Shown here piece after piece: positions 1 to 64,000 of a stretch of DNA of 64,000 bases. Both the position numbers and the translations under genes were made by a program. Under the pieces are notes generated by a model, which worked only from the letters and a program-made list of their open reading frames with translations, searched no databases and was not told the origin of the DNA. The DNA is taken from contig NC_056001.1 in the NCBI RefSeq assembly GCF_018446385.1, forward strand, positions 108,044,436-108,108,435, given 5' to 3'. This stretch comes from Zingiber officinale. Taxonomy: Eukaryota > Streptophyta > Magnoliopsida > Zingiberales > Zingiberaceae. The stretch's first letter is position 1; each line of letters begins with the position of its first letter.

Positions 1-1083
1 CACTTGGCTCATGGCGGATAACGTCTGTTCACGATCAACGGCACATATAAGAACTAGCTAGCTCCTAGATTAATTACGAGCAGAATATCCATTTAGATGT
101 GCGTGTGTGTGTGAATTTACTGGGTTATTTGCCGCCACGCCGCCGTCGATGAGGTTGAACCTCTTCGTCGTTCCTTGATCGTCTTGGGTTTCAAAGTAAT
201 GCCCCGGGAGGTATGTGGGGGCGGCGGAGGTGCTGATGCAGATGTCCGACAGAAGAGCGTTCTTCAACGGATTCTTCTCCGTCTGCGAACAAAACATTGA
301 TCACCATCGATATACCTATATATAAAATAATCTTCATTCCCAAGAAGTATTAATTAGTTAATTACCTCATAACTGGAGAAGATGATGGGTTGAGAAATTT
401 TGATGTCAAAAGTAGGGATGACGATGTTGGTCAAAGTTTGACTTAATTTTGTGGTGCCTAAGAGTTCCTGAATCTTTGAGCGAAGATATTTGCCATTGTA
501 TTTTGGCCCAGCGAGAGCACCCACAAAGTTCAGTGCTGAACTCAGGAACGGAGACCTGAAATAAATAAATAAATAAATAAATAGTAAAAAATCTTAAATT
601 AATTTTGATCCTTCATCCTAATTATTCAAAAATTTGTCATATTTATATAATTCTAACCTTTGCTGTGGAAAAATCTTGGGACTGTGATCCAAATAGAACT
701 GAACAATGTCCTTGGCGGCGAACAGTGGTTTGTTATTCTCTCCGGGAGCGGCGAGCATGGTGGCGACAAGGCCACCGGTGCTCGTGCCGGATATCACGTC
801 GAAGTAGTCAGCTATTCTCGCATCAGGCCCGTCGAGTTTCTGCAACACCGAGAATTAATATAATTAACTTGAATCTCTCGGTACGTCGATCGGATATTTA
901 TGACTTCATGTATATATATATATATAATCGTACCTGCAGTTCTGATTCAAGGAAGTCGATGATCGTCGCGGGGATCAGCCCGCGAACACCGCCGCCGTCG
1001 ATGGAAAGGACGGTGATCCTCTTCCCGAGGGATGGCGGAGGCTTTGAGTCGGAGATGGCCGGATCAGTTCCAGAGCTCGCCAT
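1..1083 (-). CDS. Patatin-like phospholipase, 5' part (3' end outside window)
   Basis: Patatin-family lipid acyl hydrolase, which releases fatty acids from phospho- and galactolipids. Exons read on the minus strand are 1083-934, 839-658, 555-366, 282-121 and 24-1 (cut by the window edge). All have GT-AG borders and keep one frame. The start is the ATG at 1083, followed by [10 protein letters not shown]. Seen: oxyanion motif DGGGVRG (residues 29-35), nucleophile motif GTSTG with Ser70, and the catalytic Asp220 in DGG just before the intron at 120. Both members of the Ser-Asp dyad are present, so the visible part looks functional. No signal peptide is seen, which suggests a cytosolic or membrane-peripheral enzyme. 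A second, broken copy lies at 60529-62070 on the same strand. A Tat retrotransposon LTR sits 617 bp upstream. The C-terminal third is not in the window. Confidence 0.93.
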
Positions 1084-1695
1084 GGTGTATATATGATTAT
1101 TCTTGTTCTTGAGAGATAGAATATATTTGCGGACCTAAATCAGCTGCTGTGGTAATTCACTGATTGATCGAGAGAAAGGGATCTAGATAAATATATAGAA
1201 CGAGAAGCAGCAAGAGCCCAATAATTTAAGTGGGGGCTTGACGTTTTAATCATGCAGCTATATCAAATCGAAGTACATTGAATGAGTTGAAAAACAAAGA
1301 AAACGTGCAAATAATCCACCAATAATTTAATTGATGTACGCTTAGAACGTCATAGATTTCAATTTTCTGACTCGAATATAGCTACTGTTCATATTGAAAT
1401 GCTCTCTTTAATAGACTAGAAATGGATTTTGATAAAGATAGAAATATATATGGATTAAGGAAAAGCCGAGCACTTTCCAAAGCTTGCCGGCCAGAGGCAT
1501 TATTTATTAGAGGCGGTTCGATGGCAATTAACTATTTTAATTGGGTTGTAAGTAAAACGTGTTTCTATGGCAGTCAGTGCATTGACTGGATCGGAGCGTT
1601 GGTCGATGGATTATCAAAATTCGCAGCTTTAAACCGTGCAGATCTGGACGGATTGCTCGATTAAAAAATATATATAAAGAAAATCGGACAATACA
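1084..1695 (-). promoter_or_regulatory. Upstream region of the patatin gene
   Basis: There is no coding sequence here. On the minus strand a TATA-like TATATAT lies near 1191-1197, about 110 bp before the ATG, which is a plausible core promoter. The rest is AT-rich. The Tat element begins immediately beyond, so the native promoter is confined to about 0.6 kb before transposon DNA. Confidence 0.4.
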
Positions 1696-1700
1696 ACTAA

Positions 1701-2542
1701 TGATCCTGTCCAGATACTGAATCAACGGACATTGGGTACGTGACGCTCCTCGGTTGCTGACGTGGGTCTTCGATTAGTTGCACGAACCTCCGGCGAACCT
1801 GCACAGAAGTCGGGCCGGGAAGGGGTTCCCGGCGGCGACCCTCCGACGCTCAAGTCAGGCAAGCAAGCAGCAAAAAAGAGTGGCTCCAAAGGTGTTGAAC
1901 GCGTACCTCCGGTGAAGTATAAGACTCTTTATATAGAGCGGTGAAAGAGCTCCTGCACGTCCACCGAGACGCATACGTGTCCGCAGCCCATACCTCGGTA
2001 TGTGTCTGTCAGAAAGTTTACCTGACGTCATACTGCTACAGTCCAAGCACGTCTTCGATGGGACAACAGAACACCTCTTTGTCAGACTTGGAGTATGGCC
2101 TAGCCATAGGACTTGACAGCTGTCATAAGATGTTCTTGTCCTTCTTTACCGACTACAGGTCGGGGCGTCCGTCCGACCGGCGGGACGAGGCGTCCGTCCG
2201 GCCAGCATTCCTCTTACGCCCGGCCGGACGGCCCTTACATCACGTCCGGCCTTCCCTCTTCATCGGCATGCTGGGGAGATCTTCAGTAGGATATTATATA
2301 GGGACTACTAGCAGTATGTTACATTGTCTTCGGACAATCATGGCGTCCGATCGGCCCTTCGTTATTGTTCCATTGAGCGTCGGAACCCCGACCTCTGTCG
2401 GGGCGCCTTTTGCTGTCCGTTATTCACCAGTCGGCCGACCGAGAGATCGGCCCATCCTTCTCCGGTCGGCCACCTGGCCTTTTGACTGCCACGTGGCATT
2501 GACCCCTCAGAATGGGGGCCCCCTGTTCTAACCGCCGGATCA
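1701..2542 (-). repeat. 3' LTR of the Tat-like element
   Basis: 842-bp repeat, equal in length to 11838-12679. It holds the same TATATAAAG core promoter (1927-1935, minus) and, near the start of U3, a perfect palindromic G-box TGCCACGTGGCA (2487-2498) that is degraded in the other LTR. Transcription from this LTR would run leftward into the patatin gene. Confidence 0.93.
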
Positions 2543-2557
2543 CTTGCCTCCCCCTCA
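2543..2557 (-). promoter_or_regulatory. Polypurine tract of the Tat element
   Basis: The minus strand reads a purine run with GAGGGGGAGG immediately before the 3' LTR. This is the expected plus-strand primer position, and it confirms the minus orientation of the element. Confidence 0.65.
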
Positions 2558-2926
2558 AGTCTAGTCGAAGGAGGCGAAGTCCGACTGACTGGACTGCCGA
2601 TCTGACTGAGTAACGACCGATACATTAGTCCGCTCGGCCAGGCTCAGGGATGTTCATCCGTTCGACGGTGCCTTGCTCGTGCCTTGTATTCCCTTGAAAT
2701 CCCTACCAGATCCTTTCCTTTACTGCCAATCACGTGCGCTGCGCACGGTAAGGGGTGCTCATTAAATGTGACCCGTATCCTGCTGACACGTGGCGATCCT
2801 GCTTTTGTCAGGGTATGGCGGTGGCTTCACCTCCGATGGGACATCCGCCGTTTGAAACGAACGATCGGATGATGGCCTCGTTTTTTACGACCTGAATCGG
2901 GCGGTGGAGGCTGCTCTCGGGCGGCG

Positions 2927-2933
2927 ATATAAA
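2927..2933 (+). promoter_or_regulatory. TATA box of the antisense gene
   Basis: TATAAAG in a GC-rich setting, followed by a pyrimidine-rich leader with no upstream ATG seen before the start at 3188. About 255 bp separate it from the start codon, which fits a plant promoter with a long leader. A G-box-like ACACGTGGC lies farther upstream near 2786. Confidence 0.6.
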
Positions 2934-3187
2934 GCCCGCGATTCCTTTTTCGCCGCATTGTTGCTTCATCCTCCTCCAGCACCCTTCTGCTCTCTTTCTT
3001 CTCCGGCGACCTCGCTCCTCAACTCTTCGGCAACCCCCAGGCCCCAGTCGATCATCCCTTTTGCTCGTAAGACCCTTTTCCTCGCTCCCTACGTTTTCTT
3101 CTTTCTGTTAATCCTTTCATTCAGTCGGTTTCCCTTCATTCCTTGTTCGAACCTTCCCTTTTGGTCCCGCATTCTTGTCTTTCGACC

Positions 3188-5400
3188 ATGACTAGCACCT
3201 CGCAATCGACCGGCGGCGCTCCTGGTCTATGGTACACGACCATGGAGAGCCGGTTTGACGAGGAGGATGCGCTGCGTCTCATTCGGACTTACGACATCCC
3301 TTCCGACCACCACATAGTATTAGCCACACTGGTCGATCGGCCTCATGAACCGCCGCCCGGCACCGTTCTCTTCTTCCGAGACCAATATTTGGCCGGGCTA
3401 CGCTTTCCATCCCATAAGTTTTTCGTGCAAGTCTGTAATTACTTCCGCATCCCGCTCGGCTAGATAGTTCCGAATTCCATAAGGCTGCTGAGCGGGGTGA
3501 TAAATCTATTCAAGCTGAACGGCATTCCCCTAGACCCCAAAGTTTTCCACTACTTCTACTACCCCAAACAAGCCGAGTGGGGTACTTTTGTTTTCCAATC
3601 TAGAATAGGTTTCGTCCTTTTTGATAACATGCCGAGTTCCAACAAACATTGGAAGGATCACTTTTTTTACTTTCGTTTCCCCGAGCCACTGACCTTCCAT
3701 ATCAAATGGCAGACGGCGATGCCAGCGCAACCGGATCTCGGCAAATTTAGAGGCGATGCGGCCTATCTTCATACAGCCGATCGGCTGGTCGGCCAGCGCT
3801 ATCACATCGACAAGCTGCTCCTTCCGGGAGTAATGTATATATTCAGCTTGTCTTCTACCCCAGCCGATCTGCCCTACAGCATGAGTAAGTTCCCTTATCT
3901 TCCCGTTTGTTTTGTTCTAACTGATTTATTTTTTGCTTATGCAGCTGAAGTCATGTGGCGCGCCAAGGCTACCGAGCGGCTGAAACTGCGAGCCGCCGAG
4001 ATCGAGGCGGCAAAGAATAGGGAGGTCGCCGAGCGAGGCTCGGCTTCAGCTGAGCCGGCCGGCGAAGAAGATGAGGGGACACAGGGTGTCCTCGAAGCCT
4101 TAGACGCTCCTGCCTCTCACGACGAGGTCGCGAGCGACATAGAACCCTCTGCTCAAGTCAAGGTAGAGGGTCGTTCGGCCGACGACGTTCCTCTGGCCAC
4201 TCGGATGCGCAAACAGCCGGAGGCAACCTCTCAACCAACTCCATCTGATGAACCGCAATCCGAGCGGGGCGGTGAAGCTCCGGTGTTATCCGGGATGGTC
4301 TCTATAGAGAGTACCCCTACGCCACTCGTCTCTCCAAGGGCTACCTCTGAGGTGCCGCCCTCCAGTCCTCCCCGAACCTTGCGGCGTCTCAAGCGATTGG
4401 GCGACCGCCCTTCTTCCTCCACCGGTGAGCCGTCCGGTAAGGCCGCTGCTTCGAAGGGTGATCCGAGCGGCCCAAAATTGATAAAAACCATCCTGCGCCT
4501 CCCGTCTGAAGAATACATGGCGGCCGCTGATCGGCCGGTGATCCCCGAACAGCAAATCACACTCACGGGTCCCCTCGCCAAAGCTTGGGAGGATGCTCGT
4601 CTCTGAATCGCCATGATGACTCCTGGTCAGCTCGGCGACAACAATCTTCAACAGGCGACCGGGGTATGTTGTTTTTGCTTTGTTGGTTGGTTTTTTTTTT
4701 TTTTTTTTTTGGATCGAGCCTCTAACTTGCTCATATTCGTTCGCAGAACTGGGTGGAGCAGATTGCCATCAGCAATCGCCTAGCCAAACTGGAGGACGAG
4801 CTGAAGAAGCTCAAGGCCGTGGGGGACAGCAGACAATCGACGACCGCTCTGGAGAAGGCCAAAAGGTTGTTGGAAGCCGAACGGGGTAAATCCTCTGGCT
4901 TGACGAGCGAAGTGGCCCGCCTAGAAGCCTTGGTCAAACAGCGGGATAAGGAAGTAAAGACCGCGACCACCCGGAATCTTAAAGTCATCGAGGACATGGA
5001 CCGGATGAAGGTGGAGAATCGGGGACTAGAGCAACATGTTAAGGAGCTGGATGCCTCGTTGACTGCCGAACGGGAAGGCCGCTCCACCGACCAGGCTAAA
5101 GCAGAGGGGGCTTTGAAGGACCTTCAAGATGCTCTTGACGCTTCCAAGGTTACTCTCAAAGAGTATCAAGATGGGGAGCCAGGTCGGGCGGCGGAAGCGT
5201 GCAAAGCATACGTCCGCTCGGATGAATTTGGCGAAAAGTTCAGCGACAAGCTGTCCTTAACTTTTGAAGAGGCGATCAAAGTGGCGGTGGACTATATGAA
5301 GACCAAGGGCCACATACCCGCCGAGCTGTCCGTCCCTCCCGAAGATCTAGCGACCATGATGGGCTCCATCCCCGACTCTCTTTTTAATTTCGATGACTGA
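3188..5400 (+). pseudogene. Antisense gene of the Tat element (putative gypsy-type transposon family), three exons, two premature stops
   Basis: A gene opposite to gag-pol inside the element. Start ATG 3188 (MTSTSQSTGGAPGLW). Inferred exons are 3188-3884, 3945-4663 and 4747-5400, with introns GTAAGT..TATGCAG (60 bp) and GTATGT..CGCAG (83 bp). The joined frame is phase-correct and 690 codons long. The N-terminal half resembles the plant family annotated 'putative gypsy type transposon' (PF04195), with IPLDPKVFHYFYYPKQAEWG and FVLFDNMPSSNKHWKDHFFY. The middle is acidic and Ser/Pro-rich, and exon 3 is a long coiled coil (from LAKLEDELKKLKAV). In-frame stops TAG at 3461 and TGA at 4604 look like single C-to-T changes. 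A TATA box lies at 2927. Function is unknown; such antisense ORFs are known in Tat-group elements. Confidence 0.82.
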
Positions 5401-5752
5401 ATGAGAGTCTGTTAAGTTTCTTTTAAGTATCTACGCTCTTCTATACGCTTGCCGCTCGGGGCAGATGTTTATAAATTTTGTCTGTCCGTCGCTTGGCTTG
5501 AATGGATTTTTTCTTTTGTTATTCGTTTGCTTGGCCAGCGTCCAATCTCTAACTTTCGTCTTGGTCATAATTTTTCCGCGTCAAAGTACATTTGGCAAAG
5601 GATCCGCCCGGCCATACGATGGCTTCATTCTCGCTATCCCAGCCGACCCGATCACCGTTCGGCCCTTTCAACCAAGGACCACGCATAGAGCCATTCGTCC
5701 AACGGCCTTACCGGCTCCGGCTGCCCATCTTTTAACATCGAATTTTATCATC

Positions 5753-6545
5753 GTAACTCGACTACCTTCCGGTTGGAAGGCTCATAGACGCCGATCCGTC
5801 TCTCGATTTTTAACGTCGGAGCTCGACGGTCTTCCGCTCGGGAGTTTATAGACGCCGGCTCGTCTCTCGATATTTAACGTCGGAGCTCGACGGTCTTCCG
5901 CTCGGAGGGTTTATAGACGCCGGCTATTTAACGTCGGAGCTCGACGGTCTTCCGCTCGGGAGTTTATAGACGCCTGCCTGCCTCGATATTTAACGCCGAG
6001 CTCGACGGCCGCTCCGAGGGTTTATAGACGCCGGCTATTTAACGTCGGAGCTCGACGGTCTTCCGCCGGAGTTTATAGACGCCGTGCGTCTCTATTTAAC
6101 GCCGAGCTCGACGGTCTTCCGCCGGAGGTTTAGACGCCGGCTCGCCTCTCGATATTTAACGCCAAGCTCGACGGTCTTCCGCCGGAGTTTATAGACGCCG
6201 GCTTGTCTCGATATTTAACTCGGAGCGACGGTCTTCCGCTCGAGAGTTTATAGACGCCGGCTCGCCTCTCGATATTTAACGTCGGAGCTCGATGGTCTTC
6301 CGCCGGAGGGTTTATAGACGTCGGCTCGCCTCTCGATATTTAACGCCGGAGCTCGACGGTCTTCCGCCGGAGGATTTATAGTCATCTCGATATTTAACAT
6401 CGGAACTCGACGGTCTTCCGCTCGGAGGGTTTATAGACGCCGGCTCGTCTCTCGATATTTAACGTCGGAGCTCGACGGTCTTCCGCTCGGAGGATTTATA
6501 GACGCCGGCTCGTCTCTTGATATTTAACGTCGGAGCTCGACGGCC
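5753..6545. repeat. Tandem array, about 65-bp unit, about 12 copies
   Basis: Units with the shared words GAGCTCGACGGTCTTCCG, TTTATAGACGCCGGCT and CTCGATATTTAACGTC recur about every 65 bp. Several units are shortened by small deletions, giving uneven spacing. The array lies between the end of integrase and the end of the antisense gene. Tat/Ogre elements are known for hypervariable 3' spacers that can seed satellite DNA. Confidence 0.88.
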
Positions 6546-6685
6546 TTGGGCTAATCTTTAACACAGTCGCTCGGCAAAGACACTAGCCATCCTTTAATTT
6601 CATGTCTGCTTCATTGCTGCTTCCTGCATTACAAGGACATGTGCGACTAGAATATACACAAAAATAAGTTACACCAGTGCACCTT

Positions 6686-7960
6686 TCATCCGACACGATA
6701 AGGCTGGAGATGATTTGCACTCCATGGCCGATCCAGCTGCCGTCCGTCTTCATCCTCCAAATAGTAAGCGCCCGAGCGGAGCTTTTCGATAACCTTGAAG
6801 GGGCCCGCCCAGGGAGCTTCCAGCTTGCCGACGTCGCCGGCCGGCTTGACTTTCTTCCAGACAAGGTCGCCGACCTGGAACGATCTGGGGATTACGTGCC
6901 TGTTGTAGTTTTGCTTCATCCGTTGACGATACGCCATCAGCCGGACGGACGCCTTGGCTCTCTCTTCATCAACCAAATCCAGCTCCATGTTCCTCCGCTC
7001 GGCGTTGCCTTCATCGTAACTCTGGATCCGGACGGATTCGACACCGACTTCGACGGGAATCACCGCTTCGCCGCCATATACCAGATGAAAAGGCGTGACG
7101 CCCGTTCCTTCCTTTGGAGTCGTTCGGATGGCCCATAGGACGTCTGGCACTTCATCCACCCAACTTCCTCCCAAATGGTCGAGCCGAGCGCGCAGAATAC
7201 GAAGAATTTTCCGATTGGCTACTTCGGCTTGACCGTTGCTCTGGGGATAGGCTACAGATGTGAAGTGTTGCTCAATGCCGAAGCTTTTGCACCAATCTTC
7301 GAGCAATTTTCCTGTGAACTGCCGCCCGTTGTCGGAAATAAGTCGACGAGGGATGCCGAACCGACAGATGATGTTTTGCCAGATGAACTTCTTGACCATC
7401 TGCTCGGTAATCTTGGCTAGCGGCTCGGCCTCCACCCATTTGGAAAAATAATCAACTGCCATCAGTAAAAATTTCCGCTGCCCGGTCGCCATAGGGAATG
7501 GACCCACAATATTCATTCCCCATTGATCAAACGGACATGAGACCGTTGACGCCTTCATTTCCTCCGCCGGTCGGTGAGAGAAATTATGATATCGTTGGCA
7601 AGAAAGGCACGTCGTGACGGTCCGAGCGGAGTCTGTTTGTAAAGTTGGCCAGAAATATCCGGCCAGCAGGATTTTCTTGGCCAGCGATCGTCCTCCCGAA
7701 TGCCCACCGCAGGATCCTTGATGCACTTCTTGGAGGATGTACGCCGCGTCTTCCGAGCTCACGCATTTCAGTAACGGGCGGGAGAAAGCCTTCTTGTAGA
7801 GTTGATCTCCAATAAGTGTGAACCGACCGGCTCTCCTCCTCAGTAGCCGGGCCTCATCCCGATCGGACGATGTAGCACCTGAGCGGAGAAACTCCATGAT
7901 GGGTGTCTGCCAGTCGCTCAGAGATGTGAGGCCCTCCATCTGATCAACGTGCGCCACCAA
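6686..7960 (-). CDS. Tat element pol: integrase
   Basis: A 424-codon open frame with the integrase zinc-binding HHCC region (HQGSCGGHSGGR, later CLSCQRY) and the catalytic core: WGMNIVGPFP for the first Asp, ISDNGRQF for the second, and AEVANRKILR for the Glu region. The C-terminal part has the GPFKVIEKL and GAYYLEDEDG pattern of plant gypsy integrases and no chromodomain. It is the longest intact pol segment of this copy. The frame closes at 6686, about 140 bp before the tandem array. Confidence 0.88.
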   Translation of the reverse strand: MVAHVDQMEGLTSLSDWQTPIMEFLRSGATSSDRDEARLLRRRAGRFTLIGDQLYKKAFSRPLLKCVSSEDAAYILQEVHQGSCGGHSGGRSLAKKILLAGYFWPTLQTDSARTVTTCLSCQRYHNFSHRPAEEMKASTVSCPFDQWGMNIVGPFPMATGQRKFLLMAVDYFSKWVEAEPLAKITEQMVKKFIWQNIICRFGIPRRLISDNGRQFTGKLLEDWCKSFGIEQHFTSVAYPQSNGQAEVANRKILRILRARLDHLGGSWVDEVPDVLWAIRTTPKEGTGVTPFHLVYGGEAVIPVEVGVESVRIQSYDEGNAERRNMELDLVDEERAKASVRLMAYRQRMKQNYNRHVIPRSFQVGDLVWKKVKPAGDVGKLEAPWAGPFKVIEKLRSGAYYLEDEDGRQLDRPWSANHLQPYRVG

Positions 7961-8019
7961 AGATACTTGTTCAATTGGCTGCTGGATGGCGATCGGCGTT
8001 ATTGACCTTGCAAGTTTGG

Positions 8020-9000
8020 CTAACTCATCAGCCGCTTGGTTCTCCGCTCGGGGTATCTTCTGGATAATAACTTCTCTGAAGTCGGCCTTGAGTTTCTCGA
8101 AGGCTTGAGTGTAAAGTTTGAGCCGAGCGTTGTTGATTTCAAAGTACCTGTCAGCTGCTGAGCGGCCAATTGGGAGTCTGAATGGAGCGTTACCCGTCCG
8201 GCCCCTACATACCGGGCGGCCTGTAAGCCAGCTATAAGGGCTTCATACTCTGCCTCGTTATTCGTAGCTTTATAATCCAGCCAGACGGATAAGTGCATCT
8301 TCTCTCCGAGCCGAGTGGACGATCCGTCTACAAATACCTTCCACACGGCTTCGGGCTCTGGCCTCTGTACCTCAGTAATGAAATCCGCCAAGGACTGCGC
8401 CTTTATCGCCGACCGGGGCTGGTATTGAATGTCGAACTCGCTCAACTCCGTTGTCCATTTGATGAGCCGTCCAGACGCTTCGGGATTCAACAGCACTCTT
8501 CCCAATGGGCTATTCGTCCGGACGATGATAGTATGCGCCAAGAAATAAGGACGGAGGCGCCGAGCAGCGAGGACCAAAGCGAAAGCAAGTTTCTCGAGCC
8601 CGGTGTAGCGAGATTCAGCATCTTTTAAAATATGGCTCAGAAAATACACTGGCTCTTCTCCGCTCGGCCTGACTAACGCTGAGCCGATGGCTTGTTCAGT
8701 AGAAGATAAGTAGATGCAGAGCGGCTCACCCGCAACAGGCTTGGCTAGTACCGGGAGGGAGTTCAAATACGTCTTCAAATCTTCAAACGCTCGATCGCAT
8801 TCTTCATCCTAGTGAAACTTAGTGGCCTTGTGCAAGATTTTGAAAAAAGGAAGGCTCCGGTCGGCGGTTTTGGATATGAATCTGGACAAAGAAGTTATCC
8901 GACCGGACAAACGCTGTACTTCCCTCGTATTTCGCGGAGGCGGCATGTCTTGTAGAGCTTTCACCTTGCTGGGGTTTGCCTCGATACCCGGCTCGGTCAC
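8020..9000 (-). pseudogene. Tat element pol: RT C-terminus and RNase H
   Basis: Two open pieces, 9000-8809 and 8778-8020, continue the RT (VTEPGIEANPSKVKAL, then RLSGRITSLSRFI) into RNase H. RNase H is seen as LCIYLSSTEQAIGSALV with ESRYTGLEKLAFALV, and a second RNase H-like stretch with FVDGSSTR. A second RNase H-like domain is a trait of Tat elements. A stop separates the pieces near 8810, and the frame shifts around 8150. Confidence 0.8.
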
Positions 9001-9045
9001 TATGTATCCTAAGAAACGCCCTCCTTTTGCTCCGAACAGTCATTT

Positions 9046-10347
9046 CTAAGGATTTAGCTTGACTCCATATTTCCGTAATGTTCGAAAGGTTTCCTCCATG
9101 TCTTTGAAGAGATCAGCCGCTCGGACGGACTTGATAAGGATGTCATCCACATAAACTTCCAGATTCCGCCCGATTTGCTCCTTGAACACCTTATTCATCA
9201 AGCGTTGATAGGTAGCTCCCGCGTTCTTCAATCCGAACGACATCACCTTATAGCAGTAGGTGCCGTCGGCCGTCACGAAGCTTACTTTTTCTTGGTCTTG
9301 CCGGGCGAGCGACACTTGATGATATCCCTGATAGGCGTTGAGCATGCATATCAACTCGCAGTCGGCGGTAGAATCCACCAGTTGATCGATTCGGGGCAAG
9401 GGGTAAAAGTCCTTTGGGCACGCCTTGTTAAGGTCCCGGAAATCGATGCACACTCTCCACTTGTTGCCGGGCTTGGAAACTAGCACCACGTTCGCCAACC
9501 AGCTCGGGAACTGGACCTCGCGTATATGGCTGGCCTCCAAGAGTTTCTCCATCTCCGCTCGGATTATGGCATTCTGCTCGGCGCTGAAGTCCCTTTTTCT
9601 TTGCTTTACTGCCCGAGCATCCGGTCGGACGTGGAGTTCATGCTGCGCTATACTTGGTGAAATTCCGGGCAGCTCATGTGTCGACTGGACGAAGACATCA
9701 CAGTTTCTCTGGAGGCATTTGATCACTTCCTGTTTTCGGCTTTCCTCCAGGTCGGCCGCGATGAACGTTGTGGCCTCCGATCGAGTCGGATGAATCTGCA
9801 CTTCCTCTTTTTCTTCATAAACTAAAGAGGGAGGTTTTTCTGTTATAGCGTTCACCTCGATCCTTGGTGCCTTCCGAGCGGAATGGGATTCTGCTCGGAC
9901 CATCTCGATGTAGCATCGCCAAGCTGCCAGTTGATCCCCTCGTACTTCTCCCACTTTGTCCTCGACGGGGAACTTGATCTTTTGGTGGAAGGTGGAAACG
10001 GCTGCTCGGAATTTGCTGAGAGCCGGTCGCCCCAATATGACGTTGTACGCCGACGGAGAGTCCACCACGACGAAGTTTGCAGCACGCGTCCTTCTGAGCG
10101 GCTCCTCTCCCAGCGATATGGCTAGACGGATTTGTCCGACCGACTGAACTTCATTGCCCATAAATCCGTAAAGGGGGGTTGTCATGGATAGCAGCTCGGC
10201 TCGATCAATTTGCAATTGATCGAATGCCTTCTTGAATATGATATTGACCGAGCTCCCTGTGTCAATAAAAACGCGGTGAACAGTGTAGTTGGCTATTACC
10301 ACTTTGATGAGAAGGGCGTCGTCATGGGGGACTTCCACTCCTTTCAA
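9046..10347 (-). pseudogene. Tat element pol: protease and reverse transcriptase
   Basis: A 433-codon open frame. The aspartic protease active site is DTGSS, at about residue 31 of the frame. It is followed by the reverse transcriptase with CIDFRDLNKACPKDFYPLP and the catalytic YVDDIL motif near the end. Order and motifs are Ty3/gypsy. The frame ends in a stop just after KLNP, inside the RT, and RT coding resumes at 9000, so the polyprotein cannot be made in one piece from this copy. Confidence 0.87.
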
Positions 10348-10368
10348 GTCCCGGGGGCCGAAACTAAT

Positions 10369-11792
10369 TTATGGTCCGCTTGCCTGTTCCTGGCTGCAGC
10401 CGACCGCATGGATCTGTAGCTGCCGGACACTCGCTTTCCTTGCTCGGTTGGAATCTCCTCCGGTCGGACCACCAGCTATGATGCTGATCTCACCTCGGGA
10501 AGTATTACTTCTATTTTCTTCTTCCCGAGCGGACGGTCGAGACCGTTCTCTAGACATTCGCCGACTCTCCCTCCTTGGAGAGCGATGCCGATCGGGATTC
10601 TGTTGTTGTCGCCTATCAGGTTGCGTCCGATCGGCTTCATGAGTTCTCTGTCGCCTATCGGATGAGGGAGATCGTCGACCATCATTCCGAGGAACGGGAT
10701 AAGCAATCAAGGGAAGACTTCGACAATCCCTTGTGTTGTGCGTATCCGTCCGGTGGAAGGAGCAGAACATCGGGGTCCATTTCTTCTTTGGCTTGGGCCG
10801 AACGACAGCTACCTCTTGCACGTGGGACCTTGCATGGGGGGAGCGGATTACTTCGGCCCTCGGTCCTCTGGGAGGATGGGCAGCGTGCGACTTCCGCTCG
10901 GCAATAGGAGCCCGCTCGGTTGGTGTTCTTTTTTCCGGGCTGCTTGGGCTTCCTCTACGTTGATGTATTCGTTGGCCCGGTGTAGCATGTGGTCGTAGTC
11001 TCGGGGCGGCTTGCGAATGAGCGATCGGAAGAAATCCCCATCCACTAGGCCTTGTGTGAAGGCATTCATCATTGTCTCCGAGGTGGCCGTTGGAATATCC
11101 ATGGTCACTTGGTTGAACCGCTGGATATAGGCTCTAAGCGGCTCTCTTGGCTCTTGCTTGATTGCGAACAAGCTGACACTCGTCTTCTGATAACGCCGAC
11201 TGCTTGCAAAATGATGGAGGAAGGCCGTTCGGAAGTCCTTGAAGTTTGTGATGGACCCATCCGGCAACCTCCAAAACCATCGTTGAGCCGATCCAGAGAG
11301 GGTGGTTAGAAAGACTCGATACTTCACCCCATCCGTATATTGGTGAAGGGTAGCAGTGTTGTCGAATTTACCCAGATGATCATCCGGATCGGTGGTCCCA
11401 TTGTATTCGCCGATCGTCGGGGGCACGTAGTGCTTTGGCAGAGGATCCTTCAAGATGGCTTCTGAGAATTGGCGATTAATCCGTTCGGGCGATGCGTCCG
11501 CTCGGGGGGCTTTCCCTTTTCTGTCTTCTCGTCTTGGCCTTTCATCAGAAGAAGATCCCCGATCTCTATGGGTTGCTGCGGCTTCGGGGGTGCGGAATAG
11601 GGCCCGATGAAATGCAACGGTGGCCTGCGGTGCTTTCGCTCGGCCACCAGACGCAGACATTGCTTGCTGCTCCGGCCGCTCGGCTGCTGCTTTCTGTTTT
11701 TGTTCCACAAGCTTGGCGGCCCTCAACTCGACCAGAGCGTCGAGTTCCTCCGTGGAGAGCGTCACCGTGTGTTGTCGTCCAGTCTCGTCCAT
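10369..11792 (-). pseudogene. Tat element gag (frameshifted)
   Basis: Retrotransposon Gag, the structural protein that forms the particle and binds element RNA. The first frame runs 11792-10848 from ATG, with a basic and acidic N-terminal part and then the Retrotrans_gag core (around LPKHYVPPTIGEYNGTTDP to the LSGSAQRWFW region). A second frame, 10821-10369, continues with a zinc-knuckle-like CSFHRTDTHNTRDC. The frame change between 10848 and 10821 and the break before the protease show decay, or unresolved frameshifts. It lies directly inside the 5' LTR, as expected for gag. Confidence 0.85.
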
Positions 11793-11819
11793 TGCTTCTG
11801 CTCGGATACAGGAGCGTTC

Positions 11820-11834
11820 CCACAGACGGCACCA
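11820..11834 (-). promoter_or_regulatory. Primer-binding site of the Tat element
   Basis: On the minus strand, directly after the 5' LTR and a short spacer, TGGTGCCGTCTGTGG is read. This is close to the TGGCGCCGTC-type sites common in Tat and Athila elements. The tRNA cannot be assigned surely from the sequence alone. Confidence 0.6.
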
Positions 11835-11837
11835 AAT

Positions 11838-12679
11838 TGATCCTGTCCGAATGCTGAATCAACGGACGCTGGTCACGTGGCGCTCCCCGGCTGCTGACGT
11901 GGGTCTTCGATTGGTTGCACGAACCTCCGGCGAACCTGCACAGAAGTCGGGTCGGGAAGGGGTTCCCGGCGGCGACCCTCCGACGCTCAAGTCAGGCAAG
12001 CAAGCAGCAAAAAAGAGTGGCTCCAAAGGTGTTGAACGCGTACCTCCGGCGAAGTATAAGGCTCTTTATATAAAGTGGTGAAAGAGCTCCTGCACGTCCA
12101 CCGAGGCGCATATGTGTCCGCAGCCCATACCTCAGTATGTGTCTGTCAGAAAGCTTACCTGACGCCATACTGCTACAGTCCAAGTACGTCTTCGATGGGA
12201 CAACAGAACACCTCTTTATCAGACTTGGAGTATGGCCTAGCCATAGGACTTGACAGCTGTCATAAAATGTTCTTGTCCTTCTTTACCGACTACAGGCCGG
12301 GGCGTCCGTCCGACCGGCGGGACGAGGCCTCCGTCTGGCCAGCATTCCTCTTACGCCCGACCGGACCACCCTTACATCACGTCCGGCCTTCCCTCTTCAT
12401 CGGCATGCTGGGGAGATCTTCGGTAAGATATTATATAGGGACTACTAGCAGTATGTTACATTGTCTTCGGACGATCATGGCGTCCGATCGGCCCTTTGTT
12501 ATTGTTCCATTGAGCGTCGGAACCCCGACCTCTGTCGGGGCGCCTTTTGCTGTCCGTTATTCACCAGTCGGCCGGCCGGGAGGTCGGCCCATCCTTCTCC
12601 GGTCGGCCACCTGACCTTTTGACTACCACGTGACATTGACCCCTCAGAATAGGGACCCCCTATTTTAACCGCCGGATCA
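11838..12679 (-). repeat. 5' LTR of the Tat-like element
   Basis: 842-bp direct repeat of 1701-2542, bounded by TGATCC and GGATCA. It is the 5' LTR because gag starts just to its left on the minus strand. A minus-strand TATATAAAG at 12064-12072 is the likely U3/R core promoter. Confidence 0.93.
12064..12072 (-). promoter_or_regulatory. TATA box of the Tat 5' LTR
   Basis: TATATAAAG read on the minus strand, about 600 bp into the LTR. It is the expected core promoter for the genomic RNA and is conserved in the partner LTR at 1927-1935. Confidence 0.6.
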
Positions 12680-13790
12680 ACTAACTTAGCAGAAAACTAT
12701 GGGTCAATTTCCCATATAAAAAACACTTAAAAAATAATTACTTATTTTTTAAAATAATAAAGTAAAAGACTCATTGCTCTAATTGTTATTTATTTATATT
12801 TAGAATTTAATTAGGAAATGATGATATGGTAGTGTTGTTTAAAATTATTATAAGATTATTTTTCAAACATTTAGTACTGAATCCCAATGATATTGTCTGA
12901 AATTTAAAATTTGTGTAAAAATGATCATGAAACGATTTTGATCACTTTAATCAAAATTATGATATTTTTTATTTAAAATTTATCTCTTTGAACATCTTGT
13001 GGGTCGCACTGTCCAACTTACTAGGGGTTAATATATTTCTCTATTACTTCGTAGTCAATTGTCAAGTAAGGTAATATTAAATCTGATGAAGTGATTGATT
13101 GAGCCCAACGAAGATTTTCAATCATTTGCTAGGATAAATCGTTGAAGTATATACGGAGATCCATTTTGACCGCTAACATTCCCAAATTCACTACTTATTG
13201 AAAAAAAAATCAATAATATTCAATAATTAAGTGTTGAACTTTATCCCTCTGAAAAATCTAATCAGGATATCATACCCCAAAGAACTAATTATAACTAGGA
13301 GCATTCAATTTGATTTGAATGATCGAACTTTATTATTAAAATTAAATAAATTGAATTGTTTAAAATTTTAAAAATATTAATTTAATTTTTAATATAAACT
13401 CAATCCGTTTAATATTTTTTTAAATCATATTTTTTTAAAAATATTTTATAAAAATTAATTTAAATGGAAATCAAATTTTTAAATAAAAAATGAATTTCAA
13501 AATAAATGGAATAAATTAATTTAATTCGATCTATTATTTAGATTTAATCGAAGTCAAACAAAAATTGAGAAAGAATGTAGTAACTTCACCTGACCATCGG
13601 AAGAGTAGGCGAGTAGGCGACCTGCGCAGGGCTTGCTCTACTTTTTTTCAAATTAAAATCTCCCTCTTTCTCTTTCTCGCTCTTTTTGTCATCGTCTTCC
13701 ATCGCAGCTCTGTCCTACCGACAAGTAAAGTAAAAACGCTGCAAGTTAACCATAACTTATAGTCATATGTTTATTCTCAAGTTTGCTAGA

Positions 13791-13938
13791 AGCTCCTCAA
13801 ACTACCATCGAAAATATAACGACAATGCTTTGCTTAGCATTTTTTTACTTATATATAATTTGTAAGCTCCTCAAACTACCACCGAAAATATAACGACGAT
13901 GCTTTGCTTAGCATTTTTTTACTTATATATAATTTGTA
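13791..13938. repeat. 74-bp tandem duplication
   Basis: Two adjacent copies (13791-13864 and 13865-13938) starting AGCTCCTCAAACTACCA and ending in TATATATAATTTGTA. They are nearly identical, which indicates a recent slip or unequal-exchange event. Confidence 0.9.
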
Positions 13939-14040
13939 AGGAACTTACCAAATATCATTTCCGACATTTCATAACCAATGATAAATTATTTCATTTTAAA
14001 TTATAATTCCCTCTAATCATAATATCTATTAGAAGGATTT

Positions 14041-14222
14041 ATGCTACAACGTACAAGTTCGACGCCTGCTACAACGTGTATCAGCTACTTGGACATTTAG
14101 CTACTACAACGTGTTGTAACCACTTGGACATTTAGCTCCTATAACGTGTAGCAAATACTTGGACATTTAGTTGTTACTGCTACACGATGTTAATTAGCTG
14201 CTATAATGTGTAACAACTACTT
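14041..14222. repeat. Degenerate minisatellite, about 38-40 bp unit
   Basis: About four to five imperfect copies built from the words CTACAACGTGT, AGCAACTACTTGGACATTT and AGCTG. It lies directly before the chromovirus gag. Confidence 0.75.
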
Positions 14223-14278
14223 GATAAGTCGTTTCATTTTAAGTTGGTACTATGGGCGCGTCGGGCTCTTAGACTCCG

Positions 14279-15387
14279 ATGATTTCAAAGGTACCTACAG
14301 CGATCGTACCCGCCATACCCACTCCTACAATATTCACAGTGCCACCAGTGGTGCCACCTGCGGCATATCCGGCACCTCCTCCAGCCGTACCTACGGCGTA
14401 TCCGGCACCTCCTCCAGTAGTACCTGCTGCTACTTACCCGACACACGCACTAGCAGCACCAGTTACACCTACTGTACCTCCAGCAGCACCCACCTATATT
14501 GGCCCTGCAGTGCCACCAGCGGCACCTGCCCCAGCTTATGCAGTAGCACCGGGGATACCTCCCTTGGCCTATCCAGTGGTACCACTTGTAGTACCAGCTC
14601 CAATGGTTCCACCAGTTCCCGCAGCAGTCCCTACTCACCTTACTGATATAGTTGTGGCACGAGCTCGGATCCCAGCTTTGGCAGAGTCGATGAAAAGTCG
14701 ATTCACCCTTGGCGAGTAGAACATCACCTGGGCGAGATTTAGAGAGGCTTTTGAGAGCCAGTACTTTCCACGGTCATATCAGATGACCTGCCGTCAGGAT
14801 TTTCTGAGTTTTCGTCAGAACAATGCACAGTGACAGATTATAATGCTGAATTCAATTGGTTGGCCAGATTTTATCCAGAATTAGTTGCTGAGGACAGGTC
14901 TCATATGCTTCAGTTTGTCCAGGGACTGGATGGGCATCTGTAAGTAAAGATTGCCGGTTTTAGGAATTTGTCTTACATAGAGGTATTGGACATAGCCCTT
15001 ATGATTGAGTCAGCTCATCAGAGAGCATATCCGGACAAGAAGCGGAAGCAGACAGATCAGACATCAGGACAGATTCAGCCGTCACAGGCTACCGGACAGC
15101 AGCAGAGTGGTCACAGTCAGCCAAGACAGGGAACTTCTGGGGCATCTGGTCGGCCTCAAAAGTCAGAGCGATCTTCATCAGGACATTTTCGATCTTCTCA
15201 GCAGAACCGGAAGCAGCCGGCCAGCGACATTCACTGCACTATATGTGGGTCCAAAGGCCACATCACCTCAGCCTGCTCCCTGGAACAGTCAGTTTTCTAT
15301 TATTGCAAACTGCCTAGGCACCTGAGCCAAGATTGTTCGTTGAAGGCTCAGCATATTGCTTCCGGGGTTTCTGTTCATGGAGGATAA
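14279..15387 (+). pseudogene. Chromovirus gag remnant
   Basis: It starts with a Pro/Ala/Val-rich stretch (14279-14640), then RIPALAESMKSRF and, after a stop near 14717, the gag core seen as WARFREAFESQYFPRSYQ and later MLQFVQGLDGHL. The last open piece, 14968-15387, contains one zinc knuckle starting CTICGSKGHITSAC and a second, defective knuckle after it. This is the order of Tekay-type Gag. Stops and frameshifts make it non-functional. Confidence 0.83.
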
Positions 15388-15539
15388 CCCAGTCAGACAG
15401 GGACTCAGCGAGGAGGGCGGAGAGCCCAATCCTCGGATAGCCAGCAGAGGACAGCTCCCCCTACAGTAGCTGCATATGGCATGCACGGATAGGAGCACTC
15501 CAGCGCCGTTATAGTATCCCAGAGCTCTATTCCGGGACC

Positions 15540-15720
15540 TCAGTATCAGACGCAGGGGCAGTATCAGTTGTAGCCTCAGCCACTAGTGCAGTATCAGCTG
15601 CAGCCCCAGCCACTAGTTCAGTACCAGTCACAACCTCAACCCCTAGTGCAGTATCAGCCGCAGCCTCAGCCACTAGTTCAGTACTAGTCGCAGCCCCAGC
15701 CACCTGTCCAGTATCAATCG
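15540..15720 (+). repeat. 36-bp coding-type repeat (Gln/Pro-rich)
   Basis: About five copies of a 36-bp unit translating to variants of QPQPLVQYQ. It sits in the hinge between Gag and the protease region of the chromovirus, and some copies carry stop codons. Confidence 0.8.
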
Positions 15721-15824
15721 TAGCCCTCATATCCATCTCTGGCACAATATCCAGTACCGACTCAGTGGCAGGCTCAGACAGGCGCAACAGCCTTTGGTAG
15801 CACTACCACCTCCACCACCACCAG

Positions 15825-16592
15825 AGACGGGACGTATTCACGCGGTTACCAGAGAGGATGCACAGTGGGCCGACGGATCTGTTTCCCGCGGTATGGTCTC
15901 AGAAGATCGAGTCTATCACCAACTGGGAGCAACCAAAATTAGTTCAAGAGATCCAAAGTTTCTTGGGATTGGTCGGATATTACAGACGTTTCATTGAGGG
16001 TTTCTCGCGTATCTCTATGCCGCTGACACGCCTGACCAGGAAAGGTGTGAAGTTCACGTGGGTCCGAGGCTTGCGAGACTAGTTTCCAGGAGCTGAAGCG
16101 GAGATTAGTGTTGGCACTAGTTTTGGTTTTACCTTCTAGAGAGGACAGATTCATACTCTACACTGACGTTTCTTTTCAGGATTTAGGCACTGTCCTGATG
16201 CAACACGGCAGGGTAGTCTCTTATGCTTCTCATCAGTTGAAGGAGCATGAGAAGAACTACTCAGTACATGATTTGGAGTTAGCCGCCATTATATTTGCTT
16301 TGAAGATTTGGCAGCATCACCTTTATGGTATTACATTTGAGATTCTCACTAATCATAAGAGTCTCAAATACCTTTTCACTCAGAAGGAACTTAATCTCCG
16401 ACAGAGGAGATGGATGGAGTTTTGAAGGATTACGATGGTACTATTAGCTACCACCCAGGGAAAGCTAATATGGTTGTCGATGCGCTTAGCCGGAAGTCCA
16501 GAGGGACTTTAGCTTGCCACCGAGTTGTGGTCACGGACTTGATTCAGGATTTCTCCGAGTTTGGCCTTGAGAAGCAGGGACGGACAGAGTAG
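15825..16592 (+). pseudogene. Chromovirus RT C-terminal end and RNase H remnant
   Basis: The sequence passes from a pre-protease motif (RIHAVTREDAQ) almost directly to the end of the RT (WEQPKLVQEIQSFLGLVGYY). A deletion has therefore removed the protease and the catalytic RT. RNase H follows: [35 protein letters not shown], then ANMVVDALSRKS. Stops occur near 16081 and 16423. Confidence 0.85.
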
Positions 16593-16789
16593 GGTATTCT
16601 GGTTACCATGGTTGCTCAGTTATCGATCAAGACGAGGATCCGAGAGGTCCAGGCCGGTGATTAGCACTTATAGTCCATTGGCAGTTAGGTAGCTTCCGGG
16701 CAGCAGACAGAGTTCATCTGAGATGACGCGGGTATTATATATTTTCGAGATCGATGATGCGTACTTCCATCTCACCCGATCAGGGAGGA

Positions 16790-18050
16790 GTTACTTCAGA
16801 AGGCTCATCACTCTCGATTTGCTATCCACCCAAGCGAGACCCCGCATGTATTGAGACTTGAGGCGTTCCTATTGGTGAAATGGCATGAAGAAAGACATCG
16901 CGGAATTTGTAACTAGATGTCTTGTCTATCAGCAGGTGAAGGCTGAGCACCAAAGACCTGCTAGATTACTTCCGAGGATTCTGATTTCAGAGTGGAAATA
17001 AGAGCACATCACTATGGATTTTGTGGTGGGATTGTCTAGGGCACGATAAGACCATGACATGATTTGGGTAGTCGTTGACCGATTAACCAAATCCGCACAC
17101 TTCTTAGCGATCCAGAAGACCAATTCTCTGGATCGATTGGCAGAGCTGTATTGTCGAAAGATCATCAGATTGCATGGTGTTCCATTGAGTATTATATCGG
17201 ATAGAGACCCACGGTTCACGTCTCAATTCTGGCAGAGTCTGCAGCAGACCTTGGGTACACAGCTTCGATTCAGCACAGCTTTTCATCCATAGATAGATGG
17301 GCAATCAGAGTGGACCATTCAGACTCTAGAGGACTTGCTGAGGTCTTGTGTTATAGATTTTGGAGGCAACTGGGAAGACCACTTGCCATTGGTAGAGTTC
17401 GCCTACAACAACAGCTATCATTCGGCTATCCAGATAGCACCGTTTGAAGCGTTGTATGGTAGGCCTTGTCGTACACTCACCCTCTGGGAGGAGGTTGGGG
17501 AGGCTCAGCTGTTAGGACCTCATAGAGCTCAGCAGGAGGCAGAATTGGTCCGTACTATCAGACGGAGGATGTCCAAGGCGCATGACCGTCAGAAGAGTTA
17601 TGCTGATCGGAGACGTAGACCCCTGGAGTTCTCTACTGACGACCATGTATTCCTGAGAGTCTCACCCATGAAAAAGGTGAAGAGATTTGGCCTCTGAGGT
17701 AAGCTAGCTCCATGATACATTGGGCCTTTCCAGATCTTGGAGAAGATTGGAGCAGTAGCTTATCGTTTGGAGCTACCACCGGCTCTGGCAGACGTTTACG
17801 ATGTGTTCCATGTGTCTATGCTGAGGAGATATGTAGCTGACCCAGCACATGTTCTGTCAGATATACCAGTTCTCATTCAACCCAGTGTTACCTACGAGGA
17901 GGTCCCGGTACAGATTCTGGACCAGAGAGAGCGTCAGCTGCGAAACAAGACTATCCGACTGGTTAAATTCGGATGACAACATCATTCTGACGAGAAGGCT
18001 ACTTGGGAGATCAAGGATACGATCCGAGCTTGATACCCCCATCTTTTCAC
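16790..18050 (+). pseudogene. Chromovirus integrase and chromodomain remnant
   Basis: The integrase zinc finger is degraded (around 16790-16940). The core is clear: [39 protein letters not shown] and a QSEWTIQTLEDLL region. After integrase come GPFQILEKIGAVAYRLELPP and DVFHVSMLRRYV, then a chromodomain ending in KATWEIKDTI. This C-terminal chromodomain defines the chromovirus clade, where it targets integration to heterochromatin. Several in-frame stops are present. Confidence 0.87.
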
Positions 18051-19705
18051 TTGAGGTATGTGGGTTAATTTTCCGTTCGGCATTTATATTATCTATCTAT
18101 TGCTAGTACTTGTTGATGGTAAATAACGAAATTTAGGGACCAAATTTTTATTAGTGGGGGAGAATGTAAAATACCAAAAAATGGCGAATAACCATAAGGG
18201 AATTTTTAGAAATTTTTTGAGAATTTTTCGGAGCTCGTTTGACGAGTTTAAGGGGATAAATTAAGGAGCTAGCAGAAAGTCTGTTTAAGCTACCTCATTT
18301 AAGTGAGGAAAAGTTTGATTTTTCTTTTGTTTTCTTTTCTTTCCTCCGCGTGCCCTAGCCATCTTCTCGCTATTTCTTCCTCTTCTTCCCTTCTCTCGCG
18401 TCATCTTCTTCTCCTCTTCATCTTCCCCAACCGGCACCGCTTCGCGCTTCCTCTCCCATGCAAACAAAGCCTCAACAAAGGAGGAAACAAGGCAGATCTT
18501 CTCCCCCTTCCTCTTCCTCTCGCCGAACCCTTCTCCCCTTCACGCGATTGCCGACCACTACAAGCCGAAGCTAGGTTGCGACGCCGCCGATCTCCACGGC
18601 CACCAGCATCAGGTGTGGTCGCGACGGAGGACGAAGCTAGCCCCTCAGTTGATCTTCTTTCCTCTGTTCTTTGCGTCTCCACCGCGAACAGCCACATCAT
18701 GCCGACGTTGTGCAATCCACCGCCGGTCGAGTTCTTGTCTTCCCTTCTCTGAGTCGCCCCTCTGCACGGGGGAGTCGAGCCCTAGATCCGATTTCACGCA
18801 TCTTGCCGCACCGACCAGTTTCCTCTTCACTGTGCCGATTCTTTCCTTCCTCTCTGGTTGTCGACGATCTTGAAGGTAGGTGTTCTGCCCTAGTTGTGAT
18901 TTGGTTCCTGATCTTCTATATAGTGTTGATCTGGGTGTTTGATTGGGAAACAGTGGATGTTGTTGGTTCCAATCACCACTATCGTCGACAGGGGATAGCT
19001 CCTTCGTTGGATCCTTGGTCATCACAGACAATTGGAGAGGAAGAAGGTATTGTGCACAGATTATTTCTGGAATTAGGTTGTTAATAAATTGTTTTGTTGA
19101 ATTCTTGATTCCTCTTCTTGATCTGATCAGTGAAGTAGTCCAACAAGTGTAGGGTTCTGTGGATCTGGAATTTGTGGGGTATTTGTGTGCTAAATCTCTA
19201 ATTGTGGTGGTTTCTAGTATTCCCAGCGGTTGCGACTTTCGACTGTGAGTTATCAGTGGTGGTTTGAGTTGAGGTAAGGTGTAGGAAATTTATCCTTACT
19301 GTAGTTTACACCTAGAATTAAAATTAGGAAAGATTTGGAATTTGTTTTAGAATATATTATTATGTGGTAGTTTGTTCATTTAAATAACTGATTGGAGGAA
19401 CAGATAATTAGGGTTAAATGATGGATCTAATCTAAGTTCGGATTAGACTCATTTTAGGTAGCTAATCGAGGTTAATGAATGAATTAGGGTTCCTGGTAAA
19501 TAAGAATTTTTTTTAGCTATTTGATATTTATGGTAGTAGCTAAATTAAAGGTGTTGTTACAGGACTCTGATTTACAACAAGCTGCCTTACGTGGGATTAT
19601 CTTTGGCACACACTATATTGGAGGTGGGTACCTTGACTTATCTTTAGATATTATCATTTGATATGCATAGTAAATTTTAACGAGTAGTAATAATTATGTT
19701 ATATC

Positions 19706-20787
19706 TGTTGGGACATTGACGCTTGCTAGAGGGGGTGAATAGCGTCTCACCCAAATCGATCGCTTCCTATAATGTTAGTGCACAACGAAAATACAAAAAC
19801 AAATACTAACAAGAGAAAGCAAACCTAACACGTTGATTTAACGTGGTTCGGAGATAAAGCTCATACTCCACGGCTGCCCGTAAGGTGGACGATCCCGATC
19901 CTTCGGTGGATGACTCCCCGGAAATCCTCCGGTTAGCTCAAGCTCCTTGTCGGTGGAGAAACCTTGCTACAAACACTTGAATACAAGCACATCGATCACA
20001 CGAAGGCTTGGGAGACTCTAATAGGCTTTAACCAAGTCTATTTCATCAAACATGCCCAAGCACCTCGAGCTCTATTAAATAGAGCTCGAGAGGAAAACAC
20101 TAAGTTGTTTTCCCGCTACCAGTCGACTGGTCCTTTAAGTGAAGCCGACCATTACCCAACGTTCGGTTACTAGTCGACTGCTACAGTGTACCAGTCGACT
20201 GCTACATTAACCAGTCGACTGCTACATTAGTGCTACAGTGTTGCGCCAGTACTGCTACATTTTCGCTACATTACTACTACATTGTCACTACATTACTGCT
20301 ACAGTGTCGCTACATTACTGCTACAGTGTCGCTACAATACTGCTACAGTAAATCCTAAAACACAGAATTTTGCCCTGAGTACAATCACTCAGCACTCGTC
20401 CTCGCCCGACCAACCTAGACCTAGCTTTCTAGCCTCCTCCATCAGCCTCGCGTCCCTCGGATATCTCCCCATCCTTCACGTCTTGCCTTCTGGAGCTTCC
20501 TTCGGACTTGTTCATATTGTTGGGTCTTCCTTTGCCAAGAGGCTCCTCACCTCCGGGACTTCATCCATTGTCAAGTCACACTTAGACTTACGTTGCCAAG
20601 ACTACATGCTTGGACTTACCCCGCCAAGACTCATTCTTGGACTTTCCTCCTTTGCCAAGATCACACTTGGACTTTCCTTGTTGTACATGTATCATGCACA
20701 CTCACAATGCATATCAAATACAACAATAAACCTAACTTAAACATTTGCCCAAACATCAAAACCTAGGGCACCTAGATTGCTCCAACA
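19706..20787 (-). repeat. 3' LTR of the gag-only element
   Basis: 1082 bp, the partner of 25998-27005. It contains a microsatellite-like run of CTACATTACTGCTACAGTG words (20215-20350) and several AGTCGACT palindromes. The polypurine tract lies directly to its right, read on the minus strand. Confidence 0.88.
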
Positions 20788-20802
20788 ATCTCCCCCTTTT
20801 TT
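20788..20802 (-). promoter_or_regulatory. Polypurine tract of the gag-only element
   Basis: The minus strand reads AAAAAAGGGGGAGAT immediately before the LTR start, which fixes the element's orientation. Confidence 0.75.
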
Positions 20803-20904
20803 ATGTTTGGCAACCTGTTTAAGTTAGGGAAACATAAATGCAATACATATGCAAATCAACTCATGCATAAATAATGGAACCTAAATCCCTAGGCTCCCCC
20901 TTCA

Positions 20905-21064
20905 CCTAAGCTCTCCCTTGAGCTAGGATTTACCGTAAAGGTAAACTTCTCCCCCTTTGCCAAAACAATCACTCCCCCTTCACCTAAGCTCTCCCTCGAG
21001 CTAGGATTTCTTGCAAAGGTGTATAGGTTTCCCACTTAAACCTAAACTTCTCCCCCTTTGCCAT
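20905..21064. repeat. Tandem duplication, about 80-bp unit
   Basis: Two related units start with CACCTAAGCTCTCCCT and end in AACTTCTCCCCCTTTGCCA. They lie close to the 3' LTR of the gag-only element. Confidence 0.75.
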
Positions 21065-21199
21065 ACATCAAAAAGAGCTCCAACAATATCCCAATTGTTG
21101 AAAACATGTCATCCAAATTGACCCTAAACTCATGTATTTATCCCCCATAGATCTCATACATTTAAATGATTTGACACGGTCAAGAACAATGTTGAAAAA

Positions 21200-21415
21200 C
21201 ACTTTTAGGCTGGTATCAGTCGACTGAACTAGGTACCAGTCGACTGAACTAGGTACCAGTCGACTGCCCCCTTCGATTTCCACTCACAGAACCTTCTGTG
21301 TTCGAAATACACTGTTACCAGTCGACTGGTATCGGAACCAGTCGACTGGCCTCATCAAAATGAGCTTACAGAGATATTCTGTGCTCAAAAACATTGTTAC
21401 CAGTCGACTGATACT
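21200..21415. repeat. Cluster of AGTCGACT palindromes
   Basis: At least six copies of the core AGTCGACT, mostly as ACCAGTCGACTG, occur within about 200 bp. The same motif recurs in both LTRs (near 20122-20212 and 26412-26508). Confidence 0.85.
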
Positions 21416-21847
21416 CTTTTTGGGCAAAAATCAGTCTTTTTTACTTACTTTCAGAAATGCGTCAAAAATTCCACAGACCTCCAAAAAATCCCAAATTTTG
21501 TGGAGAGATCTATTTTATCCATGTCTACTTGAGAAAAATATATATATAAATATATTTATCACAGATACCAAGATTGACACAAAATTCAAAACTAGCTAAA
21601 TAGTTCAATTGAACATTGACCTAAAGTCCTAGTTTTGGCTTCCTCTTGATGTATCTGCCCATACTAAACCACAATACTTCCCTAGCATGTGTTTATATGA
21701 CATCTATACATCAAAAACTAATTTTTATGCAATATGACCCCCAATATCATATTTTCATGCATGAAACACATCCCAATTGTGCCAACCCACTAGGTTAGAG
21801 ACTTAAGTCCTTCTCCTAACCACTTGGCACATTTGATGACCCATCTA

Positions 21848-22123
21848 TCATGGGTCCCAAAATCTCTTCCTATCCTTAGGAATCTTAACCTTAGTCACCT
21901 CCCTTGGTGATTCATCCACTATGGCTACGCCACTTCGGTGCACCTCGGGTGACACTTGGCCTACTACACTCACCTTCTTAACCTTAGACACATTGTATTT
22001 GGTTAGTTTCTTCTTATCCTTCACCTTGGACACCTCATCCTTGCCATAATTATATGTCACCCTAACATATTCCTTCTTATTGGCCTTGGATGACTCTCCC
22101 TTGTCCTTGGTCACACCTCCCAT
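21848..22123 (-). other. Lys-rich open frame in the gag-only element
   Basis: 92 codons, very rich in Lys, Val and Ser, ending in IPKDRKRFWDP. It may be a displaced C-terminal part of Gag, since similar Lys/Val/Thr-rich sequence (KVTKKVAREV) ends the main gag frame. No domain is recognised. Confidence 0.35.
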
Positions 22124-23214
22124 ACCAATGTTATGTGCTATCTTAACACTTGACCTCCTTTTGGTCTTGGAAAAGATTTTTATGTTTTCAAAGAGTAACT
22201 CCCCCTAAAAATATGGTCAAACTTCTATCATTGCACCAACAATGACTTGAGATTCTTAAATAATTAGGAAAACCAAAACTCGAAGTTTTGAGGTTCAAGA
22301 TTCAATAATGAAACTAAATCTCAACCGAAACTTCACTTTGGTTTTTCTTAACCAATCCATACTTGTTTTCATCATGAAAACTCATGTAGACATTATTTAG
22401 GGTATACTTTATCAGGGAAAAATAGTTTTCTATAAAAACACTTCCTATTTTCAAAGATTGACACAAATTTGAAAACTTCAATGTTTTCTCCTAATTTGTG
22501 TCTAACTTTTCAATGATGATTACTATCAAAAGATAGTCTTCATCAAGGGTTTTCAAAAGTATTTTGAAATCATTTTCAAAACCAATATTCAACCACGTTC
22601 TTTGGGCTCAATGCACATGACTTGTACATTAGCTTTTCCAATTATTGGAAGACACATAACTATATGTTTTGATGAACCTAAAACTCAACAAGATGCACTA
22701 GATCAACATCTTGAGTTTTGTTCACCATCTTAACATCTCACTTGTATCTAACGTGTATTAAAACACATACAAGTCACCTTATAGTTCTTTGTGAGATGTA
22801 TATTTGGTCTTGCCCTAAACTAAGGGATCATGCATCTCTATCTAGGCATTGTAAAAATCATGATCATCCATCTAGGATGTCACTTGATATGATCCCTCTT
22901 GTTGGGACACTTCCATACATAATAAATGCCTTTTGTCCTTAATTACAAAGAAATTGACATACTGCATGATGATTAATGGCATACATTAAAATAAGTAATT
23001 TTCAAAAGCAAAGCATGTTATAGCTACATGATGTATGTATGACATGACATGGTATTTTTATATTTTTCATAATAAAATGTGAATGCTAAATATGATGTCA
23101 TGGCATATGATGGGCAAACAATCATGGCAAGTTAGCATAAATAAAATTTACCTAGATTACCTATCTAAGTATTCTTAACCCTTGCTAACTCAAAATTTAA
23201 CCCTAGATTGCCTA

Positions 23215-23955
23215 ATTTCATCAAGAAAATGTCAAACCCCAACTTGACATTTCTTTAATTTTTTTCTAAATTTGTGTCATTTTAAATTAAACAAATTCCT
23301 CAAAGTATGGCACATTTTACTCTTTCCAAAAGTAAATGAAATCAAATTAAGACTTAGATTTGTCTTTAACCTTCTAAGAAAATGTCAAAACCCCAACTTG
23401 GCATTTCTTATCCTTTTCTAAATGTGTCAATTTAAATTAAGTTCAAAACCTCAAAGTTTGACACATTTTACTCTTCCAAAGAGTAAACATCTTACATTAG
23501 GACCTAGATTTTCCTTTAATTACCCTAAAAAGATACCAAACCCCCAATTTGGTATTTATTATGTTTTTCCACATTGTGCCAATGTAATTCAAACATAATT
23601 CCTTAAGATTTGACACATGTTACTCTTTCCAAGAGTGACAATTTGGATTAAGGTTTACATTTCCCTTAATTCCATAAGAAAATGCCGAATTCCAAATTTG
23701 GCATTACTTTTGCTTCTCTCTAGTATGTCAATTTAAATTATATTTAACTCCTCAAATTTTGACACATTTTGCTCTTCAAGGCTTTAATCACATTTGATTA
23801 AAGCATGAGTTTTCTCTTAATTCCTTAAGAAAGTATCAAAATTCTAACTTAATTTTTCTTATACTTTTCTTAAGTGTGCCAAGTTAGATTAAATTCAACC
23901 CTTCAAATTTTGGCACATATATTACTCTTTCAAAGAGTAACCCTACAATCCTTTT
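23215..23955. repeat. Five diverged tandem repeats of about 150 bp
   Basis: Five successive units each carry AAGAAAATGTCAAA.CCCAA, TTGGCATTTCTTAT, a (T)GTGTCAATTTAAATTAA block, TTTGACACATTTTACTCTT and a CTTTAATTCC end. They start near 23220, 23378, 23525, 23680 and 23830. Units are clearly related but much mutated, so the array is old. It lies in the non-coding interior of the gag-only element. Confidence 0.8.
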
Positions 23956-24211
23956 CATTTTCAAAGATTAACAATAACCTTGAAAATGCTCTCATGTGTC
24001 AACTTTAACAAGTTTGGGTTAACTACCCTTCCAATTGGAGTTAACACTCTCTAAACCTATCTAGGGTGTAGAGAATATGCTTCTAGGAACCCACAACCTA
24101 TTGGTGCTCCTTGGATGCTCTAGGTACTCACTAGGGATGACTTCCCTAGATACCTTCCTAAGGACCTTTCTAGGCTTCTTAGAAGCCTTGGTCACCTCTA
24201 CTAGGTCACTT

Positions 24212-25925
24212 CTAGGAAATAACTTCCTTTGTAACCTTCTTTGTGACTTTATTAGGCCTTTTTAGAGTCTTAGTCACCTTTACTAGATCAACTTTAGGGA
24301 TAACCTCCCTTGCGACCTTCTTTGTGACTTTGCTAGACTTCTTAGAACTCTTAGTCACATTTGTCTTGTCAAAAGTACTCTTAGGGATTCCTTCCCTAAT
24401 ATCTTTGACTTGACCTCTACACCTAGGGTTGGCCCCATAGCTATATGGAACCCTATGAAAGGAAGTCACATCCTCCTTGTCTTTAGGTTTGTATCCCAAA
24501 CCCCTATCGCCATTGGATGGCTCTTGTCTAGCTTTTCCTAGGTTATGCTCATTTTGACCCCTAAGCATGTTTTCCATTCTTGCTAAGGTCCTTTCTAAAT
24601 TATCAAGTCTTGTCCTCAAGACTTGATTTTCACTCCATAAATCCCTAGATTTTGGTTTTTCATTTAATCTTTGAGCATTTCTATTTTTAGGCTTATATCT
24701 AAAATCCTTGGTGTTATTGCCTAAGTTGTTATTTACCTTCCTAACCTTAGGTGTGGTAAATCTAGCATGAGGAGGAATATATTTATCCTTAAGGTTATCA
24801 TGCCTCCTATTCTCATGATAAATAGCATTAAGATGATAAGAGTTATTTCTAGCATGCTTTTTATCATGTGTCAACGGAATGGATTCATTAAATGATACCT
24901 TGGTTTTTACCTTGGAAGCTCCCTTCTTCTCCCACTTCTTCAAGTGCGCCAATTTCTTGAGCTCTCCTCTCCTTGGGCACTTTGTGTGGTAGTGACCCCA
25001 CTCACCACATGTAAAGCACCTAATGTGCTTCTTCTCCTTCTTCTTCTTCCTACAACTCACATTAGTTTCTAAATTAACTTTAGTGAGTTTAGGGTTTATC
25101 TTCTTTACCTTCTTGAGCGAAGGACACCTACTCTTGTAGTGCCCCATCTTACCACACTCAAAACATTTAATGTGGTCCTTTGTGCTCTTCTTGGTAGTTG
25201 AGGTAGAGGGTTGAGCTTCCAAGATCTCCTCTTCCTCGAATTTCTCTTCTTCCTCTTCACTTGAAGATGTGGACTCTTCCTCTTCACTTGAAGATGTGGA
25301 CTCTTCCTCTTCTTCATCTCTTGAGGATGTGGAAGATCTCTCCTCTTCCACCTCTTCCTTCTCTTTCTCTTCCTCCTCTTCCTTTTCCTCCTCGAATGTT
25401 GACCTCTTGTCAACATTGGATTGACCCTTCTCTTCTTGGACCAATGAGTCATTCTCCTTGGGCTCTTCCACTCCTTGGATTTTTATAGGGTCTTCATGAT
25501 AGGCAATGATCTTTTTCCAAAGATCACTTGCATTTGTGGTTTCACCTACACTCAAAAAAATATTAGAAGGTAGTAAATTATGCAAAATTCTCGTTACCTC
25601 CTTGTCCGCATCTGATTGCTCTCGTTGCTCTTCGGTCCAATGCCGAGGTCAGAGGCATTTACCCTTCTTGTCCGTAGGCACTTCAAATGGGTCACTCAAG
25701 ACAAGCCATTAATTCCAATCCATTTGGAACCATGTCTCCAACCGCTTCCTCCAATAATTGAAGTCTTCTTTGTCGTACGGAGGTGGAATTCGGATATCCC
25801 ATCCGAGCGGTCCTTCGGATCATTTGGAACCATGTCTCCAACCGCTTCCTCCAATAATTGAAGTCTTCTTTGTCGTACGGAGGTGGAATTCGGATATCCC
25901 ATCCGAGCGGTCCTTCGGACTCCAT
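24212..25925 (-). pseudogene. Gag of the non-autonomous element, two zinc knuckles
   Basis: The N-terminal part (25925-25690) has the copia-Gag-like start PPYDKEDFNYWRKRLETW, but a 100-bp tandem duplication shifts its frame. The main open frame 25585-24212 (457 codons) has a very acidic Glu/Ser block with repeated STSSSEEE words. Two CCHC knuckles follow, CFECGKMGHYKSRC and CFTCGEWGHYHTKC, then a Lys-rich tail. Gag binds element RNA and builds the particle. Zinc knuckles plus acidic and basic tracts fit an RNA-binding role. No pol is attached. Confidence 0.8.
25721..25920. repeat. 100-bp tandem duplication in gag
   Basis: Two adjacent 100-bp copies starting CATTTGGAACCATGTCTCC (25721 and 25821), nearly identical. 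Because 100 is not a multiple of three, the duplication shifts the Gag reading frame. Confidence 0.92.
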
Positions 25926-25983
25926 CTTCTTCTTCCTCTAGCTTCTTGCTCTCTTGGTGGTTAGTCCGTAGAAGAGCGACCTC

Positions 25984-25997
25984 GCTCTAATACCGCT
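25984..25997 (-). promoter_or_regulatory. Primer-binding site of the gag-only element (tRNA-Met type)
   Basis: The minus strand reads CGGTATTAGAGC just after the LTR end. This matches the initiator-Met primer site TGGTATCAGAGC at 10 of 12 positions and is the usual site in copia elements. Confidence 0.65.
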
Positions 25998-27005
25998 TGT
26001 TGGGACCTTGACGCCCGCTAGAGGGGGGTGAATAACGTCTCACCCAAATCGATCGCTTCCTATAATATTAGTGCACAACGAAAATACAAAAACAAATACT
26101 AACAAGAGAAAGCAAACCTAACACGTTGATTTAGCGTGGTTCGGAGATAAATCTCCTATTCCACGGCTGTCCGTAAGGTGGACGATCTCGATCATTCGGT
26201 GGATGACTCCCCGGAAAACCTCCGGCTAGCTCAAGCTTCTTGTCGGTGGAGAAATCTCTCCACAAACACTTGAATACAAGCACACTGATCACACGAAGGT
26301 TTGGGAGACTCTAATGGGCTTTAACCAAGTCTATTTCATCAACCATGACCAAGCACCTCGAGCTCTATTAAATAGAGCTCGAGAGGAAAACACTAAGATG
26401 TTTTCCCACTACCAGTCGACTGGTGTATGCACCAGTCGACTGGTCCTTTAAGTGAAACCGACCGTTACCCAACGTTCGGCTACCAGTCGACTGCTACAGT
26501 GTACCAGTCGACTGCTACAGTGTCTCAACAGTACTGCTGCAGTGTCGCTACAATACTGCTACAGTAAATCCTACAACACATAGAATTTTGCCCTGAGTAC
26601 AATCACTCAGCACTCGTCCTCGCCCGACCAACCTAGACCTAGCTTTCTAGCCTCCTCCATCAGCCTCGCGTCCCTCGGATATCTCCCCATCCTTCACGTC
26701 TTGCCTTCTGGAGCTTCCTTCGGCCTTGTCCATATTGTCGGGTCTTCCTTTACCAAGAGGCTCCTCACCTCCGGAACTTCATCCATTGTCAAGTCACACT
26801 TAGACTTATGTTGCCAAGACTACATGCTTGGACTTACCCTGCCAAGACTCATTCTTGGACTTTCCTCCTTTTCCAAGATCACACTTGGACTTTCCTTGTT
26901 GTACCTGTATCCTACACACTCACAATGCATATCAAATACAACAATAAACCTAACTTAAACATTTGCCCAAACATCAAAACCTAGGGCACCTAGATTGTTC
27001 CAACA
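25998..27005 (-). repeat. 5' LTR of the gag-only element
   Basis: 1008 bp, homologous to 19706-20787, bounded by TGTTGG and CCAACA. The length difference comes mainly from fewer GCTACA-type microsatellite units and indels around the AGTCGACT palindromes. Confidence 0.88.
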
Positions 27006-28047
27006 TTATCTGTATCGGTATGTCACTACTTGTTACCTGTTGCATGCTTGGTTTTGTTTACCTATCTTGCATTCATTACTCTCTTGATTATTTATGTTCA
27101 TAGTGGTAGTGACATACCATGCCTTATGATACACCAGACTAGACATTTACCATATCTGACCCGTGTACCTAGATTTGTTTATTTGATCAATTTATTTTTG
27201 GTACATGTTTTATGGAGCTAGATATGGTCAGGATTTTCATGTTTAGTGTCATGCACCATCTCGCATGATTGCATGCTGAGCGATTGTCGGCTCTATTATT
27301 GTTGAGCACATCGCCAGTTACATGGATCTGCACATACAACCACTCATGGGTTAGTGGTTTTTATTCAGGAGGGTGTGTTGTAGCAGGTTACTCTGTTAGG
27401 CTCCGCTGGTCCGCTAATGGGTAGTGGTAACGCAGCGTGGTAGCCGGCAGGGATCCCTCCTCTGAATTGTCTCAGGGAGATGAGAGCATTGAGCTCCCCC
27501 ACTTATGATTTGAGATAGGAAGATAGGTGTACTTCGACAGCATCCTGTCCACTTGGTCACTCATCAGGAGCAGTGATGACAGAGTCCACAGTTGTCATAG
27601 CCCTACCCACTCGGTCTCACCATGGTGTGTGAGATGGCTGACTAGCGTCAGGGGTGACCAGGATATGTCATTGACATCATATGCATGATTGCATTTATTG
27701 TTTGTGTTTGCTGCACTTTATTTACTGCATATTTGGTGGATGCATATGTTTGACATGCATACAGAGACATGTTACTTTTGATCTGACGACCTTATTATTC
27801 TGATAGGAGGTCTTGGTGAGTACAACTTCTCCTTTTCTTACAGTTTTACATTTTTCATTACTCCAGGAGACTGTACACATATTTATTACTATTAGTTATT
27901 TCTTATTATGCATATCAGCCCAATACCCACTGAGTTGTTGAACTCACACCATTGAATTTACTCTATTTCAGGTTGAGGTCATCAGGAGGTTCGAATCGCT
28001 AGTCCCCACCACTTGTTGCGACGGATTCATATATTTTCGGTTTTTGG

Positions 28048-28579
28048 TAGGGCTGTAAACAAGCTGAGCCGAGCCGAGCTTTGGGGTGTTCAAACTTGTT
28101 TGATAAGGTAACCAAGCCGAGCCGAGCCGAGCTTAAAATGAACCAAGCTTTTGAAATGAGTGTTCAAGCTTGGCTTGATTTATTTTTTATTAGCTTGAGC
28201 TTGTTTAAAGCTTGGCTTGAGCTTGGTTCATTTAGATGTTATCAAGCTCTCAATTCAAGCTTGGCTTGAGCTTGGTTTGTCCTTGGTTCATTTAGATGTT
28301 ATCAAGCTCTCAATTCAAGTTTGTTTGATTGTTTGAAACTTTTAGTTGTTTGATTAATTATTGAGCATATTGAAAAGAGTTATATTAATGAATATGGTTT
28401 GTAAACATTGTTCACGGACATTTTCATGAATGTTGTTTACGAACATTAACGAGTTGAACATATATGTGTTCAAGTTTGTTTGTTTAATTAATCTTATGTA
28501 TATTGAACGAACATAAACAAGCTCTTACCAAGCCGAACACCAAGCTTGTTCATGAACGCTTGGTTCATTTACAACCCTA
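28048..28579. mobile_element. hAT-type MITE
   Basis: 532 bp with terminal inverted repeats TAGGGCTGTAAA and its mirror TTTACAACCCTA, flanked by a perfect 8-bp duplication GTTTTTGG (28040-28047 and 28580-28587). The interior is rich in AAGCTTGGCTTGAGC words and has no coding capacity. An 8-bp duplication and this terminus are typical of hAT elements. It is inserted in the chromovirus LTR. Confidence 0.92.
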
Positions 28580-28888
28580 GTTTTTGGTTTCCTTGTTATA
28601 TATTTTATATATATATGTGATGTATGACTTGTACTCGAGGATTTTTAGCGAGTTTTGGTCTACTATTTATTTTTCCGCTGCGATGGTTTCTCTGTTGTGT
28701 TATGTGTTTTTCGTCGTAGTAGTGGAGTAGGTTGTTTTCAAATAAACTGCGTGGTTGTGTTAGCAAGAGGTTGAGATGATATAAATTGTGTGAATTATTA
28801 TTGTATTTTATATTTATTGTTTCAGCCGTATTGGCCGAAGAGATGTTGTCTAAATTTTTTTTAACAGATATTACCTTGGGACGTGACA

Positions 28889-29266
28889 CCCAGAACTTAT
28901 GATCTTTTGAACCTATTCCTAGAAAAGAAGATGATATATTAGGCTTACATATCTGCAAACTCCTTCGGATGGCCATTTCTTGCGACCACGATCACTGCGA
29001 CGGCTCTATTTTCCGTCCGCTACGTTTCACACGAGAGGCGAGAGGAACGAAAGAAGGGCGTCAGAATGCGGAAAGAAGCGCATGACTGTAACCTGATTTG
29101 CTAGCCTTACGATTTATCGTGGGATCCACTTTCCGACCAATCGGATGTTACTGTACTCTGTTTCCTGGTTGGTGAATAATACGTGAACCTCCAGGTAACC
29201 TAATTGAGGGATCCTTTTATTAAACCGCTTGCGAGGTCGAGGCGCGCGGCGGTGATCGAGCGGAAG
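28889..29266 (+). promoter_or_regulatory. Upstream region of the small membrane-protein gene
   Basis: 378 bp between the chromovirus LTR end and the ATG. It has mixed composition, with a GC-rich leader (GAGGCGCGCGGCGGTGATCG) just before the start. No certain TATA box was seen. The gene's promoter is directly abutted by transposon DNA. Confidence 0.4.
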
Positions 29267-32200
29267 ATGGAAAAGGGTATACCAGGCGGCGGTCAGGGCG
29301 ACGGTCAGGGCGACGTCAAGCAGCTCGCGGATTGCACTGTTGCCAAGTAAGTCATTCCGCTCGTCGATCGAATTCTCCTTCTACGACCGATAATGCTTGA
29401 TATATCCTCTGAAAATCGTTGCGTTTTGTTTGCCATGCCGTCGAAGATTAAAATTTCACCTTTTGATTTGTTTATTTATCTCGTCCTTCTTCCTATCCAG
29501 ATCTTTTGTTTGTCCTTATAAGAACTCTAGCTCGATTGTACATCCTTTTTCATTTGAGTTATGTGATCAATGATATCAGGGCGAGTAAATGCATGAAAGA
29601 GTTCGTGTTCTGTCCTGTGTTTTTGGTTTTTTTTTTTTTACCGAATCGCCATTTGTAACATCTGACCATGTTTGATCTTACTAGTGAAATAAAATTTTTG
29701 TTATCATCCACCGAGCTGAACTCAGTTGTTTTACATAGCCACATTTAGCAAAGAGGAAATGATCCAATTAATCCCATTGTGGAAGTTCCAGTGTTTTCTG
29801 GACAAAGTTGCCTACACTTTCAATTATATCTGTGAATTTTATAGGAGTCGACTATTGCTTGTAAATTTGAAATAAAATATCACATTTTGTTGTTGGTTTA
29901 GGAGAAATACCTCCTTCAAAGTACAATGAATTATCAGAGTTGAGTTCCTTCAAGCAGTGGCTTTCCATTTATTCTTTGCGTACATCATATTGAGAAGCTA
30001 TTGGATTGGTACATTTATAATGATAAAGTAAGAAAACTTATTTTCTTGGCATGCTTAGTTACCTACCTTGCTCAGTTCTTTCTCTTTATAAAGCATGCAA
30101 TTGCAACCTACTAGAGTGATGCTTGTGTGTGCTATACAAACAACAAATGTATTATATTTTTCTGAGTAGAAGTCAAAACACTTTTGGTTTTAAGTTTTGT
30201 CATTTTTGCTTGTTATTCTTTTTTCTATGAATACACTGTCATAGGGGCTTTGGTGTCTTTAGAGGAAACAAATTTGTACAAACTATGTGCATATCTTATT
30301 GTTGTAGAATAGTATAATAAACATTTACGTAAGATCATGTGACCATTATTATGTGCCTATTTTTATGGGGAAAAGTTCTGATTGATGTGCAGCTTATGCC
30401 TATTAATCACCTATTTTGGTCCATATCCATACTATTTGAATGGCCACTTGAGTGTTTTCGGAGAACTATTACTTTTGTGATACCATGTTAGATTTTTGGG
30501 TGTACGTGTGCGCTTTATTCATGAATATCGTTCTACTCTTGGCAAGAATATGGCAACTTTGGGCAGCAATGACTTCAGAACAACATGGCATATGGGTTGC
30601 TCCTGTAAGCACCAGTGCCAATACAAGTAGCATAGAACATGTTCTCTATAAGAAGAAACTCTTGCAAGGAATTCAGGCATAACCTGAACCTTACTCGAGT
30701 CAGTGGGAAAACTAGTTTGTAAACCTTCTAGTTCTTAATTCCAAGTTTGCGTTCTTGCTTTACTTCCGCTACCCTCTTTTGGTATCAGAGCCTTACAAAT
30801 TCTTTTGTTTTGGCGTGTTGGCACTATGCAATTCTGAGAAACGAAAGGATAGATCCTAACTTGGTTAAAACGGCAGGAGGCCTAAGAAAACCAAGGGCAC
30901 ATCTATATGAGATTCTCAGGAAAGGAACTACCCTCGCCAAGGCAACAGGAATCCCTGTAAGTACTGATCCCTTTTATGAGTAATTATATTATTTCAAGAA
31001 ACACTTCATCCTATAGAGAAGCAATTTCTGCAACTGATCCTATAGAATCACCCTCAACTGGTTTCGCTAAACCAAGTGATTACCAGGGTTCTACACCTAG
31101 TATTTCCACAATCATTAAGCAAAACAATACCCAAATCCAGCTACTTGTCCAAATTTCTGAAACACTAAAAGAAATTCAAGCCAGTCTACAAAAACAAAAT
31201 CCAACTCCTTTTCCATCAGACCTGATTACAAAATTGCAAAACCTTACTCTCTCTAAGCCTAAAGAAAAGCCTGGAAAACTGTATGTTTTCAAAGATCCTT
31301 ATAAAATTCTAAAAGAAGAACAAGAAAAATTGAAAGGATCATGGCAACCACAAGGACAGAGTAGCAGCAAATAACCACAACACCACTATTTGAAGATCAA
31401 ATACGAGGTTATCGGCGAAATCAACGGCGATTGTTCAACACACAACAAGCAGCAAGGCGCGTTGGGCAAGCTCTTATTGGTGGTACTTCAACAAGGCATA
31501 CTCTTGAACAACAAATTGAGCCTGAAACTCAATTACAATTATCCATGCAAGAACGAGCTTCCATAGTACCGGCTGAGGTACTTTACCACTCCCGAAGGGA
31601 TGATGCACATCATCGAGTATATGTGCATAGATCTGAAGAAGCAATACTTGTGACTGACAACCATCAAGTGGACAGAAGCTTTATACAAGAAGAAAGCTTC
31701 AATCAACTACGACGAAGTGGGATGCAATATATTCACCTTGGAGTCCTTCAGGTACGCATACAAATATTACACCGTCAACAAGAAGGAACGATGGCACTTG
31801 TTGTCTTTCGAGATAATAGGTGGCAAGGTCATCAGGCAATCATAGCAACAATGGAAGTAGATCTTACCAAAGGAAGCCAAATGATCTACGTGATTCCAGA
31901 AATTATGATGACAATTGGCGATTTCTACCGAAATGTTCAAATATCCATCCTTACAAGAGGATATGAAGCCTGGCAAAATAGCGAAGCTAATTTGCTAATC
32001 ACAAGAGGACTGGTAGGTAGGCTTTCAAATACACCTAATGTTGGTTTTGCTTACGAAGTTCAAGGTGTTGTAGATTATCTTACTTCTCACGGAGTAAAAG
32101 CCTTACCTGGAAGAAGATTTTCAACTCATCGACTGCAAGGTCTAAATTGGACCATTAATCCTACTCAAATTACTATTCCTATGCAACCAGCAGAAGTAAA

Positions 32201-35200
32201 TAGTCAAACAATGATGGATGGACGCATATCATTAAGCTTCAACAATTATGCAGCAGCCCAAGTAGCAGAACCACCAAAATATAATGACAGAGATGAAGAA
32301 ATTTTGGCGGTATTGATTGAAACACATCCTGGTGTTTTTACTTACTTTGACGGCACGGAATCAGAATATCTTGAAAATTATGGAGATTCTGATAATATTT
32401 ATGACAAAGGAAAACAAATAGCAGAGCAAGAAAATTACTCCCCAAGGTACACTCCTAAAATTGAGCCTCATATTTTAGTAAATCGAATGTTTCCACAGGC
32501 AGTACTCCCAAAAAGAAAAACAGAGGGATCTGCTGGTCTTGATATAGCAGCAAGTCATGATGCTATTATCGAGCCATATGGACGAGAACTCGTACATACA
32601 GGCCTACGAATAGAAATCCCATATGGATATTATGGTCGTATAGCTTCACGATCGGGCTTTGCATGGAAACATGGAGTTGAAGTAGGAGCTGGAGTAATTG
32701 ATTCAGACTATCGGGGTGAGGTACAAGTTCTTTTGTTTAATAGAACTAGCCTTCCTATACTTATTACTTCTCATCAAGATATTGCACAATTAATCCTTGA
32801 GAAAATAGCTATGCCAGAAGTATATGAAGTTCCTCATCTGAGTTATACTGAACGAGGAGAGCAAGGCTTTGGATCTACAGATCAACATTCTGTCTTTTTA
32901 CCAATTAATGAAGCCTCTTCTTCTCAAGAACCCCACAAACTTACAACGCAGGATGTCTTTTCCTTACTAATGCCACAGGAAAAGCTGGCAGTTTTGGTGG
33001 AAAATGATTCTTCCCACATATGTTTTGAGGAAGCCCATGCAGCGACTACAAGCCCAGGGGCCTCTGTACCGCAGCCCATGGACACTACTCTAAACTATGA
33101 GGAGGAACCTGATTCCTACCTTGATTATATTCAGTATTTATCCTCACTGTCAAACACCAAACCAATTTGGGACACCTACTCAGATGATGAATGGACTAAT
33201 CCATTCGCCAGTGAAGGTGGTGGGAGAAGAGAACATGCTCTTGAATTACGACCAGAAAATTATGAAGAAATTGTTCAACTCATTGCTGCAAATTGTGAAA
33301 TGGAATATCCAAGTATTCAGCGGCTGACTGAAAATCTAATCGGGGAAGAACAGATATATTCAACTAGTACGGTAATTTCTCCATATCGACCCCCTCAAGA
33401 TACAGCAATGTGGCCACCTGGATATCCACCGGCTAATAATACTCCAGGCCCAAGTTTTCAGCCCATATATGAGCAGCAACCTCCAAAGGCATCACAAGAT
33501 AAAATATATGGACCCTACCATCAGCACAACAACAAAGTGGGGCCCTTTTTGTTATTCCAGAACAATTAAATTTATTTGATGACGCCTTCTCAAGATGGGA
33601 ATCTATTACCAAAAATTTTGTGGCATCACAAGCCTTCTCAGACTCTAAAGAAAAAATAGAGTTTATTGAAAACCTGTTGGGAGAAATTGAGAAAATCACA
33701 TGGATTCAGTGGAGAATGACTTACCCTACTGAATATGATGCCCTTATTGTCATCAGTGAAGGGCGAGAAGGTACACAGAACATTCTATCTCAAATGAGAC
33801 GTGTGTTTTCTGCTGAGGACCCTACTCAGGGTTCAACTGAAGTTCAAAATTCAGCATACAGGGATTTAGAAAAATTATCCTGTAATAATGTTAAGCACAT
33901 AATCCAGTACATCAATGATTATATGAGATTGGCTTTGCAGGACCAGAACTTTCAGAAAAATTTTGGTTAAAAATGCCTGGGGATCTCGGAAATAGAATCA
34001 AGACAGCCTTTGAAGCAAAGCATCCCGGTTTAACAGTAGGAGTTTTTCCCAGAATTATATTTGCTCATAAATTTCTTGAGCAGGAGTGCAAGGATGCGGC
34101 ATTCAAAAGATCGTTAAAAGATCTATCTTTTTGCAACCAAATCCCTATCCCAGGGTACTATCAGAAGGCTGGATCGAAGAAAATGGGGATCCGACAATCA
34201 AAAACTTATAAAGGTAAACCACATAACACTCATGCTAGAATTGAAAAGCGAAAGCATTTATTAAGAAACAAAAAGTGCAAGTGTTATTTGTGTGGTCAAG
34301 AAGGACACTTCGCAAAAGATTGTCCTAATGATAAAAGAAATGTCAAAAGGGTAGCAATCTTTGAGCAATTAGAAATTCCTGATGATTATGATATCTTATC
34401 TGTACAAGAAGGAGAAGCTCAAAGTGACGCCATTTACAGTATTTCTGAAGGAGAAGATGATATTCTCGAGGTACAACACTCTGTCCAAACCTTGCAAATA
34501 AATTCACTGTATATGTTAGGTTTGGAAGATGGAGGATACAGGCAACAGATCAAACTGACAGATTCACAGTCAAACTGTATGCATCAATGGAAGCATAATG
34601 AAAAAATTATTGCTCCAAAATCAACCACTTGTACCTATTGCAAAAGATTAACTATTCAGAGAGCCAGGATACACTGTCCGGAGTGCTACCTTACAGTATG
34701 CAATTTATGCGGGCCCTATTACTTTAACAAAGAGGTACCTGTAACCCCTGCACCTGCAACTCCATTTAATCCTATGAACTTAATACAGGAGCAGAGAAGT
34801 TATATCATCTGGTGTGAAGAAGAAATCCGAAGGTTAAAAGAAGAAGTTGCATATTATAAATCACAATGGGAAGCCTTGCAGCTGGAACAAGATTTACAAA
34901 AAGATTTTCACGAACTTGAAGAAGAAGCTGCAAATATGTTTATTGAAGAAACAATTGCAACAACATCAAAACCTTCTACATCAAGCCCACGGTTAGTAAA
35001 AAATATGCTGTACAATTTAACTGTGGAAATGGATATACCAGGTATTCCTAAATTCAAGTTAAAGGCAATTTTGGATACCGGCGCAACAACATGTTGTGTA
35101 GACCAAAGATCCGTTCCCAAAAATGCTCTGGAACAAAATACTTATGTGGTAAACTTTAGCGGTATTAACTCACAACAATCCGCTAATATGAAGCTAAAGA

Positions 35201-38200
35201 ATGGGCTAATGATTATTGGGGATAATATCTTCAGAATTCCCTATACCTATAGCTTTCCTATGGTTCTTGGGGATAATATTCAATTTATCATCGGGTGTAA
35301 TTTCATCAGAGCAATGCATGGGGGACTCCGCATTGAAGGCAATATGGTAACTTTTTACAAAAATTTAACAACTATAAATATTTTACCATCTGTAAATGCA
35401 GCAATCGGAGAACTGAATCTAGATGAAGACGAATACATACAAATTAAGGAGATGGTGATATATTCAGCAGAGAAAATTAATCCATCACTCAAGCAAAGGT
35501 TTGACCCCATATTACAGCAGCTGAAGAAACAAGGAATTATTGGAGAAAATCCTCTCCAACATTGGCAGAAAAACAAAGTTCTTTGTCATCTGGATATCAA
35601 AAATCCAGAATTTATTATTGAATATCGGCCTCTCAAACATTTGACTCCAATTCAGAAGGAGGCATTTTCTAAACATATTAAGTCTTTACTAGACTTGGGA
35701 ATCATCCGTCCCAGTAAAAGCCGACACAGAACAACTGCCATTATTGTTAATTCAGGTACTACCATTGACCCTGATACTGGAAAAGAAAAGAAGGGCAAAG
35801 AAAGGCTGGTGTTTAATTAATAACGTCTCAATGACATAACTCATAAAGACCAGTATAGCCTTCCTGGTATTAATACCATCTTAAAGAAGGTTAGTAATAG
35901 TTGTATCTTTTCCAAATTTGATCTGAAAAGCGGGTTCCATCAAGTAGCTATGCACCCTGACTCTATAGAATGGACCGCATTTTGGGTACCTGATGGGTTG
36001 TATGAATGGCTCGTTATGCCATTTGGTTTGAAAAATGCCCCAGCAATATTTCAACGAAAAATGGATCTCTGTTTCAAAGGAACAGAGGATTTTATTGCTG
36101 TTTATATTGACGACATCTTGGTTTTCTCTCCAGATGAGAAGAGCCATGAACAGCATCTCCAACAGATGCTTAATATTTGTCAATTAAATGGACTTGTATT
36201 GAGTCCTACTAAGATGAAGATTGCAGTAACTGAGATTGAATTCTTGGGTGCAATTATTGGCAATTGCAGAATCAAATTACAACCACATGTTATCTCAAAG
36301 ATTGCTGATTTTAAAGACAATGAACTCAAGACCACCAAAGGTATGAGATCATGGTTAGGTCTTTTAAATTATGCCAGGAATTACATTCCTAATTTCGGAA
36401 AATTGCTTGGACCTTTATATGCTAAAACTTCACCCAAAGGGGAAAGGAAGTTAAATCAGCAGGATTGGGACTTGATAAAACAAATTAAAGAAAAGGTTCA
36501 GCAACTTCCAGATCTAGAGATACCTCCTCCTGAATGCTATATTATTTTAGAAGTTGACGGTTGCATGGATGGTTGGGGGGGGGGGGGGGTCTGTAAGTGG
36601 AAACAAAATAAATTTGACTCTATATCTTCGGAGAAAATTTGTGCATATGCAAGTGGGAAGTTTAATCCTCCCAAATCAACTATAGATGCTGAAATTTATG
36701 CCGTCTTAAATACAATGGAGTCTCTGAAGATTTATTTTCTTGATAAAGCTGAACTTCTCATAAGAACAGATTGTCAAGCTATAATCAGCTTCTTCGGGAA
36801 GACAGCAAACCACAAACCATCACGAGTTAGATGGCTTTCTTTCACCGATTATATCACTGGAGCAGGACCTTTGGTCAAATTTGAACATATTGATGGCAAA
36901 AATAATCAGGTAGTTGATTCTCTTTCTCGCCTAATATCAGTGTTAACTTTTTCAGAATGGCCGGAACAAGACCTTGGCAAGCTAGCTCTGGTTCCACAAG
37001 CACTCAAGGAGCTCGAGAAGAAACCCAACCAGGAGGCCCAGGAGATGTTGATCAAGGCCCTGAAGGCCCTCTCAGCCTCGCTGAACAATACCAACGAGAA
37101 TCAAGTAAACGCCATAATCAACCAGTCCTACTCAAAAGATTCGACCAAATCTCTGAAGATTTGCACCAACTTGAACAAAGAGCTGCAGTGCAAGCAATCA
37201 ATGCACTCCAACAACTACGCATCATCCACTCACTAAAGTTACAAGAGTGCAATAAGTGCAGAGGAAAGGATAACTGGTGGAATGATTGGTATCCAGCTGT
37301 CAAGCAATGTGACGACCAACTGACACAATCATCTTATCTTCTGCAAGACTGTGTCTCTCGCATGCGTAATTTTAAAGTTTGAAGCATGATGGACCCAATG
37401 AATGACTACTCAACGTCCATACAAGCTTTACTTTATTAAAGTAGCTTTATTAAAGTAGCTTTATGAAGCACTATGAAGATTCCTTCTGATCTTCTTATTT
37501 GAAAAACGTGTTGATGGGGCCCAATGAGCACCCAACGTTCTCTATAAGAAGAAACTCTTGCAAGGAATTCAGGCAGAACCTGAACCTTACTCGAGTCAGT
37601 GGGAAAACTAGTGCCACAGGAAAAGCTGGCAGTTTTGGTGGAAAATGATTCTTCCCACATATGTTTTGAGGAAGCTCATGCAGCGACTACAAGCCCAGGG
37701 GCCTCTGTACCGCAGCCCATGGACACTACTCTAAACTATGAGGAGGAACCTGATTCCTACCTTGATTATATTTAGTATTTATCCTCACTGTCAAACACCA
37801 AACCAATTTGGGACACCTACTCAGATGATGAATGGACTAATCCATTCGCCAGCGAAGGTGGTGGGAGAAGAGAACATGCTCTTGAATTACGACCAGAAAA
37901 TTATGAAGAAATTGTTCAACTCATTGCTGCAAATTGTGAAATGGAATATCCAAGTATTCAGCGGCTGACTGAAAATCTATCAGGAATTTTTTCTCAAAGA
38001 GATAAAGGAAAGGGAAAGGATTTCTCAAGTTATTTTAATTTCATAAAATAAAGGATAACTCCGCAACGAATTACCCTGTTATGGCCAATCTCAAGCTCAG
38101 ATAAGACAAATATTTAATGAATTGATCAATTAAACTATTGTGTTAATGTTAGATTGTTCCTCGGAAGAAATGCGTTGCAGGATCTGATTATAATGTCTTG

Positions 38201-41200
38201 GCAAGGACTTAGAACATGGAACATAGGAACCTTCATTGTCAAAACAATTGAGGCAGTAGATACGATGATTAGGAGAAAAATTAATATTGTGTGTACAAAA
38301 GATAAAATAGGTAGTGAGAAGACAAAGATGGTAAAGAATTTAGATTTTAAGTTATGGTACACAGGAAAGAGTAAAACAAGAAATGGAGTGAGTATTGTTG
38401 TAGATAGTTTGTTAAAGAATGAAGTTGTGGGAGTAGTTAGAAAGGGAGATAGAATTATAGCTGGCGAAAGAAACTATGAACATAATTAGCATATATGTAC
38501 CTCAAGTAGGATTAGATTAAGATACTAAATCAAAGTTTTGGGACGATCTAGATGAAGTATTACAAAACATGCTGTCAATTGAAATAATTTTAATAGAAGA
38601 CGATCTAAATGGACATGTCGGAGTGTAAAATGAGGAATATGAGAGGGTGCATAAGGATTATAGGTTTGAAACAAGAAATGAAGAAGAGAAAACTATATTG
38701 AATTTTGTGATAGCATATAACCTTATAATAATTAATATGTTTTTTAAGAAAAAATAAGAACACTTGGTCACGTTCAAAAGTGGAAATAATAAATCGCAAA
38801 CTGATTTTCTTATGATTAGGAAGAGGGATATAAAGATTTGTAAAGATTGCAAGGTCACCCAATGGAGAAAATTTAATTATCCAACATAGGTTAGTAACAT
38901 TGGATATACGCCTCAATCATAGTTACAAAAAAAGAAAGATAACACGACTGCTAAATTTAAGTAGTGGAAGTTAAATGATAGAAAACAAAATATATTTAAG
39001 GAAAAAGTAGAGTACAAACATTAGGTAAATATATGGTAATTCTAATACAGTATGGGATAAGATAATATCAAAATTGAAAATAATAGTTAAGAGCGTACTC
39101 GATGAGTCAAATGGGCATGCACCATCAAGTAAGTGCAAGGATTTTATCTCCAAATGGGACTTGCAACTAAGGGATGTTGGTCGTCCGCTGCAAGTGCTTC
39201 GCGATTTATCCTGTGGCCGGTGGAAAATTTCCGTGGAGCTAGGCCGGTCACTCCAGACTCGATGTTACTCAGCCTGGTTAATTATTTTTTTTTATGGTGG
39301 AATGAGAAAGGAAAAGAAAAACGAACAGCCTATTAGGAATTATATATTTGTAAGAACAAGGAAAACTTAAATAAATATACAATAGTCAAAAAAGAGACTA
39401 AGAAAGAAGTGAATAAAATAAAGACATTGATAGAATAGCTAAAGTGATAGAGAGGAAGACAAGAAATTTTATCCAAATCAGATGTATTCACGATAAATGC
39501 AATAGGGTACTAGTAAATGATGAAAAAAATAAAAGTGCGGTGAAAGAGGTATTTTTATCAATTTTTTAATAAAGTTTTAGGTGACCAACTGAATTTAGTT
39601 AATTTAAGTAGGTCAAATGAATATATAAATTTAAATTTTTATCGTAGAATTCAAATTTTTAAAGTAGAACAAGCTTTAAATATGATGTAAAATGAAAAAG
39701 TTGTTGAACCAAATGATATTCCGATAGAGGTATGGAAGTACTGAGAGAAACAAAGTATTGAATGATTTACAAAATTATTTAACATGAAATTGAAAATAAA
39801 AAAAATGTTAAATCAGGATAAGTACTCTAGTTCCTTTATATATGAATAAGGGAGACATATAAAATTTGCAAAGTATAAAGGTGTTAAACTAATGAGTCAT
39901 ACCATGAAATTTTTGGAAAGAATAATAGAAAAAAAAAATTATGGAAGTGACCAAAAATCAATTTAGGTTCATGCCTAGAAAGTCGACAATAGAAATTATA
40001 CATCTTAGGCAACTATTTGAAAAGTATCGTGAGCAAAAGCAAGATCATAATGTTTTAAGAGAAATTATATGGAGAATTTTAGAAAAGAGATGTATTACTG
40101 TAGCATAGATTGAACTAATTAAGAATATGTATAAGATTGTGAAGTTTTCAAACGGATTAATTGAACCATTTTCAATAAAAATAAGGTTACATCAAAGAAC
40201 AATTCTAAGTCCTTGTCTTTTTACACTAATCATAGACAAACTCACTAGACACATTCAAAACATAGTATTGTGCATGTTATTTGCAGATGATATTATTTTA
40301 GCAGATGAAATAGTAAATGTTAAACTAAAATTTTAGTGGTATACCCTAGAAGTAAAAAGTTTTAGGCTTACTAGAGTAAAGACATAATATATAAAATTTA
40401 AGTTTAACAATATTAGACATAATGAGGGAATTGTTAAGATAGGAGATGATGAGTTGTCTGAAACTAAGAGTTTTAAGTATTTAGTATCATTTTTGCAAAA
40501 GGATAGAAGAATTAAGAGAGATGTCTTACATAGAATACAAGCAGGATAGTTAAAATGGAGAAAAGCATCGAGGGTTTTATATGATCGTAAAGTGCCTCTA
40601 AAACTTAAAAGGGAAACGACGGTTCGACCTGCCATGTTATATGATGTTGAATGTTGAGCTATGATTTGAGTACATGTGCAGAAGATAGAGTTGCAGAGAT
40701 GAGGATGTTAAGATCGATTTGTGGACATTTGAGGATGAACAAAATAAGAAATGAGAGCATTAGAGAGAGTCAGAGTTGCATCTATTTATGGAAAACTCCG
40801 ATAGACACATTTAAGATGGTACGAACATATACTTAAATGCTCCAATTGACGATGTGAAACTATGACAAATACGCACATCAAACGAGGAAGACCAAAAAAA
40901 TACTTGATTAGCAACAATAAAATAAAATTTATTTAAATATAAATGATGATATAGCAAGGGAGAGTCCAATGACATAAAAAAATTCATATAGCCGACCACA
41001 CCTAGTGGGATAAGGTTAGTTGTTGTATCTTTTCATAATAACTTATTTTACTTCGACTATTTCATACTTCTCTTTACACAAAGTGAGTATATATATATAT
41101 ATATCAGTAGCAAAAAAGGCATACGTTATTTTTCCTAGAAACAGTCTCTTGCAAAAATCAAGGTAAGGCTACGTACAATAGATCATTCCCCGGACCTCGT

Positions 41201-41857
41201 ATAGCGGGAGCTTCGTGCACTGGGCTGCCCTTTTTTTCACTATATGGATGATTTTTTTTGGTTTGGTATCTTTCGTTCGTTGATTAGTCTTATTGAAATA
41301 ATGCTCCAGATACTTCAAGGTAGTAAACCTACCACATGCCATATGCAATAGTTGTTTTTGCAGTTTCTCATAGTGCAGGAACTTTATTTTACAGGCAGAT
41401 GCATCACCAGTTTATTTATTTCACTGGCGGCTTCAATTTCATCATCTTCCTTGCCTTTTTGTTCATATCAATACGTTTTGTAATTGCGACTAGTTTGATC
41501 AACAGAGTATCTTTGATATGATATTACTGACTTGCCTAGCATGTTCTGTTGAATTGACTTGAAGAAAATGTTTGTGATTTGTATATATGTCTGAGTTGAC
41601 AATATCTAACCATGCGTGTTGGTACTTGTAGTGCACTCGGAACATGGTTTTTCTCCGTAGCTGGTGCTTTAATTGCAATTCCCGTCGGAATACGCAGGAA
41701 ATCACTGGGGCCATTGGTATTCTTTGGTACCACTGGCACCATGCTCGATATCATAATAGGAATCAGCCAGTGCGAAAGAGAACATGCAGAGAACCAGATG
41801 AGACTCTTAGAAGCCCAAAACCATGAAAACACTGTGCCAGTGGATGCAGAAAGTTAA
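29267..41857 (+). CDS. Small two-helix membrane protein, unknown function (two exons, 12.3-kb intron)
   Basis: Exon 1 is 29267-29346 (ATG, MEKGIPGGGQGDGQGDVKQL..) and exon 2 is 41632-41857, with intron borders GTAAGT..TTGTAG. The split codon AA|T joins the frames exactly, giving 101 residues. The N-terminus is Gly/Asp-rich and ends in QLADCTV. Two hydrophobic segments follow (about residues 28-46, WFFSVAGALIAIPVGI, and 53-72, PLVFFGTTGTMLDIIIGI), and the C-terminus is charged (CEREHAENQMRLLEAQ). The layout suggests a small organelle- or endomembrane-located protein. I do not recognise the family and assign no function. The 12,285-bp intron holds a viral genome, a LINE and SINE pieces, all of which must be spliced out. 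Confidence 0.82.
29347..30640. other. Left part of the long intron
   Basis: An AT-rich intron sequence without recognised genes or repeats. The short open frames here have no family character. The stretch 30560-30640 just before the viral repeat could be viral or host. Confidence 0.6.
30641..30716 (+). repeat. Left copy of the viral terminal redundancy, with TATA box
   Basis: 76 bp starting GTTCTCTATAAGAAG, repeated at 37537-37612 with one difference seen. It holds a TATA-like CTATAAG and the presumed transcription start of the viral pregenomic RNA. Confidence 0.85.
30780..30791 (+). promoter_or_regulatory. Viral minus-strand primer-binding site (tRNA-Met)
   Basis: TGGTATCAGAGC is an exact match to the initiator-Met tRNA complement used by plant pararetroviruses. 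It lies 64 bp after the terminal repeat, in the leader. Confidence 0.92.
30834..30983 (+). CDS. Viral ORF1-like small protein
   Basis: An open frame ending TAA at 30983, with LRNERIDPNLVK and GGLRKPRAHLYEILRKG. No suitable ATG starts it. An in-frame CTG at 30834 after the primer site is a candidate, since non-AUG starts are known for ORF1 in this virus family. A tiny ATG frame (30826-30837) precedes it. Its end overlaps ORF2 by 8 bp. ORF1 function in badnaviruses is poorly known. Confidence 0.6.
   Translation: MRNERIDPNLVKTAGGLRKPRAHLYEILRKGTTLAKATGIPVSTDPFYE
30976..31374 (+). CDS. Viral ORF2-like, virion-associated type protein
   Basis: 132 codons from an ATG that overlaps the ORF1 end. 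It contains a Ser/Thr-rich N-terminal part and a helical segment (IIKQNNTQIQLLVQISETLK), then a Lys-rich C-terminus with QGQSSSK. Badnavirus ORF2 proteins are nucleic-acid-binding virion-associated proteins with a coiled coil and a basic tail, which fits. It reads intact. Confidence 0.75.
   Translation: MSNYIISRNTSSYREAISATDPIESPSTGFAKPSDYQGSTPSISTIIKQNNTQIQLLVQISETLKEIQASLQKQNPTPFPSDLITKLQNLTLSKPKEKPGKLYVFKDPYKILKEEQEKLKGSWQPQGQSSSK
31365..33569 (+). pseudogene. Viral ORF3 part 1: movement protein, dUTPase, capsid N-terminus
   Basis: Open from a stop at 31362. At the ORF2/ORF3 junction, where badnaviruses have an overlapping ATGA, this copy has ATAA (31371-31374), so the expected start codon is lost. 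The movement-protein domain is seen around 31560-32160 (GMQYIHLGVLQVRIQILHRQ, ALVVFRDNRWQG). A trimeric-type dUTPase follows at about 32460-32890 with its five motifs: SAGLDIAA, GRIASRSG, GAGVIDSDYRG, ITSHQDIAQLIL and RGEQGFGSTD. dUTPase removes dUTP to limit uracil in newly made DNA. After it comes an acidic linker toward the capsid. The frame ends early at 33569 because of a shift near 33535. Confidence 0.88.
33540..35820 (+). pseudogene. Viral ORF3 part 2: capsid, zinc knuckle, protease, RT start
   Basis: The capsid core runs in a second frame to 33970, then a one-base shift moves it to the frame 33973-35820. Seen: the zinc knuckle CYLCGQEGHFAKDC (about 34285), a second Cys-rich cluster CTYCKRLTIQRARIHCPEC (about 34632), a coiled-coil segment (EEEIRRLKEEVAYY), the aspartic protease site AILDTGATTCC (about 35070), and the beginning of the RT. 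Tandem stops TAA TAA at 35818-35823 interrupt the RT in frame. The Cys-rich cluster downstream of the zinc knuckle is a badnavirus trait. Confidence 0.88.
35824..37236 (+). pseudogene. Viral ORF3 part 3: reverse transcriptase and RNase H
   Basis: This continues in the same frame after the double stop. RT motifs: FSKFDLKSGFHQV, WLVMPFGLKNAP and the catalytic YIDDILVFS (about 36100). RNase H follows with ILEVDGCMDGWG (about 36550), AEIYAVLNTMESL and the DSLSR end. A run of 15 G at 36575-36589 inside the RNase H adds glycines and may be a slippage expansion or a sequencing artefact. The frame closes at 37236. Confidence 0.9.
36957..37382 (+). CDS. Overlapping 3' viral ORF (ORF4-like)
   Basis: A 141-codon frame with ATG at 36957. 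It overlaps the last 280 bp of ORF3 in another frame and extends 146 bp beyond it. The product begins MAGTRPWQASSGS and has a Gly/Gln/Glu-rich first third. A helical Gln/Leu-rich part follows (FDQISEDLHQLEQRAAVQAI), then a Cys/Trp segment (CNKCRGKDNWWNDWYP) with four cysteines in all. It is intact although ORF3 is broken. Some badnaviruses carry extra ORFs at this position. I recognise no domain. Confidence 0.65.
   Translation: MAGTRPWQASSGSTSTQGAREETQPGGPGDVDQGPEGPLSLAEQYQRESSKRHNQPVLLKRFDQISEDLHQLEQRAAVQAINALQQLRIIHSLKLQECNKCRGKDNWWNDWYPAVKQCDDQLTQSSYLLQDCVSRMRNFKV
37537..37612 (+). repeat. Right copy of the viral terminal redundancy, with TATA box
   Basis: The partner of 30641-30716. Unlike the left copy, it is preceded by authentic viral upstream sequence, so it is the copy most likely to retain a full viral promoter. 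It points toward exon 2 of the host gene, about 4 kb downstream. Confidence 0.85.
37612..37979 (+). repeat. Appended duplicate of an internal ORF3 segment
   Basis: 368 bp equal in length to 32971-33338, with about three differences, including one that makes a stop. It is joined directly to the right terminal repeat with a single shared base at the junction. It shows that the integrated DNA was rearranged or concatenated. Confidence 0.92.
38150..41035 (+). mobile_element. RTE-type LINE relic
   Basis: Non-LTR retrotransposon in plus orientation. The 5' part has the endonuclease start (LRTWNIGTFIVKTIEAVD, then NIVCTKDKIG and KTRNGVSIVVD). The middle has RT traces (IKIRLHQRTILSPCLFTLI and MLFADDIIL near 40275). 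The 3' part has the RTE C-terminal signature (AEMRMLRSICGHLRMNKIRN, then RGRPKK near 40880). The tail CCGACCACACCTAGTGGGAT..GTTGTTGT is the usual plant RTE 3' end. It is riddled with stops and shifts. Confidence 0.85.
39135..39292 (+). mobile_element. Possible SINE-like insertion inside the LINE
   Basis: A GC-rich block (GGTCGTCCGCTGCAAGTGC .. GAGCTAGGCCGGTCACTCC .. CAGCCTGGTTAATTA) ends in a T-rich tail and interrupts LINE coding sequence that resumes at WWNEK-like codons near 39293. No clear target duplication was found, so the identity is tentative. Confidence 0.4.
41136..41240 (+). mobile_element. Au-type SINE, 3' part
   Basis: ACAGTCTCTTGCAAAAATC, AGGTAAGGCTACGTACAATA, CCCCGGACC and AGCGGGAGCTTCGTGCACTGGGCTGCCC are the 3' body of the plant Au SINE, followed by a T run. 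The 5' tRNA-like part is missing or decayed. It lies near the end of the long intron. Confidence 0.8.
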
Positions 41858-43161
41858 CTTTGGCTGTCTCAAGTTAACTCATCTGTTTTCTTCTTTTACG
41901 TATCCATCTTGTATCGATCATGAAACTAAATTTCAGCTTTTTATTTGAAATGAATGACGTTTCAATAAGATCTATTTCCTCGTTTCATCATGAGTCACCT
42001 GCTGATTCAATTCTATGTCCAAAGAACTCTTGTTACATAGAAATTGTTCATAAGCAAACCTTGTGAAACGAATTCTTTGAAGTTATGAAAAGTAAACATC
42101 AGTTGCTCAGGTCATGTCATCAAATCTGGTAATCTGGCTGTCTTTGTTTTCCTTTGTTGAATTTGATATAAGATTATATCACTAGTTCTGTCAAATTGTT
42201 TGGTGTGTGCATCTGCAAACCAAAATCACTAATTAATTAACTAAAATAAAAAAAGTTGATTTACTATATTGATTTGGTTTCGGATTGTCAAGTACATGAA
42301 TTTGTCGTTTTTGGCTCAATTTTGGTTCGAAACGTATACTCTTGCAATTTATATTTCAAATTTTTTTATAGGTCCATAAGAATTGATAAATATTTGTGAT
42401 TTTATGAAGATTCTCACGCAATATGTGTAACAAAAAAAAATGATAAAACACAAACAATGTATGCAAAAAGAAAAGAATAAAGAGATTCACAATTTTGTGT
42501 CCTCACTGGATTAAATTTTACTTTGCCAAGGATTTAATGGAGGCCTTTGCTTAGTTATTTACTTGTAATACTTTTTTATTTGTGTAGGTTGTGCAGTGAA
42601 GGGAAGCATAGTACCAGTAAAGTTATTGTCATGTAATTAGAAGGTCACGAATTTAAATCACAAAAATAATCTCTTATTTATTGATGGGATCAATGCCTTT
42701 AAAACAAAACTTCAGTATGGAAGATACAAAAACTGAGAATGAAACAAGATAGCCTACTGCATCAAGCAGGAACCCAGCAACGTATCCTCATAACCCAAAA
42801 CTCGTTACACAAATTAGCAAGCATGCTCACGGAATATGGGAAATCAGTGACAGGTGATTCTGGTACATGGAAAGATTCAACGGCAAAAATGATCAATGAA
42901 ACTATAACAAGATCGACCTTGTTCAAATGAAACAAAAACAAGCAAATTGTATATAATAGACCATACAAATAAAAGCATCATCAAAACCATAATATAAATC
43001 ACGGTCCATCAAGAATAGATTACTAAACATGGGAACAGAGAGTTGAAGGGTGCAGTCTTTAGCTTCTCATGGTTGATGGGAAAGCTAACTAAAGCAGAGA
43101 TATGGCAACTTCTGTTATTGCGAAGATAGAAACACCGAAGGATTATACCAATATGATGCAA
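41858..43161. other. Intergenic region between convergent genes
   Basis: 3' untranslated sequences of the membrane-protein gene (plus) and the BAT2-like gene (minus) meet here. It is AT-rich with no coding sequence recognised. A SINE fragment is listed separately. Confidence 0.6.
42590..42682 (+). mobile_element. Au-type SINE, degraded 5' part
   Basis: ACCAGTAAAGTTATTGTCATG, then GAAGGTCACGAATTTAAATC (B-box position) and AATAATCTCTT mirror the tRNA-related 5' half of Au SINEs with many mutations. Confidence 0.55.
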
Positions 43162-46100
43162 TCAAATTTTCATCTGGCCTTGGTTTGAGGTTGCACCGGA
43201 AGATGGCTTAGCTACATATATTTGCTTCATTTTAGGGGCAGCATTTTTGTCTGCACTTGAACCTTGTTTCTTGACCTGGAATCTCCGATGATGCCATTCG
43301 GATCCAGAGCCTGCACGGTTCACAATTCCACGATGCTGATCACCATATCCAGCTGCATGAAGGTGATTGCCTCCAGGCACTGTTGGTGGTTGAGTCTTTG
43401 AGGGAACATCTGTCATCTGGCCACTAGGTCTGCTGCTACTTGCACTGATGCGCCCGCCATCATTAACAATGGTCCCTAAAGCTCGTGCTGCTGTGCTGGT
43501 ACCTTGCTTCTCATTCACATTTATAGCAATTTCTGAAGGTCCGACTGACTCATTATTGGCAGTGAAAGAAGTTGGATGCTTAGTCGAAACAAACTCTCCT
43601 GACATGTTGGGGGCAGCAGAATTGGGCATGGAAATAGTTCCAATAACTTCTACAGATGGAGATGTATGAGAAACATCAGACTTGTTATTTCCCATGGATG
43701 TATCACCAGTCCGACCAAATTGTAAAGGGATCCGACTGTCCAGCAGAGGCGGCTGCTTCTGCTGCTGTAGTGGCATGGATAAAGGAACGGAATGGAGTGG
43801 TGGAGGTACATGAGACCAAGCTCGCAGAGGAATATTAGCAGTTGGCTGAACAGAAAGTAGATACTCAAGTTACACAGGTAAATTAAGGGTAGTTGATTCT
43901 AACGGACAAGAAGCAAAATGTCATATTTTCGGTCAAATTTCAAACATAATAAGAAAAATCCATCATATACTCATAGAAACATAAAATAGGACTCTGCCAT
44001 CTTGGAACAACAATGCAGTAGGAATTATTGCATTTCAGATATAACTTAAAAGTTTCTAGTTTCAGCTATAGCTCAATTCATATTTACCTGGAAAGGATTC
44101 ATGTCAAACATAGTCAGAGGAGAAGCAACCATCAGAGATGACCCTGGAGCTAAATTATGGACAGTACTTGGTGCAGTGGTTGGGGTTCCCTGACCAGATA
44201 TAGTGTTATGATTTCTTGGATCACCCTCATTGTCACTAGCATTAGAAGAAGCTTGGTTTTGGGTCCACTCAGGTTGCTTCCCAGCAGGGATGTATGCAGT
44301 TCCCATATAACCTAATCCTATTTGCCCAAATTGTCCAACTGGAGGAAAATGATTGTAGACGACCATGTGAGGGGGGCATTGAACGCCAGATATTCCACCA
44401 GGGCTGATGAATGTACCATTATAGCCTGCCGGTGGGCGATAAAAAGGGTCAAAACTAGAGTGGTACTGTGGCCATGCCCCCAGTGTACTTGAACCTAAAG
44501 TAGCATTTTGAGAATGTCCCTGTGATCCGGCAGACTCATCATTTGACCCACATGAAAAAAGACACCCATCTACTATCCGATTCATCTCAAAGCTGGGGAA
44601 ATGTGAAGGTGGTGCTCCAGAAAATTGTGAAAGCATTGACATGGAAGCCTGTGGACTTTGTAAAGCAGACCATACTGAGAGTGGAGTATCTACAGAAAGA
44701 TCTGCTGGAAGAGCAACAGTTAAAGACTCTTCACTGGAAGACTGGACAGTTATATCTTGGTTTGCTGTGACACCTGTTGAAATTTTCATGCATTTTCATT
44801 AGCTTGTTAGAGCATTGACTTTATAATGATGAGATATTAAATGTACAAGTAAGATAACAGGATTTATTTTATCACCTCGAGAAGTCAATGCAGTGCCATC
44901 AGAAGAGTAAGTTTTGGTGTCTGAGGGACCAATAGCAGGTCCAATAATTTCATCACTGGTAATGGCAGCTACTGCAATAGCTGAAGCGGCTGCTTCAGCT
45001 TCTGCCTCTGCATCTTTGAGATTTGCAGATGGTTGACTAGAACACTTTTCTTGGACCAGAAACATAGCATGATTGTTGTTCATCAAATTTTGATCTTTGC
45101 TCACGTCTGATATGCTTGAATCTGGAGGCCCAGGTCCCTTGGAAATGACTCGGCTAACAGGAGGCAAAATATTTGGTAGAATCACTGCTCCTGAACCAAA
45201 AGAATTATACAAACTCAACATTTTGTCCATAAACACTAAGAACAGGTTGAATATTGAAGAAAATCACTTACCAAATTGGATTTTTTCACCAGCAATCAGC
45301 GAACTTATCGGTGTTGCACATGAAGGATAAGTGCTCTCTGGAGTCACAGCCGATGCTACAGATTTTGGGGGTTCAAGAACAATGCTAGATGCTAATTGTG
45401 AGCCAAAATGTGCCGACTTCATTGCTTCATCAAGCTGAGTTTGCGTTAAATCAATCACCTGAAAAATGATAACATCATTGTTCAAACACCACAAACAAAA
45501 CATAATGCACATAAAATTCAACATGGAGATGATGGGAAAATAAGTTCCATCAATGAGTAAAAAGATAATGCACCACATTCCAGAAAAAAACAAATATAAA
45601 AAAGACAATATTCTGCTTCCTACAGCTATGGAAAAAAATTACTCCAGCAATATAATCATTATTCAAAAATTTCCAGAACATATAAATAAATCCAATCTGG
45701 TAATGAATAAAATGCAAATCACCTTGATTATGCAAAGACCATTATAACACCAAGAATAACAAATCCTAGAAATATCTAAGTGCCATGTGAATGCCAAGAA
45801 AACAAAATTTGACTAAAAAAAGCATCTAAGCTCAAATTTATTGTGAAACAAATTATGCAACAAGACATGGTAAAACCTATTCTTTGATCATTTTACAGCT
45901 TAGAACCAATTTAAATTTGGCTTGCAAGGAAAGTCTGTAGAAATGACAAGCGTTTCAAGTCAAACACAAGAACAAAACAGACTAAATAGAATGTATTCTT
46001 TACAACCTTTTAAATTAACATGTGCAGCTTAGACATATTGAGGGGAAGATGGCAGTGATCTGAAAGATTCACCAAGACCTTGACAATTCATGTTGTTCTC

Positions 46101-49100
46101 TCTGGATAATATGAGATCTAGGTAAAAACAAGAACAAAAAATAGAGAATATGGCAAAAAAAAAATTGAGTCCTGAACAAGAAGAAACTAATGAGAGATAA
46201 AAGGAGACATTTGTGGGATGATTTTCAAATTAATCTGCAGTAAAAAAAAGGACTTGGTAGCTGATTAAGGAACCTTGGAATGAAAGTGCCCATAATTGCT
46301 TATTCAAGTTATACTTTATTGGATCACTGTCAAGTTGGCATGTGCATAATCAAACTAAATTACATAGTTACCGGCAACAATTAAACAATTAAATAATATT
46401 CAGGATAATTAGCAAAGTGCTGATATTCAAAAGCCTCATAGAGAAGGAAATTAATCAAATCTCTTTTGATCAGTTATGGATAAGAATCATCGGATTGTGT
46501 ATACTTTGAGGAGTATATTATTAGATTAAACAGTTCGCAAAAATGACCAAATAAGTTGTTGCTTGCAAGAACCTCAAATCATTTTAATCAATTGTGAATA
46601 TTGTCTAACATGAAGAACAATGAAGCTCACCAAAATAGGAACGAGTCAAAGTTAGATTGCTTTAAGATTTTAAGGCTTGACTTGACCAGAAACAAAATTG
46701 AAGGCACAGATCCAAGTTTTCAGGTTCAATGATTCTTTTTTTTTTTAATGCAAATGAGAGTTTAAAATTAAATTTTTTAACTAGATGAAAGCTAAATTCA
46801 AGAATTTGCTCTATTGCGATAATTAAGTTTCTCCTATCACAAAGAACTAAAGATAGGCTAAGTGATAGTACATGGAATTTAATATTGAATGAAAAATCTT
46901 TCTCCACGTAACAAATGATTGTAAGGCTACATATTTGACCCAGCTAAATTTGGTGAACTTGGAATTAGGGAGATGCACGTTCCATATACTTCTCCTCCTG
47001 ATTCCTACAACCCCAACCTTTTACGTTCACAAAACTTAAAAAGACTACAAGCTTAACCCACTGCACCATCAAAACTTCAGCCAGTGCTAAAACAGATGTG
47101 CAGGATTACAAGGTAAAATTAAAGAAATGCAACCTGGGAGCAATTAGGTTGATCTCTAATGTATTATAAAATTAAAAACTAAACAGATTAAGGTGATTTG
47201 GAATGTTTAAAATCAACCATTTAAACCAGTTAGAACTGAAGGGATGACAATGATGATGATGAATAAAGAATAAATCTGGCATGTAACATGCTAGTTGATT
47301 TTTGGCATAGAAATCAGTGCAGCTAGGCAACATGAAAGCTAGAGCGAGCAAATAAAACTTGATATGGAAATAGGGGAAATCATACGAATGCTAAGTTTTG
47401 GAAAGTGTGCAAAACTACAAATCTGAATCAAGATTTGGGAAGCATGTAAAACTACAAATCTGACTTCATTAAATAAAGAACCTAGATCATGTAGAACAGA
47501 TGTCTTCTTATAAACTAGTAAGATAGTACACGCCTTCCAAACTGCAGAATGGGGTTTTACCAAAGATTCTACCAAGAACTGCGACAGCTTCAAACAAACA
47601 AGGGTGGTTTATATCCGCATGAGGGGACTAGTTGAATGAGCAAATGTTGGTGAGGTAGCGTATTTGCTTTTATTGGACACAGCAGGCAATAAAAATAGTT
47701 GTCAAAGACAACTACACAATGCAAGATAAGAACTATATGATAAATTGCAAGACATTACCTGATTTTCACTGTCCCACGAATTCAAAGGCATTGGAGAATA
47801 ATCATCATTTTTGTTTTCTAATGGCCCCAGAACAGGAATTGACTCACTATCAGATACAGCAGGTGCAGATATCACCTGGCTTGGTCTGTAAAAAAATGCA
47901 TTGTGATCAAGACACCAATTATAGAAACAAAGGAAACTGCCCAAAAGATAGTCCATACTTTAATTTGTTCAATCTTTTTTCAGAAATGATATTTACTGAA
48001 GGAGTGCCAATTGGAGGCAGAGTTTGAGATGACATGCTGGCAGTAAATGCAAATGATGCCTCAAGTTTGGTAGATCCCTTTCCCCCAGCAACAAGTGGAT
48101 TAGAGCAAGCAATATTAGTTGTGTCTCCAAGAGAAGATTCAACTATTTTATTAGAGTTGGCTTTGGATGCATTACTTTGTAAAGTGGAAGAATGTTTGGC
48201 AGGAGCCTGTTGATCACAAAAAGAACAAAAAGAAAAAAAATGTCTTTTGAAATACTTCTAGACAACCACAGGAATTAAGCTAAATAAATTACCTTTTGCA
48301 CCCTAGCCTTGGACTTATTTTCTTTAGCCTTTTGTTCTCGTCGATCATTCAACATTTGCCTTTTCGACCTTACCTCAATAAAATCATCCTCATTACTAGG
48401 AATTTCAATTCCTGTTTGCTTAAAAACACGAACAACTCCGCTCAATAAAGGAGCATCACCGTCATCCTCAATAGTTTCGTTTGCATATGCATTGCCTTTA
48501 CCGGCATGAGACTTGTCAATGTTGGTGTTCTTTGAAAGAAATTCATTGCTCGAAACTTTGTCAGCCTTCCTATCAGAACTCACAGCTTGAGAAGTAGAAG
48601 CACTTGAATTGAAGCCATTTGGTTGATTGGTAATCTTGGTTGACTTATTCAAAGCTTCATCTTTCTTACTGAAGTTCCTTATAGTAATTCCAGTAGCAAC
48701 TGAATTCACATCTAACCCCACATTATTTAATGATTCTATGCTTTGTACTTTCTTTCTCTGAATATTATCTCTGACTCTGAATTCAGTTCTTCGGGTATTT
48801 CTCTTTGATCTACGAAGAAAGCTGCTTAAATCTCCCTGCAGTTCATCCATATCAGGAAATAATGCTGGGGCAGGAGTTCTAACACTGTGAGCATATCTCT
48901 TCCTTCGAGCCTCAGCTAAAGTACCTAGAGGAGCTTTTCGTCCAGAAATGTACCTTGAAGAATGAAATTCACCATGCTGTTGAGGTTGAGGCTCTCTTCG
49001 CCTACCATATCCTTGATAATTTCTCTTCTCAGTGGTATCATCATAAACATGACTGTCAGCATGAGAGGCTGAATCATTTGTACCTTTCTTGTCACCCATA

Positions 49101-52100
49101 AAACATGCATTTGTCCCATTCTGAGAAGCTATAGAAGCATGCTTTCCTGCCTCTAACAATGGATTAAGCTGCCCAGCTGCAAAAATTCCTGGAGACGGTT
49201 CAGCTATGTTTTGCACATGATAAATTTGCTTATCAGAAGAACTAGAAAATTTTCCATCTCGTTTTGTCATCTGAGAAATGTTTTGAGTTGCTTGGTTAGA
49301 CAAACCACCAGCAGGATTTTGATTAAATGAATAAGGAGATGGAACAGGAGGCTGAATGATAGATGTGCCATGAGGGGCTGGTGGCAATGTACTCGGAGAG
49401 AGAGTCGGGGCATACCTAAGCTGGCCAAACTGGAACAAAGGAGAATGGAAAGAATTAACCTGTGGTAGAGATGGACTGGTATGCGTATAACCATGAATTG
49501 GCATTTGAATTGAACCAATCTGAATGGCTTGTATAGGAGAAGGAATCAAAGGAGGACCAGAAAACAGACCAAACTGAAGACTGACAGGAGCTTCAACCTG
49601 ACTAACAATAGAAGGAAAGGATAAACTGGGTGCATCTGTGGTTGAAGGTGGCATTGACAAGCTTGTGGCAAGAATCATAGGCTGATCTGGCAATCTTGAG
49701 CTTTGAGATGCCCCAATACTGTTTGCAGAATAGTCAGATTCTCCTGCTGGATCAAGGGATAAACTGTGTAGAGCCTGTTCCATTTCACTTATATTGGTCA
49801 GAGAACTATCGGCAGTACCTTTTCTTGCAGTCATTTCACCATTAGTAATCAATTCTTCCAAGCAACCTACAGGAATTCCATGTATTTTAAATTCCTTTTC
49901 ACTGTTGCTAGAGGATATCTCAAAGGTATCGATATTTGGAAGTTTAATTTCAACACCTTCATTAAATCCAAGAATTACTTGTTCCATATTGCCAGTTGTC
50001 TGCACATCGGATTGTAAATCTTCCATATCATGGACTTGATGATGATTACTGTTGTCAGCTTCATGTGCTTCAGCTATGTCCCGGAATTCATCGCACTCAT
50101 TTTCCAGTATCTCTTCATTGGTCTCAAGAGGCCATTCATCATCAACTTCAGGAGAAATTGAACTTGAAGTCATCATTCTATCCATACTACCACCTTCCAA
50201 TGGGAATACAATATGCTCACTGTCAGATATAATTGTATGGTCACCATCAGCAGAAGCTGGCAGTGGGGGAGAATCCCTAGAAACATCCATCTCATGGTGC
50301 AAAAGAAGTGCAGGTGAAGTAGGTGGGCTTGAAACAGACAGGGAGAGCTGTGAACCACATCTTGGGCTCATTTTCTCTGACTCTTGCTCTAAATTGATAG
50401 CATTTCCCTCAAAAGAAGCAGTTTTTTGTGTTTGTTGACGGCTTTCCTGAAGCAGACCGTCATTACCTGTTGGCATGATCCGATGGTCATATATACTTGC
50501 ATGGCTATAATGACTATCATTATCTATGAAACCTGATGAACTAGCTCTTTCTGTAGTGCCTCTAAAGGAATTTCTGTGCAAAGGAGCTACATAAGGGGGT
50601 GGCGGCACATGAGGTTGCCTTGGTAATTGGCTGGACCTTGTGAAGGAGGAAAAGTCATCAACTGAATAATCAGATGATAATCCACAATACTGGGCATGGG
50701 AACTTCCATGTGAATTTCCTTGCATCATTCTAACATCTCCAAAGTTAACACCATCGTTACTCTCATCAACATCATTATTCCTCTTGAGATAATCATGCCC
50801 TTTGTTAGGATTCCATCTCTGTTTCCTATGTTCACGGAATTCTTCTGGCATTTGAGAAGGTTCCATCATCGCTTCTTTAGAGGATAGTCTACTAGGCATT
50901 TTTTCAGCACCACCATGGAACTCTTTTTTAGGGAAGCCTCTCTTGTAACCAAAAACATCCTGCCTTGAGTTATGGTAAGTATTATCTTCATTTAGGGAAG
51001 GAATAATTGCATCACCGTAGGAATACTTTCCTCTATCAACAAATGAAGGAAAACTATCCCTGGGAAATTGAGACCTAGAACCCAGTTCCAGAAATCTATC
51101 CACAGATGAAGAATCAGATATTCCAGACCCAGTGATTCGTTCTACCATCCTCTCACCATCCTCCCAACCTCCATCTTCTGTGACTAAAGGAATGTCTTTT
51201 TCCTTACAAAATTCAGGTATTTGTTCATTAGAAAATGAAGGAACTCTATTATCTTTCCCTTCAGCCTGTCGTCTTGCAATTCTGGCTTCCAACTCCAAAA
51301 GTTTCTTTCGTGCAGACTCTTTCCTTCTTTCTTCCTCCATTTGATATCTCCTCTTTTCCTCTTCTCTTGCTATCCTTTGCTCTTCGGCTCGCCTAGCAGC
51401 CTCCAATTTTTCCTGCTCTTCCCGTAAAGCAAGCTCTCTTGCCTCTTCTTCAAGCAACCTTCTTCTTTCCTCGTTTTCTCTGGCCAACCTCTCCTTCTCT
51501 TCCTCTTCCTTCTGTGCCAGCTCCAAAACTCTAGATTGCTCTTCCAAAATGCGTTGACGTTCCTGCTCTTGCAACATAAGTGTTCTCTCGAGTTCCGCTT
51601 CATATGACGCTCTAACTGGATCATGCAAATCAACTTGTTTCTCTGGAACCTTCTTGAACACTTTAGCATTCATGGCTTTCATACTCCCTGAAAAAGGATC
51701 CTTGCTGTCAAATTCAGAATCTTCAAGGAATTGTTTTCCACCACTTGATGAAGACCACTTTTCTCTACCAAAGTACGGTATTGGATCACTCAAGGAAGTG
51801 GTCTTATTATTGGTAAGAACTTGGCCCTTCAACAGTGTGTTATTCTGAAAAGAACTTTCTTTTGACCAACTACTGGGATAACCATTCTGGTGGTTATGGA
51901 CATTCTTTTCAGCACTCTTTCCGCTGAAGGATTCTGCTGTGGCTTTATTATCAATTCTTGAGCTCTCAAGGGAACCCAATTCTGTTCTTCCATGCCTATA
52001 ATCCTGGCTCCTCTTACTAAAACGATCACCAAAATTTTCTCCGTAAAATGAATGAGCATTGATGCCATCTGCATTCATTTCCCTGTTTCCACTTGAGGGT

Positions 52101-53227
52101 CTAACATTATGTCTATCTCTGTTTACTCCTGATGCATTGGCATTTGGTCTATCCCTTGGATTCATTGAAAACCTTGAAGAGCCAAATTCATGCTTTTCAT
52201 TAGTTGCATCATGTAAATCCCTCCCCAAAGAACCGCCTTTAAAGAAATCTCTGGACCAAGGACTGCCAGCTCCAGTATCCTGCAGTATTCGATCATCGTA
52301 CACATCATGAATTTGAACAGATTGAGATCTTGAAAACCCATAATCCCTCTCCCGTTCAGGAATGCAGAGGCCCGTATCACGCTCATCATCTGTCCAATCT
52401 GATGTGTGATGGAGTCGAACTTGTGGCAATGGAGCAGGCAAGTGCTTGCCCTGTTTTTGCAAGTTGTCTGGAGAACCAACTAGCTGGATTGACACCCCAT
52501 CGCCATCTGCCACGTTGTCTGTAATAAGGCGAGATGATCTGATCTGAGGCCTCATCTGAAGAGGTGCACGTAGATCAGATACTTCTCGCTGGTTGGACTG
52601 CTCCTCCATTCCCTGCCTTTGCTTCTGCTTCTGCTTCAATGCCTCTCTCTGCTTTGGAACTGAGCTGAACGTGGCTCTTAGAGAAGGGAAGTCTTCACCC
52701 TTCAAGATCACAGCTTTCTCCAAAAACCCTTTTGCAGATGCAACATTATGCGGCTGGCCACCTGGACGAGCACCGGGTGGCATGTAAGGGTTACCTGCAT
52801 GCCCATCGCTTGTGATGGCTGATCTCCCCAACTGAGCCTGGCCTCTGATGCTGCCGTCCTTCTCTGGCACAGAAGGCGATGTTGGTGGAATCGATGGCTT
52901 GCTCCAGCCTAAAACCGAAGAGCCAGTGCGTGATCCGAGCCTTGGGCTTCCATGGCTAGCGGCGGAACCCGAAGAAGCAGGATCGAGGCGCTCATGTTCC
53001 CTTCTTAAAGAGGGGAGATTCAAGGGGGGTGGAACGGCAAGCTTCTGGGCGGCCTTCGCGGAGGATGAGACCGAGCTCCGAACTCTGGAGAGGACGACCA
53101 TACCTCCACTCCCACCACCTCCGGCTGAGCCAGGGCGAGGGCGGCCATGAACAGATGTGGAAGAAGAGGTGGCTTGGCCGTATGATTTATTCAGATTAAC
53201 AGAAACGAATTTGCTCTGATGGGCCAT
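43162..53227 (-). CDS. BAT2 N-terminal-domain-like protein, 2393 residues, seven exons
   Basis: Exons on the minus strand: 53227-48293, 48206-47959, 47885-47759, 45458-45272, 45190-44876, 44773-44088 and 43845-43162. All splice borders and phases agree. The N-terminus (KFVSVNLNKSYGQ, VPPPLNLPSLRREHERLDP, KGEDFPSLRATF) matches the BAT2/PRRC2 N-terminal family as found in plants. A long charged coiled coil rich in Glu/Arg spans residues about 540-660. The remainder is low-complexity, Ser/Pro/Gln-rich and probably disordered, with an Arg-rich part near residues 1400-1490 (RRSKRNTRRTEFRVR). Animal relatives act in RNA and translation control, and the plant relative MOS1 affects gene regulation. 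This gene's exact role is unknown. A 2.3-kb AT-rich intron (45459-47758) holds nothing else recognised. Confidence 0.88.
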
Positions 53228-53303
53228 GCCAAAGGGAGACTCTGTCTCCCGTTGCCGCCACCGCGATCAACCAAACCCTAACTCTCGGTCCCCTCACAAC
53301 GTC

Positions 53304-53366
53304 CTATAGAGACAAGAATTAGGGTTTCCCCCGCAGAGGTGATAATAAGAGAGAGGGGTAACTTAC
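53304..53366 (-). other. Probable 5'-UTR intron of the BAT2-like gene
   Basis: On the minus strand, GAGAG|GTAAGT at 53366 and TCTATAG|GAC at 53304 frame a 63-bp intron 76 bp before the ATG. The leader exon would lie to the right, up to about 53510. Confidence 0.5.
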
Positions 53367-53509
53367 CTCTCTTGGAGCAGCTATGGCCTGCCGGTGGAAC
53401 GGTGGAAGAGCGGTGGGGCGACCGCGGCGAAGCGGAGATCAATTCAGACCGCGATCGAGAGAGACAGCGGCGGCGGCTTCGTTTAAAGGGATGGTTTTGG
53501 AAGAACGCA

Positions 53510-55077
53510 TTGAAAAAAAAAAAATGCAGCGTTTAATTTTCTTACTTAATTATTATTATTATTATTATTATTATTACAAAATAATTTAAATTAACAATAT
53601 GGTTTTTTATTTAATTTTTTAACGCCGTAAAGCAGACATCGCGCAAGGTAAATAACCAACTAAGGCGTCCTGCTTCCCGCTACGACTTTGGAAACTGTGC
53701 GCGCACCCGGCGGGCGGCGGCTGCCGATTCATGAAGACGTCGGAGGAGGAAGCAGAGCAGTCGGGAATCCACGGCGGCGCCGCCGTGGAGGTGGAGTTTG
53801 AGCCTGTGTCGCAACACTTGGAGTGGAAGCAGTGGATATCAACGAGGAGGAGGAGGAGTACTGGAGAATGAGGGGCCGTCGCGCCAGGAGGTCCCGACGC
53901 CAGCGCTGCCGCTGGGGTGAGGTGGAGGCGGTGGTGGCCAGATACACCTGGCGCCCGCAAGAGTGGTGGTGGCGCGGCGGGGGCGGATCGGGACAGCAGA
54001 GGACGAGTGAGGGTGGCACCGAACGCGGGCAAGGCGGCGCCACCGCCGATGATGGAGGTGTTCCGGTGCGACGAGGTGGCTGGAAGCTGAAAAGTCTCCC
54101 CCTGTCTTCTCCACAATCAAGTGACAGCAAACAGCGTAGTTTGTCAAATATCCTAAAAAGAAAGGGCTTTCTTCTTGATTCCTGACTTCTCTACCTAAAC
54201 AGAAGTTAAAGGGATTATGATCTACTATTAGATTAATATTTTAATTAAATTATAAGAACAACAATATCTACTAAATGTGAAAATAGTTTTGATTGAGATT
54301 GAAGCACTGAAATTATTTATTTGCACCCATTAGAAGTTTAGAACTCTTTAAGATTGTCAATAATTTTTTATAATAATCTTTGTTAGAAAGTGATCAATAC
54401 CAAAAGAGTCTTTCCTAACTTTAGAACTTTCTAATATCATTAATATTTTTTTTAAATACTTAATGGCCCTTAACGTGTGGATGATTTTAAAAATATCATA
54501 TAGTTGTCATTGGAAATGTTAATTATTTAATGTTTGAATTTGCTTTCATTATATTCCTTATATGTCTTATCTTTTATTAGGGTAGTGTGTTCCAGGGTTA
54601 GAAGATGATAGATTTACTTAAGAGTAGGAATTAATCCCCAATGAATATATAATCTTAGAAAAAAAAAATTACTATAAGTTGATCCTATAACTTATATCTT
54701 TTATTATTGAAATATTGAAAATATTACTTTTTAATTTAATTTTCTGGTCGGTCTATCACTCCTAGATTATTTCATGGATCATACCGGCACGAATGTCGTT
54801 AGGCAATAAATCGGGGCCGATTTTGTAGCAGTCCAGCGAGAAACACGGATCTGGTCAAAACCGCGGCATAGGAACTTTGGGAAACAGATCATCGGTGATC
54901 GCTTCTCTTCCTTTCAATCTGACGGTCTATATCAAACGTCTCTCCGAAGCCGCTTCATATTTAAACCCTTCTCCTCCGCCCCCACCTCCAGATCTCTCTC
55001 TGTCCTCGGCCTCTCCCTCGCCTCTTGTGGCTTAGCTCGTCTCGCTCGCCATCTTCATCTGACCACCTTCCGCAGAG
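53510..55077. other. Divergent intergenic region, with a GC-rich block of unclear coding status
   Basis: It lies between the BAT2-like gene (leftward) and the RBP45-like gene (rightward). A (TTA)n run lies at 53548-53575. A GC-rich block at 53700-54185 has open frames on both strands. On plus, an ATG at 53730 opens about 46 codons (MKTSEEEAEQSG), and another frame continues from 53823 with Arg/Trp-rich sequence. These could be a decayed gene, but no family is recognised. 54190-54950 is AT-rich and empty. A TTTAAA-type core promoter near 54960 may serve the RBP45-like gene. Confidence 0.45.
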
Positions 55078-58000
55078 ATGCAACTGGCCGCCGGAGTAGA
55101 TCCGCGGCGTACTCCGTCTCTGACTCCCCATCCCTGGTCGGCGGTCAGGTACCCGGCGCCGGCCGTGGTGATGCAACACCCGATGATGCCGTCGATACAG
55201 CCGTCCTACGGGCACCCGTTCGTGCCCTACCGTCAACCCCCCACGCCTCCTCCTCCTCCGCCCACGTCGAAATCGATCCACCAGCAGCAGGGCGGGGAGC
55301 AAGCGGCAGAGGATGAGAAGAGGACCATCTGGGTGGGGGACCTCCAGTTTTGGATGGATGAAAATTACCTCCATAGCTGTTTCGTGCATACCGGCGAGGT
55401 CTGGGTTTTCATTTTTTTTTTACCTCCATAAGATGCTATTCTTTATTCTTTGATGAAATCTCTCTCCTCTTTGATTGCAGCGTGAAATTAGATCTGGCTG
55501 AATCCTTTTATTTGTTTCATGGGATCTATTTCAGAGAGTAGTCATTTCGATCCGATTAGTAACTTGGATTCAGCTATTTAATTGTCTAGCGAGTGATATT
55601 GTGATATTGATAGGAAGTGTGAAATCTTGGCTTGAATTTGGTAAAATCTTTCGAGTGAATTTTAATTCGTTTTGTGTCTATTTAACATGATGACTTGTCT
55701 TGATTGTTCTTATCGTTTAAGAGAAAATTTAATTGGGAAGAAGGTAGCAGTCCGTTCTTCTAATTAAATATAACTTATTCTTTCCCTACATTAAGGCTAT
55801 GATTGTGAAAAAAAAAGTGACTTGTCCAGCTAGCATTGCATACACTAACATGGTATGTTACCTGACCAGCATTTAGAGTTGGATATTAATACTGTTTTCT
55901 CCAAATACGTTCTTCTTCTCATCAAAATAGAAAATAGTTGTCCCATCAAAAAGATTTCCTCTCACCAAAATTATGTACATGGATATCAAACTAGGACTTT
56001 TGATTTAATCTTATTTTTTCTCAGTAATTATTTTTGAATGTCAGGAACATACTATTGGTATTTAGATTTCTTTTTGAGACAAAATGAGCTAAAACTGGGG
56101 GCATCCACCACCTTTTTTGCTCAGCGAAATAGCTGATCCTGTGGATCAAAATTTAATTTAGATAATCAATTGCATAGAACTAGTGGCTTCTGACTTCTCT
56201 AAAAGAAGCCAATTCACGGATGCCAATAGGATGTAGATCGAGCATATAGTTGAGTGTTCCCATTTTGAGTGCTTCTTTTGTCGAAACTCAATATGTCCAC
56301 ACTTTCGTTTTAGTTGGGACATGCACCGCTTGTTAACTTTCACTTGAATGAATGGAGCGAACGAAGAAAGGAACTGAAGGATATTTATTAGTAGTGACAT
56401 TTGACGGTTTCCTGCCATGCCACTGTTTTTATGAGATAACTAAGACCATGTTAAATAATTAGTTTTTCTTATCATGGATTATTGCATCAGATGAAAAGGT
56501 CGACATTTGCTGACACTTGTTGTTTTTTCTGGTCTCCAGTTGTTAGACATATATGAGACTCAATTATAATCATGTAACCTTATGCTTATGTACTGATAGG
56601 ACACTTGTGTACAGGTTGTTTCAATAAAGGTTATTCGTAATAAACAGACAGGACAATCAGAAGGTTATGGTTTTGTTGAGTTTCATTCACGTGTGACAGC
56701 TGAAAAATTACTTCAGGGAAGCAGTAGTCGTCTAATGCCAAATACAGATCAGCCTTTTAGGTTAAATTGGGCGTCATTTAGTACGGGTGACAAACATTCA
56801 GATCTGGCTTCTGGTCATTCAATTTTTGTAGGCGATTTAGCTTGTGACGTCACTGATGCATTTTTGCAAGAAATATTTGCTAATAAATATTCCTCAGTAA
56901 AGGGTGCAAAAGTAGTTGTGGATGCAAACACTGGCCGTTCAAAAGGTTATGGTTTTGTAAGGTTTGGAGATGAGAATGACAGAAAACTTGCCATTGCAGA
57001 GATGAATGGTGTTTACTGTTCTACCAGGCCTATGCGCATTGGTGTTGCTACACCTAGAAAGTTCTCTGGTATGTATTCATCTTTTTCCTCAACATTAGCA
57101 AATTCAACAGATATTGTTCAATTTCTACAATCATTTCACATATTTAGCCACCCTTAGCTGGTGCTATATAATGATATCCATTTAAATTCAACTGTCATTC
57201 GATATTGATTTCAAGTCATCAAACAAATTAGTTAAATAACACCCTAATTCCTTGAGGCTTGAGATGTTTGAGTTATTGTGTTTCTTTTATGAATTGTTTG
57301 GATGACAAGTTCTACAAATTAATTCTGAAAATTATAACCATAATATTATATAGTCTTCTTGAATTTTCTGTCTAATACATGGATAGTGGGTAGTCTCTCT
57401 TTGCTACACTTTCTGGAACAGCATTTCAAGTTTAGAAGTTGTAGATTGCAAAAGCTTAGTTACAACCTCGTTGTTATTATTATTTTTTCATTTTCTTTAC
57501 TTGTGTCTTTTAAAAATCTGGGTGTGTATATACACATTATAGGATTGCAATGAAAACATTATAAGATATCAAGTGAAAAAAAACAAAAGCAAAATAAGAT
57601 AATTAAGCATTCATGCCATTTAAGTAATAGATAATTGATCAAGCTGTAGAAGATTGCATAACTGGCTCATAGTATTTTGTATAAAATCTTATATTCATTG
57701 CCTTCTAGATGGCATTGGTCCAGCTAATAATTACTCCAAAGATTAGGCACTTTTAGTCAATCCGTGAGGTATGCACCTGCCATATAGCAGTGACGAGCTT
57801 GTTGATAGTGCAATGCAGGGATAATTATCAGTCAATCCTATTTAGCCAAATCACATTGCAAGAGGAAGTGCTTTGTGGACTCTGAGCCAATTTCACATAA
57901 GCTAAATAAATCTTAAGGAACAATATGCATAGAAATAGAATTAAGGAAGACCTTGTAGTGCAGTCTGTTTCAAGGACCCTTGCTGAGTTCAAATGTATTT

Positions 58001-60032
58001 GGTTCCGCAAGGACAGATACAAGATTGAGTACTTGATAGTATTTGGTTTTGTTACGAACAGATACCCCATGAGGACAGATATGAGTCTTTGTGTCCATGA
58101 GAACTATAACAAACTATTCTTGCAGTTCAAAGCACAGGATCAAAAACTCTAACCAGCAGACTTTTGTTTGCTAACTTGAACTTGAATTGCTTACATCGAT
58201 GCAGATTAAGAACTCAGTTCCTAGTTTAGAGTAGGTTTATGCCATATGGCTAATGCACCACATTTTATGACCATACAGACTTAACTTGTTGAAATTTCAA
58301 GTGATAAAAAACTACTTGGATTCATTCTAATACAGACTCAACTAAATTCAAAAGGTACTCATTATTTAGTTTTATTATTCCTTAATGACCATACATTTAG
58401 TCTGATACTATATACCAGATCAAAATTATAAAAATAACCAGTGATATTTTCTTTTTTTTTTAACTAATATTTTTGGCATTTTTCTATGAGACGTGCCAGC
58501 ATATGGCTTGCAATCTCAGACATACCTTGATTCAAATGCCTCACCTTACCATTGTTTTGTATTTAGCACATTTGATTGATGCTATGTGAAGGATTTGAAT
58601 TATAAAAGGGTAGCCCGGTGCATGAAGCTCCCGCTATGTAGAATCCCGGGGAAGGATCCATTATATGCAGCCTTATCTTGCTTTTTGCAAGAGGCGGTTT
58701 CCAAAGCAACAACTTTACCGTTGCACCAGGACTCCCCTTTAAGGATTTGAATTATAAACATCCAAGAAATCATTCTTCTATTTCTCCTTTCATTAAACTG
58801 TGCATCCTTCTTTTTCTTTACATGTTTAATTTTTCTAAATAATGATGTAGGTGGTTTTGGAACAAGTGGTGCATCTGTAGCTCTCGCCCAATCAGATGTA
58901 GATTCAACTAATACAACAGTAATATGTCCATATTTGCCACAAAGTATCACATTAGTGGTGCTTTTGTTGTCTTTTAACAACAAAATTGCTGCTGTAGGTA
59001 TTTGTTGGTGGACTTGATCCTGATGTCAGTGAAGATGATCTGAAGGAAGCCTTTTCTCAGTACGGTGAAATCACCTCAGTCAAAATTCCCGTTGGAAAGC
59101 AATGTGGTTTCGTCTTGTTTGTTCATAGGTACTACTTAGTTTTGTTTCTAGACCATATAAATGTGGCGACACAATAACTTTCATCTCCTGCATTCTACTA
59201 ATACTTTTTTATTCATAATGTATTTATATATAGATTAATGTTCTATAAGTATTTAATGAATTGCAGAAGTAATGCTGAAGAAGCTCTGCAACACTTGAAT
59301 GGCACTGTCATTGGCAAGCAGAAGGTTCGGCTTTCCTGGGGTCGTCATCCTGCCAAAAAACAGGTATAAGTCATGACTTCTAGTCCTTGTTTTACTAAAC
59401 ATAATCATTACATTTTTTTTTTCTCCTGTAAAGGAGTTCATTTTCTGAAGTTGTGTATCAGGGATGTAGAATAGAACAGCAACAGAGGAGTGGGAAAGAG
59501 TAAATAGGAAAGACAGGAGTTGATTGAATTTTTAAATAATAGTTCCTCTTGTCGAACTAAGGAACCCATGCATCTAAGGAGATGCAGGCTGATAGATTCA
59601 TTCTGTTTTATTCTGTTATCTGATATTTATATAGAGCATCCTCTATAGCCTGATAGTTTAACTACTACATTTGTTAGATTCTTTACTACCTGCACTAGAT
59701 TTCGATGCATACAGAATCCACCAGAGTCCATTCACTCCGCCCTCTTAGGTCCAATACTTATGAAGCTTCTATAAACTCATGGTGCTTAGCACCGATAATA
59801 CATCTAGATTGAGGATTAATAGCCGCCTATGTATATGGTGCTTATTGTTAATTACCCTCTTTTACTTTTTTTTTTGTTCTTGCAGTCGAGAGCTGAACGT
59901 GGCAGACAATGGAATGGTGTTTACTATGTCGGGCAGGTATATGATGGGTATAGTTTACCTCACTATCCTGGCATGTATGCATTTGCCTATGGGGCTTATC
60001 CTTTTTACGGCAACCAACAACAAGTGAATTAG
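55078..60032 (+). CDS. RBP45: RBP45-like RNA-binding protein with three RRMs, 405 residues
   Basis: Exons 55078-55398, 56615-57068, 58851-58918, 58998-59128, 59267-59363 and 59886-60032, all with GT-AG borders and matching phases. A Pro/Gln-rich N-terminus (PPTPPPPPPTSK) precedes three RNA-recognition motifs. RRM1 runs from about residue 84 (IWVGDL, GYGFVEF), RRM2 from about 176 (IFVGDL, GYGFVRF) and RRM3 from 282 (VFVGGL, CGFVLFV). The C-terminus is short and Tyr/Gly-rich (YPGMYAFAYGAYPFYG). RBP45/47 proteins are plant nuclear poly(A)- and U-rich-RNA-binding proteins that also join stress granules. Length and RRM order are normal for the family. Intron 3 is absent as a TE target, but intron 2 (57069-58850) contains a SINE. 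Confidence 0.95.
58607..58740 (-). mobile_element. Au-type SINE, internally deleted, with target duplication
   Basis: On the minus strand it reads GTCCTGGTGCAACGGTAAAG, then GGAAACCGCCTCTTGCAAAA, then TAAGGCTGCATATAATGG and a 3' end CACCGGGCTACCCT. It is flanked by a perfect 18-bp duplication (AAGGATTTGAATTATAAA at 58589-58606 and 58741-58758). The stretch that normally carries the B box is missing. It lies in intron 2 of the RBP45-like gene. Confidence 0.92.
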
Positions 60033-60528
60033 AGAATTTATTGCCGACACGCGGATTGGAGACCGCTGACATCTCTAATTAGAGGTTAATGGTAGTTCGA
60101 TAGTGAACTAGAGAAAAAAAAAAATCAAAAATATGTTTCTGTTGTGTCTGTAAACTTATGAACTTAAGGTTCTTACTAAAGTTTTTGCCCAAATTCAATT
60201 GGTATGGAACTAGATGTCGTCCGTGTTTAGCGTGTGATGTGTAATAATCATTGTTTCAAATCAAGGAATGTGGGTTAGCAAATTACAAGTCCACATGCTG
60301 CTCAAGTTATTAGTCAGAGTCAGTGGACTCGGTAGGGTATTGTGTTTGGATCATGATTCTTTATATTAGATAGACAGATAATAAAAAAATATATTATACT
60401 ACAGAGTTTACATTGAATAGCTTAAAAAAATTGATCACGCTTACAAGTTGATAAATTGGTGGAATAATCCCAACAACAGTAGTTATCGATGACTAGTTTA
60501 GATGAACAACATTAATTATTGAAGGTGC
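60033..60528. other. Intergenic region between RBP45-like gene and patatin relic
   Basis: It holds the 3' untranslated sequence of the RBP45-like gene, then AT-rich DNA up to the patatin stop codon on the opposite strand. Nothing else was recognised. Confidence 0.6.
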
Positions 60529-62070
60529 TCAGAGATCAATAGGATCCACAACTGTCATGCAATGGAGCCAAACTCTCTTGCGGCCCTGGCGATGCTTCCT
60601 TTCATCCGACAACTTCTTGGCGAAGTTGCCGAGTCGATCTCCGTTCGATGTGGTTCCTCCCTTCTCGTCCACCACCGGCTCCGAATGCCCTGTCTCCAGG
60701 TTCACCATCGACACCGGTTTCTGCAGCAGTTTCTTCCCGATCTCCACCAAATTCTTCAAGTTCTTCTCCGTCGACTTATCCACCGAAGCCGCATCGCCAG
60801 TCAATGTATCGTCCTAGGATTCAGTTTGTTTCTTTGTTTGTTTTAATTAGAATCGATGAATTTGGTACGATTTTACGATGATTAATTAATTGGTTAATTA
60901 CCTGTATGCGAAGGTAGCCTTCACTGCCCAGTGCCTGAAACACAACTGCTGCATAGATATCCACCATGCCTGAGCTCGCCTGGGAGAAAATGTCAATGAG
61001 GGGAGTTTTTCCTCGGTTGTACAACCACCCGAGTAAACCCATCGCGAGCTCATCTGTTCCGGTCCCGATCGAGATCACCAGAAACCGACTGTAGTCGACC
61101 GGTTCATACGATTTGAAATCCGTGTTCGATTTCAGAATCTGCTTCGTCACTTGGCTTATGGCGGATAACGTCTGTTCATGATCAATACTACATATAACAA
61201 CTAGTTCCTAGATTACGAGCAGAATGTGCATGTGTGAATTTACAGGGTTATTTGCCGCCACGCCGCCGTCGATGAGGTTGAACCTCTTCGTCGTTCCTTG
61301 ATCGTCTTGGGTTTCAAAGTAATGCCCCGGGAGGTATGTGGGGGCGGCGGAGGTGCTGATGCAGATGCCCGACAGAAGAGCGTTCTTCAACGGATTCTCC
61401 TCCGTCTGCCAAAAAAACACTAATTAATATGGATCGCCATATCTACCTATAAAATCTTCCCAAGATTAAGTAATTAATTAAGACGAAGAGTGGGATTAGT
61501 TTAATTATAAACTCATAAGTCGAGAAGATGATGGGTTGAGAAACTTTGCGGTCAACAGAAGGGATGACGATGTTGGTCAAAGTTTGACTTAAGTTTGTGT
61601 TCCCTAAAAGTTGAATCTTGGAGTGAAGGTACTGATTTTCTAGATCATTTTTTTATGATCCAAAGAATGTGTCACTCGTATTTACGATCGGTTCATGGTC
61701 ATGATTTAGTCGCAAATGGTTGCGATCCCTTCTTGGGTTCACCGTCCCCACCAGGTTATAATTTTTGTTCGGAGCGGGCAGTCGGAGGTCGCCCGAAGGC
61801 CTCCAGTGGTAGATAAGCGGCTAGGTTACTGGGCACCAAGCGAGTGTGTCCTCCGGGCGGCCTCCGGCCGCCCGCTCCGAACAAAAACTATAATCTGGTG
61901 GGAAAATTGAACCTAGGAAGGGATCGCAACCATTTGCGGCCGGATCGCGACCGTGATCCGACCGCAAATACGAGTGACACATCCCCTTGATCACAAAAAG
62001 TGGTCCAAGAGATCCTGCCTGAGGTACTTCCCATCGTATCTTGGTCCAGTGAAAGCACCCAGCAAGTTCG
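60529..62070 (-). pseudogene. Second patatin copy, 5'-truncated and interrupted
   Basis: Homologous to the gene at 1-1083 and closely similar where both are present. Minus-strand exons: a partial exon 3 (62070 to about 61514, with a MITE at 61634-62019), exon 4 61405-61244 with the catalytic DGG, exon 5 61171-60902 (TLSAMSQVT.., SRFLVISIGTGTDELA), and exon 6 60814-60529 with the stop. Exons 1-2, including the Ser nucleophile, are absent from the window, since homology ends at 62070. The exon 3 donor, GAG|GTAATT in the intact copy, reads GAGTTTATA here. The enzyme cannot be made from this copy. It does show the patatin C-terminus that the other copy loses at the window edge. Confidence 0.88.
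61634..62019. mobile_element. Fold-back MITE with long inverted arms
   Basis: 386 bp. The arms at about 61655-61800 and 61850-61995 are inverted repeats sharing TGTGTCACTCGTATTT, GCAAATGGTTGCGATCCCTTC and TTTTTGTTCGGAGCGGGC. It is flanked by a near-duplication GAAGGTACT/TGAGGTACT (61625-61633 and 62020-62028), so it is inserted in patatin exon 3. No coding capacity. The 8-9-bp duplication suggests a Mutator- or hAT-type non-autonomous element. Confidence 0.82.
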
Positions 62071-63149
62071 GTGCTGATAGTTCGGATCCTCTGGACCAGT
62101 ATTCCCTGGACCATCCCTGGACCACAAAAATCGATTAAAAAGGCTATCACGTGCAATGCGCGTGCACGAAGAAACACAACTCACGCAGAAACGCGCCCCG
62201 AGCCCTAGCCTCTCGCGATCTTCCACCTCCCTGATCCGTCGGCGTCTGGAACTCCACCGCGATCCGCCGGCGACATGAATACCACCTCGCCCACAAATTT
62301 TAGAGCCCTGACGGCCTTCAGCATCCCCGATGGCCTCCAGCGTCCCCGACGGCCTCCAGCGTCCTCGACTCACACAGAAACCCATCGCGATCCGGCGGCG
62401 ACGACACAATTCCCTGACTCCTTCGAGGCCCAGCCCTGCCCACGACCGGCGACGGCCCAAGCTTTGCCGCCGTTAGGGCTGATTTCAACTGTTGGTGTGC
62501 ACAACTTTATTCCTTTAATTCCTCCTTATTTAAAAGTTTCAAAGCTTTTATAATGAGTTCTAGAGAAATTAAACCAAGATTTGAGCTTTCTTTTTTATCT
62601 AATGTACTTAACTACGTGTTTCAGAGCTTATTTCAGAGTGAAACAGATTGGACTTTGAAGTTATAACAATTGCTTAGGCATAATAACATATTAGAACTTT
62701 GAAGTTATAAATAAGCTTATTTCTTTGATGTTAATGTTGATGTTGAAGTTATAAGAACATATTGGAACTTGATGTTGAATTTAAATTCATAGTGCATTTA
62801 GAATACTGTTGAGCACTCTGATGATTGGAAATAATTTGAATTCAGAGTGCAGCACTAGTTCAATGCATAATTCAGAGTTATTAATTATGCATTGAACTAG
62901 TGTTGCACTCTGAATTCAAATTCAACATTAAGTTCCAATCTATACTCAACATCAAGTTACTCATGGCATCAACTTTGAATTATAACTTTGAGCTTATTTC
63001 TTTGTTTTTTTTAAATTTATTTAGTATACAATCTACGAATATTAAAAAATATTTGGACTTAAATAATTCTCGTTTGCTTAATAGGTTGGTATTTCATGGC
63101 ATCATCAAGTTACAACTTCATTAACAATACAAAATTTGAACATATACCA
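62071..63149. other. Non-coding region with inverted repeats
   Basis: 62075-62120 repeats words of the fold-back MITE end (GGATCCTCTGGACCA, CCCTGGACCACAAAAA), so a second MITE fragment is possible. 62150-62480 is GC-rich with open frames on both strands but no family character. 62540-63120 is AT-rich and contains the palindrome listed separately. Confidence 0.5.
62835..62920. repeat. Near-perfect palindrome, 38-bp arms
   Basis: The arms 62835-62872 and 62883-62920 pair with one mismatch around a 10-base loop; the left arm begins TTTGAATTCAGAGTGCAGC. Weaker inverted similarity extends outward on both sides over about 200 bp (AAGTTATAA, GGAACTTGATGTTGAA words), as in a fold-back element. Confidence 0.88.
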
Positions 63150-63464
63150 TGCAGGGACTGCGGACGAAGAATATTGGTATGTGTTTCTAGATCGACCTAA
63201 AATCCCGGAAGGAGGTATTATCGATGTGGGCAACATGGCTGGCAAAAGTAAGTGGTAGCCGATACTTTGTCTGATGAAGATAACAATGAAATATGTCGTG
63301 GAATGTTAGGAAAAATAGAGTCAAGGTTAGGAAGTGAGCTCATTACTTCTCGTGGACATAATCTAGGAAATTCAAATGTACCATCAGTGGTTTGGATATT
63401 AGTTATAGTGAATCTGACTCTTTTGGCCGTTTATCTTATTACTTTGTTAGTTCGGTCTGATTAA
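63150..63464 (+). pseudogene. GRF zinc-finger protein relic with C-terminal membrane segment
   Basis: One frame reads CRDCGRRILVCVSRST, a stop, NPGRRYYRCGQHGWQK, a stop, then about 70 codons ending in the hydrophobic VVWILVIVNLTLLAVYLITL and a stop at 63464. The pattern C.CG .. V..S.T..NPGRRYYRC is the plant GRF-type zinc finger, often found with a C-terminal membrane helix and often carried by transposons. The two in-frame stops suggest a pseudogene, although a small intron between the parts cannot be excluded. Confidence 0.65.
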
Positions 63465-64000
63465 TTAGTGTTGAGTAATGTTGTTGTTGTAATATGACGG
63501 ATTAACTGTTTGTAAGAACTAGCTGAAGGCTAATTAATTTATTAGTTCAGGTGGTTAATTAGTGTTGACTGATGTTGGTATTGTAATGTCATAGGATAAT
63601 TAATTTTTTTTTTGTTAAAATGGATATTACGGAACATGTTATATAATGGTTTGGAATTTTTGTAATGATTTATTCTGTGTTGTTTTTTTTTCGGGACTTA
63701 GTTCTCATCTCTGTAATGTTCATCAAGGGTTGATTGGTTCACTTGTGTTGCAATGGTTTCTTTTGATGTCCGTGTTATGCTTGGTGCCCACGGTTTTGTT
63801 TGAGTTAAGCTTGTGTTGCAATGGTTGCTTGTTGTCCGTTGATTGTAAATCAATGTAATAGTGTTGGCGTGAATGCAAGTCCAACATAAGGACTTGTGTT
63901 CATATGATGTTGTGTGTGATTGGTGGGTGCTTTGACTTTGTGTGCACATGTATTGGAGGAATGTAAGGACGAATGAGTGTGATCTTGTTATGCAAAGTGA
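63465..64000. other. Window end without recognised genes
   Basis: T/G-rich sequence with short low-complexity duplications (TTAATTAGTGTTGA-like words near 63460 and 63555; CTTGTGTTGCAATGGTT near 63740 and 63809). No coding family was recognised. Confidence 0.5.

What the first reader, a model, noticed from the sequence alone, without database searches (positions are those of the whole stretch)
30641..37979. More than full-length badnavirus-like genome with a dUTPase, inside an intron
The sequence shows a circular-unit-length integrant (6896 bp between 76-bp repeats) plus a 368-bp appended fragment. ORF3 carries all five dUTPase motifs between the movement and capsid domains. Classical badnaviruses lack this domain, so the integrant may represent a distinct lineage of Caulimoviridae. 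The duplicated parts differ at under about 1% of sites, which suggests a fairly recent integration.
Basis: partly seen in the sequence, partly recalled or inferred. Interest (0 to 1): 0.88.

Follow-up and report, generated by a model that had tools for sequence, protein, structure and literature searches.

The report
Ginger badnavirus insertion lacking ORF1
A slightly more than full-length badnavirus genome sits in a probable intron on one of two ginger chromosome copies; its dUTPase gene is not new for badnaviruses, but it belongs to a viral lineage that seems to have lost the first badnavirus gene long ago and yet kept evolving as a virus.

Summary
Window 30641-37979 is a broken endogenous pararetrovirus: a 6,896-bp unit between 76-bp repeats (75/76 identical) plus a 368-bp copy of an internal ORF3 piece (365/368). 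ORF3 pieces carry MP, dUTPase, CP, CCHC, protease, RT and RNase H. The host is ginger, matched by assembly statistics. The sister chromosome C15 has an empty site with 69 bp that are missing here, in the modelled intron of a 101-aa gene.

RT identity is highest to badnaviruses (mostly 50-65%); named other genera reach 40% at most. Named badnaviruses already carry a dUTPase, so it marks no new genus.

What is unusual is elsewhere: the lineage lacks ORF1 (DUF1319). In 8 of 8 lineage copies aligned from primer site to ORF2, about 196-201 bp separate the two and no ORF1 is found; 8 of 9 relatives of two other groups with an ORF2 match have it. Diverged lineage copies show dN/dS 0.03-0.12 at saturated silent sites, which points to long replication as a virus without its own ORF1.

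The parts
30641..37979 (+). whole integrant; host sequence resumes on both sides
   Evidence: empty site on C15; 69 host bases (give or take the shared junction bases) missing here
30641..30716 (+). left copy of the 76-bp terminal repeat; holds a TATA-like CTATAAG
   Evidence: TATA reading is by eye
30780..30791 (+). tRNA-Met primer-binding site TGGTATCAGAGC (consensus recalled)
   Evidence: single exact match in the window, 0.01 expected
30976..31374 (+). ORF2 homologue, 132 aa, open; no ORF1 found before it
   Evidence: 45% identical to ORF2 of an ORF1-bearing relative; ORF list; ORF1 profile
31431..33569 (+). ORF3 piece 1: movement protein domain and dUTPase
   Evidence: Pfam MP E 1.9e-5, dUTPase E 4.7e-35
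32499..32879 (+). dUTPase domain
   Evidence: model pLDDT 86
33620..33970 (+). ORF3 piece 2: start of coat-protein domain, other frame
   Evidence: Pfam PF22909 E 1.4e-9
33973..35820 (+). ORF3 piece 3: coat protein, CCHC knuckle, aspartic protease; ends at an internal stop
   Evidence: Pfam PF22909, PF00098, PF00077
35950..37236 (+). ORF3 piece 4: RT (C-terminal part) and RNase H
   Evidence: Pfam PF00078, PF17917; best solved relative 8r0s 'Enzymatic polyprotein', 181 bits, before Ty3 111 bits (that 8r0s is cauliflower mosaic virus is recalled)
37537..37612 (+). right copy of the 76-bp terminal repeat
37612..37979 (+). appended copy of 32971-33338 (ORF3 between dUTPase and coat protein)
   Evidence: 365/368 identical
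29267..29346 (+). host gene exon 1 (modelled)
   Evidence: GT donor; 12-bp in-frame length difference between C15 and C16
41632..41857 (+). host gene exon 2 (modelled)
   Evidence: AG acceptor, in frame with exon 1, 101-aa protein without Pfam match

Best explanation
This is an endogenous badnavirus in ginger, integrated by chance into one of two sister chromosomes. Shown: a linear piece slightly longer than the circular genome, joined to a second internal viral fragment, stands where the sister chromosome has 69 bp of host DNA, with 1-2 shared bases at the junctions. Inferred: the cell captured viral DNA during non-homologous repair of a double-strand break, without a virus-coded integrase. 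The parent virus belonged to a badnavirus lineage that carries a dUTPase inside ORF3 and has lost ORF1 and part of the leader. The dUTPase, by its conserved motifs and low dN/dS, was probably an active enzyme that lowered dUTP during reverse transcription (inferred). The copy now sits in a probable intron with a broken ORF3 and is a fossil.
For: Empty allele on C15: flanks match at 97.1% over 1,813 bp (and 91.8% over 1,043 bp further out) on the left, 97.6% over 5,946 bp and 98.5% over 6,081 bp on the right; none of three viral pieces matches the 25.4-kb C15 stretch. 69 host bases absent here; 2-nt (left) and about 1-nt (right) shared bases. Host: scaffold maximum 194.39 Mb and N50 141.27 Mb of the ginger assembly equal C2 and C15. 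RT identity highest to badnaviruses. dUTPase: Pfam, motifs, model; dN/dS 0.07-0.30 between the window and 11 lineage copies. The RT tree separates group I from window lineage plus group II (100/99). The dUTPase tree has group I on one side of a 97/95 branch, and the non-EPRV enzymes, ginger's own included, on one side of a 97/92 branch. So the domain appears inherited with the virus, not taken from today's ginger gene. ORF1: absent in 8 of 8 lineage copies aligned from primer site to ORF2; present in 8 copies of the other two groups.
Against: The genus call rests on identities listed by a Foldseek search with a poor RT model (pLDDT 44.6), not on a tree with named badnaviruses; no named sequences could be fetched. 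Five listed badnavirus entries are under 55% (54, 52, 50, 47 and, for one Pineapple bacilliform record, 27%). dS between diverged copies is saturated, so those dN/dS values are rough. In the dUTPase tree window lineage and group II join only at 84/82. One group II copy (L111) shows ORF2 (from residue 42 on) without ORF1. The paper gives 219 scaffolds, the genome held has 211 contigs. The gene around the insertion is a model.
Confidence: 0.8

Rival explanations
1. The ORF1-less lineage was helper-dependent: it spread only in plants co-infected with ORF1-bearing badnaviruses, whose P1 served both, a de facto two-component system.
For: ORF1-bearing groups I and II are present in the same genome. 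Lineage copies stayed under purifying selection, as complemented genomes would. Bipartite organisation is described for some florendoviruses (PMC4241990, abstract and passages).
Against: No direct test. The lineage kept MP, coat protein, protease, RT and RNase H, so it could also have lived without P1.
Confidence: 0.2
2. The ORF1-less copies descend from one integrated, defective copy that was copied by the plant genome (segmental duplication or retrotransposition in trans), not from a virus lineage.
For: All copies seen are integrated; several lie as inverted neighbours.
Against: dN/dS 0.03-0.12 at saturated dS in ORF2, MP and dUTPase is not expected for pseudogene copies. The flank left of the window copy was found only on C15 and C16.
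Confidence: 0.07
3. A distinct genus of Caulimoviridae defined by the dUTPase.
For: ORF1 loss and the 6.9-kb genome are unusual for Badnavirus. Some listed badnavirus entries are under the 55% RT cut-off.
Against: Named badnaviruses carry the dUTPase. Most listed badnavirus RT entries are at 58-65%, over the 55% RT clustering cut-off used to sort genera (PMC10377300, passage).
Confidence: 0.08
4. The dUTPase was captured recently from the ginger host gene.
For: The window's domain keeps a VGAGVID stretch as in cellular enzymes, unlike most of the 16 more distant copies in the alignment.
Against: In the tree the two ginger genes, the Arabidopsis enzyme and five solved dUTPases fall on one side of a 97/92 branch, all 29 viral rows of this genome on the other. 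One of the five solved enzymes may itself be from an algal virus (recalled).
Confidence: 0.03

Closest known systems
Zingiber bacilliform virus (unclassified Badnavirus, taxid 2170305; BFVD A0A2U8JGF9)
   Same: badnavirus, named for the same host genus, with a dUTPase domain
   Different: dUTPase only 45% identical; its ORF1 status could not be seen
Piper yellow mottle virus (Badnavirus)
   Same: ORF3 domains listed in the same order: movement, trimeric dUTPase, zinc finger, protease, RT, RNase H (PMC9963457, passage); RT fragment 62% identical
   Different: four ORFs including ORF I, 7,557-7,584 nt
Dioscorea bacilliform virus (Badnavirus)
   Same: dUTPase in a badnavirus protein (36-38% identity); RT 52%
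   Different: distant in both domains
Cacao yellow vein-banding virus (Badnavirus; abbreviation CYVBV expanded from recall)
   Same: dUTPase in ORF3 (PMC5649073, passages)
   Different: dUTPase reported between zinc finger and protease, not between movement and coat protein; ORF1 with DUF1319
Endogenous florendoviruses of plants
   Same: integrants often in introns, thought to enter by break repair (PMC4241990, abstract and passages)
   Different: florendoviruses favour TA repeats; here the longest TA run around the site is 2 bases long

Membership tests
Caulimoviridae | MP, coat protein with CCHC, retropepsin, RT and RNase H, no integrase | tested here: met
   Pfam on eight pieces; no integrase family among the hits
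Badnavirus | RT-RNase H closest to badnaviruses | tested here: met
   listed identities to badnavirus names: 65, 62, 62, 62, 60, 60, 59, 58, 58, 58, 54, 52, 50, 47 and 27%; named other caulimovirids 40% or less; poor model, no tree with named viruses
Badnavirus | ORF1 with DUF1319 | tested here: not met
   best profile score in the insert 2.7 bits; 8 relatives of groups I and II score 92 bits or more
Badnavirus | ORF2 before ORF3 | tested here: met
   30976-31374, 45% to ORF2 of L090
Badnavirus | tRNA-Met primer site near the genome start | tested here: met
   30780-30791; consensus recalled
Badnavirus | bacilliform particles and insect transmission (recalled) | not testable with these tools
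   no episomal virus at hand
trimeric dUTPase family (PF00692) | five motifs with catalytic Asp and Tyr of motif III | tested here: met
   motif roles recalled; PRSG reads SRSG
Endogenous viral element | covalent host junctions and an empty allele | tested here: met

The most novel reading that the evidence does not exclude
A two-ORF badnavirus lineage without P1 (DUF1319) existed in gingers for a long time, and it was kept alive by co-infecting ORF1-bearing badnaviruses, making it a helper-dependent partner in a mixed badnavirus population whose members are fossilised side by side in one plant genome.
Probability: 0.2. Interest if true: 0.72.

Novelty: new variant of a known kind. Interest (0 to 1): 0.48.

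Why it matters
The function of the badnavirus ORF1 protein is given as not known in PMC5649073 (2017), and every row visible in the passage of its domain table lists DUF1319 for ORF1. A natural lineage that did without it, over enough time to saturate silent sites, says that P1 is dispensable or can be supplied by another virus, and gives a natural comparison for finding what P1 does. An insertion present on only one of two sister chromosomes is also a marker for the history of the two ginger haplotypes.

Tried and rejected
Recent capture of the dUTPase from the host was my first idea; the trees speak against it. A private deletion of ORF1 in the window copy was rejected because diverged relatives share it. 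Whether ORF1 was lost once or twice is open: the free MP tree needs two changes, one clade is not rejected (p-AU 0.136), and the ORF2 tree has the ORF1-less rows on one side (support 67/54). A structure-based RT search used a poor model; only listed identities were taken from it. TA repeats at the site: none. Viral contig scans gave no relative or one stretch not followed up. A test of the host gene by its paralogue did not complete and was dropped.

Rows dropped: L034 and L019 (stop codons) from the RT structure alignment, L055 (stop codon) and L050 (left out by choice) from the dUTPase one; L020 (short) from the RT tree; 11 of 28 RT stretches gave no match. In the ORF1 count (27 fetched stretches and the window): L088, L096, L102 and L107 do not reach ORF2, L087 starts inside ORF2, L089 and L098 reach only 131 and about 52 nt before it, L093 and L095 show no ORF2, and L111 matches ORF2 only from residue 42.
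Full report
1. Observation. The coordinates are right. The repeat finder and a base-by-base comparison give a 76-bp direct repeat at 30641 and 37537 (one mismatch, spacing 6,896 bp) and a 368-bp copy of 32971-33338 at 37612-37979 (three mismatches). Pfam on separate pieces of the broken ORF3 finds MP, dUTPase, coat protein, zinc knuckle, retropepsin, RT and RNase H in that order. The primer site lies at 30780. The dUTPase aligns nearly end to end with solved enzymes and is modelled with mean pLDDT 86.

2. Host and site. The window lies in a 3.09-Gb genome of 211 contigs. The longest contig seen (194,392,478) and C15 (141,269,392) equal the maximum scaffold and scaffold N50 of the phased ginger assembly: 3.1 Gb, 11 chromosome pairs, 219 scaffolds (PMC8342452, abstract and passages). 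The left flank was found at two places only, here on C16 and at 99% on C15. On C15 the flanks meet, with 69 bp between them that are missing here. Flank matches run in order from 27.0 to 50 kb of the window, and none of three viral pieces matches the C15 stretch. C15 and C16 are taken to be the two haplotypes of one chromosome pair (inference from identity, order and the phased assembly), so the insertion is heterozygous. A modelled two-exon, 101-aa gene spans it; a 12-bp in-frame difference in exon 1 between C15 and C16 fits coding sequence. The junctions share 2 nt (left) and about 1 nt (right), as in end-joining repair (inference). Four differences in 444 duplicated positions fit a young event only if the parts were identical at the start.

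3. What virus. Listed RT identities to badnavirus names are: cacao swollen shoot fragment 65%; Banana streak OL virus, Piper yellow mottle fragment and Badnavirus IAB-2015 62%; Sweet potato pakakuy and Jujube associated badnavirus 60%; Canna yellow mottle fragments 59 and 47%; Taro bacilliform, Rubus yellow net and Jasmine bacilliform viruses 58%; Polyscias mosaic 54%; Dioscorea bacilliform 52%; gooseberry vein banding 50%; and one Pineapple bacilliform record 27%. Piper DNA virus 1 has 40%, and the other caulimovirids named have 23-32% (genus membership of these names mostly recalled). The model behind that search is poor, so the identities are the only use made of it. The dUTPase search lists Zingiber bacilliform virus (45%) and Dioscorea bacilliform virus (36-38%). 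PMC5649073 and PMC9963457 (passages) report the domain in CYVBV, Piper yellow mottle virus and a Dioscorea bacilliform virus.

4. Relatives in the same genome. A dUTPase family search scored 150 of 824 candidates, all 150 over the cut-off, some in long open frames. A DNA search with the window's dUTPase scored 40 of 129 candidates; 17 near-full-length matches (the window included) are at 93-100% identity. Of 20 copies chosen, dUTPase matched in 20 and the RT piece in 14 of the stretches fetched. Of 16 loci tested, 14 have an MP match. I sort the copies into group I, group II and the window lineage. The RT tree (17 rows, no outside virus) has group I on one side of a 100/99 branch. The dUTPase tree (37 rows) has group I on one side of a 97/95 branch, and the eight other enzymes, ginger's own two genes included, on one side of a 97/92 branch; window lineage and group II join at 84/82.

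5. The missing ORF1. From primer site to ORF2, three group I copies have 887-903 bp and three group II copies 633-683 bp (two with one mismatch in the site), with an ORF1 between (DUF1319, E 8.1e-35 for L090 and 1.1e-31 for L091). The window has 196 bp and no ORF1. Of 28 5' stretches (27 fetched and the window), 15 are of the window lineage. Eight of these (window, L086, L099, L100, L101, L103, L104, L105) align with the window's leader from the primer site into ORF2, at about 196-201 bp, without ORF1. L103 has another exact site 281 bp before ORF2. Two (L089, L098) align only 131 and about 52 nt before ORF2; one (L087) begins inside ORF2; four do not reach it. Two more copies, L097 and L106, a separate group, have 170 bp and no ORF1. 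Eight of nine group I and II stretches with an ORF2 match have ORF1; the ninth, L111, matches ORF2 only from residue 42. L093 and L095 show no ORF2. A profile of five ORF1s finds those eight at 92 bits or more (best frame) and no other stretch above 2.7 bits. One loss is not rejected (p-AU 0.136 on MP; one side on ORF2, support 67/54), but the free MP tree places L097 and L106 with group II.

6. Replication without ORF1. Between the window and close copies dN/dS is 0.02-0.30 with dS 0.06-0.36. Between the window and diverged lineage copies (L089/L054, L096, L098, L099, L101, L104; dS 1.5-3.0 or beyond estimate) it is 0.03-0.12, and 0.10-0.28 for ORF2 and dUTPase to L097 and L106. Pseudogene copies would tend to 1. 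So the divergence mostly arose in replicating genomes (inference). Whether they needed a helper is open.

7. Literature. Searches of the held library: dUTPase with Caulimoviridae, 8 papers; three of six terms on dUTPase, badnavirus and endogenous elements, 81, of which 20 listed; badnavirus with trimeric dUTPase, 1; ginger, endogenous, badnavirus, 2; Zingiberaceae with Caulimoviridae, 4; Zingiber bacilliform virus, 0; DUF1319 with badnavirus, 4; two of six terms for a missing ORF1, 16, of which 15 listed, none of those holding badnavirus; badnavirus with Zingiber officinale, 5. PMC8346255 lists one ginger transcript joining caulimovirid and host sequence (passage). No ORF1-less badnavirus was met in these listings and passages; the library is partial and no paper was read whole.

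8. Verdict. An ordinary endogenous badnavirus as to dUTPase and integration; a new variant as to the lineage without ORF1.

Noticed in passing
window 38206-38760: Right flank from about 226 bp past the insert is a repeat with dozens of copies at about 83-84% (40 of 4,002 candidates scored); an RT fragment at 40109-40333, below the Pfam cut-off, suggests a LINE.
   Followed up: no
window 43165-53227, minus strand: Large plant gene with a 1,650-aa open frame and probable further exons, no Pfam match; resembles a conserved plant protein by recall only.
   Followed up: partly
window 9046-11792 minus; 14194-17976 plus: Gag and RT pieces at 9.0-11.8 kb and an RNase H piece at 16.1-16.4 kb of LTR retrotransposons; an integrase-like stretch at 17.0-17.7 kb by eye.
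   Followed up: no
G000 places: Several dUTPase-bearing copies lie as close opposite-strand pairs with equal scores, as if inserted or duplicated as inverted repeats.
   Followed up: no
L054, L034 against window: The dUTPase changes faster than RT within the lineage: 74% against 90% identity for one relative.
   Followed up: partly
L066/L067 and L070/L071: Ginger has two intron-bearing dUTPase genes, each on two sister chromosomes.
   Followed up: partly
C9:56819661 and C10:54188648: Possible allelic pair among the 17 close copies; other close copies seem to lack a partner at a similar place on a neighbouring-numbered chromosome, judged by position only.
   Followed up: no
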